Shown piece after piece: positions 1 to 37,021 of a stretch of DNA of 37,021 bases. The notes beneath the pieces were generated by a model, which ran no database searches, was not told the DNA's origin, and saw nothing but the letters and a program-made list of their open reading frames with translations. The position numbers were made by a program, and so were the translations under genes. Within the stretch, counting starts at the first letter, position 1. Each line of letters begins with the position of its first letter. The stretch is taken from positions 1 through 37,021 of the forward strand of contig JAKAVV010000024.1 of the NCBI GenBank assembly GCA_021817145.1, read 5' to 3'. The DNA comes from a bacterium (GTDB taxonomy: Bacteria > Vulcanimicrobiota > JABDET01).

Positions 1-1
1 A

Positions 2-241
2 AAAATGATGGATATGCTGGCTGTTCATGATTCTGAAGGGATTTTAAAACTTGATAAGGATTTTATTGAAAAGATTGGAGAGTGCGGATATCGCCCTATT
101 CTCATCATGCTGGGAGCGACTCAGGGGTTGGCTCTGCAGAGAGAAGTTATTTCTTATGAGGGGCCTTTTGGGGTTGGTTATGGAGTTGTAACTTACCAGA
201 CCATTAAAAAGGAAATGGAGGCGCATTATGGACAGGCCTAA
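2..241 (+). CDS. C-terminal fragment of LigB/MEMO-like AmmeMemoRadiSam protein (5' truncated)
   Basis: The reading frame is open to the left edge, so only the last 80 or so residues are visible and the true start lies outside. The visible part carries the GECGYRPILIMLGA and YEGPFGVGYGVV blocks. I recognise these from the end of the class III extradiol dioxygenase (LigB)-like domain of the AmmeMemoRadiSam system, a relative of human MEMO1. In many bacteria this domain is fused in front of the AMMECR1 domain. Here it ends with its own stop and overlaps the AMMECR1 gene by 14 bases, so the two are separate, probably translationally coupled proteins. The radical SAM partner is not in the window and may lie upstream. 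The molecular function of the system is unsettled. Confidence 0.75.
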   Translation, partial: KMMDMLAVHDSEGILKLDKDFIEKIGECGYRPILIMLGATQGLALQREVISYEGPFGVGYGVVTYQTIKKEMEAHYGQA

Positions 242-761
242 GCAAGAAGAGACTTTCCCTCTTGATTTAGCTGTGAACTCAATAAACTATTATTTAACTC
301 ATAAAACTTACCTTCCTGTGCCTTTAGATGTTCCTGAATTGTTTCGACATAAAGCAGGCGCTTTTGTCACGTTAAAAAAAAGGGGGGAGTTAAGAGGCTG
401 CATTGGAACCATTGTCTCTACAAAAAGCTCTCTGGCAGAAGAGATTATTTATAATGCGGTGAGTTCCGCTCTTCATGATCCTCGTTTCCCCCCAGTAAGA
501 TTGGAAGAACTGCCTGAGCTGACCATTTCTGTGGATGTCCTTGATAAACCTGAACCTGTGCGGACAATACAAGAGCTAGACCCTAAAATTTATGGTGTGA
601 TTGTGCATACAGAAGATAAAAGCGGACTCCTGCTGCCTGATTTAGAGGGGGTTAAAACGCCGGAACAGCAAATTGACATAGCGAGGCAAAAGGCGGGGAT
701 CAGTCGAAATGAAAAGTTTAAAATGCAGAGATTTAAGGTAAATCGTTATGGGAAGAAATGA
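228..761 (+). CDS. AMMECR1-domain protein (AmmeMemoRadiSam system protein A)
   Basis: This 177-residue protein has the family's invariant LRGCIGT motif at residues 55-61. It is followed by the usual DPRFPPV and ELTISVDVL segments and a C-terminal region ending near KVNRYGKK. The length fits a stand-alone AMMECR1 domain. A GGAGG ribosome-binding site six bases before the ATG lies inside the preceding gene, which supports this start. The neighbours are a LigB/MEMO-like partner upstream and maf, whose ATG overlaps this stop. The biochemical role is not established; the conserved motif has been suggested to form a ligand or active site. The family call is sure, the function is not. Confidence 0.9.
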   Translation: MDRPKQEETFPLDLAVNSINYYLTHKTYLPVPLDVPELFRHKAGAFVTLKKRGELRGCIGTIVSTKSSLAEEIIYNAVSSALHDPRFPPVRLEELPELTISVDVLDKPEPVRTIQELDPKIYGVIVHTEDKSGLLLPDLEGVKTPEQQIDIARQKAGISRNEKFKMQRFKVNRYGKK

Positions 762-1330
762 CTTTTGTGCTGGCTTCAAGCTCTCCTAGAAGGAAAGAAT
801 TATTAAAAAAGTTGGGATTAAAGTTTATTTCTTGTCATCCCCTCATTTCCGAGATCGCTCCTGGGAAATATTCTTCTATGCTTGAACAAACTCGATATTT
901 GGCTTGTTTAAAAGCAGAGAAAGCTCAAGAGAAGTTCCCTGATTCTTTGATCCTTTCTGCTGACACACTGGTTGGAATAAAAGAAAAGATTTTTGGGAAA
1001 CCCGCGACAAAAAGAGAAGCTTTTCAAATGTTGAAAGTATTAAATGGGGATCAGCATGAAGTGATAACAACAATCGCGCTTTTGAAGAAAAACAGGATGA
1101 TCACGAGATCCATTGTGACAAAAGTGTGGTTTTTCAGGAAACCGCAGAGTTTTTTGAGGTGGTATCTTTCCACAGGAGAATATAGAGATAAAGCAGGAGC
1201 TTATGGAATTCAAGGATATGGTTCTCTCTTGGTTAGAAAGATTGAAGGGGATTATTATAATGTGGTTGGACTCCCTGTTGGAGTGGTATGGGAACTTCTG
1301 CGGAAATTTAACCCAAAGGGAATTCTTTGA
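758..1330 (+). CDS. maf: Maf family nucleoside triphosphate pyrophosphatase
   Basis: A 190-residue cytoplasmic protein of normal Maf length. The N-terminal SSSPRRKELLKKLGL phosphate-binding motif, SADTLVGIKEKIFGKP with the catalytic Asp, and the C-terminal DKAGAYGIQG and GDYYNVVGLP motifs are all present. Maf proteins hydrolyse non-canonical or modified NTPs, or dTTP/UTP, to the monophosphate and are linked to septum formation and house-cleaning. The last two motifs favour the YhdE-like (dTTP/UTP) branch over the YceF-like one, but this is inference. The start overlaps the AMMECR1 stop as ATGA, implying coupling, and mreB follows after 23 bases. Maf next to mreB is common in bacteria. Confidence 0.93.
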   Translation: MTFVLASSSPRRKELLKKLGLKFISCHPLISEIAPGKYSSMLEQTRYLACLKAEKAQEKFPDSLILSADTLVGIKEKIFGKPATKREAFQMLKVLNGDQHEVITTIALLKKNRMITRSIVTKVWFFRKPQSFLRWYLSTGEYRDKAGAYGIQGYGSLLVRKIEGDYYNVVGLPVGVVWELLRKFNPKGIL

Positions 1331-1353
1331 GATAAATTGAAAATGCAAAAGCA

Positions 1354-2427
1354 ATGAGTTTTTTTGGTTTTAAAAATAATTGGTTTGGATTTCTAGGCTC
1401 TCAGCTTGGGATTGATTTGGGCACTAGCAATACTCCTATTTTTTTAAGGGGGAAAGGGATTTTGTTTAGTGAGCCATCCTACGTGGCAGTGAATCAGAAT
1501 ACAGGGAAAGTGATTGCTGTGGGGGAAAAAGCGAAACAAATGCACGGCAGGACTCCTCCCCATATTACAGTGATACGCCCTTTAAGGGATGGGGTCATTG
1601 CGAATTTTGAAATTGCTTATGAGATGTTAAAATTTCTAATGAACAAAGCCCTGCCTAATCGCTATTTTTCAAGCGCAAGCGTTATTTTAGGAGTTCCTTC
1701 AGACTGCACTCCTGTTGAAAGAAGGGCTGTTGAAGAAGCAGCCCATCATGCTGGGGGGAGAAATGTTGTTTTAGCAGCTCAGCCGTTTTTAGCTGCAATT
1801 GGAGCAGGTTTGCCTGTTAGAGAAGCGGTTGGGTCAATGATCGTGGATATTGGAGGGGGCACCACAGAAATCGCGATTCTTTCTCTTGGTGGAATTGCGT
1901 CAAGCCAATCTCTTCGAGTGGCAGGGGATAAAATGGATGAAGCGATTGTCAGTTACTTAAAAAAATCGTACAATTTAATTATTGGTGAAAGAACAGCAGA
2001 AGCCATCAAAATTCAATTAGGTTCTGTTTCTTCTGAAATTGAACTTAAAACAATGGAGGTCAGGGGTAGAGATGTTTTTTCAGGACTTCCGAGATCTCAG
2101 GTTGTTACCTCTCAGGATGTTAAGGAATCTCTGATTGAACCAATTTCAAGGATTGTGGAAGGAGTTAAATCCACTCTTGAACATTCTCCGCCGGAGCTGG
2201 TTTCAGATATTATGGAACATGGAATTGTTACTGCTGGAGGAGGGGCGCTGATTTCTGGATTTTCTCATAAGATTCGGGAAGCCACAGGGATCTCCTGTCA
2301 TTTGGCAAATGATCCGATCAACTGCGTTGCCCTTGGTGCAGGGCGTCTTTTTGAAGATCTTCCCTTTTTGAAAGAGGTTGCCGCAAGAGGCACTGCTTAC
2401 TGGGAACATCCAGTTGAAGTCGCATAA
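1354..2427 (+). CDS. mreB: Rod shape-determining protein MreB (actin homologue)
   Basis: A 357-residue MreB/Mbl. The phosphate-1 motif GIDLGTSNTPIF lies at about residues 19-30, phosphate-2 VDIGGGTTEIA at about 164-174 and the adenosine motif TAGGGALISG near residue 290. MreB polymerises on ATP at the inner membrane and steers elongation-mode peptidoglycan synthesis. The phenylalanine-rich N-terminus (FFGF, FGFLG) could act as a membrane-binding segment. DLGTSNTPIF differs from the common DLGTANTLIY, a small deviation seen in divergent copies. No mreC, mreD or rodA follows; mltG comes next, so this may be an Mbl-like extra copy or a scattered mre locus. There is no strong ribosome-binding site, so the exact start is less certain. 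Confidence 0.93.
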   Translation: MSFFGFKNNWFGFLGSQLGIDLGTSNTPIFLRGKGILFSEPSYVAVNQNTGKVIAVGEKAKQMHGRTPPHITVIRPLRDGVIANFEIAYEMLKFLMNKALPNRYFSSASVILGVPSDCTPVERRAVEEAAHHAGGRNVVLAAQPFLAAIGAGLPVREAVGSMIVDIGGGTTEIAILSLGGIASSQSLRVAGDKMDEAIVSYLKKSYNLIIGERTAEAIKIQLGSVSSEIELKTMEVRGRDVFSGLPRSQVVTSQDVKESLIEPISRIVEGVKSTLEHSPPELVSDIMEHGIVTAGGGALISGFSHKIREATGISCHLANDPINCVALGAGRLFEDLPFLKEVAARGTAYWEHPVEVA

Positions 2428-2455
2428 AAGTTAATGAAGCAGCATAAAAATTGAG

Positions 2456-3469
2456 ATGAAAAAAACGCAGTTAGTCATTTTGTTCATGCTGTTTTTCTTG
2501 TTCTGCTGCATGTTTGCCGCTTCTTATTTCGCGCGTGATTTTTTTGTGCCGATGTCTTTTAAAAGAAATGAGATTCAGGTGGTTGTTCAAGAAGGTTCAA
2601 CAGCACCGGAGATTGGGAGGGAGTTGAAGAAAAAAGGATTGATTCGCTCTTCTTTCTCTTTTCGCCTCTTGTCCTTATTGACCGGCACAGGGAAGGAAAT
2701 AAAAGCAGGAACTTATCGTTTCACCCCTTCTATGAGCGAGTATGAAATTTTAAAAAAATTGGTTTCTGGGAAAAGCATTCTCGTAAAAATTACGATTCCC
2801 GAAGGGTTTAATTTAAGGCAGATCTCCGATCTTTTAAGTAAAAAGGGGGTTGCGCCCAAAGAAAAATTTTTAGAAACTTCTCGAAAAACGACTTTTTATA
2901 TACCGCAGCTTCATGAAAAGATTTCAGGGCTGGAGGGATTTCTATTTCCTGACACTTATTTTCTTTCTCCCGGTATGACCCCTGAGGAAGCATACAACCC
3001 AATGATTCAAGAATTTGAGAAGCTGGTTGTTCCGTTATACGAGAAAGCTCATCCGGATTTGAGCTTAAGAAAGATTATTATCTTGGCTTCTTTAATTGAG
3101 AAGGAAGCCAAAATTGAGAAGGATCGCCCTTTAATTTCTGCTGTTTATTATAATCGTTTAAAAAAAGGGATGCCTCTGCAGTGTGATTCAACCATTGAAT
3201 ATTTGCTGCCAAAAATAACGGCTCATTTAACAGCAAAAGATCTGCGCATTAAATCCCCTTATAATACTTATTTACATACAGGGCTTCCTCCAGGACCTAT
3301 TGCAAACCCCGGAATCCTCTCCATTAAAGCAGCCCTTTATCCCGCTCATGTTCCTTATCTCTATTATGTGGCAAATGGGAAAGGAGGGCATCGTTTCAGC
3401 GCTACCTACAGAGAACAGCTGCATAATATTCAGCTGTACGATCACTGGCTGAGGTCAAAGACACAGTAA
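2456..3469 (+). CDS. mltG: Endolytic murein transglycosylase MltG
   Basis: A 337-residue single-pass inner-membrane protein. Residues 4-25 form the membrane anchor and are followed by a LysM-like subdomain (EGSTAPEIGRELKKKGLI). The YceG catalytic domain carries EGFLFPDTYF, ASLIEKEAK with the predicted catalytic Glu215, YYNRLKKGMPLQCDSTIEY and SPYNTYLHTGLPPGPIANPG. All family hallmarks are intact. MltG cleaves nascent glycan strands near the membrane and sets strand length, so its place just behind mreB makes sense. The spacing to mreB (28 bases) and to the HAD gene (13 bases) suggests one transcript. Confidence 0.95.
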   Translation: MKKTQLVILFMLFFLFCCMFAASYFARDFFVPMSFKRNEIQVVVQEGSTAPEIGRELKKKGLIRSSFSFRLLSLLTGTGKEIKAGTYRFTPSMSEYEILKKLVSGKSILVKITIPEGFNLRQISDLLSKKGVAPKEKFLETSRKTTFYIPQLHEKISGLEGFLFPDTYFLSPGMTPEEAYNPMIQEFEKLVVPLYEKAHPDLSLRKIIILASLIEKEAKIEKDRPLISAVYYNRLKKGMPLQCDSTIEYLLPKITAHLTAKDLRIKSPYNTYLHTGLPPGPIANPGILSIKAALYPAHVPYLYYVANGKGGHRFSATYREQLHNIQLYDHWLRSKTQ

Positions 3470-3482
3470 TGAGCTGCTATCC

Positions 3483-4040
3483 ATGAAGATGAAATCTCTT
3501 TCGGAGATGATTTATCAATGGATCTGCTATCTTTGTCCAGATGTTTATGTTGGATCTATTTTCGATATTGATTTAGAAGAGCTAAAAAAAAATGGGTTTT
3601 CAGGAATTATTTTAGATTTAGATAATACTCTGGTTAAGCCTAAATCTCGGGAAGTTTCCCAAGAAGTGATGGATTGGCTTAAAAACATGGAGCAGTTGGA
3701 ATATAAAAGATGCCTTGTTTCGAACAGCCTGCTGAAACGAGTCCAGATTTTTTCTGATAAATTTGGGATTCCTTTTATTTCAAGGGCAGCCAAACCTAGA
3801 AAAAAGGTATTCTGGCAGGCTTTAAATAAGCTTGGGACAAAACCTGAACAAACCATTATGATCGGAGACCAGTTGTTTACCGATATTTTAGGAGGAAAGA
3901 GGATAGGATTATTTACTATCCTTGTTTCTCCTTTAGACAAACAAGAGTTGTGGACAACATCTTTAATTCGGTATCCTGAAAAGCTAATTTTAAAATGGTT
4001 GAGAAATCGAGGGCTTTTAAAACCGCTTGATGTAAAATGA
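3483..4040 (+). CDS. YqeG-family HAD IIIA phosphatase
   Basis: A 185-residue cytoplasmic HAD-superfamily hydrolase. Motif I is LDLDNTL with Asp45 (nucleophile) and Asp47. Motif II lies in CLVSNS, the motif III Lys in AAKPRKKVF, and motif IV is MIGDQLFTDILGGKRIG. This order and spacing match the YqeG/YGGS-type family; yeast Gep4, a phosphatidylglycerophosphate phosphatase, is a distant relative. A role in phosphatidylglycerophosphate dephosphorylation is possible but not shown by sequence. It is the last gene of the first plus-strand block and ends 11 bases from the convergent thyX stop. A second ATG two codons in is an equally good start. Confidence 0.85.
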   Translation: MKMKSLSEMIYQWICYLCPDVYVGSIFDIDLEELKKNGFSGIILDLDNTLVKPKSREVSQEVMDWLKNMEQLEYKRCLVSNSLLKRVQIFSDKFGIPFISRAAKPRKKVFWQALNKLGTKPEQTIMIGDQLFTDILGGKRIGLFTILVSPLDKQELWTTSLIRYPEKLILKWLRNRGLLKPLDVK

Positions 4041-4051
4041 CCTGTTTTTTC

Positions 4052-4885
4052 TCACTGGAGTTTTTCCAGAAATTCTCTCCATTCCCCTTTGCTCAACCCT
4101 GCTGCTTCCAGGTTTTCCCCAAAAGATTCCAATTTTTCTCGATCTATGGTTTTCTCTAGGATTCCCCATTCCTGTTTTGAAAATCGTTTCCCTTGCAAGA
4201 CATACTCTTCAAATGCTTCCCAAGTAATGGGGAGTCTTTCTTTTAAAATATCGGCAGTAGCAAATCCATAAGCTCGGATTTCTGCCTGAGCATGAGAGTC
4301 CATTCTGAGCTCCAGAAAATGCATCAGGTTATGCAGATTGATGCTCCAGTAAAATTCAGTATATAAATTTACTGGTAGAAAGATTCGGATGAGTTCTCTT
4401 GCCAATCCTAGATCATTAAGAGAAGTATAACATGCATATGCTTTTTTGCAGATTTCATCCAGATTATTTTGGAAGGTTTTCTGGAAATCTTCAGGAACAG
4501 GTTCTGCGCTGGACCCCTGACGGTTTCCTTTACTCTGGAATTGAATTCTGGTTTCTTCAGGAAAATAAAATTCATCTCGCGCTTCACTGTATCGTAAACT
4601 GTATTCATTATAGGAAGCTGCTCTATGTCTCATCCACTGCCTTGCCACAAAAATAGGGGCTTTAATGTGCCATTTGGTTTGCACCATTTCAAAGGGTGTG
4701 GTATGGCGGTGGCGGATTAAATATCGGATCAATCCCCGATCTTCGCGGAGAGTTTTTGTTCCTTTTCCGTAACTGACTCTGGCTGCTTGAACAATAGAGC
4801 TGTCATCCCCCATCATATCCACTAAATGAACAAACCCTTGATCTAAAACCTTTTTTTCCCTGATCTTTTCCATTTCTTCTAACAT
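4052..4885 (-). CDS. thyX: Flavin-dependent thymidylate synthase ThyX
   Basis: A 277-residue cytoplasmic enzyme that makes dTMP from dUMP using FAD, NADPH and methylene-tetrahydrofolate. The ThyX signature RHRxxSxNxxSxRY is complete at residues 86-99 (RHRAASYNEYSLRY), with Arg/His dUMP- and FAD-binding residues in place. The upstream block RHRHTTPFEMVQTKWHIKAP is also typical. A strong AGGAGG lies seven bases before the ATG. No thyA is visible, so this is plausibly the only thymidylate synthase. The gene sits 111 bases downstream of trpS on the same strand; I see no convincing promoter in that gap, which is AT-rich. Confidence 0.96.
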   Translation of the reverse strand: MLEEMEKIREKKVLDQGFVHLVDMMGDDSSIVQAARVSYGKGTKTLREDRGLIRYLIRHRHTTPFEMVQTKWHIKAPIFVARQWMRHRAASYNEYSLRYSEARDEFYFPEETRIQFQSKGNRQGSSAEPVPEDFQKTFQNNLDEICKKAYACYTSLNDLGLARELIRIFLPVNLYTEFYWSINLHNLMHFLELRMDSHAQAEIRAYGFATADILKERLPITWEAFEEYVLQGKRFSKQEWGILEKTIDREKLESFGENLEAAGLSKGEWREFLEKLQ

Positions 4886-4996
4886 ATTTTATCCTCCTGT
4901 TCTATTTTTTTTACTCGAAAAGAAGAACATTTTCTTTTTTGGCACTGAACTCTACTCTGAATAAATGAATTCTTTTCATATTTCTCACAATACTTT

Positions 4997-6136
4997 TCAT
5001 AATGGCAAGAGGCGCATCGACCTTTTTGCTTCAGTTAGAGTTTTCTGGGCGGTTATCCTCGCTTTTTCAGCTCCATCTTTTAAAATTTTGGTGATTCTAT
5101 TCGGATCTTTTGAAAGAGTCTCTCTGGCTTCTCGAATAGGAGCCAGTTTGGAGATTAAGGAATTGGAAAGGTTTTTTTTGCATTCTACACAGCCAAGAGA
5201 GCCGTTTTTACAGTTTTTCTCTGTTTCAGACACAAGAGGTTCTGGAGAGAAAAAACGGTGGTAAAAAAAGATATTGCAAATTTCAGGTCTGCCTGGATCT
5301 CCTTTGTGAATTTTTTGCGGATCTGTAATGGTCTGCTTCACTTTTTTTTGTATCTCTTCAGGCGGATCTGAAATGAAAATGCCGTTGCTGTAAGATTTAC
5401 TCATTTTCCTCCCATCAATTCCAGGCACAAAAGGGGCTTCACTTAACAAACTTTCTGGTTCAGGGAAGAGATTTTTTTTGAAAATGAAATGAAATCTTCG
5501 AACGATTTCTCTCGCAAGCTCCAGATGGGGGAGCTGGTCTTGTCCAACAGGGACAACTTCCCCTTTAACAGCTAAGATATCGGCTGTTTGCAGCAGAGGG
5601 TAACCGAGAAAGCCGTACGTTGCGAGATATTCCATTTCCGATCTTTTTGCCGCTTCTTCGCGAAGGGAATGTTGTTGAATGTACTCGCCTGATTTATTTA
5701 AAAAATCCGCCTGATCGATTAGTGTACTGTCGGAGCCTTCTTTATCTGGGATATGAACTTTTTGAGCCATTCTTTGTTTCAACAGTTCCTGCAGCTGGTC
5801 TTTGTAAGTGGGAACTCTTTCCAGCCATGCTGTTGGGACAATCATGCTTAAAAGGAGATGAAGTTCTGCAATTTGAGGAATATGACTCTGAACATAGATC
5901 GTGGATTTATCAGGATTAATGCCGCAGGAAAGCCAGTCCAGGAGCATTTCTCGGATATTATCAGGGATTTCTTCTGTTTGACGGTACCCTGTTGTTAAAG
6001 CGTGCCAGTCCACAATGGAGTAAAAGCAGTCGTACTCATCCTGGAGTTTTTTCCAGTTTCCAAGGGCTCCGAGGTAATGGCCGATATGCAGTTTTCCTGT
6101 AGGCCTCATTCCACTCATCAATCTCTTTTTAGGCAT
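4997..6136 (-). CDS. trpS: Tryptophanyl-tRNA synthetase
   Basis: A 379-residue class I aminoacyl-tRNA synthetase that charges tRNA-Trp. The HIGH motif is at residues 17-20 (GKLHIGHYLG) and KMSKS at 244-248. The IVDWHALTT, ERVPTYKDQ and GYPLLQTADIL blocks confirm Trp rather than Tyr. It is longer than the usual 320-350 residues. The extra length sits between VPTYKDQ (about 113) and the GFLGYPLLQTADIL block (about 175), where a charged segment of some 45 residues is inserted. The ribosome-binding site AGGAG is six bases before the ATG. The gene follows the DHH/CCA-enzyme gene by 22 bases, so two tRNA-related genes are linked. Confidence 0.95.
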   Translation of the reverse strand: MPKKRLMSGMRPTGKLHIGHYLGALGNWKKLQDEYDCFYSIVDWHALTTGYRQTEEIPDNIREMLLDWLSCGINPDKSTIYVQSHIPQIAELHLLLSMIVPTAWLERVPTYKDQLQELLKQRMAQKVHIPDKEGSDSTLIDQADFLNKSGEYIQQHSLREEAAKRSEMEYLATYGFLGYPLLQTADILAVKGEVVPVGQDQLPHLELAREIVRRFHFIFKKNLFPEPESLLSEAPFVPGIDGRKMSKSYSNGIFISDPPEEIQKKVKQTITDPQKIHKGDPGRPEICNIFFYHRFFSPEPLVSETEKNCKNGSLGCVECKKNLSNSLISKLAPIREARETLSKDPNRITKILKDGAEKARITAQKTLTEAKRSMRLLPL

Positions 6137-6158
6137 GAACCGCTCCTCTCAAAAAAAA

Positions 6159-8426
6159 TTATGATAAACTTCTTCTTAAAAACTCTAAAGCCTGTTCACG
6201 AGTTTGGAGGTTTCCATCCAGCTGCTCTTTTTTTACCTTTTCGAACCACTCTCTATAAACAGGACCTGGCTTGAGCCCAATCTTCTTTAAATCCTCTCCT
6301 GATATCAATAATTTTGCGTTTTTGTATTTCAGCAGATACTGTTCTAACCTTTCTTTTAAAAATGGATTTTTTGAATAAGCCATAAAAAACAAAATTCCTT
6401 CCAAAGAAATTCCTTGCATTTTTTTTGAAATTTCACTTGGTTCCATTGGATCAGAATGGGAAAGTTCATGAATTAATAAATGCCAGTTGGTTTTCATGAA
6501 GCCCACTTTTTGCGAGGCTTTGAGAGTAAATCTGTATTTTATCAAGAGTTCTTCAATTTCAGAGGAGGTTAGTTCTGAGAAGAGAGCAAGGGCATAAACA
6601 ATCCATGGGTCAAATTTTTCTCCTTGAAGTTTTTCAGTATAATGGGTGAAAGTCTCAGGGATTTGTTCTAGTAGTTGAAGAGTGGTTCCTGAAAGTTTTA
6701 AAGAAGGGTGAAGCAGCTGCAGAATTTTCAGTTTTCCCATCCGTTGGATCGCAGGGGCAGGATTTTTTTCGGAAAGCAGAAGGATCATCTCATTTCTTAT
6801 TCTGTCCGATGAAAGTTTTAAGATTACTTTTGACTGAACCCCTTCTTTCAGGAGTTTCTCTGTATGAGGATCCATTCGGAATCCGTATCTCTGTTCATAT
6901 CGGACTGCTCTAAAAATTCGCGTTGGATCATCGGAAAAACTGGAATTATGGAGAACTCTAATCATTCCATGCTGTAAATCCCGCTGTCCTCCAAAAAAAT
7001 CAATTAATTTTCCAAAATCATTGGGGTTCAGCTTTACAGCCATGGCGTTTATGGTAAAATCTCTTCGCGTCAAATCTTGTTTAAGGGTGGTTCCAACGAC
7101 TTCGGGTAAAGCTGCTGGACGAGCATAAGATTCTGCTCTTGCTGCCGCCAGATCAATTCTAAGGCGATCAGGCAGGATTAAAACCGCGGTTTTAAAGGGC
7201 TCATGAATTTTTAGATGGGCATTAAAAGTCTCAGCCAATTTTTTTGAAAAAGAAATACTATCCCCTTCAACCACCAAATCCAGATCTAAGTTTTTAATTC
7301 CAAGCAGAAGATCTCGGACAAATCCCCCTGCTGCAAAAAGATTGAGATTTTGTTCAGCGGCGATTTCTCCAGTTTTTTTTAATAACTTGAGAATCTCCTC
7401 TGGAACTTTTCTCCAATCTTCTATTTTAAGGGTGACTGTCAGGATCGGTTTTTGTAAATTTTGCGGCGTATTCTGCGTCATTAAACTTGGTTTTATCTTT
7501 TGTTTTAAAACATGAATAAGCTTTTCCTCTACTTTTTCAAGGTTTTCTCCTTTTAATGATGCCGAAGCAGCGGTTTGATGTCCTCCCCCCCCAAACTCTT
7601 CGCAAATTTCAGAGACATCAATCGCCGACAAGGTTGATCTGCCAATTAAAAAGATCTTTTTCTGCATCTGGATAAGAGAAAAGACAGCGTGAACTTTTTC
7701 TAAATCTAAAATGCGCTGTGTCAATAACGAGACATCGCTTGTGTAATAAGGAATAGAAGCTTTTGTAATAAGAATTTCATGTCCTTCAATTTGAGAGAAG
7801 CTGCCAGATAGAATCAGCTCTTTTAACAGATCTCTCTGCAGAGGTGAGAGGGGGCGATTGAGAATATCGCTGACAATTTTTAAGTCCCCTCCTTTTTCTA
7901 ACAGCCATGCAGCAGCATTTAAATCAGCTGGGGTTGTTGTTGGAAAAGACAAAGAGCCTGTGTCAACATAAATTCCAGTTAAAAAAAGGGTTGCTTCATA
8001 AGTGGCAATTGGTAGATTTTTTTCTCGGATTAATTCCATTAGAATCGTTGTGGTTGAGCCAGCCTGTTTTATATAATTGTAATCCCCAACAATGTCTCTA
8101 TAGGTTGTTGGATGATGATCGTAAACATGAATCTCCACTCCTTGCTTTTCAGTCAATTCGCGAAGATCACCAAGTCTTCGGGCTTCTCTGGTATCTACAA
8201 TAATTAGCTTTTTGACCTTTTCTAAAGGGATTTCTTTTGTTTGATAAATGTGCAGCCACCCCCCATGGAGGGTTATAAATTCTTGGACACTGCTGTCCGG
8301 GGAATCAGGGAAAACCAGTTTTGCCGCAGGGTAAAGTTTATTCGCTGCTGCCATGGCTGCCAATGAGTCCATATCTGCATTGGAATGTGAAACAATCAGT
8401 TCGCTAAACTCTTGTATCTCACTCAT
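6159..8426 (-). CDS. DHH/DHHA1 phosphoesterase fused to tRNA nucleotidyltransferase (CCA-adding or A-adding enzyme)
   Basis: A 755-residue fusion. The N-terminal part is an NrnA-like DHH phosphoesterase: SHSNADMDSLAA near residue 13, DTREARRLGD near 78, DHH at 103-105, and the DHHA1 motif FGGGGHQTAAS at 278-288. From about residue 365 comes a class II poly(A)-polymerase-type nucleotidyltransferase head with GGFVRD at 367-371, the catalytic pair in NLDLDLV (Asp381, Asp383), RRDFTINAMA at 454-463 and DDPTRIFRAVRYEQRYGF near 499. A helical tail completes it. Related fusions such as those of Thermotoga carry two CBS domains between the halves. Here only about 60 residues separate them and no CBS pair is visible. 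Roles inferred: tRNA 3'-end synthesis plus nanoRNA or pAp turnover. Confidence 0.93.
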   Translation of the reverse strand: MSEIQEFSELIVSHSNADMDSLAAMAAANKLYPAAKLVFPDSPDSSVQEFITLHGGWLHIYQTKEIPLEKVKKLIIVDTREARRLGDLRELTEKQGVEIHVYDHHPTTYRDIVGDYNYIKQAGSTTTILMELIREKNLPIATYEATLFLTGIYVDTGSLSFPTTTPADLNAAAWLLEKGGDLKIVSDILNRPLSPLQRDLLKELILSGSFSQIEGHEILITKASIPYYTSDVSLLTQRILDLEKVHAVFSLIQMQKKIFLIGRSTLSAIDVSEICEEFGGGGHQTAASASLKGENLEKVEEKLIHVLKQKIKPSLMTQNTPQNLQKPILTVTLKIEDWRKVPEEILKLLKKTGEIAAEQNLNLFAAGGFVRDLLLGIKNLDLDLVVEGDSISFSKKLAETFNAHLKIHEPFKTAVLILPDRLRIDLAAARAESYARPAALPEVVGTTLKQDLTRRDFTINAMAVKLNPNDFGKLIDFFGGQRDLQHGMIRVLHNSSFSDDPTRIFRAVRYEQRYGFRMDPHTEKLLKEGVQSKVILKLSSDRIRNEMILLLSEKNPAPAIQRMGKLKILQLLHPSLKLSGTTLQLLEQIPETFTHYTEKLQGEKFDPWIVYALALFSELTSSEIEELLIKYRFTLKASQKVGFMKTNWHLLIHELSHSDPMEPSEISKKMQGISLEGILFFMAYSKNPFLKERLEQYLLKYKNAKLLISGEDLKKIGLKPGPVYREWFEKVKKEQLDGNLQTREQALEFLRRSLS

Positions 8427-8433
8427 ATCTCTG

Positions 8434-8583
8434 GAAAGCGCCTTCGGCGCTTTTGTTCATTCGTTCGTCTGCCGCTTGCGAGCAGCGGCGATCTCTCTCA
8501 TTTCGCATGAAAGCGCCTTCGGCGCTTTTGTTCATTCGTTCGTCTGCCGCTTGCGAGCAGCGGCGATCTCTCTCATTTCGCAT
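8434..8583. repeat. Two perfect 75-bp tandem repeats with internal palindromes (REP/MITE-like)
   Basis: Units 8434-8508 and 8509-8583 are identical over all 75 bases. Each begins with a perfect 8-bp inverted repeat with a three-base loop (AAAGCGCC, then TTC, then GGCGCTTT), followed on the plus strand by T-rich sequence. Each holds a second stem, GCCGCT paired with AGCGGC around a seven-base loop. The units are clearly richer in G+C than the surrounding DNA. They fill the gap between the HDOD gene and the DHH/CCA gene, and the second unit ends on the first base of the HDOD stop codon. The 75-bp period keeps a minus-strand frame open as a 25-residue repeat (MRNERDRRCSQAADER...), most likely a by-product. 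Confidence 0.9.
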
Positions 8584-9494
8584 TAAGGCTCTTTTATTCC
8601 TGATTCCAAAGAAGTAAAAATAGCATCCGTTTGTTTGATGGTCTCTTTTGCTCTTGTTACTATGTCTTGAAATTTTCCCTGAGTAAGTCCTAGAGGGATT
8701 AAGTAGTTTTCTTTTACCCACTCTTCAGGTTTTTTGTCAAGATAAGGATTGATGTTGTTGATAGAAGGGTAACCAAGCGCCCAGCTGAGAAGATCTGCTG
8801 CATAGACAATTTGCGAAAGGACCTCTTCGGGTTTTGTTAGATTTCCGGTTCTTGGAGCATGATGTCCCCAAACGACATGATAAATTACTTCAGGGAGTTT
8901 CCAATACACAACCGCTAAACCCCCTATTTCAGCATGGCTGATCCCAAACAGCTCTTTTTCAGCCTGCCATGGGGATATTTTCCCTTTATGATCAATGTAA
9001 TTTTGCTGCGCTTTTGAAAAAGCGGCTGGATTGGAATAACTTAAAATGATCTTTCCGATATCATGCAGAAGTCCGACTGTAAAAGCCTCACCGCTTAAAC
9101 TCCCTATTGAACGCGCGATGAGTTCCGATATCTTCCCGCAGAGGAGTGAGTGTTTCCAGAGGCGAATGAAATCTCTTTCTTGCTTTTTCCCTGTTTTTTC
9201 TAAAATCGAGACATTTAAAATAATATCTCTGACTTGTTCAAAACCGAGGTAAGTAATGGCATGAGATAAATCTAAAATCTTCTGTCTGAGCCCAAAAGCA
9301 GGGGAGTTTACAATGGTCAAAACACGGGTAGAAATAGCAGAATCCAGCTTGATGACTTGAGATAAGTCTTTTGAAGTAGATGCAGGCTTTTCAATAAGAC
9401 TTAAAAGATAGATGACAACTTGTCGAAGGGTTTTTAATTGAACTTCCCCTCCTACAATTTTATAAAAAGAGTCCCATGCTTTCTGCTGTTCCAT
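8583..9494 (-). CDS. HDOD-domain protein
   Basis: A 303-residue soluble protein made almost entirely of one HDOD domain. Visible blocks are SKDLSQVIKLDSAISTRVLTIVNSPAFGL (from residue 41, a typical HDOD opening), ITYLGFEQVRDIIL, and GLLHDIGKIIL with a real His-Asp pair at 144-145. Then come GISHAEIGGLA and WGHHAPRT. HDOD proteins are relatives of HD phosphohydrolases and usually serve as non-enzymatic signalling or scaffold modules. Here several metal-ligand-like His/Asp residues persist, so activity is not excluded. No receiver, GGDEF or EAL domain is attached. No strong ribosome-binding site precedes the ATG. The stop codon touches the 75-bp repeat. Confidence 0.9.
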   Translation of the reverse strand: MEQQKAWDSFYKIVGGEVQLKTLRQVVIYLLSLIEKPASTSKDLSQVIKLDSAISTRVLTIVNSPAFGLRQKILDLSHAITYLGFEQVRDIILNVSILEKTGKKQERDFIRLWKHSLLCGKISELIARSIGSLSGEAFTVGLLHDIGKIILSYSNPAAFSKAQQNYIDHKGKISPWQAEKELFGISHAEIGGLAVVYWKLPEVIYHVVWGHHAPRTGNLTKPEEVLSQIVYAADLLSWALGYPSINNINPYLDKKPEEWVKENYLIPLGLTQGKFQDIVTRAKETIKQTDAIFTSLESGIKEP

Positions 9495-9526
9495 TAGCGC
9501 TTTTTAATTGTATTGGATGAGATGGT

Positions 9527-9790
9527 TTAATATTCCTGGAAATACGGGTCTTCATTGAAATGCATGGATCGGAGTCTTTCATTCTTTTCTGTGGAAAGTT
9601 TTACAAATTTGGCAGATTTGTGATCTTTAAGGGATGGATCTTCTCCATCAATTCTAAAATCCTTTAAAGACTCTTCCTGCCACACATATTTCCCAACATC
9701 CCTTAAAGTTTCCTGGGGATCCAGAATATGGAGGATTCCATTGGCATCTTTTAAAATAAGAACTCCATTTTTATGAAATCCAATCTCCAC
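9527..9790 (-). CDS. Small conserved-looking hypothetical protein (87 aa, GTG start)
   Basis: I do not recognise this protein. A longer frame extends up into wzz, but the likely start is the GTG at 9790-9788: an AGGAGG lies at 9805-9800, nine bases before it and just after the wzz stop. From there the product is 87 residues. It has a short beta-rich opening (VEIGFHKNGVLILKDANGILHIL) and a charged, aromatic C-terminus ending DPYFQEY. There is no signal peptide or membrane helix, so it is presumably cytoplasmic. Its position directly behind wzz and before the HDOD gene suggests co-expression with the export genes. No function is proposed. Confidence 0.6.
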   Translation of the reverse strand: MEIGFHKNGVLILKDANGILHILDPQETLRDVGKYVWQEESLKDFRIDGEDPSLKDHKSAKFVKLSTEKNERLRSMHFNEDPYFQEY

Positions 9791-9821
9791 TCGAGTTATC
9801 CTCCTGATGTTATCTTTGTTT

Positions 9822-11234
9822 TCACTTTTTAACCGATTCCAAAACAGGTTCCTGCATTTTTCCGTTTTCTTCAACAGGAAGCTGCTGGAGAACAGGAGGT
9901 TTAAAAGATTCCACAAAAAAGGCTGCTCCTATTCCCAGAAATCCACCTAAAAGGATTCCAATCGCTAAATCCAGGAGCCTGTGGGGTCCGCTTGGAAGCT
10001 CAGGGATAGAGGCTTTATCTAATACCTGGATATCCGGTTTCTCTTTTTCCTCCTGGATAACCGCTTTTTCGTAATCGGTTGAAAGAAAAGCGTCAAGAGC
10101 TTCCATTACTTTTAAGTTTCGCTCTAGTCTTAAATAATGCAGCCCAATTGTCGGATAAGTTTTGAATTTTTGATCCAGGGTTTGAATTCCAATGATCGCA
10201 GCCGCTTTTTTTGCTTTTAATTCCGCAAGTTTGATTTCTGGTAAAAGGAGAGAATTAGCGGTTCCTGTTTGAGCTGCTCTCATCTGTCTTTTAAGCTGTT
10301 TCTGCAGGGTGCGCTCTAAATTTTGCAATTCCCATTTATCGGACTTTAGCTGAGGATTTTGGGGGGTTTCTACAGCTTTGTCCTGGGCGTATTTGACATA
10401 AGCTCTGGCTAATTCTTGTCTAAGGTTCACCACTACAGGATCCCTTAAATCTGGCCCAACAAGAGGATGCTGGACACTGGAACTGTAATGGGTCAAAAGA
10501 ATCTTTTTGGCGCCAGCTAAACTAGTTTCAGCGGTTTGAATCCCCATTATATCAGCCAATTCTTTAACTTTCAAGGTGATCAAAGCATCCATGTAAAGTT
10601 TTGCTTCTGCCGTAAAATCAGCGGTTTTATAATGAGCTTGAAATTGGACCATTGCTTTTTCTGCCTGATGCAGCTTTTTCTTCAATTTAAGGAGCTGTTT
10701 TTGCACATCCCGCCTGTGTTTTTGAGCTACGCTGAAAGTAGCCCCTGAAGTGTACTCTTTAAAGGCATTGACATAATCATTTGCAAGATTTGCAGAAAGC
10801 TTTGGGTTCTCAGTCGTGGTTGAAATCACCATAATCCCTTCTTTGGTCATACGAATACTGCTGGATTTTCTCAGATCGTTCCTGGCAATCTGCCAGTATT
10901 GGGTGTGGTAATATTGTAAAAGATTGTATTTTCGAATTAACTTATCCGCAATGGTTCTGCTTTCCAGGATTCCTTTTGTATAATTCTGCAGGCTTGGTCC
11001 AGAAAGAAAAGAACCGGCTAAACTTGCTAAACCTCCTAATTTTCCTAATATTTGAGAAGTAGAAGAGCCGCTTGTTAAAGGGTAATAAAAGCTTGTTTTG
11101 GCCGTGTATTGATTATGCGCTAAAAGGAGATAAATAAGCGCTAAAAAGACAACGCCTCCCATGATTTTGAAGATCAGGCTTTTTCGTTTTTTTATAATTG
11201 TCCAGTAGTCGTAAAGAGAAACTTCATTTTCCAT
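9822..11234 (-). CDS. Wzz/GumC-type polysaccharide chain-length determinant protein
   Basis: A 470-residue inner-membrane protein of the polysaccharide co-polymerase family. The opening EVSLYDYWTIIKKRKSLIF precedes the first membrane helix (about residues 21-40). A long periplasmic helical region follows. The proline-rich ASIPELPSGPHR motif leads into the second helix LAIGILLGGFLGIGAAFF (about 423-442). No C-terminal Walker or tyrosine-kinase domain is attached, so it is not a Wzc-type BY-kinase. It likely controls polymer length and works with the SLBB export protein encoded 34 bases upstream. The ribosome-binding site AAGGA lies about ten bases before the ATG. Confidence 0.9.
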   Translation of the reverse strand: MENEVSLYDYWTIIKKRKSLIFKIMGGVVFLALIYLLLAHNQYTAKTSFYYPLTSGSSTSQILGKLGGLASLAGSFLSGPSLQNYTKGILESRTIADKLIRKYNLLQYYHTQYWQIARNDLRKSSSIRMTKEGIMVISTTTENPKLSANLANDYVNAFKEYTSGATFSVAQKHRRDVQKQLLKLKKKLHQAEKAMVQFQAHYKTADFTAEAKLYMDALITLKVKELADIMGIQTAETSLAGAKKILLTHYSSSVQHPLVGPDLRDPVVVNLRQELARAYVKYAQDKAVETPQNPQLKSDKWELQNLERTLQKQLKRQMRAAQTGTANSLLLPEIKLAELKAKKAAAIIGIQTLDQKFKTYPTIGLHYLRLERNLKVMEALDAFLSTDYEKAVIQEEKEKPDIQVLDKASIPELPSGPHRLLDLAIGILLGGFLGIGAAFFVESFKPPVLQQLPVEENGKMQEPVLESVKK

Positions 11235-11268
11235 TTTACTTATTTCCTTATCTTAAATTTAAGCTAAT

Positions 11269-12873
11269 TTACGGGAAAAGCGCCTTGAGAAAGTAAAGAT
11301 TCGTGAAAATTCCCAGAATATCTGAAATCGTCTTAAATTGATTTCTAGGAACAAAAATCACGTCTCCTGCTTCCAAAAGCGGGCTCTTCGATATTTTGCC
11401 TCCTGTCAATTCAGCGTGAAGATTGACATTCATAACATCGGGTTTTGCAGCTCCTGAAATAACCCGCACCACCTTAACGCTGGATAAAACTCCATGCACA
11501 GTTGCTCCTCCTGCTAAAGTCACGTATTCTTTAATCCCATCTCCTGGAATATAAGGAAAAACTCCAGGTTTACGAACAGCTCCCAGCACATAAATGCTGT
11601 TTGGGGAAGGTGGAACAACAAGGGTATCCCCGTCTCTTAATTTGATGTTTTGAGATTGGTCATTATCGGCAAACAGTTTTTGAAGATTTAAATGAAGGAT
11701 CGTTTTTGTTCCATTTGGATTTTTTCGTTCAACCCAGGCATGGGCTGGATCAGCCATTGGAGTAAACCCCCCTAAATTCAAAATGACATCTTTTACCTTT
11801 TCATTTCGGTGTAACACATACCATTTCATTCCGACTGGTTGAACAATAGATTTTCCTAATTTGGAGCTGGAATTTTGAATGTCAGCAAGCTCTCCAATCA
11901 CTTTAATTTTTTGCTGAAACAAACTGATAGGAGGAACATAAATTGAATCTCCGTTTTTTAAAGCAAGAAGCGGAGTAACAGACAGATTGATTTCTTGATG
12001 GTCAGGCAGAATACGGGAGAGTTTTGTCTGGTTTATCTCTGCTTGAGGAGAATATCCACCCGCCATTTTCAGTAAATCTTTGTAAGTTTCTCCGGGAAGG
12101 ATTTCGTAGGTCCCAGGCCTTTTGATGTTCCCTGAAATGGAAACAACGGATTTAATTGTGGGAACATAGATGGTCTCATTGGGCTCAATATAAGGGTTTT
12201 GTCTGGTATCTCCAAACATTTTCCATTTAAAATAATCTAGGGTTTGCAAAATTTTACCCTTCTTTTTTACTTCAATCTGCCGAAGGGAACCAACAGGAGT
12301 TAATCCTCCTGCTGCTTTAATGGTATTTAATGCGCCGGCTGTCCCGGGAAGGGTATATTCCCCTGGTTTATTGACATTTCCCAGAACTTCCACTGTTATG
12401 GTGCGGACCCCAGTTAAATTGGCTTCCACTTTAATCTGTTTGTAATCTTGTTTTAAAACTTTTTCGAGATAGCTTGAAAGTCTGCTTAATAAAACCCCTT
12501 TGACTGGAATATCTCCGACTGACCCTAAATCAATGGTCCCCAGCGGTGAAACAGAAGTGACAACTTTGGAGTAAGCAGGGGTCCATAATTGCAAAGAAAG
12601 CACATCTCCCGGATATAAGGAATAGAGATTGGGGTTAACAGCGGAAAGAGAGCTTGATATTTGAGCAGGCACATTGTTTTTAGTATAATTTTGCAAAGTT
12701 TGCAAAGGGGTTCCTTGAGGATAAGCATTTTGATAGGGGGAGAAAGATCTGCTGTAAACTCCCCCTGATTTCCCTGATAAAATCTGCGCTGCTCCTTGAG
12801 CATGACAAATCGCAGCAGAAAAGAGCAGAAAGGAAACTAGAAGCAGAAGATTTGTTCTTATTATCTTAGTCAT
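11269..12873 (-). CDS. SLBB-domain polysaccharide export protein (Wza-like)
   Basis: A protein of about 534 residues with an N-terminal signal sequence (MTKIIRTNLLLLVSFLLFSA, then an AICHAQ cleavage region). It is followed by a polysaccharide export domain (LYPGDVLSLQLW) and several SLBB repeats with the recurring pattern of G-N-V-x-x-P-G-x-Y, as in VLGNVNKPGEYTLPG and ISGNIKRPGTYEILPG, plus later copies such as VLGAVRKPGVFPYIPG. It should form the periplasmic and outer-membrane channel for exported polysaccharide. The residue set around Cys does not make a clear lipobox. A TTG at 12885 could extend it by four residues; I prefer the ATG at 12873. Neither start has a well-spaced ribosome-binding site. 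Confidence 0.92.
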   Translation of the reverse strand: MTKIIRTNLLLLVSFLLFSAAICHAQGAAQILSGKSGGVYSRSFSPYQNAYPQGTPLQTLQNYTKNNVPAQISSSLSAVNPNLYSLYPGDVLSLQLWTPAYSKVVTSVSPLGTIDLGSVGDIPVKGVLLSRLSSYLEKVLKQDYKQIKVEANLTGVRTITVEVLGNVNKPGEYTLPGTAGALNTIKAAGGLTPVGSLRQIEVKKKGKILQTLDYFKWKMFGDTRQNPYIEPNETIYVPTIKSVVSISGNIKRPGTYEILPGETYKDLLKMAGGYSPQAEINQTKLSRILPDHQEINLSVTPLLALKNGDSIYVPPISLFQQKIKVIGELADIQNSSSKLGKSIVQPVGMKWYVLHRNEKVKDVILNLGGFTPMADPAHAWVERKNPNGTKTILHLNLQKLFADNDQSQNIKLRDGDTLVVPPSPNSIYVLGAVRKPGVFPYIPGDGIKEYVTLAGGATVHGVLSSVKVVRVISGAAKPDVMNVNLHAELTGGKISKSPLLEAGDVIFVPRNQFKTISDILGIFTNLYFLKALFP

Positions 12874-12921
12874 GGCAGATACCAATTTCGAAAAAAACGA
12901 GAATTCTCCTTCAAATTCCTT

Positions 12922-13377
12922 TTAACGTTTGAAAAGGATGGCGATCATTAGAGAAATCCAACCTAAAAATCCAGTGCCCACCATCCATTTCTGCCAGTTT
13001 AAAAATAGTTTGAACTGTTCTCTCATCTCCTGGTGGTTCTGATTAAATTTGTTATTCATGTCTTGCTGTATCTGGTTAAATTTATCGTTCATCTCCTGGT
13101 GGTTCTGATTAAATTTGTTATTCATGTCTTGCTGCATCTGGTTAAACTTGTCGTTCATCTCTTGATGATGTTGGTTAAATTTATCGCTCATTTCCTGATG
13201 AAGTTGGTCAAACTTGTCGTTCATCTCTTGACGTATCCATTTTATTTCCTGATTATTCTGGTTAAACCGATCCCTTATCTCCTGATAAAGTTGATTTAAC
13301 TTTTCTCGAATAAACTGCAGTGACTGCTCTAAAAGCGAAACTCTGTCGGGTAAATCTTGCGGACTTGGAATTGCCAT
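12922..13377 (-). CDS. Hendecad-repeat coiled-coil protein with C-terminal membrane anchor
   Basis: A 151-residue protein. After an N-terminal segment (residues 1-32) it contains 11-residue repeats of the type EMNDKFNQxxQ: one at 33-43, a seven-residue interruption (EIKWIRQ), then six or seven in a row from 51 to about 127. A single membrane helix follows (about 131-148), ending in LFKR. Hendecads form right-handed coiled coils, so this is likely a rod tethered to the membrane by its tail. The layout recalls Borrelia Bdr proteins and unnamed bacterial families, but no function can be assigned. AGGAGG lies eight bases before the ATG. It is the first gene of the minus-strand export run. Confidence 0.8.
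   Translation of the reverse strand: MAIPSPQDLPDRVSLLEQSLQFIREKLNQLYQEIRDRFNQNNQEIKWIRQEMNDKFDQLHQEMSDKFNQHHQEMNDKFNQMQQDMNNKFNQNHQEMNDKFNQIQQDMNNKFNQNHQEMREQFKLFLNWQKWMVGTGFLGWISLMIAILFKR
13024..13155. repeat. 66-bp tandem duplication inside the coiled-coil gene
   Basis: Positions 13024-13089 and 13090-13155 match at 63 of 66 bases, and all three differences are transitions. Each copy encodes two hendecads. The flanking 33-bp units are more diverged, so this pair looks like the newest expansion of the array and preserves the reading frame. Confidence 0.85.
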
Positions 13378-13432
13378 AATAATTTCCTCCTTTATTCTTT
13401 TCTTGGTTTGAAACCATTCTCCCCTTTATCCT

Positions 13433-13459
13433 AACATAGGGGTGTCAAAAATCTGTCAA
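13433..13459 (-). promoter_or_regulatory. Possible promoter for the minus-strand export operon
   Basis: In the 130-base divergent gap the minus strand has a perfect TTGACA at 13459-13454, a second TTGACA at 13448-13443 and a TATGTT at 13438-13433. The first box pairs with TATGTT at 15 bases, shorter than the usual 17. Two -35 boxes eleven bases apart are unusual, and one may be a repressor or activator half-site instead. The location fits transcription of the coiled-coil and export genes. No equally good promoter is seen for the plus-strand gene at 13508. Confidence 0.4.
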
Positions 13460-13507
13460 AAATGGCGCTGAAAAGATTAAAGTGGGAATCTCGCGAATAA
13501 AGAATTC

Positions 13508-14110
13508 ATGAATTCTCAGATACCCGTCTGGAAAAAACTGGTAAAACGAGGAATAGATATTCTTTTTTCCTTTTTAGCTTTGATTTTACTCTCTCCTTTC
13601 ATTATTTTGATTGCTTTAGCTATTAGATTAAATAGTAGAGGTTCCGTTTTTTTTAAACAGGAAAGAGCGGGTTATTCAGGAAAACCCTTTTTTATGTGGA
13701 AATTCAGAACCATGATTCAGGGAGCTGATAAAGATAAAGATTATGATACGTATAAAGGCGACCCTAGAATCACAAAAGTTGGGAAGTTCTTAAGAAACTG
13801 GACCCTGGATGAAATTCCTCAGTTCTGGAATGTTTTAAAAGGGGAGATGAGTCTTGTTGGTCCAAGACCTGCCCTTGTTCATCAGGTTGAATCTTATACC
13901 CCGACTCAAAAAATAAGACTTCTGGTGAAGCCAGGAATGACAGGGTTGGCGCAGATTATTGGCAGGAACAATTTAACCTGGCCCCAACGTATTGAGCTGG
14001 ATTTAAAATATATCAAAACCTTCTCTTTAACACAAGATTCTGTTATTCTATTGAAAACAATTGGATTGGTTTTGTCTAGGAAAGGGATTTATGGTGAAAA
14101 AATCAAGTAA
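13508..14110 (+). CDS. Small PglC-like phosphoglycosyl transferase (bacterial sugar transferase)
   Basis: A 200-residue monotopic phosphoglycosyl transferase that moves a sugar-1-phosphate from a UDP-sugar to undecaprenyl phosphate. KRGIDILFSFLALILLSPF forms the re-entrant membrane helix at about residues 13-35. MWKFRTM, LDEIPQFWNVLKGEMSLVGPRP (with the catalytic Asp-Glu pair) and KPGMTGLAQ are all present. It lacks the polytopic N-terminal domain of WbaP/WcaJ-type enzymes, so it matches the minimal Campylobacter PglC form in size. The next gene overlaps by 20 bases. The ribosome-binding site is weak. It probably starts the repeat unit of the exported polysaccharide or of a glycoprotein glycan. 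Confidence 0.92.
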   Translation: MNSQIPVWKKLVKRGIDILFSFLALILLSPFIILIALAIRLNSRGSVFFKQERAGYSGKPFFMWKFRTMIQGADKDKDYDTYKGDPRITKVGKFLRNWTLDEIPQFWNVLKGEMSLVGPRPALVHQVESYTPTQKIRLLVKPGMTGLAQIIGRNNLTWPQRIELDLKYIKTFSLTQDSVILLKTIGLVLSRKGIYGEKIK

Positions 14111-15278
14111 AAAATCACATTTTAATTCTCCGATGCGATTTTCACATCCGCTGCTTCCCGATCTACGGAAAGTCATAGAGCGATTTTCCCCTTCATGGAA
14201 AGTAGGAATGGTTACAAAAGGGGGGATTACACAAGAGTATGAAAAAAAGATGTCAGCTTATTTAAAAGTTAGACATGCTCTTTCTGTTTCCAGCTGCACG
14301 ACTGGGCTTGTTTTAGCTCTGCGCGCTTTAAATTTAAAAGGGGACTGCCTTGTTCCTTCTTTTACTTTTACTTCAACTGTTCATGCTTTAATCTGGAATC
14401 AATTAAATCCTGTTTTTGTGGACTGCCATCCATCTCGTTTTACGGTTCGAGCCCAGGATCTTTCTCGCGCTTTTACAGCTAAAACTTCAGCTGTGCTGGT
14501 TCCTTATATTTTTGGGAATCCTCCTCCTTTTGGGGAAATTCAAGAATTTTGCAGGAGAAAAAAGGTGCCTCTTATTGTGGATGCAGCTCATGCTTTTGGA
14601 AGTATGGTTTATGGGAAAAAACCAGGAAGTTTTGGGTCAGTAGAAGTGTTCAGCACCAGCGCCACTAAACTATTATGCACTGGAGAGGGGGGGATCATAA
14701 CAACATACGATTCTGAATTAAAGGAAACCCTTCTTCTTCTTCGAGAATACGGGCATAATTCTCAATATGAGAGCAAGAATTTAGGACTGAATGGCAGGAT
14801 AACTGAATTCCAGGCTGCTTTGGGAATAGAAGAGCTTTCTCTGTTAGAAGAACATGCTGAAAAAAGAAATGCTCTGGCAAAACTGTATCAGAAGCATCTT
14901 GCTCATCTTCCTGTTTCTTTTCAAGAAATTGAAGAGGGCTGCAGGAGTTCTTATAAGGATTTTGCTGTTGTTCTGCAGAAAGAAGAATGGGGAAATAACA
15001 GAGATAGATTACGCATGGAACTGGAAAGATCAGGAATCCCCACGCGCCGCTACTTTTTTCCTCCTTTGCACAGACAAAAGTTTTTTGGTATGAATAGGGG
15101 AGGGGGTAAAAGATCGGATAAACTTCCGAATACGGAAAAGATTTCAGAAAATATTCTGTGTCTTCCCATGCATTACCATTTGCGGGTGGAAGAGATCGAA
15201 AAAGTGGCTGAAGCCATGACGCGAATTTTTAACAATATCAGGAAATACAAGAGAAATTTTAATGAAATTTTCGCATAA
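14091..15278 (+). CDS. DegT/DnrJ/EryC1/StrS-family PLP aminotransferase
   Basis: A nucleotide-sugar aminotransferase of about 395 residues. KVRHALSVSSCTTGLVLALRAL, FTSTVHALIWNQLNPVFVDCH, VDAAHAFGS and FSTSATKLLCTGEGG (PLP-binding Lys near residue 193) define the family, and GLNGRITEFQAALGIEEL is the usual substrate-site block. The frame runs to 14061, but that start would overlap the previous gene by 50 bases. The ATG at 14091, behind an AGGAAAGGG stretch, is preferred, and 14133 is also possible. With the dehydratase next door it could convert a UDP-4-keto sugar into a 4-amino sugar, as PglE does. The exact sugar is unknown. Confidence 0.9.
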   Translation: MVKKSSKKSHFNSPMRFSHPLLPDLRKVIERFSPSWKVGMVTKGGITQEYEKKMSAYLKVRHALSVSSCTTGLVLALRALNLKGDCLVPSFTFTSTVHALIWNQLNPVFVDCHPSRFTVRAQDLSRAFTAKTSAVLVPYIFGNPPPFGEIQEFCRRKKVPLIVDAAHAFGSMVYGKKPGSFGSVEVFSTSATKLLCTGEGGIITTYDSELKETLLLLREYGHNSQYESKNLGLNGRITEFQAALGIEELSLLEEHAEKRNALAKLYQKHLAHLPVSFQEIEEGCRSSYKDFAVVLQKEEWGNNRDRLRMELERSGIPTRRYFFPPLHRQKFFGMNRGGGKRSDKLPNTEKISENILCLPMHYHLRVEEIEKVAEAMTRIFNNIRKYKRNFNEIFA

Positions 15279-17073
15279 GCTTTTTCTTTTAGCCACAGAT
15301 GTTATTTTAATTTTGGGCAGTTTGCTTTTAGCTCTTGTTATTCGTTTCAGCAGCAGTATTCCCGAGAAGTATCTTCATCATGAGATGATCCCTTATTTCA
15401 GTTTGTGCGCTTTCAGCGCGGGCATATTGTGGTTATTTGGGCTTTACAATAAACTTTGGAGGTATGCCAGTATTAATGAGGGGCTTTATTTGTTTAACGC
15501 AGTTACTGTCAGTTTTGGGGTTTTTGCGATTCCCGTTTTTTTTACTCATGGTTCTTTTTATCCTCGAAGTGTTACCATTATTGCCTGGCTTCTAGCGCTT
15601 TTCCTGCTGGGCAGTGTTCGGCTTTTGCTCCGGGTTGCCAGTTCTGGATTTGTTGTACCAACAGGCAGAAAAAGAGTCGCTATCATTGGGAGCGGAGATC
15701 CTGTAGAATCTGTGATCCGCAGTTTAAAAACAAATCGTTCTTCTTATTGGCCTGTTGGCATACTGGACAATGAGGGAAAACATAAGAACGTAAAAATTCA
15801 TGGAGTCCCGATTTTAGGGGATAGATCCGATCTCCCTGAAGTCATTCGAGAAAGAGGAATTCAGGAAGTGATTGTAACGGAACACTCTCCCACTGTTTTT
15901 AAAGAGGTTTTAAACCTTTGCAAAGGACTAAACGTGGAATTTAAAACCATTCCAGGGGTCCATGAATTTATGGATGGGAAAGTGAAGTTAAGTCCGATTC
16001 GAGAAATTCGATTTGAAGATTTGCTGGGAAGAGATGAGATTCAGATCAGTCTTGAATCTGTTCGCTCTTATTTATATGGGAAAAAAGTTCTGGTTACAGG
16101 AGCAGGAGGTTCTATAGGCAGCGAGTTGTGCAGGCAGATTGTGAAATTTAAGCCAGAGCAGCTGATTTTACTCGGACATGGGGAAAATTCGATTTACGAA
16201 ATTTCTCTTGAGCTGTCAGCAAAAGGTTCCTCTTCCCTTTTCCCCTTGATAGCGGATATAAGGGATCAAGAGCAGATGAGAAGGATTTTTTCTAAAACAA
16301 AACCTTCTATTTTATTTCATGCAGCAGCTCACAAACATGTTCCTTTTATGGAGATGCAGCCTTTTGAAGCGATTTTAAATAATTTTTTGTCCACCACTTT
16401 TCTTGCAAAGTTAAGCTCTGAGTTTTCTCTTGATAAATTTATTTTTTTATCCACAGACAAAGCGATTCAACCTTCCAGTATAATGGGGGCTACAAAAAGG
16501 CTATGTGAAATGTATTTGCGCGCTTTTAGCCTGAAGTTTCCTTCTACCCAGTTTATTTCTGTTCGCTTCGGGAACGTTTTAGATTCTCGCGGAAGCGTCA
16601 TTCCCACCTTTAGGAAACAGATTGCTATGGGGGGACCGGTCACTGTTACCCATCCTGAAATGACCCGCTATTTTATGACAATTCCTGAAGCCGTTCAACT
16701 GGTTTTGCAAGCAGCAGCCATGGGGAAAGGAGGGGAGATTTTTCTACTGGATATGGGCAGACCCATCAATATTATGGAGTTAGCCAATCAAATGATAAGA
16801 CTTGCAGGTTATGAACCGGATAAAGAGATCCCTATTACATTAATTGGCCCAAGACCAGGGGAAAAATTAACAGAGAAGCTGATTTCGGACGACGAAATTA
16901 AAGAGCCAACCTCGTATGAAAAGATTCATTCCATTCGTTCTAAAGGGGTCTCTCTAGAAGAACTTGAAAAGGCAATTGAAGAGATAAAGGATGCAGGTAA
17001 AAATGATAACGAGAAAGCTCTAAATGGAATTATTTCTCGCTTTATACCGGAATTCCTGAATCGCTTGAATTAA
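15262..17073 (+). CDS. Membrane-anchored nucleotide-sugar 4,6-dehydratase (PglF/WbpM/CapD-like)
   Basis: A 603-residue protein. The N-terminal third has four predicted membrane helices, then a CoA-binding-like Rossmann domain (RKRVAIIGSGDP near residue 140). The C-terminal SDR domain begins at KKVLVTGAGGSIGSELCRQI near residue 274. Further hallmarks are AAAHKHVPFMEMQP and STDKAIQPSSIMGATKR. The usual SDR Tyr is replaced by Met (about residue 408) before the catalytic Lys (about 412), as expected for this family. It likely oxidises and dehydrates UDP-GlcNAc at C4/C6. It overlaps the aminotransferase gene by 17 bases. Together with the PglC-like enzyme this makes three of the four steps of bacillosamine priming; no acetyltransferase is seen. 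Confidence 0.93.
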   Translation: MKFSHKLFLLATDVILILGSLLLALVIRFSSSIPEKYLHHEMIPYFSLCAFSAGILWLFGLYNKLWRYASINEGLYLFNAVTVSFGVFAIPVFFTHGSFYPRSVTIIAWLLALFLLGSVRLLLRVASSGFVVPTGRKRVAIIGSGDPVESVIRSLKTNRSSYWPVGILDNEGKHKNVKIHGVPILGDRSDLPEVIRERGIQEVIVTEHSPTVFKEVLNLCKGLNVEFKTIPGVHEFMDGKVKLSPIREIRFEDLLGRDEIQISLESVRSYLYGKKVLVTGAGGSIGSELCRQIVKFKPEQLILLGHGENSIYEISLELSAKGSSSLFPLIADIRDQEQMRRIFSKTKPSILFHAAAHKHVPFMEMQPFEAILNNFLSTTFLAKLSSEFSLDKFIFLSTDKAIQPSSIMGATKRLCEMYLRAFSLKFPSTQFISVRFGNVLDSRGSVIPTFRKQIAMGGPVTVTHPEMTRYFMTIPEAVQLVLQAAAMGKGGEIFLLDMGRPINIMELANQMIRLAGYEPDKEIPITLIGPRPGEKLTEKLISDDEIKEPTSYEKIHSIRSKGVSLEELEKAIEEIKDAGKNDNEKALNGIISRFIPEFLNRLN

Positions 17074-17079
17074 ATGGGG

Positions 17080-17100
17080 TATAATACCTGTGGGTATAAT
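17080..17100 (+). promoter_or_regulatory. Two TATAAT boxes before the secreted-protein gene
   Basis: TATAAT occurs at 17080-17085 and again at 17095-17100, directly after the dehydratase stop and before a purine-rich ribosome-binding stretch. I see no matching -35 at 16-18 bases for either, so a promoter is possible but weakly supported. Confidence 0.3.
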
Positions 17101-17119
17101 GAGGAGAAGGAACTTTGAC

Positions 17120-17947
17120 ATGAGAAGAAAATTGATGTTTACAATGAAACGTTTCTTTCTTATTGTCTTCCTTTTAACAGGTTTATTTTCTCCCGCCATA
17201 TTCGCAGAAAAGGGTAGATTAAAGATTTATGTTAATGGCAGACCTATTGGGTTTTCTGCTGTTGAAAAGCATGGAATCGCTTATGTTCCTCTTATTCCAA
17301 TGGCAATTGCATTAAAGATCAGCATTTTGTGGAATCCCTCTTCTAAAACGATTGGGATTGCTGGCAAATCTTACCATTCAGTAGCTCTTTTCAGCAGAGG
17401 AATTCTCTATGTGCCTCTTGAAGCTGTGGCAACCGCGATTAAAGCTCCTGTTGAATTAAAAATAAAAAATGGGAAGTTTTTCATTGAGCTTCATGTTGAA
17501 AAACATGAAGCTCAGGTTGCGCCTCTTTTAATAAAATCCTCAAATCCGGCTCCAACTCCTTCTCAAGCTCTGCGGGAGGAAGGTTTTTTTGCTCCTAAAA
17601 CCGCTGCTGACGCGTACTTTTCAGTGACCGTGACAGATATGGAAACAAGAGACCTGATTCGGGATTATTACAAGCCGCGAGGTGGGGATAAATTCGTTGT
17701 TCTCCATGTTTCAGAACAAAATATCTCGAACCAGATCCAAATGTACACAGGGCAGTTTACCCTTAAAGATTCGAATGGTAATTCTTATAATTATCTGGAT
17801 GGATTGAGCACGTTCTTCCTCCAAATCTTAAGACCAGGAGGGATTAATTTTGGCTCTCTTGTTTTTGAAATTCCAGACAGCGAATCTCCTGCAGAATTGA
17901 TCCTGCATACTTATGGCAATCTGCCGCTGACCGTATCTCTGAGATAA
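17120..17947 (+). CDS. Secreted copper-amine-oxidase-like N-domain / DUF4352-like protein
   Basis: A protein of about 275 residues with a clear signal peptide (basic MRRKLMFTMKR, hydrophobic FFLIVFLLTGLF, cleavage near AIFA). The first mature part (KIYVNGRPIGF, AYVPLIPMAIALKISILWN, ILYVPLEAVATAI) resembles the copper-amine-oxidase N-terminal-like domain, a cell-envelope module unrelated to copper catalysis here. The second part (YFSVTVTDMETRDLI, KFVVLHVSEQNI, TGQFTLKDSNGNSYNYLDG, GSLVFEIPDSESPAELIL) looks like a DUF4352/TRF2-type immunoglobulin-like domain. The frame extends to a GTG at 17090, but the ATG at 17120, eight bases after AAGGA, starts the signal peptide properly. The role is unknown, presumably in the envelope. 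Confidence 0.75.
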   Translation: MRRKLMFTMKRFFLIVFLLTGLFSPAIFAEKGRLKIYVNGRPIGFSAVEKHGIAYVPLIPMAIALKISILWNPSSKTIGIAGKSYHSVALFSRGILYVPLEAVATAIKAPVELKIKNGKFFIELHVEKHEAQVAPLLIKSSNPAPTPSQALREEGFFAPKTAADAYFSVTVTDMETRDLIRDYYKPRGGDKFVVLHVSEQNISNQIQMYTGQFTLKDSNGNSYNYLDGLSTFFLQILRPGGINFGSLVFEIPDSESPAELILHTYGNLPLTVSLR

Positions 17948-17963
17948 GAATATGGAGGCATTG

Positions 17964-19247
17964 ATGAAAAAGTTTTTTCAAATTATCGCGATTTTTTCTT
18001 TTATATTGGTTTTCCTTACTTCCTGTTCGAAAACTCCTCGTAAAAAGATCGTGATCACTTTTTGGAATGCGATGAATGGATCTAGAGGGAAAGCTCTCCA
18101 AATCCTTGTCAATCAGTTCAATGCATCTCATCCTCGAATTTTTGTGAAATCGGTTTTTAAAGGAAGCAAGGCTTATTATTCCAATAATTACACTATTTTA
18201 ATTCGAGATCTTCTGCTGTCTTTAAAGAAAAACGATCCTCCTACAATGGCTCAAGTTTATGAGAATTGGACAGCTCAGTTTATTGGTGCCCATGCGATTA
18301 TCCCACTTGAAAAATTCATTCATAAAAAAAATGGCTATACTCCAAAAGATCTTCAGGATTTTGTGCCTGCGTTTTTAAAATCAAATGAGCCGAATGGAGT
18401 TCTCTGGACACTCCCCTTTAATAAAAGCCTTTATGTTCTTTACTATAATAAGAGTTTATTTAAAAAGGAGGGTTTAAAGCCTCCGGCAACCTGGGACAAT
18501 TTTTTAACTGTTGCGGAAGAATTGACTTTCACAGGTAGAAACAGGAAAGTGATTCGATATGGATTGACTGATCCTCCTGACGAAAACTTGTTTGACATCA
18601 TTTTTTATGCTCTCGGAGGGATTTATTTTAAACATGGTAGAGCTGATTTTAATGGAGAGAAAGGAGATTATGCTTTAAGATTGATCCGACAAATGAAAAA
18701 TGAAAAGATTTTCTTTCCAGATTACCATGCCCTTCAGGCTTTTACAGAAGGGAAAGCAGCCATGTATATTGATACAACAGCAGCTCTTCCGTATTTAGAA
18801 GCCAGCGCTAAATTTCCAATAGGGATTTCACGAGTTCCAGGTGAACTAAAATCAATTTCCCTTTTTGCGGGGACGAATTTGGCGATTTTCAAAAAATCTG
18901 CTCCTGCCCAGAAAAAAGCTGCATGGATTTTCATTAAGTGGCTTTTGAAGCCGGATCGGACCGCCTGGTGGGCTGCTCATACAGGGTATCTTCCTGTTCG
19001 AATCTCAGCAATTCATTCACCTGTTTTTGTTTCGTATTTAAAGAAACATCCTGAGTTTAAAATTCCTCTCCAGCAGTTGGGAAGAGCTTTTACAGATCCA
19101 AGAGTTTGGGCATGGGAAAGCATTCGCGGCATTGTAGGACATGAAGTGGAGGCAGCGATTTTTGGAAGAGCTAAAATCAAGCAGGCTCTCAATAAAGCAG
19201 CAGAAAAGACGAATTTATTATTAGCCCAATCCCCTCAGCAGCGATAG
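17964..19247 (+). CDS. Extracellular solute-binding lipoprotein (ABC, family 1 sugar-type)
   Basis: A lipoprotein of about 427 residues. The signal sequence ends in the lipobox VFLTSC. The mature protein has the features of MalE/UgpB-like binding proteins: ITFWNAMNGSRGKALQILVNQFNAS, AIIPLEKF, LYVLYYNKSLFKKEGLKPPATWDNFLTVAEEL, FTEGKAAMYIDTTAALPYL, and AAWIFIKWLLKPDRTAWWAAHTGYLPVR. It should capture a carbohydrate or glycerol-phosphate ester outside the inner membrane. No permease or ATPase gene is nearby, so it either pairs with a distant transporter or acts as a sensor. An upstream ATG at 17952 exists, but GGAGG five bases before 17964 supports that start. The 3' end overlaps the convergent pseudokinase gene by 27 bases. 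Confidence 0.88.
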   Translation: MKKFFQIIAIFSFILVFLTSCSKTPRKKIVITFWNAMNGSRGKALQILVNQFNASHPRIFVKSVFKGSKAYYSNNYTILIRDLLLSLKKNDPPTMAQVYENWTAQFIGAHAIIPLEKFIHKKNGYTPKDLQDFVPAFLKSNEPNGVLWTLPFNKSLYVLYYNKSLFKKEGLKPPATWDNFLTVAEELTFTGRNRKVIRYGLTDPPDENLFDIIFYALGGIYFKHGRADFNGEKGDYALRLIRQMKNEKIFFPDYHALQAFTEGKAAMYIDTTAALPYLEASAKFPIGISRVPGELKSISLFAGTNLAIFKKSAPAQKKAAWIFIKWLLKPDRTAWWAAHTGYLPVRISAIHSPVFVSYLKKHPEFKIPLQQLGRAFTDPRVWAWESIRGIVGHEVEAAIFGRAKIKQALNKAAEKTNLLLAQSPQQR

Positions 19248-20129
19248 GAGCAGTAAGAGGGAGGAAAGGGCTGAAAGAGCCATTGTCAGTTTCCATAAAA
19301 CTGCGGTTTTGTCTTGGGTTTCTGGCAGAAGTTTTCGTTTCCTATTGATTTCAAGAAAGCACTTGTAAAGCTCGTTTCTAAATACTCGAAGATTTGAGTA
19401 TCGCTTTTCAGGGATTGGCTGTGTGGCTTTTTCTAATACTTTATCGATTGAAGAGACAAGATTGGGATGGACGCTGTTTAACGGCGGGAAAACAAAAGGA
19501 AGGGATTTAAACCCTTCTCCTGCCAGGCAGAGATATAAAATAGAGGCAAGGGTGTAAAGTTCTGTTGTTTCGTTAAAAGCAGGGATATCGCTGAAAATTT
19601 CTGGCGGAGAAAAGCCAATGATGCCGGCAGGGGAGGAGCTGTTCGCTGAGAGTTCTGGGATTGGAATCATTTTTACCTTCCCTGAAAGAGTGATTAAAAT
19701 TTTTTTAGGAGAAAAACAGCAGTAGTGGAACCCCTCTTTGAAATTTTCTTGCAGATATAAGAGGATATCAGAGCACTGTATTCCCCATGACAAAATTTGT
19801 CTTTCTGGAAGAGCGACTCCAGCGTTTTCCAGGATTTGGTTCAGAGACATTCCCCCAATATACTCCATGATTAGAATTTGGTTTTCTTTTGTTTGTAAAA
19901 AGTCGGCGATTTTTATGAGATGCGGGTGATTAAATGATGCCCAGCGTTTTGCCTGGTTTTTAAAATATTCGGGCTCGATTTCTTTAAAAGCTTTAACAGC
20001 CCACCATTTTCCTGGGAATCTGAGGTCTGCTGCTTTATAGATTTGTCCCATCCCTGTGGAAGAAATAAGATTTTCTATTTTGTATCGCTTTTGCAGGATT
20101 TCTCCAGGAGTTAAGAACTGTTCGCCCAT
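19221..20129 (-). CDS. Membrane-tailed Ser/Thr protein kinase-like protein, predicted pseudokinase
   Basis: A 302-residue protein with a Hanks-type kinase fold. ILQKRYKIENLISSTGMGQIYKA is a degraded glycine loop, WWAVKAF keeps the beta-3 Lys (Lys46), HPHLIKIADF and LIMEYIGGMSLNQIL follow, and GFSPPEIF sits where APE belongs. The catalytic centre is lost. The HRDxKPxN segment reads YCCFSPKK (residues 136-143), with Asp to Cys, Lys to Ser and Asn to Lys. The DFG position reads PIP (156-158). Residues 280-299 form a C-terminal membrane helix, so the domain faces the cytoplasm on a tail anchor. ATP binding may persist, but phosphotransfer is unlikely. The gene converges on, and overlaps, the solute-binding lipoprotein gene. 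Confidence 0.85.
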   Translation of the reverse strand: MGEQFLTPGEILQKRYKIENLISSTGMGQIYKAADLRFPGKWWAVKAFKEIEPEYFKNQAKRWASFNHPHLIKIADFLQTKENQILIMEYIGGMSLNQILENAGVALPERQILSWGIQCSDILLYLQENFKEGFHYCCFSPKKILITLSGKVKMIPIPELSANSSSPAGIIGFSPPEIFSDIPAFNETTELYTLASILYLCLAGEGFKSLPFVFPPLNSVHPNLVSSIDKVLEKATQPIPEKRYSNLRVFRNELYKCFLEINRKRKLLPETQDKTAVLWKLTMALSALSSLLLLLSLLRGLG

Positions 20130-20218
20130 CCTTTATCTTCTTATTTTGCGCTTTCATTAACTCCTGCCTGGAGGATTTTCTATTTTATTCCCGTTCCGAA
20201 TTGGCAGCAATTTGTTCA

Positions 20219-20247
20219 TTGCATTTTTTCACTTTAGTTGTTATATT
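20219..20247 (+). promoter_or_regulatory. Sigma-70-type promoter before the chagasin-like gene
   Basis: TTGCAT at 20219-20224 and TATATT at 20242-20247 are separated by exactly 17 bases. Each box matches the consensus at five or four of six positions. A start near 20254 would give a leader of about 35 bases with a GAGG ribosome-binding site eight bases before the ATG at 20289. Confidence 0.6.
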
Positions 20248-20288
20248 GACGGTGGCAGTAAAATTTAAAATAAAAAGAGGTGTTCAAA

Positions 20289-20708
20289 ATGAGTTCAACG
20301 GTGATTGGTTTACCGCTTTTTGTAGAGGTTAAACAAGCAGGTGTAGGGAAGGAGAATATGCTAACAGTAAACCCTGGTGGAAGTATTGCTGTGTCCCCTG
20401 GAGAAGAAGCTGTGCTTTCTCTTCCAGAAACATGGTCTCTGCATGATCCAGGCAAAAGCACTCCTTGGAGTGCCAGTATTTCTGGAAAAAACGCTTCTAA
20501 CTTTAATTTGAAATACATAGGAACTGGAGCAGTGATGCCATCAGAATACAGTGCTGGCAAGGGGGCTGATCTCTCTTATGTTATGGAATTGGTTCAAAAG
20601 TTTCAATTAACTGCTGCTGCTCCTGGGACAGCTCTTTTAACTTTTTTGGCAAAAGATGCGGCCGGTAAGATTTTTGGGAAAGAGGAATTTAATCTTGTCA
20701 GCCAATGA
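20289..20708 (+). CDS. Small hypothetical protein, possible chagasin (inhibitor I42)-like fold
   Basis: A 139-residue protein without a signal peptide or membrane helix. The ATG at 20289 follows GAGG by eight bases; a GTG at 20280 in the same frame is poorly placed. The pattern GEEAVLSLPETW ... STPWSASISG ... KFQLTAAAPGTALLTFLAKD loosely follows chagasin-type inhibitors of cysteine peptidases (a GxxxxLxLP start and a GTxxLxFxA end). The NPTTGYxW loop that such inhibitors need is not recognisable. The assignment is therefore a fold guess only. A glycine- and alanine-rich, beta-type composition is evident. It has its own promoter-like element, and the next gene begins 75 bases later behind a hairpin. 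Confidence 0.55.
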   Translation: MSSTVIGLPLFVEVKQAGVGKENMLTVNPGGSIAVSPGEEAVLSLPETWSLHDPGKSTPWSASISGKNASNFNLKYIGTGAVMPSEYSAGKGADLSYVMELVQKFQLTAAAPGTALLTFLAKDAAGKIFGKEEFNLVSQ

Positions 20709-20764
20709 AGAATTAAGCGATTTAATAAAAATGTCTGATTAAGAAAAGATATTTTCGGATCGCT

Positions 20765-20834
20765 GCAGAAACTTCTTTTTCGATGAATGAAACAATCCGC
20801 TCAAAAAAGAAGTTTCTGCCTTTTCTTTTTTTGT
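20765..20834 (+). promoter_or_regulatory. 16-bp perfect hairpin plus U-tract spanning a start codon (attenuator/terminator-like)
   Basis: GCAGAAACTTCTTTTT at 20765-20780 is the exact reverse complement of 20804-20819. The 23-base loop holds the ATG of the glycosyltransferase gene at 20783. The right arm is followed at once by a pyrimidine tract (CTTTTCTTTTTTTG), so as RNA it looks like an intrinsic terminator that reaches into the first codons. It may end transcription of the upstream gene, act as an attenuator, or limit access to the start codon, which has no visible ribosome-binding site. Confidence 0.6.
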
Positions 20835-22405
20835 TTGCCGCTTCTCTCGTCATTTATTTGACTCAGCTCGGCAACCCTGTTACAGGGGGACAATCTGATG
20901 AGCCTCTTTATATTGGAATTGCGAGAAGCATGATGGCGCATCACAACTGGATGGTTCCAACCTTTCATGGGCAATTAGCATTTTATAAACCCCCTTTTCT
21001 TTATTGGATGATGATTTTCGCTTTTAAATTGTTTGGGAATACCCTTTTTTCATCGCGTTTTCCAGCAGCCTTTTGCGGAGCTCTTCTGGTTTTAGTGACA
21101 GCTCTGCTGGGAGAACAAATGTTTAACAGCAGAAAGGCAGGGTTGATGTCAGGAATCACTGCTGCGACCACGATCCCTGGAGTGTATGCCTTTGCCAGAG
21201 CGGCTTTAATGGATATTCCCATGACTTTTTTTATTACTCTTTCTCTTTATCTGATTTATCGCTTTATCCATGAGGAAAAAGCGGTGTTTTTGATTTTATC
21301 TCTCACCTCTTTAGGGGTTTCAACGAATTTTAAAGGACCTGTCAGCTTTTTAATTGGAATTTTTCCTATCCTTTATCTTCTTTATTCTTCAGGCAAAATT
21401 CAGGTTTTATGGAAAAAAGAAGGGATTGCTGCTGTGACAGGCTGCCTCTTTTTTTCTTTTTTATGGCCTGTTGGAGTGGCTCTGCATGGAGATGGGGTGG
21501 AATGGCTGAAGTTTTTTATTATTCAACAGAACTTTGGAAAGTTTACTTCTAAATTAGATCCAAGGACACGTTATATTTCTGATTCCGTGATCTGGATCTC
21601 TTTTTTATCTCAATTTATGCCCTGGAGTTTTTTCTTTTTAGGATCAGCCGTTTGGTTTTCATTAAAGAAAGAACGGAGATCTTCGGCCGTTGTTTTCTTG
21701 ATTTTGTGGATTGCGGCAGTTCTGGTTATCTTTCTGCTTCCTGCTAAAAAACTCTCTCATTATACCCTTCCCGCTCTTCCTGCTCAAGCTCTTCTTTCAG
21801 CTGGTTTTATCGAGTTGTCTGCCAGTTCTGCCCTGTCAGATATATCTTTTTATTTGACTGGAACTGTGTTTGCCATAACGGGTTTTTTCTTGTTTTTTTT
21901 AACCAGAATTTCCCAGGGTTTTTTTGAATTTTTGGTGATTTTGTTAGCCAGTGTATCGTTTTTAATCGGAAGTTTCTTTTTGTTTAAAAAAGATCTTTTA
22001 AAACCTCTTTATTTAACCTGTTTTTTTCTGTTTTTGTACTCTTTTGGGCTGCCCCGTTTAATGTCATCTCTGGATTTTCATAATTTAGAAAAAGCGATGG
22101 GCCATAAACCTTTGTATGTTTATCATTTCGATGCCGCTATTCTCGCAAGAGCGCTTGGAAGGCCGATTGTTCTATTAAAACAGCCGGAGTTTCCCTCAGC
22201 AGCTGCAGGAGAATCTCCTCTTCTGATTCTTCCTCAATCTGATGAGATAAGCTTTGAAAGGAACGGAATCCAATTGTCTCCACCTCTGCTGACCTGGACC
22301 AGATGGGAAGATCATATTCGGATTTTAGATTTATTTCAAGGGATTTTATCTTCGAACCCTAAACTGATCCAGGAAAAGATTATTTTCGTGAAAGTTGAGA
22401 AATAA
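20783..22405 (+). CDS. ArnT/PMT-like integral membrane glycosyltransferase (GT39/GT83 type)
   Basis: A 540-residue polytopic membrane protein with roughly a dozen hydrophobic helices. The first extracytoplasmic loop has the family pattern GGQSDEPLYIGIARSMMAHHNW, with the acidic Asp-Glu pair expected at the active site, followed by VPTFHGQLAFYKPPFLYWM. These enzymes transfer a sugar from a polyprenyl-phosphate carrier to lipid A, protein or glycan at the periplasmic face. A shorter soluble C-terminal part (about residues 425-540) follows the last helix. The acceptor cannot be told from sequence. No ribosome-binding site precedes the ATG, which sits in a hairpin loop. Nearby polysaccharide genes make an envelope target likely. 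Confidence 0.88.
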   Translation: MNETIRSKKKFLPFLFLFAASLVIYLTQLGNPVTGGQSDEPLYIGIARSMMAHHNWMVPTFHGQLAFYKPPFLYWMMIFAFKLFGNTLFSSRFPAAFCGALLVLVTALLGEQMFNSRKAGLMSGITAATTIPGVYAFARAALMDIPMTFFITLSLYLIYRFIHEEKAVFLILSLTSLGVSTNFKGPVSFLIGIFPILYLLYSSGKIQVLWKKEGIAAVTGCLFFSFLWPVGVALHGDGVEWLKFFIIQQNFGKFTSKLDPRTRYISDSVIWISFLSQFMPWSFFFLGSAVWFSLKKERRSSAVVFLILWIAAVLVIFLLPAKKLSHYTLPALPAQALLSAGFIELSASSALSDISFYLTGTVFAITGFFLFFLTRISQGFFEFLVILLASVSFLIGSFFLFKKDLLKPLYLTCFFLFLYSFGLPRLMSSLDFHNLEKAMGHKPLYVYHFDAAILARALGRPIVLLKQPEFPSAAAGESPLLILPQSDEISFERNGIQLSPPLLTWTRWEDHIRILDLFQGILSSNPKLIQEKIIFVKVEK

Positions 22406-22428
22406 ATCATAAAAAGGGTGAGGAATTC

Positions 22429-23274
22429 ATGAAATACTGCGAGTTTTGTTTGGACAAAAAATTGGAGAGAGATAAAGCCGAGATTTTAGTGATAGGAGTT
22501 CCTTTTGAAGGGAGTGTGAATACTAGAGGCGGGTCTTCCAAGGGCCCTGAAGCCATTCGAAAGGCATCTGACTGCATTGAATCTTATTCCCCTTTTTTCC
22601 AAAAAGATCTAAGCGATTTTAAGATTTATGATGATGGGGATATTACGGTTCGAGGAAAAGGGAAACTGGCATTAGAAGCTATTGCAGGGGCTGTCTGGAA
22701 AAGAATGGCAAAAGGAGTTAAACCTGTTTTTTTAGGAGGGGATCACAGTATTAGTTATGGTATTGTCAAAGCTCTGGTCAGCAAAGGATACGATTTTAAT
22801 CTTCTCCATTTAGATGCTCATACTGACAGTCAGGATGAATTCAGCGGTGATTTTTGGTCTTATGCTAATTGGGTCAGACGTGCTCGCGACTTTTTTAAAG
22901 GGGATATTTACCAGCTTGGTATTAGAACAGGTACAAAAGAGGATTTAGATTATGCTTCAAAGGCTCATAGACTTTTTTTGTCCCCCCAATTTGTAGAAGG
23001 TTTGAGATATGTGAGTGAAAAATCAAAAGGGAAAAACCTTTATGTAACGATTGATATTGATGTCATGGATCCTTCTCTTGCTCCAGGAACATCCAATCCT
23101 GTTTATGGAGGATTAAATGCGGATCATTTGCAAGCCCTTTTCCATGCCTTAAAAAAAACGAATGTTATTGGAATGGATGTCGTTGAGGTTGCTCCGAATC
23201 TAGACCCATCGGGAAGAACTGCTATTTTAGCTGCTGAAATTGTTCGTGATGCGATTCTTGCCTGGTGGGGTTAA
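22429..23274 (+). CDS. Agmatinase-family ureohydrolase
   Basis: A 281-residue cytoplasmic enzyme of the arginase/agmatinase superfamily. Mn ligands are in place: His106 in LGGDHS, Asp129/His131/Asp133 in DAHTD, and Asp209/Asp211 in DIDVMDP, with Glu253 near the C-terminus. The length and GVPFEGSVNTRGGSSKGPEAIR are typical. Two positions differ from standard agmatinase. The SHGTW-type loop reads SYANW, putting Tyr145 where a conserved His normally sits. The specificity loop reads PGTSNPVYGGL instead of PGTGTPEPGGL. The substrate could be agmatine or another guanidino compound. The start is supported by GAGG before ATG. It ends six bases from the convergent proC stop. Confidence 0.88.
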   Translation: MKYCEFCLDKKLERDKAEILVIGVPFEGSVNTRGGSSKGPEAIRKASDCIESYSPFFQKDLSDFKIYDDGDITVRGKGKLALEAIAGAVWKRMAKGVKPVFLGGDHSISYGIVKALVSKGYDFNLLHLDAHTDSQDEFSGDFWSYANWVRRARDFFKGDIYQLGIRTGTKEDLDYASKAHRLFLSPQFVEGLRYVSEKSKGKNLYVTIDIDVMDPSLAPGTSNPVYGGLNADHLQALFHALKKTNVIGMDVVEVAPNLDPSGRTAILAAEIVRDAILAWWG

Positions 23275-23280
23275 GGATTT

Positions 23281-24096
23281 CTATTGAGAAATTTCTCTGG
23301 ATCTCTCTGCTGCTTTTGAGATGGCTTTAATCAAAGTTACTCGTATCCCCCCATCTTCCAGTTCCATGATCCCATCCATGGTAACTCCTGCAGGAGTGGT
23401 TACTGAATCTTTTAATTTGGCGGGATGTTCTCCTGTTTCCAAGACCATTTTTGAAGCCCCAAGCATGGATTGAGCAGCAAGAGTTGTTGCCAGATCTCGA
23501 GGCAGTCCTGCTTTAACTCCCCCCTCAGCAAGAGATTCAATCATAATATAAATGTAACCTGGCCCGCTTCCAGAAAGAGCTGTTACAGCATCCATTAAAT
23601 CTTCATTGTCTAAAATCTCCACTCTTCCAAAAGAAGAGAAGATTTGTTTCGCCATTTTTAAATGCTCAGGACCGGAAAATCTGCCAGGGCACAGCACAGT
23701 CATCCCTTCGTTAACCAGACAGGGGGTATTTGGCATTGCCCGAATCACAGGAATCCCTTCTTTAAGCAGCTGTTCAACAAATCTTGTGCTTGTCGCTGCA
23801 GCAAGGGTTATCATTAAATGGTTTGGAGTGATTGAATCTTTAATTTCGGCAAGAGCTTGTTTCATGTTTTGAGGTTTTACAGCCAGGATAATAATATTGG
23901 CTAATTTCACCATTTCAGCATTGTTAGAAAAGAGTTTAATCCCAAATTGAGAAGAGATCTTTTCATGGTTAGCCGAATGTCGGGTGCTCCCTAATAGATT
24001 TTCCGCAGGAACAATTTTATTTTTAAGTAAACTGCTGACAAGGGTTCCTCCGATTTTCCCAACTCCAAGAACAGCGATTTTCTTGTTTGACAGCAT
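23281..24096 (-). CDS. proC: Pyrroline-5-carboxylate reductase
   Basis: A 271-residue NAD(P)H-dependent enzyme catalysing the last step of proline synthesis. The Rossmann motif is IAVLGVGKIGGTLV at the N-terminus, then ILAVKPQNMKQAL and RAMPNTPCLVNEGMTVL. The C-terminal signature ALSGSGPGYIYIMIESLAEGGVKAGLPRDLA and SVTTPAGVT complete the family pattern. It is the last gene of the cdaA operon: its ATG comes two bases after the glmS stop, so coupling is likely. ProC in a c-di-AMP/GlmM operon is unusual and may tie proline, a compatible solute, to osmotic signalling. Confidence 0.95.
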   Translation of the reverse strand: MLSNKKIAVLGVGKIGGTLVSSLLKNKIVPAENLLGSTRHSANHEKISSQFGIKLFSNNAEMVKLANIIILAVKPQNMKQALAEIKDSITPNHLMITLAAATSTRFVEQLLKEGIPVIRAMPNTPCLVNEGMTVLCPGRFSGPEHLKMAKQIFSSFGRVEILDNEDLMDAVTALSGSGPGYIYIMIESLAEGGVKAGLPRDLATTLAAQSMLGASKMVLETGEHPAKLKDSVTTPAGVTMDGIMELEDGGIRVTLIKAISKAAERSREISQ

Positions 24097-24098
24097 GA

Positions 24099-25901
24099 CT
24101 ATTCAACAGTCACGCTTTTGGCGAGGTTTCGAGGTTGATCCACATCGCACCCTTTTTTATCCGCGATTAAATAAGCCAGCAGCTGTAAAGGCAGAACAGC
24201 TAGAATAGGGGACAAAAGCCAGTGGGTTTCAGGTATTAAAAAAAGGTTGTTAGTGTATTTAGAAGCCTGTTTATTGGTTTCTTCAGTGACTAAAATTAAG
24301 GAAGCGTCTCTTGCAAGAACTTCTTCCACATTGGAAATCGTTTTTTCATAGACAGGGCTCTGCAAAGCAAGAGCTACGACAGATACTGTTTCATCAACAA
24401 GGGCAATAGGTCCGTGCTTCATCTCTCCCGCAGCATATCCTTCCGCGTGTATATAGGAGATTTCTTTCAATTTTAAAGCCCCTTCCAAGGCAATCGGGTA
24501 ATAAACATGGCGTCCTAAGTAGAGAAAATCTTTCCTGCCGCTGAACAATTTAGCGATATGTTTTACTTCCTGTTCTTTCTTCAGGGTTAAAGAGACCAGT
24601 TCAGGCAGCCGATACAATTCCTTTAAAAATGTTTGAAACTCAAGATGGGAAAGGGTTCCTCTGTCCTGAGCAGATTTTAAAGCCAGAAGAAAAAGAAGAG
24701 TTAGCTGCGAGACGTATGTTTTTGTTGCCGCAACTCCAATTTCGATTCCTGCGCGAGTATAAAGACAAGAGGCTTCTCGGGAAATAGAACTCCCCATGAC
24801 GTTGGTCAGAGCGAGTACAGGGGCTCCTTGCTTTTTAGCCTCGCGAACAGCGGCTAGGGTGTCAGCGGTTTCTCCTGATTGGCTGATCGCCACGACCAGA
24901 GTTTCTTTAGAAAGAAGGAGGTTTCGATACCTGAATTCACTGGACAACTCTACCTCTGCTGGGATTTTTGCCAGATTTTCAAACCAGTATTTTCCAATCA
25001 TAGCGGCATGGTAAGCTGTTCCAGCTCCTGTTAAAAAAACTCGCTTAAATTTGGGAAGATCGATTTCAAGGGATATGCCTGTTTGTTTTAATCTTCCTGC
25101 CAGAGTTTCAGAAACCACATCAGGCTGCTCGTGAATTTCCTTCAGCATGAAATGCTTGTATCCCCCTTTTTCAGCCATTGTGGTATCCCATAAAACGCGA
25201 AAACTCGCTCTTTCAATTTTTTTCCTTTGAGAATCTAAAAGTTTTACCCCTTCTGGAGTTAAAATCACGACTTCCCCATCTTCAACAAGCAGGGCTTCTT
25301 GGGTAAAAGGAAGGAAAGCGGGAATATCGCTTGCTAAATAATATTCTCCTTTTCCAATTCCAATGACAAGAGGGCTTCCCATTCTTGCAGCAACGATTTT
25401 TTGAGGTTCATCTTCAGCAATAACAGCAAGGGCATAAGAGCCCCTTATCTCTTCAAGGGCATTGATTAATGCGTCTTCTAAATTCCCTTGATAATAAACT
25501 TCAATGAGATGAGGAATAATTTCAGTGTCTGTTTCTGTTCTGAAATCATGCCCTGCTGCCAAAAGTTTTTCTTTTATTTCTAAATAATTTTCAATAATTC
25601 CATTATGAACAAGGGCAAGGCGATTTTTACAATCAGTATGTGGATGAGCGTTTTCATCGCATGGTTTTCCATGGGTCGCCCATCTTGTGTGCCCGATCCC
25701 TGTGTGCCCATGAATAGGTTGGGAGGAAATCACGTCTTTGAGCGCCGCAATTTTTCCCATACATTTGGCTTTTGCGACCCCTTTCCCATTTAAAACAGCC
25801 ATTCCAGCAGAATCGTAGCCGCGGTATTCCAATCTTTTCAGCCCTTCCAATAAAACAGAAGAAGCTTCTTTTTCCCCAAGATAACCTACAATGCCGCACA
25901 T
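24099..25901 (-). CDS. glmS: Glutamine-fructose-6-phosphate aminotransferase (isomerizing)
   Basis: A 600-residue cytoplasmic enzyme making glucosamine-6-phosphate. MCGIVGYLG exposes the catalytic Cys2 after Met removal. RLEYRGYDSAGMAV, HTRWATHGKP and the glutaminase domain run to about residue 220. Two SIS isomerase domains follow (TGAGTAYHAAMIGKYW, SQSGETADTL, EGYAAGEMKHGPIALVDE), and the protein ends in the conserved PRNLAKSVTVE. Stop and start codons overlap with glmM as TAATG, so there is no leader and no room for a glmS ribozyme. Control probably acts on the whole operon. Confidence 0.97.
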   Translation of the reverse strand: MCGIVGYLGEKEASSVLLEGLKRLEYRGYDSAGMAVLNGKGVAKAKCMGKIAALKDVISSQPIHGHTGIGHTRWATHGKPCDENAHPHTDCKNRLALVHNGIIENYLEIKEKLLAAGHDFRTETDTEIIPHLIEVYYQGNLEDALINALEEIRGSYALAVIAEDEPQKIVAARMGSPLVIGIGKGEYYLASDIPAFLPFTQEALLVEDGEVVILTPEGVKLLDSQRKKIERASFRVLWDTTMAEKGGYKHFMLKEIHEQPDVVSETLAGRLKQTGISLEIDLPKFKRVFLTGAGTAYHAAMIGKYWFENLAKIPAEVELSSEFRYRNLLLSKETLVVAISQSGETADTLAAVREAKKQGAPVLALTNVMGSSISREASCLYTRAGIEIGVAATKTYVSQLTLLFLLALKSAQDRGTLSHLEFQTFLKELYRLPELVSLTLKKEQEVKHIAKLFSGRKDFLYLGRHVYYPIALEGALKLKEISYIHAEGYAAGEMKHGPIALVDETVSVVALALQSPVYEKTISNVEEVLARDASLILVTEETNKQASKYTNNLFLIPETHWLLSPILAVLPLQLLAYLIADKKGCDVDQPRNLAKSVTVE

Positions 25902-27247
25902 TATTTTAATCTCCTTTCAATGTTGTAAGCAAGAAGATTCACAACTTCTTCCAACTCTTTCCTATCTAGCCCTTCTGCCATGATGCGAATCAAGGGTTCT
26001 GTTCCAGAAGGACGAACTACCAGTCTTCCTTTTCCTTTTAGCCTTTTTTCCTGTTCATGCAAAATCTTTTGAATCTCTTCATCATGATGAAAGTCATTTT
26101 TCCTTCTGACAGGAACATTTTTAAGAATTTGCGGGAAAACCTCAATGATTTTTTGGAAATCAGAAAGGGATTTTCCAGTTTCACGGAGAACTGAAAGAAC
26201 GGCTAAGGCAGTTAAACAGCCATCCCCTGAAACTCCATGATTAAGCAGGATTAAATGTCCTGACTGCTCCCCTCCTAGATTGGCGTTCTTCTTCAACATT
26301 TCTTCCAGGACATATCGATCTCCAATCTGGGTTCTGATCAATTTAATATTTTTCTCTTTTAATGCTTTCTCAAGTCCAAAGTTAGACATGACAGTTGTGA
26401 CAACAGGCCCCTTTAACTTTTTTTTCTTAAACCAGTGAATTCCTAAAAGGGCAAGGGTATGATCTCCATGGAAAAGCTCCCCTTTCCCTGTCACAAAAAT
26501 GACACGGTCAGCATCCCCATCAAAGGCAATCCCTAGATCCGCCTTTTCTTTTATCACCGTTTTTCTTAAAAAATCAGGGAATGCGGCGCCGCAGCTGACG
26601 TTGATTTTTTCTCCGTTTGGGGTTGAACATTTCAAGATCACTTTTGCCCCAAGAGATTCAAAAAGGACAGGGGCAATCACGCTTGCTGAGCCATAAGCGC
26701 AGTCTAGAACAAGCCGGATCCCCTTTAATGAAACTTTAAAGCAAGATTTTAAATAGTCAATATACCGATCTTTTGCTTCATCTAAAATTTTTAATTTTCC
26801 AACTTCTGTTCCAATTGGACGTTTTAATTTATCGTCTTTTAATTTTAAGATGCTCTCAATTTGGTTTTCCTCATGATCTGATAATTTGAGCCCTGCTGCC
26901 GAGAAGATTTTAATTCCATTATGTTCAAGAGGATTGTGGGAAGCAGAAATCATGATTCCCGCTTTAAACTTTATGCTTTTTGTTAAATAACTGACGGCCG
27001 GCGTTGGAATAATACCGCAGCTGCAGACATTGCCTCCAACAGATAAAATTCCGGATTCTAGAGCGCCCTCCAGCATATCGCTTGAAACTCTTGGATCTTT
27101 TCCAACCAGTATTTCTCCGTGCCCATTTTTCCTTAAAATAGATCCTACAGCTCTCCCAACACGGAAGACCAGCTCAGGGGTTAAATCCTGATTGGCGATT
27201 CCTCGTATCCCATCTGTGCCAAAATATTTTTTCAGTGTCATTTCCAT
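25901..27247 (-). CDS. glmM: Phosphoglucosamine mutase
   Basis: A 448-residue enzyme converting glucosamine-6-phosphate to glucosamine-1-phosphate for UDP-GlcNAc. KYFGTDGIRG at the N-terminus, the phosphoserine loop ISASHNP (Ser103), the Mg loop DGDADR and the phosphate-binding RPSGTEPLIRIMAEG are all intact. A second in-frame ATG two codons in is an alternative start. It lies between cdaR and glmS with almost no spacing. In other bacteria GlmM binds and inhibits CdaA, and the shared operon here fits that relationship. Confidence 0.97.
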   Translation of the reverse strand: MEMTLKKYFGTDGIRGIANQDLTPELVFRVGRAVGSILRKNGHGEILVGKDPRVSSDMLEGALESGILSVGGNVCSCGIIPTPAVSYLTKSIKFKAGIMISASHNPLEHNGIKIFSAAGLKLSDHEENQIESILKLKDDKLKRPIGTEVGKLKILDEAKDRYIDYLKSCFKVSLKGIRLVLDCAYGSASVIAPVLFESLGAKVILKCSTPNGEKINVSCGAAFPDFLRKTVIKEKADLGIAFDGDADRVIFVTGKGELFHGDHTLALLGIHWFKKKKLKGPVVTTVMSNFGLEKALKEKNIKLIRTQIGDRYVLEEMLKKNANLGGEQSGHLILLNHGVSGDGCLTALAVLSVLRETGKSLSDFQKIIEVFPQILKNVPVRRKNDFHHDEEIQKILHEQEKRLKGKGRLVVRPSGTEPLIRIMAEGLDRKELEEVVNLLAYNIERRLK

Positions 27248-27250
27248 CGT

Positions 27251-28162
27251 TTATTTCCCTAGTTTTAAAATGACTGTTGCTTTTTTCTTTCCCTGCAAAA
27301 CAATCCCCTTCGGAGGAATAATTTCAACAATCCGAATCAATGTTCCCCTTTTTCCTGTAATATTAATGGGGGAAGTGGAGAGGTATTTGGGAAGGGGGGT
27401 TCCTGATTTTACTTCTGCAAGAACAATGGCAGGTTTTACAGAGACCGCTCTGAGAAATTCATGAGAAGATAAAAATCCGGTAATAGAAGGCCGTACAGCA
27501 AACGGCGCAATGGAATTTTTTTTCTGTTCTAAAACCTCTACAAAAGGGGGGATTATCTGAACTCCTGGCACAATTCTTCCTAAAGCATCTGTAGGAACAG
27601 GTGTTAAGATAACAGGGGTATGGTTATGCCAGGGGGTTGGAATTTGAACTTGAGCATCTTCTACTTCATTGATCCTTAAGGATGCCCCTTTCACGATTAC
27701 CTGGGAAGGAGCAATTTGAATGATGTGATGGGTATTTATTTCTTGAGCATTCCATAGGACTGGGACTTTTTTTTGAATGACAGTATCCAGGATCACCTTC
27801 ACCCTCAGCGGACTAATTCTTTTAACCATAAAACCGGGAGGAGAAGCTAGATGAATGGGAAGATTTTGATAATCTCCCCCTTTTTTTCCTTGAAGGTCCA
27901 CGTATGCTTTGAAATCTGAAGAGCTCAATTTGTTCAATTTTTTCCGCGGCCCTTCCACTGTCGTGAAAATTTCGGAAGGAGCGCTTAAAACTTGAACCTT
28001 TGAGGAGAGATTTTGAAAAATCAGTGGAAGCTCAAGATGTTTGGTTCCTGCCGCAGCTTCGGGATTTAATTCTCCAAAATGCACGACAAACCACAAAAAC
28101 AAGGCAAGAACCAGACTGATTATTTTTAAGCTAAGATTTTTTTTGAAAAATCCTTTGAACAC
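27251..28162 (-). CDS. cdaR: YbbR-domain protein, CdaA regulator CdaR
   Basis: A 303-residue membrane-anchored extracytoplasmic protein. KKNLSLKIISLVLALFLWFVV is the typical single helix at the N-terminus, followed by three or so YbbR repeats (for example FQNLSSKVQVLSAPSEIFTTVEGP and VIVKGASLRINEV). CdaR modulates the cyclase CdaA. The start is a GTG at 28162 behind AAGGAGG, at a slightly long spacing of 12 bases. It overlaps the end of cdaA by 32 bases, implying coupling. Confidence 0.9.
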   Translation of the reverse strand: MFKGFFKKNLSLKIISLVLALFLWFVVHFGELNPEAAAGTKHLELPLIFQNLSSKVQVLSAPSEIFTTVEGPRKKLNKLSSSDFKAYVDLQGKKGGDYQNLPIHLASPPGFMVKRISPLRVKVILDTVIQKKVPVLWNAQEINTHHIIQIAPSQVIVKGASLRINEVEDAQVQIPTPWHNHTPVILTPVPTDALGRIVPGVQIIPPFVEVLEQKKNSIAPFAVRPSITGFLSSHEFLRAVSVKPAIVLAEVKSGTPLPKYLSTSPINITGKRGTLIRIVEIIPPKGIVLQGKKKATVILKLGK

Positions 28163-29015
28163 GAACCTTGTAATCCTCCTTCCAGATGGATTTCCACAGT
28201 GGGATTGCCGTTATTTCAGAGATAGAAATAAGATAAGTTAAAAGGAAATTTTTAACCCCGGCTTCATCCAGATTTCGGATGAATTTTCCTTCTTTAGCAA
28301 TCGCTATTTCTCCTGTTTCTTCTGAAACAATGACAGCTAGAGCATCGCTGTCTTCGGTAATTCCTAAGGCGGCTCTATGTCTGCTCCCAAAACTTTTGTC
28401 AATCCAGGGGTTATCTGATAAAGGGAGATAACAGCCGGCAGCCATGATTTTCAATCCTCTAATAATAACAGCTCCATCATGAAGCGGGCTTTTAGGCAGG
28501 AAAATGGAGAGCAGAAGTTTTGAACTTACTTCTCCTTCTAAACGAGTCCCTTTTTCAATAAAATCCACCAGTCCTGTTTCTCGTTCAATCACAATTAAAG
28601 CTCCTGTTTTGGTTTGAGATAAAACCACAACAGCCCACGTAATCTCGTCAATTAATTTTGAAATTTCCTCTTTCTTTAACCGAGGAAAAGCAGCTCTTGC
28701 CACTCCCCCTCTTCCCAACTGCTCAAGAGCGCGCCGCAGTTCGGGCTGGAAGACGATGGGAAGAGCAACCGCAATACTCAACATCAAATATTTTAGAATC
28801 CAGTTTAAGGTTTCCAGATGCCAGTAAGCGCTTGCAAGCTTAGTTAAAAGTAGAATGACAATTCCTTGCAGGATTTGAACCGCTCTTGTTCCTTGAATGA
28901 CAACCAGCAGCTGGTAGAATAAAAAGGTCACAATAAGGATATCAATTAAGTTCAAGAGAATAAAGTGAGGAGAATAAATAAACCAGTTCAGCACTTCTTC
29001 ATCTTTTCTTTTCAA
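28131..29015 (-). CDS. cdaA: Diadenylate cyclase CdaA (DisA_N domain)
   Basis: A protein of up to 294 residues with about three N-terminal membrane helices (residues 17-88) and a DAC domain. The catalytic DGA (180-182, in SPLHDGAVIIRG) and RHR (212-214, in FGSRHRAALGITE) motifs are intact, so it should make c-di-AMP from two ATP. The segment DILIVTFLFYQLLVVIQGTRA is characteristic of CdaA. The frame opens with a TTG at 29015; a GTG seven codons further in is an alternative, and neither has a strong ribosome-binding site. It is the first gene of the operon cdaA-cdaR-glmM-glmS-proC. Confidence 0.94.
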   Translation of the reverse strand: MKRKDEEVLNWFIYSPHFILLNLIDILIVTFLFYQLLVVIQGTRAVQILQGIVILLLTKLASAYWHLETLNWILKYLMLSIAVALPIVFQPELRRALEQLGRGGVARAAFPRLKKEEISKLIDEITWAVVVLSQTKTGALIVIERETGLVDFIEKGTRLEGEVSSKLLLSIFLPKSPLHDGAVIIRGLKIMAAGCYLPLSDNPWIDKSFGSRHRAALGITEDSDALAVIVSEETGEIAIAKEGKFIRNLDEAGVKNFLLTYLISISEITAIPLWKSIWKEDYKVRVQRIFQKKS

Positions 29016-29016
29016 A

Positions 29017-29028
29017 GGTTCTTGAACC
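29017..29028. promoter_or_regulatory. Short palindrome at the cdaA start in the divergent gap
   Basis: GGTTC and GAACC are mirrored around TT directly before the cdaA TTG codon, in the 65-base gap shared with the divergent kinase gene. It could be an operator or a small RNA hairpin over the initiation site. The gap is otherwise AT-rich, with TATATAAAGG and TATATT stretches but no clear -35 at proper spacing. Confidence 0.25.
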
Positions 29029-29080
29029 CTTCTAGAGAATAGCTAAAAGAACTTATATAAAGGTTATATTCGCAAGTATA

Positions 29081-30688
29081 ATGGTGAGATCTAACCAGGA
29101 TTTGATTGAAGAACTTCGAGCATCGTATGAAGAGCTTTCAGCTCTTCAGCTTCTTTCCGCTTCTCTTAATACAACTTATGTATTTGAAGAAGTTTTAAAC
29201 TTGTTCATGAATTTGGCGGGAGAGATTGTAGAGTATGCTGCCTGCGCTCTTTTCCTTGATGAAGGAGGAAAATTTAAGCTTATTGGATCGCGGAATTATG
29301 ACTCCACTCAAATTGATGCCATTTTAGCAAAAGAAAGCGGTTCGAGTTTGCTCCGGTGGTGTTTGAAAGAAAACAAAATCACTCCCATTGCTTATGATGA
29401 GTTAATGGGCCAGATAAGAGATATCCCTTCCAGTTTTATTCTTGTCCCTGTTGTTTCTCATCAGCGAGCCATTGGAATACTGATGATGGAATGTCATGTG
29501 CCCAGCGCTCAAATTACGCAGCAGGAGATTATTCTATTAAGTCTTTTAAGCGGGCAAACCGCTGTCGCCTGCGAAAATGCCAACCTTTACAAAGGACTTC
29601 ATGAAAGAAATATTGAGCTTGCCAAATTGAAAAATTACTTATCCAGCATTCTGGAAAATGTGACAACAGGAATAATAGCTCTGGATAAAGAGGGGAGAAT
29701 TACTTCTTTAAATCGTTCCGCAGAGAAAATTTTAAGCTTAAAAAGCGAGAAAGCGGTGGGAAAATTGTTTTTCGAGTTATTCAGTGAGCCTCTCCGCACT
29801 ACTTTTAGGGATATTCTTTTGTCCAGTATGATTCAGGCTGAGGCATCCAGTTATGAGTTGGATGCAGAACTAGACAATAAAATTCTACCGCTTGCTTTAA
29901 GCACCAGTTTGCTGAGAGATGAAAAGGGGGATCCAACAGGTTTTGTCGTTGCCTGCCGCGACATTTCTGAAACAAAAGAATTGGATGCCATGAGAAAACT
30001 TTCACAATTGAAAACAGAGTTTTTATCCAGCATTTCACATGAATTAAGAACCCCTTTGACCTCGATTAAAGCCTATTCAGAGACCCTGATTAACCTTTTG
30101 GATAGACTCCCTCTTGAGACCAGAATGGAATGTTTGAAAATCATTGACAGCGAGGCAGACAGGCTTGCCCGTCTTTTAGATGATCTATTGGATTTCTCTC
30201 GGATGGAATCAGGAAAATTAAAATTGGCTCTCCAAGAAATCAATTTAGTTGAACTGATTGAACAAGTTGTGAGTCAGATGAAGTTTGAATCGCCTAAACA
30301 CAGCATAGCAGTAAACTTCCCTTTTACTAAAGCCCCTATTCTCGCTGATCCGGATCGAATTAAACAGGCTCTTATTAATCTTTTCAGTAATGCCATCAAA
30401 TATTCTCCTGAAGGTGGAAAGATTGAGTGCGGCATTAAAGATGAAGAGGACTCTTTTTCTGTTTTTGTAAAAGATTCAGGGATTGGAATTCCTTCTGAAA
30501 CTCTGCCTCATATTTTTGAGAAGTTTTATCGAGGAGAGGGTCCTGAAATGATAAAAATCAGAGGAACAGGGCTTGGACTTTCTATTACCAAGGCTATTAT
30601 AGAAGCTCATGGCGGAAAAATTGATGCAGAAAGCCAGGTGGGGAAAGGAACGATTATCTCTTTTATTCTCCCTAAACTGTCTTCTTGA
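29081..30688 (+). CDS. Soluble GAF-PAS sensor histidine kinase
   Basis: A 535-residue cytoplasmic kinase with no membrane helix. A short helical start leads to a GAF-like domain (about 25-170), then a PAS domain (about 185-300, ENVTTGIIALDKEGRITSLNRSAEKIL). The HisKA dimerisation domain has the phospho-acceptor His320 in SISHELRTP. The HATPase domain carries the N box (NLFSNAIKYSPEGG), DSGIGIP and RGTGLGLSITKAIIEAHGG. It probably senses a small molecule or redox state. No response regulator is next to it. There is almost no leader, and no ribosome-binding site is apparent before the ATG. It is divergent from cdaA. Confidence 0.92.
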   Translation: MVRSNQDLIEELRASYEELSALQLLSASLNTTYVFEEVLNLFMNLAGEIVEYAACALFLDEGGKFKLIGSRNYDSTQIDAILAKESGSSLLRWCLKENKITPIAYDELMGQIRDIPSSFILVPVVSHQRAIGILMMECHVPSAQITQQEIILLSLLSGQTAVACENANLYKGLHERNIELAKLKNYLSSILENVTTGIIALDKEGRITSLNRSAEKILSLKSEKAVGKLFFELFSEPLRTTFRDILLSSMIQAEASSYELDAELDNKILPLALSTSLLRDEKGDPTGFVVACRDISETKELDAMRKLSQLKTEFLSSISHELRTPLTSIKAYSETLINLLDRLPLETRMECLKIIDSEADRLARLLDDLLDFSRMESGKLKLALQEINLVELIEQVVSQMKFESPKHSIAVNFPFTKAPILADPDRIKQALINLFSNAIKYSPEGGKIECGIKDEEDSFSVFVKDSGIGIPSETLPHIFEKFYRGEGPEMIKIRGTGLGLSITKAIIEAHGGKIDAESQVGKGTIISFILPKLSS

Positions 30689-30709
30689 ATGAACGAGTAA
30701 TGAACGAGT
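30688..30709. repeat. 11-bp direct repeat after the kinase stop
   Basis: AATGAACGAGT occurs twice without a gap, beginning on the last base of the kinase stop codon. It may be a small slippage product. Similar GAACGA words occur in the 75-bp repeat and at 34571-34576. Confidence 0.6.
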
Positions 30710-30741
30710 AAGAAGGAAACCATGATAAGGAGGGGGAAATA

Positions 30742-31671
30742 ATGAAAAACATGAGAAAGAAAAGCCAATTTTTTTTATTTGCAAGTTTGCTTTTGATCTG
30801 TGGGTGCGCTAGAAAACCAGCTCAAGTAAAAATGCCGCATCCAGCTCCACCCCCCAGTCAGAAGATCGTTTATGATTCAAACAAAACTGGTAAATTAGAT
30901 TTATTCTCTATTTATCCTGAAGGTGGAAAAAGCGTAAATCTGACACCAAATGCAGGCAGCTTGAATTTTCAACCCGCCTGGGACCCTGCTGGGAAAAAGA
31001 TATTTTTCGCTTCGAATTTTAAAAGTAAAACTGGGAATTTAAATATTTTTTCTGTTGCTTCAGATGGAACAGGCATGCAGCAGATCACCCATTTAAAAGG
31101 GGAAAATTATGATCCCGCTGTTTCTCCAAATGGAAAGAAATTAGCTTTTATTTCTACCCAGAGCGGGGTTTCACAGCTTTTTCTAGCCAACTCAGATGGA
31201 AGCAAGCCTATTCTTTTAACAAAAGGGGAAGCGATTCACCCCGCTTTTTCTCCTGATGGGAAAAATATTGCTTTTGTGAGGATCATCAAAAGAAAGGGAT
31301 GGCTTGCAGTAATCAGCAGCACAGGGAAGAATCTTTGGGTTTCCCATTTATTGGTGGTTCCAGATGGGGGACCTGCCTGGTCTCCGAATGGGAATTCTAT
31401 TGCTTTTATTACGAAATCGAAAGGGCTTTATGAGCTGGCAGCTGTGCACCCTGGCAAAAAAGGGATAAAAGTCATTCTATCCTCCGCTCTTTATCTCGGT
31501 TCTCCTTCTTTCAGCCCTGGAGGCAATCATCTTTGTTATATGGGATACGTCAAGAAATCGTTTTACAATCAACACTGGAAGATTTTTGTTATAAATCGAG
31601 ATGGGAAAAATTCCCGTCAGCTCACTTTTCGCCGCTCTGATGATCGAGATCCGATCTGGTTCCATATTTAA
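30742..31671 (+). CDS. TolB-like WD40/PD40 beta-propeller lipoprotein
   Basis: A 309-residue lipoprotein: a basic start, a hydrophobic core and a lipobox at LLICGC. The mature protein has repeated PD40 blades of the form PAWDPAGKKIFFAS, PAVSPNGKKLAFIS, PAFSPDGKNIAFVR and PAWSPNGNSIAFIT, ending with RSDDRDPIWF. This is the C-terminal propeller of TolB without the N-terminal TolB domain. No tolQ/R/A or pal is nearby, so a true Tol role is not supported; it may bind envelope proteins. A strong AAGGAGGGGG precedes the ATG. Its end overlaps the aspS start. Confidence 0.85.
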   Translation: MKNMRKKSQFFLFASLLLICGCARKPAQVKMPHPAPPPSQKIVYDSNKTGKLDLFSIYPEGGKSVNLTPNAGSLNFQPAWDPAGKKIFFASNFKSKTGNLNIFSVASDGTGMQQITHLKGENYDPAVSPNGKKLAFISTQSGVSQLFLANSDGSKPILLTKGEAIHPAFSPDGKNIAFVRIIKRKGWLAVISSTGKNLWVSHLLVVPDGGPAWSPNGNSIAFITKSKGLYELAAVHPGKKGIKVILSSALYLGSPSFSPGGNHLCYMGYVKKSFYNQHWKIFVINRDGKNSRQLTFRRSDDRDPIWFHI

Positions 31672-33475
31672 AAAAACTCACTCTTGCGGTGAGCTTTCTT
31701 TAAAAAATAAAGGAGAAACCATTGTTCTCCAGGGATGGGTCCAAAGCCGCCGGGATTTAGGGGGGCTTATTTTTATTGATCTCAGAGATAGAGAAGGGAT
31801 CACTCAAATTGTTTTTAATCCTCAAGTTTCCTCTGATGCTCATAAAAAAGCCCAGGAATTGTCACGCGAATATGTTGTATCAGTAAAAGGGAAAGTTTCA
31901 GAACGTTCTCCTGAAACTAAAAATTTTAAATTTATCACTCAGGAAATAAAAACAGGAGAGATTGAAATTCTCTGCGATGAACTTGAGATTTTGAACCCGT
32001 GTATTTCGAATTTCCCTATTTCTCGTCTGGACGAAGAAGGTGAAAGGTTTCTTCCAGGGGAGGATATGAGATTAAAGTACCGCTATCTGGATCTTCGCAG
32101 AAAAAAAATGTTTGAAAATTTAAAGTTAAGGCACAAAGTCGTAAAAGGGATTCGAGATTTTCTAGATCAAGAGGGATTTTTAGAAGTAGAAACCCCTATG
32201 CTGATCAGAACTACGCCTGAAGGGGCAAGGGATTATCTTGTCCCTTCTAGACTGCATCCAGGAAAATTTTACGCTCTGCCGCAGTCCCCTCAGTTGTTCA
32301 AGCAGCTGCTGATGGTGGCAGGATTTGAGAAGTATTTCCAAATTGCCCGATGCATGAGAGACGAAGATTTAAGGTCAGACCGTCAGCCCGAGTTTACGCA
32401 GTTGGATTTAGAAATGTCTTTTATTACACGAGAGGATATCTTTTCCGTTATTGAACGTTTATTTCATTATGTTTTTAAAACCATCTTGAATCAGGATCTT
32501 CCTGTTCCCTTTCCAAGATTAACGTATGCTGATGCCATGCGGAAGTACGGGACAGACAAACCGGATTTAAGATTTGATCTGCAGATTCAGGATTTTACGG
32601 ACTGTTTTTATAAAACTGGTTTTAAAATCTATGAGGATATCACTGCTTCAAAAGGGGTCATTCAAGGGATTCACTTGAAAAATGGAGCGCAGGAGTTTTC
32701 TTCTCGAAGCAAGCTCGATCAGCTCCTTGAGCAGTGGAAACTTCAGGGGATCAAGGATATGACTTATCTTTCATGGACAGGGAGCAGAGAATTCCGCTCT
32801 CCGATCGGCAAACATTTGGGGGATGGTGAGAAAGAGAAACTCGGTGAAAAACTTAATCCTGGCGAAGGAGATATCACTTTTATTTTATCAGGTGATCCTG
32901 AACGTACTCTTGAGTCTCTTGGGAAACTGAGATTAGAACTGGCTGCTCGGCTCAAATTGGTTTCCAAAGAAGAGAAGAAATTCCATTTTTCTTGGGTGTT
33001 GGATTTCCCCATGTTTTTTTGGAATGAAGAAGAGAAAAGGCTGGATCCAGCTCATCATCCTTTTACTTCTCCCCTTCCTGAAGATATTGGACTCCTGGAT
33101 TCCAATCCTTTGCAGTGCAGAGCAAATGCTTATGATCTGGTATTAAATGGCTGTGAAATTGCCAGCGGAAGCATCCGAATTCATCAAAGACCACTTCAGG
33201 AAAAGATTTTCAATTTGATTGGATTATCTCAAGAAGAGGCAGATGCAAAGTTTGGGTTTTTATTGAAAGCGTTTGAGTACGGGGCTCCTCCTCATGGGGG
33301 GATCGCTCCAGGAATTGATCGCCTGGTTATGCTCCTGGCAGGAGCTGATTCGATTCGAGAAGTGATCGCTTTTCCTAAAAATCAATCTGCTCAAGATCTA
33401 ATGCTTGGATCTCCTGTTGAAGTGCCTGAAAAGCAGCTGAAAGAGCTCTCTTTAAAGGTTGAAATTTCGAACTAG
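31640..33475 (+). CDS. aspS: Aspartyl-tRNA synthetase
   Basis: A bacterial-type class IIb synthetase of about 611 residues. The anticodon-binding domain (THSCGEL, VLQGWVQSRRDLGGLIFIDLRDREG), the catalytic core (LPQSPQLFKQLLMVAGF, FQIARCMRDEDLRSDRQPEF as motif 2), a GAD insertion and the C-terminal GIAPGIDRLVMLLAG as motif 3 are complete. The frame extends to 31601, but the ATG at 31640 fits family starts better. It overlaps the TolB-like gene by 32 bases and has no ribosome-binding site. The RRDLGG segment has Leu where non-discriminating enzymes often have His, which hints at a tRNA-Asp-specific enzyme; this is inference. Confidence 0.95.
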   Translation: MIEIRSGSIFKKTHSCGELSLKNKGETIVLQGWVQSRRDLGGLIFIDLRDREGITQIVFNPQVSSDAHKKAQELSREYVVSVKGKVSERSPETKNFKFITQEIKTGEIEILCDELEILNPCISNFPISRLDEEGERFLPGEDMRLKYRYLDLRRKKMFENLKLRHKVVKGIRDFLDQEGFLEVETPMLIRTTPEGARDYLVPSRLHPGKFYALPQSPQLFKQLLMVAGFEKYFQIARCMRDEDLRSDRQPEFTQLDLEMSFITREDIFSVIERLFHYVFKTILNQDLPVPFPRLTYADAMRKYGTDKPDLRFDLQIQDFTDCFYKTGFKIYEDITASKGVIQGIHLKNGAQEFSSRSKLDQLLEQWKLQGIKDMTYLSWTGSREFRSPIGKHLGDGEKEKLGEKLNPGEGDITFILSGDPERTLESLGKLRLELAARLKLVSKEEKKFHFSWVLDFPMFFWNEEEKRLDPAHHPFTSPLPEDIGLLDSNPLQCRANAYDLVLNGCEIASGSIRIHQRPLQEKIFNLIGLSQEEADAKFGFLLKAFEYGAPPHGGIAPGIDRLVMLLAGADSIREVIAFPKNQSAQDLMLGSPVEVPEKQLKELSLKVEISN

Positions 33476-33527
33476 AGGGTTCCCTCCTTTATTTACATAT
33501 TTATTTACCAGGGGGAGGTCCTCCAAA

Positions 33528-34505
33528 ATGAAAAAAGTAATTTTATTGGCTGCAGTAATTTTTTCTTTCAGCTTAAATGTTTTTGGTCAGGGATTTGGGA
33601 GAGGGGTTCCACTCCCTGTTTGCCCTGGAGGAAATCAAATCCATATCAATATTATACCTAATATTGGATTTAACCCCAAAAACATAACCTTTAAGTATGC
33701 TTACACTATTGCCAGTTTTCCTGACAGCAAACAAAATGTTTGGTCTTTCACTTTAGAGTATTTAACTTCCTTAATCTCCTTTAAAAGTACCTTCAACAAA
33801 AATGCAGGAGGCCCAGTGGTATGGGATAATCATCTTGTTTTTATACACCCACGCCCTGCTGATCCGAGTGATTTATCACTCCCTGAAAATATTATTGGTT
33901 GGTATTCTGTCTATTCAAGCGAAGATATTTCCCCGGGAAATTCTTTATCTGGTTTTTTTGTTACTACCACCGCTCTTCCAGGCATAGTTCGCAGTTGGAC
34001 ACAAGGGGATCATCCTCTTCCATCAGTCCCAGAAAGCGCTGCTCAAGCCACTTGTGGTCCACCTGACCCTTATTCATCCGATGACAATGTCATTCTCAAA
34101 ACTGTTGGTCCTGACATCCTTCCCAAAAACTTAACTCCAGTGCAGCTTTTAACTCGGTTAATCAGCTTAAAAGAGCAGGCATTCCAGTTAGGCTGGATTA
34201 CCAATGCAGGGGTGGCCAACAGTCTGGATGCTAAATTAAATGAAGCGAAGAAAAAGCTGCAGGAAGGGGAAACCCAAGTAACCATCAATCTTCTGAAATC
34301 ATTTATTTTAGATCTGGAAGCCCAGCATCAAAAAGAAGAACCGGAAAATGAAGAAGGGCAGAAACAGGAACAGGAAAAAGAGGAGGAGCAGAGTCATAAA
34401 CATGTAACAGATAACGCCTATTATTTGCTTAAACCCAACGCCGAATTTATTTTATTAAAACTGAAAGAACAAGAAGAGCAGAACCAAAAAGAGGGTGAAA
34501 AATAG
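33528..34505 (+). CDS. Secreted FIMAH-domain protein
   Basis: A 325-residue exported protein. The signal peptide MKKVILLAAVIFSFSLNVFG begins at the ATG at 33528, nine bases after GGAGG; an upstream in-frame start within aspS is unlikely. Residues 25-200 form a beta-type domain that I cannot name, with two Cys (PVCPGG and ATCGPP) likely to pair. From about 205 to the end it has the FIMAH helical repeat pattern: LLTRLISLKEQAFQLGWITN, AGVANSLDAKLNEAKKKLQEG, LLKSFILDLEAQH, NAYYLLKPNAEFIL. A Glu/Gln/Lys-rich stretch (about 266-292) interrupts that domain. FIMAH domains occur at the ends of secreted proteins and may mediate binding. A paralogue lies at 36157. Confidence 0.85.
   Translation: MKKVILLAAVIFSFSLNVFGQGFGRGVPLPVCPGGNQIHINIIPNIGFNPKNITFKYAYTIASFPDSKQNVWSFTLEYLTSLISFKSTFNKNAGGPVVWDNHLVFIHPRPADPSDLSLPENIIGWYSVYSSEDISPGNSLSGFFVTTTALPGIVRSWTQGDHPLPSVPESAAQATCGPPDPYSSDDNVILKTVGPDILPKNLTPVQLLTRLISLKEQAFQLGWITNAGVANSLDAKLNEAKKKLQEGETQVTINLLKSFILDLEAQHQKEEPENEEGQKQEQEKEEEQSHKHVTDNAYYLLKPNAEFILLKLKEQEEQNQKEGEK
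34308..34434. repeat. 127-bp exact repeat, internal copy
   Basis: These 127 bases, covering the charged insert and the adjoining FIMAH helix of the first FIMAH gene, are identical to 36895-37021, the last bases of the window. The base before each copy differs (T at 34307, A at 36894). Sequence further upstream is related but clearly diverged. Confidence 0.97.
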
Positions 34506-34564
34506 CCGCGAATTTTCCAGCCAAAATTCAGGGGGCATCACTTTATTGAGAACCCTGCTGCTGC

Positions 34565-34619
34565 CCAAAAGAACGAGGACACCCTTCCAAAAGAACGATA
34601 CCAAAATCCTCCTTTTGGT
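34565..34619. promoter_or_regulatory. Array of CCAAAA boxes upstream of the peptidase promoter
   Basis: CCAAAAGAACGA occurs at 34565-34576 and again at 34587-34598, a spacing of 22 bases (about two helical turns). A third ACCAAAA at 34600-34606 is mirrored by TTTTGGT at 34613-34619 around TCCTCC. The array ends three bases before the candidate -35 box, a position suited to an activator or repressor. The mirrored part could also form a weak hairpin. Confidence 0.4.
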
Positions 34620-34622
34620 CAG

Positions 34623-34653
34623 TTGAAATGGGGGGGGGGTAATGTGGTATCAT
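34623..34653 (+). promoter_or_regulatory. Promoter-like element with a ten-G spacer tract (candidate phase-variable promoter)
   Basis: TTGAAA at 34623-34628 and TATCAT at 34648-34653 each match the sigma-70 consensus at five of six positions. They are 19 bases apart. Ten consecutive G residues (34630-34639) lie within the spacer, so loss of two would give the ideal 17. A start near 34660 would leave a leader of about 65 bases to the peptidase ATG at 34726. The longest homopolymer in intergenic DNA here is this one. Confidence 0.5.
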
Positions 34654-34725
34654 CAGAATTAACACTTCACGGATGAAATTTTTCTCTCATGGAATGACAT
34701 TTCTTTTTGAAAGGGGATGGTGTTC

Positions 34726-36144
34726 ATGGGTCGAAGGTTTTTCTGGGTGATTGTTGTGGGTTTGATCCTTTTGTTTGATAATGTTCCAATTCAAGCGTTT
34801 TCTCAATCTTCACTCCCAGTTATTATCTCTGTTCCAAGTATTGTGAATGGGTTTAGAGCAAAACTCACAGCTTCTGTTACTATCACAGGAAACAAAGTTT
34901 ATTGGGTTAGTTTTCAGCCGAGCTGGTTGAGTTGGTTTACTTTAAACACGAATCCATCTTATCTTGATAACAATCTCCGATTATCCGGCATCTTCCAAGA
35001 TTACTATTTTTCCCCTGGGGCAGCGGTCTCGATGACCTATGAATCCACAGGGGCGTCAAGCAGCTGCGGACCTCACTATATTTCCGTTTGGATTGGATAT
35101 ATTGGGAAATATGGTCCTGCTTCAGATATTGTTAACATGCCTTTTACAGAGGAGTGTCCACCACCATCTCCTCCTCCACCACCACCACCTTCCAATATCT
35201 CAATTACTGTGTCTCCGAATGCGCTCTATCCGTCTGGGTTAGGGCTGCAGCCAACCACCTCTCAAATCCACGTCTCTGTTACCAATGCTGATGGGAGCGC
35301 AGCGACTGCAGCGCAGAACCTGCTTTTTACGGTGTCAGTCCCGCCTGATCATCACACTCAATTAAGCCTTGAAAACCGAGGTGGTCATGCGAACTCTGGA
35401 TCCCGACCCTTGGGGATATTTCAGGGTAAAAACCCTCAGGATTATCATCTGGCGGTTGGAGATCAAAATAATGAATATCAATTTCAAGATACCACGGATT
35501 CTAATGGAAATCTGGATTTAACTTATACTTCACCCGCTGCAGGAGGGGTTATTTTAATTCAAGTCTCCCTTCTTCACGACAGCAGCGGCGCCTTCGATCC
35601 TGCCCCTTCTGCAGTGATTATTGGGAATGGAACAGCTTCAGCAGGGATTGATGTGAGAGTTCCTGGGCTTGTGCATTTGCCCGATGATCCAGACCTTTAT
35701 ACAAAAGATGGAGGCACGATTTATCATCCAGGACCCTGCCTTCCCAAATTTGCATCCTCTTGGGAAAAATGCGATCCAAACACTGATTATACGGAAGGGT
35801 ATCCCAATATTGACATCAATCATTATGGGAACCCCCTGTTTATGGATAAAATTGTGGCAATTACTCAAGAGTTTAAAGCGGTGTTTCCAAGTGAGACTGT
35901 TCTCCTCAATGACATGAGTCTTCCTCTTGGAGGAGTATTCGATATTAATGGGGATTGGGAACCTCCTCATTTAGACCATCAGGAAGGGGAAGCTGTAGAT
36001 TACAATCTGCTGTATTTCCCTCTGGGGTTTAACTCTACTTCTGTTGAAGCTGAAAGACTTGCATGGTTTATTAGAAGAAAACACTTAAATATTCATGTGG
36101 AGGGGGATCACTGGCACATTCAAATGAAACCTGGTCAATTTTAA
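34726..36144 (+). CDS. Secreted zinc peptidase of LAS/M15-like type with proline-rich linker
   Basis: A 472-residue exported protein. The start at 34726 lies nine bases after AGGGG and opens a signal peptide (MGRRFFWVIVVGLILLFDNV); an ATG at 34717 is too close to that site. Residues 30-145 form a beta domain with two Cys. A proline-rich linker (about 145-158) leads to an invasin/Ig-like domain (ISITVSPNALYP to about 310). The C-terminal domain has the LAS metallopeptidase pattern HxxxxxxD (His418, Asp425 in DHQEGEAVD) and HxH (His462, His464 in GDHWHIQM). It probably cleaves peptidoglycan cross-bridges or stem peptides. Overall similarity to M15 is otherwise weak. It lies between two FIMAH genes. 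Confidence 0.78.
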   Translation: MGRRFFWVIVVGLILLFDNVPIQAFSQSSLPVIISVPSIVNGFRAKLTASVTITGNKVYWVSFQPSWLSWFTLNTNPSYLDNNLRLSGIFQDYYFSPGAAVSMTYESTGASSSCGPHYISVWIGYIGKYGPASDIVNMPFTEECPPPSPPPPPPPSNISITVSPNALYPSGLGLQPTTSQIHVSVTNADGSAATAAQNLLFTVSVPPDHHTQLSLENRGGHANSGSRPLGIFQGKNPQDYHLAVGDQNNEYQFQDTTDSNGNLDLTYTSPAAGGVILIQVSLLHDSSGAFDPAPSAVIIGNGTASAGIDVRVPGLVHLPDDPDLYTKDGGTIYHPGPCLPKFASSWEKCDPNTDYTEGYPNIDINHYGNPLFMDKIVAITQEFKAVFPSETVLLNDMSLPLGGVFDINGDWEPPHLDHQEGEAVDYNLLYFPLGFNSTSVEAERLAWFIRRKHLNIHVEGDHWHIQMKPGQF

Positions 36145-36156
36145 GGGGTGAGAAAA

Positions 36157-37021
36157 ATGTTTAGAAAAATTTTTGTTGGGGCAGTTGTATTCCTCTTGAT
36201 ATGGGGATTTAAACAGGTAAAAGGGCAGCAGTGCATGCAAGATGCCAATAAAGTGGATGTGGTGATAAAACCCAGAGTAGTTTTCAATCCCAAACATGCT
36301 TCTTTTCAATACAACTACACCCTTTACAGCAAACCAGACAGTATCCAAAATGTACACAGCTTTGATTTAGAAGTTCCCAATTTTCCCGCGCTCCCTTATA
36401 AAATTGGAGGATGGGATTTCTCAAATGCAACTAGTGTTGGAGGGGGGCGTCATTCCATGGCGCCTGCTAACGATGCGGGTTGGATTGCAGATCGAGAAAG
36501 CGATGACATCTTTCCTGGGGAGACTCGTAAAGGACTCTTTTTAAAATCCCTTGGGCTTCCAGGGATTGTGAGAAGTTGGAGTCAAGGAGATGTTCCATTC
36601 CCTCCTTCTGTTCCAGATGTGAATCCTGCTTTAACCGCTAAATGTCCGGATCAAGGGTATTCTCCTCAAATGAATGAAATTCAAAAAACTGTTGGATCCG
36701 ATCTCTTCCCTGTCAATATCACAAATCTCCAGCTTGTGGAGCGGTTAATCCACTTAAAAGAGCAGGCATTTCAATTAGGCTGGATTACTAACAAAGGGGT
36801 GGCGAACAGTCTGGATAAAAAGCTGGAGGAAGTGAAGAAAAAGATAAAAGAAGGGCATCTTCAAACAGCGGGAAATATTCTGCGGTCATTTGTATTAGAT
36901 CTGGAAGCCCAGCATCAAAAAGAAGAACCGGAAAATGAAGAAGGGCAGAAACAGGAACAGGAAAAAGAGGAGGAGCAGAGTCATAAACATGTAACAGATA
37001 ACGCCTATTATTTGCTTAAAC
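36157..37021 (+). CDS. Second secreted FIMAH-domain protein (3' truncated by window end)
   Basis: The frame opens at the ATG at 36157, eight bases after AAGGGG and 12 bases after the peptidase stop, and stays open to the edge (288 codons). A signal-like N-terminus (MFRKIFVGAVVFLLIWGF, then a likely cut near VKG) precedes a domain homologous to the first FIMAH protein. Shared blocks include FNPK, PGIVRSW(S/T)QGD, a matching Cys pair, KTVG and LKEQAFQLGWITN. The last 127 bases are identical to the first copy. The missing end should hold the rest of the FIMAH domain. It is probably co-transcribed with the peptidase. Confidence 0.85.
   Translation, partial: MFRKIFVGAVVFLLIWGFKQVKGQQCMQDANKVDVVIKPRVVFNPKHASFQYNYTLYSKPDSIQNVHSFDLEVPNFPALPYKIGGWDFSNATSVGGGRHSMAPANDAGWIADRESDDIFPGETRKGLFLKSLGLPGIVRSWSQGDVPFPPSVPDVNPALTAKCPDQGYSPQMNEIQKTVGSDLFPVNITNLQLVERLIHLKEQAFQLGWITNKGVANSLDKKLEEVKKKIKEGHLQTAGNILRSFVLDLEAQHQKEEPENEEGQKQEQEKEEEQSHKHVTDNAYYLLK
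36895..37021. repeat. 127-bp exact repeat, copy at the window edge
   Basis: Identical to 34308-34434 over every base up to the last one present. Because the match stops only where the sequence stops, the real repeat may be longer than 127 bp. Confidence 0.97.

Follow-up and report, generated by a model that had tools for sequence, protein, structure and literature searches.

We analysed a kinase-like gene on the reverse strand of a 37,021-nucleotide stretch of bacterial DNA (the window), together with its neighbours and relatives. Its open reading frame (19221-20129) is intact, starts with ATG and encodes a protein of 302 amino acids. Kinase is the sole Pfam domain of this protein, and the match to Pkinase (PF00069) scores 38.9 bits against a curated cut-off of 31.7. 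A promoter scan found 1 site, with 2.0 expected, and is thus uninformative. The features are as follows, in window coordinates.

17952-19247, forward strand: solute-binding lipoprotein (SBP_bac_8), a neighbour not counted as part of the system
19221-20129, reverse strand: predicted tail-anchored pseudokinase coding sequence (P0001), 302 amino acids, from the open reading frame, the Pfam Pkinase match and a PknB-like AlphaFold2 model
19221-19247, strand not applicable: convergent overlap of the pseudokinase and lipoprotein genes, 27 bp, length not conserved
19236-19301, reverse strand: predicted C-terminal membrane helix (tail anchor), residues 277-298, from Kyte-Doolittle hydropathy
19656-19664, reverse strand: former DFG, now P156-I157-P158, with P156 invariant in the orthologue family
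19701-19724, reverse strand: former catalytic loop Y136-CCFSPK-K143, with SPKKILI (140-146) invariant in the orthologue family
19965-19991, reverse strand: loop between beta-3 and alpha-C, shortened to 9 residues (47-55)
19992-19994, reverse strand: retained beta-3 Lys K46, invariant in 3/3 orthologues and 30/30 intact rows
20025-20066, reverse strand: degenerate glycine-rich loop, residues 22-35 (ISSTGMGQIYKAAD), with Ser and Thr for Gly 1 and 2 in 3/3 orthologues
20280-20708, forward strand: divergent 142-amino-acid protein, a neighbour not counted as part of the system

The best AlphaFold2 model of the pseudokinase (mean pLDDT 76.7) predicts a kinase fold followed by a C-terminal helix; it is the one good model of five, the remaining four having pLDDT values of 42-55. 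Its best structural match is PknB of M. tuberculosis (Z 23.9, rmsd 2.6, 230 aligned), and by sequence the closest PDB entries are StkP and PknB. Residues 132-138 and 158-185 of the model have pLDDT below 50, so the geometry there is uninformative. Kyte-Doolittle hydropathy over 19 residues peaks at 1.89 (position 277) and 1.88 (position 280) in the single hydrophobic segment of the protein, which is predicted to form a membrane helix followed by four residues; we found no extracytoplasmic domain beyond it. All three orthologues described below carry a C-terminal hydrophobic segment ending within four residues of the C-terminus. These results, with PIP in place of DFG, bear out the initial annotation of a tail-anchored pseudokinase that keeps the beta-3 Lys and the kinase fold.

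The positions of HRD are occupied by Y136-C137-C138, those of the catalytic-loop Lys and Asn by S140 and K143 (YCCFSPKK). The catalytic Asp, Lys and Asn and the DFG-Asp are present in all 30 intact rows and replaced in all three orthologues, which have C, C and N at the D166 position and P at the D184 position throughout. By these lost catalytic triad residues (K72 is kept; D166 and D184 are gone), the window protein is a predicted pseudokinase. The initial annotation had counted HRD, the catalytic-loop Lys and Asn, and DFG as replaced. This stands for the Asp (C138), the Lys, the Asn and DFG, whereas the Tyr in place of HRD-His is not a loss: the 30 intact rows have 12 His, 11 Phe, 6 Tyr and 1 Val there, and with Tyr or Phe at 17 of 30 we rejected a loss of HRD-His. 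The first two glycines of the G-loop are replaced by S23 and T25, the alpha-C Glu by Q59 and the alpha-F Asp by E190. E177 of the APE motif and R243, the alpha-H/I Arg, are retained and are presumably a structural salt-bridge pair; intact relatives, too, can have PPE in place of APE. Residues I22, V/I30, A/V44, M88, E89 and L145 are kinase-like in 3/3 orthologues and would line the adenine pocket, roles that we assume by transfer from PKA.

Two segments differ in length. The loop between beta-3 and alpha-C has 9 residues in 3/3 rows of the window family, versus 18 in 20/20 tail-anchored rows from elsewhere in the phylum and in 25/36 active rows. Between P156 and E177 lie 20 residues in 3/3 rows of the window family and in 3/4 C11 rows (a second pseudokinase family of the order), versus 26 in 23/36 active rows.

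A search of 98 genomes yielded two clear orthologues of the window gene, one from the genus of the window genome (G000; orthologue in G001, 58% identity) and one from its family (G002, 67% complete; 46% identity), and the gene is thus present in all three genomes of the order that were examined. Among 149 genomes of the phylum, matches at E <= 1e-44 occurred only in these three and in G017; scoring was limited to 15 candidates per genome at most, a depth at which a kinase-rich genome could still hide a weak orthologue. The four matching loci of G017 are kinases with intact motifs. A first scan of genome contigs returned no relative, nor did a scan of viral contigs, and a second scan of genome contigs returned G001, G002 and two distant kinases. 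Orthologues with intact HRD and DFG, named beforehand as the sign of a recent loss or a sequencing error, were looked for, and both orthologues proved to be pseudokinases as well. As the three proteins are altered at identical positions, we reject both explanations.

The three orthologues share 96 invariant kinase-domain positions, of which 22 hold residues seen in no more than 10% of intact kinases, including S23, T25, H135, S140, K142, K143 and P156. Since these family-specific residues include S140, K142, K143 and P156, the former active site appears to be conserved in a new form. The G002 orthologue retains the alpha-C Glu, the HRD Arg and the alpha-F Asp; the first two are gone in both genomes of the genus, and the alpha-F change from Asp to Glu is found in the window genome alone. 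Parsimony over these three taxa supports a stepwise loss, in which the catalytic Asp, Lys and Asn, DFG and the G-loop would have gone before the alpha-C Glu and the HRD Arg, in agreement with the ordered loss first suggested.

The pseudokinase gene is under purifying selection. By the Nei-Gojobori method, omega is 0.205 (dN 0.298, dS 1.452; bootstrap range 0.117-0.306) between G000 and G001, the only pair used, as dS is saturated against G002. Three active kinases compared between the same genomes have omega values of 0.050-0.117 and dN values of 0.043-0.140 (the other kinases were entered by their first 300 residues), and omega and dN of the pseudokinase are the highest among the 12 pairs compared. 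The faster evolution also fits relaxed constraint. With the low omega and the same residues fixed in 3/3 orthologues, the earlier judgement that the gene is maintained rather than decaying is upheld. At the level of sequence and structural prediction, we regard the loss of catalytic and metal-binding residues, the kinase fold, the tail anchor, purifying selection and conservation in the order's three genomes as established.

PF00069 matched at six sites each in G000 and G001 and at three in G002. Those of the window genome comprise three intact or near-intact kinases (C28, C32 and C36, the last with HKD) and three pseudokinases, namely the window gene, C11 and C34. Both C11 and C34 have a membrane segment; the C-terminal part of C11 gave beta-propeller matches under their cut-offs and that of C34 has no Pfam match. 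Across the three genomes, a membrane segment follows the kinase fold in 8/8 pseudokinases (hydropathy 1.52-2.51) and in 0/7 active kinases (0.85-1.21), a small sample with three families per side and rows that depend on one another. Beyond the order, such a segment is present in 17 of 30 active rows, among which some are near-duplicates or are cut by the end of the locus. AU tests did not reject a possible shared origin of the window family and the C11 pseudokinases, both of which have Ser at K168 (p values of 0.224 and 0.326). PP2C_2 (PF13672) had no match in any of the three genomes, and FHA had one match per genome. We considered the FHA protein as a reader of the MviN-FhaA kind and dropped it, as nothing ties it to the pseudokinase gene.

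Elsewhere in the phylum, several matches of the window protein resemble kinases and carry a membrane helix right at the C-terminal end; many of them adjoin large active kinases. We built a profile (A3) from 13 such tail-anchored proteins and ran it over 149 genomes, scoring at most the best 14 candidates and reading one best locus per genome. At 1e-50, 31 of the 149 genomes had a match, and the loci of 28 were among the matches listed. The loci of G005 and G003 are intact kinases and were left out of the counts; the other 26 of the 28 belong to the tail-anchored kind. Every one of these 26 carries the anchor and has lost the alpha-F Asp, and in none are both G-loop glycines kept. The K72-D166-D184 triad is intact in 7 of them, leaving 19 that count as pseudokinases by this test. 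The Asn is kept in 24 and the DFG-Asp in 25, K168 is Ser in 7, and the open frames of 23 encode 321-369 amino acids.

An intact FRD kinase frame lies directly downstream, on the same strand, of 21 of these 26 genes (a raw count), at distances from a 62-nt overlap to a 300-nt gap; each frame was taken as the interval between stops, and true overlaps may be shorter. In the remaining five (G006, G008, G011, G014 and G020), the flank examined (up to 1,500 bases) holds no kinase. The 14 partner-kinase rows included in a tree form one clade (support 100/98); it contains none of the order's kinase-like proteins, all of which except C34 were included in the tree. Among the literature titles and abstract openings returned, none joined pseudokinases or serine threonine protein kinases with Melainabacteria, and no title among the matches listed concerned a bacterial pseudokinase that is tail-anchored and lies next to a kinase. 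The papers searched gave the paired tail-anchored proteins no name.

Is the window family part of the tail-anchored lineage? On sequence comparison, we put the chance that it descends from the tail-anchored lineage, or is sister to it, at slightly better than even. Five inter-motif spacings (10, 25, 14, 14 and 18) are found in 3/3 rows of the window family, 15/20 tail-anchored rows, 0/36 active rows and 0/4 C11 rows, although the five were picked out of eight after all eight had been seen. The spacings left out are K46-H68, K46-F56 and P156-E177, in which the window family is shorter than the tail-anchored and most active rows, and with them no row of any class matches it. In a tree without the motif columns the window family groups with the tail-anchored rows (support 90/77), and with more rows added it joins only the tail-anchored protein of G004 (82/39).

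Alternatively, the family may have arisen straight from an intact kinase of the YRD type, its anchor and loop lengths being convergent with those of the tail-anchored lineage, an origin to which we give somewhat less than an even chance. The three proteins score 172, 163 and 197 bits against a profile of intact YRD kinases and 158, 147 and 180 bits against the tail-anchored profile, an order that persists after removal of the motif columns. Searched in the other direction with all columns, a profile of the window family ranks the intact G017 kinases L072, L010 and L074 first; the G004 tail-anchored protein is 17th (141 bits) and, once the motif columns are removed, ties for 4th place (133 bits). 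The window family also differs from the core clade of the lineage in two features, the hinge Arg (a Met precedes the hinge Glu) and the loss of the alpha-F Asp (E, D and D in the three orthologues). Compared with the tail-anchored set at large, it has neither the spacing of 18 between beta-3 and alpha-C nor an adjacent FRD kinase. The hinge Arg is likewise missing in the G004 member of the set. Against an independent origin stand the five spacings, which no active row shares, and the grouping at 90/77 in one row set. Kinship with the tail-anchored lineage is further weakened by the possible grouping with C11, which the AU test did not reject (p 0.326). Taken together, the trees and profile scores back kinship weakly, and the window family is not filed as a member of the tail-anchored lineage.

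We propose, at a probability of roughly 0.55, that the window protein serves soluble Ser/Thr kinases as a platform at the membrane, with no catalysis of its own; it may derive from a paired pseudokinase whose partner has disappeared. The tail anchor would hold a PknB-like fold on the cytoplasmic side of the membrane, where the protein may serve as a docking or allosteric partner of the cell's soluble Ser/Thr kinases without phosphotransfer. Its ancestor (or sister) might be sought among the tail-anchored kinase-like proteins of the phylum, which are mostly encoded upstream of an intact kinase; the partner kinase would have been lost in this order, and the pseudokinase may now serve one of C28, C32 and C36. 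That its possible cousins mostly adjoin a working kinase gene suggests a regulator of other kinases that is not itself a kinase. The platform reading draws on these 21 of 26 pairs and the single clade of the partner kinases, the split in membrane segments between pseudokinases and active kinases of the order, the shared spacings, the replaced catalytic residues and the family-specific invariant ones, the presence of the gene in the order's three genomes and the omega of 0.205. Counting against it are the weak sequence kinship, the faster evolution relative to the active kinases, the membrane segments of active kinases outside the order and the neighbourhood of the gene. Within its order none of the neighbours connects it with a kinase: neither the window nor loci L037 and L039 have a kinase gene beside the pseudokinase.

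A broader scheme, which we hold only tentatively and consider rather doubtful, would apply to non-photosynthetic cyanobacterial relatives. There, a tail-anchored pseudokinase would be made with the adjacent kinase and regulate it, as a two-protein module. In the order studied here the module would have been split, with anchoring confined to pseudokinases and catalysis to soluble kinases, and the window protein would be an extreme, metal-independent survivor that signals in trans.

The protein might instead be a nucleotide switch resembling ULK4, for which metal-independent ATP binding is described in the available portion of PMC8141879. K46 and the new K143, next to the adenine pocket, would let it bind a nucleotide such as ATP in the absence of metal, and it would signal by changing shape. 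Such binding is conceivable because both lysines are invariant in the orthologues and the kinase-like adenine pocket appears unfilled in 3/3, with none of the bulky fillers described for MviN in the text available from PMC12599244. We nevertheless consider a switch unlikely, as 3/3 orthologues have lost the first two glycines of the G-loop and 2/3 the alpha-C Glu; the model, with its poorly predicted stretches, does not inform on the geometry.

The same gene could be a relic, a kinase gene under weakening constraint and without an important role, as its leading omega and dN values among the 12 pairs would allow. We find this improbable: omega is well under 1 even at its upper bootstrap bound of 0.306, the frame, the tail anchor and the newly fixed residues are intact in 3/3 genomes, and SPKKILI is invariant while the adjacent HRD positions drift.

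The neighbouring 142-amino-acid protein has no Pfam or NCBIfam match at E 0.01 and was matched only within the genus among 38 genomes searched; it had no match in G002, where absence is not proof at 67% completeness. The tail-to-tail overlap with the solute-binding lipoprotein gene noted in the initial annotation is real (27 bp), and the idea attached to it, of an envelope-sensing pair or of antisense control through the overlapping 3' ends, has in its favour that the two genes overlap convergently in two species belonging to a single genus. We think it very improbable, because the overlap measures 27 bp in the window and 80 bp in G001 and is absent in G002, the pseudokinase persists in G002 (67% complete) where the best lipoprotein match is just 23% identical, and a protein with just four residues beyond its membrane helix has no extracytoplasmic part to sense with.

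Among known systems, the window protein is closest in fold to bacterial Ser/Thr kinases of the PknB/StkP type, PknB being its best structural match. It differs from these in having no catalytic Asp, Lys, Asn or DFG and no extracytoplasmic domain, and in its short beta-3/alpha-C loop and activation segment.

EssB and YukC possess an extracytoplasmic region after the membrane helix. They are described as membrane pseudokinases of type VII secretion in which the G-loop and all three catalytic motifs have degraded and the activation loop is reduced (available text of PMC12599244). The window protein resembles that description in its degraded motifs, whereas it has four residues after the helix and keeps the beta-3 Lys. 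MviN/ActPs3, as presented in the same partial text, has a pseudokinase domain, a C-terminal membrane region in many members and an activation-loop deletion, and MviN is credited with a scaffold-like role; the members come mainly from actinobacteria, the beta-3 Lys of ActPs3 is lost (VALT) and the pocket of MviN is filled by bulky residues (PMC12599244). By that account the membrane region and the activation-loop deletion are shared with the window protein, which differs in keeping K46 and an apparently open pocket. The CP1 and DLHK pseudokinases are given there as having no membrane region (PMC12599244), whereas the window protein carries a tail anchor. The accessible portion of this source also describes ActPs1-2, GLW, DYD, SidJ and SelO beside the families above (ActPs3, CP1, DLHK and EssB/YukC), and presents bacterial pseudokinases as catalogued and experimentally largely unexplored (PMC12599244). 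None of the families, as described in that portion, combines a kept beta-3 Lys, the loss of D166, K168, N171 and DFG, and a tail anchor.

The tail-anchored proteins of the A3 set share with the window protein the anchor, the degenerate G-loop, a similar length and the five spacings. They mostly keep the Asn, the DFG-Asp and the kinase neighbour, all three of which the window family lacks. A tail-anchored kinase-like gene upstream of an intact kinase, as in 21 of 26 loci, offers bacterial pairs of pseudokinase and kinase that can be put to the test at once. The window family, in turn, may illustrate the fate of such a protein without its partner gene, in which new residues become fixed while the fold, the anchor and purifying selection persist.

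Degenerate kinase-like proteins with a tail anchor, a membrane helix at the extreme C-terminus, are encoded at 26 loci of the phylum (L097-L122). The gene immediately downstream encodes an intact FRD kinase, with Phe at the position of the HRD His, in 21 of the 26 genomes, and we consider the two to be a likely pseudokinase-kinase gene pair. An intact FRD kinase of 378 aa from another genome of the phylum (L026, G005) carries a membrane helix close to its C-terminus. Four of the five inter-motif spacings of the window pseudokinase are present in this protein, which is possibly an intact cousin of the tail-anchored lineage.

Two further pseudokinase families were identified. One comprises a 629-aa protein of the window genome (L002/L087, G000:C11) and its relatives in the same genus (G001), the same family (G002) and elsewhere in the phylum (G003). 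The beta-3 Lys is Arg in G000-G002 and is kept in G003, the DFG position reads GYG or NYG, and a membrane helix accompanies a C-terminal part that is weakly beta-propeller-like. The third family, formed by a 610-aa protein (L006/L088, G000:C34) and G001:C29, retains the DFG Asp and has lost HRD and the catalytic Lys; its kinase domain is followed by a membrane helix and then a long C-terminal part.

A 142-aa protein is encoded at 20280-20708 of the window and at G000:C25:17741-18175. Searches of Pfam and NCBIfam gave no match; one additional, weaker match was found in each of the two genomes of the genus, and none in the 36 other genomes searched.

G000-G002 have a single FHA match each, and it sits in a small independent frame, about 100 residues long; in the window genome this is L096 (G000:C28:141500-143000). 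Its product is a candidate to serve as reader for the small number of kinases.

Unlike in the tail-anchored pairs, at three loci (L010, L016 and L022) an intact YRD/FRD kinase comes first, followed on the same strand by a second kinase-like frame, whose product combines zinc-ribbon-like CxxC pairs with a degenerate kinase domain in which HRD is replaced by HRG, HRN or HLS.

Follow-up and report, generated by a model that had tools for sequence, protein, structure and literature searches.

A contig end at an exact 127-base repeat inside a cluster of repeated FIMAH-type genes

The right end of the window (the whole stretch of DNA analysed here, 37,021 bases) is an ordinary assembly artefact inside an unusual repeated gene cluster, and we are highly confident that it represents a contig end of a short-read de Bruijn graph with k = 127, of the SPAdes type. 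The window is the entire contig C9 (37,021 of 37,021 bases) of a 2.66-Mb genome in 42 contigs rated 97% complete, and the window end is the true contig end. An earlier note had read this end as a probable assembly-graph break at a repeat, and the parent record has no continuation past 37021. The last 127 bases are an exact copy of an interior segment (Table 1), the repeated suffix is 127 bases at its longest and the first mismatch (T at 34307, A at 36894) stands directly outside the identity, which bears out the clean single-base edge the note had described. In the 153 bases to the left of the block, the two genes that contain it, A1 and A2, differ at 40 positions. A chance origin of so long an exact match in 37 kb can be neglected, and the two copies are paralogous gene segments; a search of both strands of the window found no third exact copy. 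Of the two edges of the block, only the left is a real sequence boundary. The position of the right one comes from k, and the true repeat may therefore run further to the right.

Table 1. Features at the right end of contig C9 (positions are those of the window)
Feature	Position	Strand	Basis or context
Terminal 127-base k-mer (probable graph vertex)	36895..37021	+	Inside second FIMAH gene A2, at contig end
Interior copy of the terminal 127-mer	34308..34434	+	Inside first FIMAH gene A1
A1, FIMAH-type secreted-protein gene, 325 aa, complete	33528..34505	+	Pfam FIMAH E 1.4e-4, 22.8 bits
A2, second FIMAH-type gene, cut by contig end	36148..37021	+	Paralogues
B1, secreted protein, 475 aa, C-terminal HxxGxAxD ... 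HWH metallopeptidase-like motif	34717..36144	+	LAS type, such as M15/M74
Spacer with G10 tract (34630-34639) and conserved leader	34506..34716	+	Sequence comparison
Part of the block on C9, absent between aspS and the atp operon in sister G001	33461..37021	+	Collinearity lost after 33460

The value of k is evident from the contig ends of the genome as a whole. Both ends of all 42 contigs were compared with the other ends, with contigs C8 and C9 and with part of contig C30 for the longest exact match, most other contig interiors being covered by a BLAST-type search and not by exact 127-mers. The longest match was exactly 127 bases at 54 of the 84 ends, shorter at 11, absent at 19 and longer at none. 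Because chance or ordinary repeats would yield mixed match lengths, the graph k of the assembly is 127, the role the earlier note had given to this number. End sequences of length maxK are left at repeat breaks by metaSPAdes and MEGAHIT (PMC10914622), and the end overlaps exploited by COBRA (Chen and Banfield 2024, PMC10914622) share exactly maxK bases in the same manner. Unlike those overlaps, the k-mer shared here lies inside the contig's own interior and not at the end of another contig, and an end-to-end overlap tool would therefore miss the join beyond C9. The earlier note had proposed a search for the same 127-mer at the ends of other contigs. Among the contigs checked, the sequence was absent from the other contig ends, from the interior of C8 and from the C30 piece, and the sole other site found for it is the interior of C9. 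The left ends of C24 and C27 and the right end of C23 resemble the end of C9 in that the 127-mer at which each stops lies in a contig's interior.

The left end of C9 overlaps contig C31 by 127 bases. This was the one overlap join examined for adjacency, and it is a true adjacency in the sister genome G001, where the two contigs match collinear segments (C28:70787-72239 and 69338-70912, both on the minus strand) that overlap by 126 bases. The G001 assembly has a break of its own in this gene family, with the ends of its contigs C28 and C14 sharing a tail of exactly 127 bases inside a B gene. The title of the G001 record has the NODE_..._length_..._cov_ form, which we take to be SPAdes style, and an assembler of the SPAdes type was probably used here.

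The break would have arisen because the paralogues A1 and A2 are identical over 127 bases or more, so that both paths enter one graph vertex. The A1 path would have been carried on, and the A2 path would have halted at the vertex, keeping its 127 bases. Judged from paralogous 3' ends, A2 has about 71 more bases to its stop codon, in agreement with the earlier proposal that the second FIMAH gene continues elsewhere, and its protein is 97% identical to that of the complete copy A4 on C8. After C9, the chromosome would complete A2, pass through a poly-G spacer and proceed into C8 read in reverse, which would start within that spacer, ahead of the next metallopeptidase-like gene.

The sister genome provides the framework for this order. 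In G001, aspS (C18:79576-81375) and atpB (C18:77951-78760) share a strand and are separated by 815 bases, measured between the gene ends at 78760 and 79576. The G001 sequence follows C9 as far as 33460 and, after a further 60 bases, C8 reversed from base 12904. The chromosome almost certainly runs on into another contig of this genome, in the order C9 (+), a short gap and C8 (-), a join that rests on synteny and paralogous layout and not on a k-mer overlap. At the right end of C8, none of the sequences compared gives a 127-base overlap, for which drop-out at a G-rich tract would be an explanation. Reversed C8 (C8rc) opens within the poly-G spacer that stands ahead of each B gene, and its bases 5-151 match C9 34630-34776 at 92% identity. 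The gap would be about 190 bases (191 or 188 from the A1-B1 and A5-B4 junctions), or about 1.4 kb should one more A gene follow A2, as A5 follows A4. The whole block (C9 33461-37021, the gap and C8rc 1-12903) extends over at least 16.5 kb and is absent from that G001 site. As a consequence of the break, aspS and the ATP-synthase (atp) operon seem unlinked in the contigs of this genome, yet they are linked.

The block holds six FIMAH-type genes (A1-A6), four B genes (B1-B4), a B remnant and pilin-like genes. The A proteins score 20.4-23.0 bits against Pfam FIMAH (PF22888), just under the curated cut-off of 24.8 bits, with A6 the best (23.0 bits, E 1.2e-4). The C-terminal helical region of A1 matches positions 13-62 of the 81 in the profile, and the A1-A5 type differs from it in carrying a Glu/Gln/Lys-rich insert, which is encoded by the 127-base repeat. 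A literature search for FIMAH returned matches only to fimA/fimH of E. coli. Within the 127-base block, A1 has 0, 1, 4 and 5 differences to A2, A5, A4 and A3, respectively. Directly to the left (34155-34307), it resembles A6 of C8 with 4 differences in 157 positions, compared to 39-41 in 153 for A2-A5. Based on this pattern A1 is a mosaic of two array types that cross over at 34308, where the 127-base identity starts, and the left edge of the block is thus a real crossover; the identical stretch probably arose when members of the array recombined or underwent gene conversion. A chimeric, misassembled A1 with its crossover at this edge was considered. The gene is nonetheless judged to be real, because every 128-mer across the crossover should have been present in the graph, an argument weakened by the practice of SPAdes-type assemblers of passing contigs from smaller k forward. 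On C30 there is a further A fragment with an in-frame stop, near transposase-like genes.

According to the earlier note, the join after 34434 depended on repeat resolution. The doubt is smaller than feared. The A5-B4 junction on C8 (A, spacer, B start) has the layout of A1-B1 and matches 34092-34758 at 89% over 667 bases, and with the A1 and A2 exits swapped the 2587-base B1-A2 unit would need to be a closed circle or tandem loop; the join is mostly safe. A loop would be produced if the B1-A2 unit were tandemly repeated and its identical copies collapsed, with the path re-entering its own start as a lasso. The sole other site found for the terminal 127-mer, also on C9 and 2587 bases before the terminal one, has the shape expected of such a collapse, but an array must exit somewhere and synteny offers a simple exit to C8. 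Further, beyond the shared block the observed copies diverge by at least several percent, and A1 upstream of the 127 bases is not a copy of B1-A2, and we regard this explanation as improbable. Similarly, it is unlikely that the branch reflects strain variation, in which some cells of a mixed population lack the B1-A2 unit through recombination between the 127-base direct repeats. Recombination can take place between direct repeats that are 127 bases or longer and lie 2587 bases apart, and A1 is itself a mosaic, but the sequence examined has no sign of a second haplotype and the repeat alone suffices to break the graph. A genuine molecule end, as in a linear replicon with terminal repeats, has nothing in its favour except the contig stop and is so improbable as to be negligible, since C9 breaks off within a gene, the repeat is an internal, direct one, the other end of C9 joins C31 collinearly with the sister genome and the length 127 recurs across the assembly.

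The B genes of the block resemble the LAS metallopeptidases (M15 D-Ala-D-Ala carboxypeptidase and M74 murein endopeptidase) in the zinc-ligand pattern HxxGxAxD, HxH shared by B1-B3. In an alignment of four B proteins (B1, B2, B3 and one G001 copy), HxxGxAxD followed by HWH is invariant and in this order. Unlike LAS enzymes, the B proteins have no Pfam, NCBIfam or PDB sequence match above threshold (B3 and B4 reach 15.4 and 16.1 bits against Pfam Peptidase_M74, cut-off 25), and the motif residues seem to be missing from B4 and from the copy on C14 of G001. B4, on reversed C8, and the C14 copy may be inactive forms beside active ones. An AlphaFold prediction of the B1 C-terminus, made without an alignment, had a mean pLDDT of 37, too low for use of the fold. 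The pilin-like genes of the block match the GspK, PilV and GspI models at their N-termini, in every case below cut-off.

Five copies of the conserved leader were found, one ahead of each of B1-B4 and one ahead of a B remnant. Its G tract is 10 bases long before B1, interrupted (5+5) at C8rc 1-14, and 8, 7 and 7 bases long at C8rc 5292, ~8206 and ~12577, and is flanked by hexamers similar to -35 and -10 boxes. The tract is a possible slippage switch. Repeats of other kinds are present elsewhere in the window: 33-base units (~6.5 copies) at 13023-13237 in the reverse-strand ORF 12922-13377, and a 75-base tandem repeat (2.2 copies, 94% matches) at 8416-8583, between or overlapping short reverse-strand ORFs.

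The A family was identified in only 2 of the 38 genomes searched, this one and the sister G001. All family copies found in this genome are located on C8, C9 and C30, and a search for relatives of the array in a collection of genome contigs found none. In G001, the A/B/pilin family is present at another site (C28:455966-456866 and C14:2311-2871), adjoining genes whose orthologues lie near the C30 fragment of this genome, but on their other side, which suggests that the array has relocated. The interest of the site is mild and lies in the array, the end of the contig being ordinary. The gene counts at the edge of C9 are wrong through assembly and not through biology: A2 is cut by the contig end and is no truncated gene. 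Short reads will undercount the copy number of the family. We put forward, as a speculative proposal, that the break lies in an array confined to the genus, in which secreted FIMAH-type, metallopeptidase-like and pilin-like genes recombine and which occupies a different site in each sister species; slippage in the poly-G tract of the leader could turn B genes on and off, and gene conversion would shuffle the copies. The assembly breaks in two related genomes mark one fast-changing gene family.
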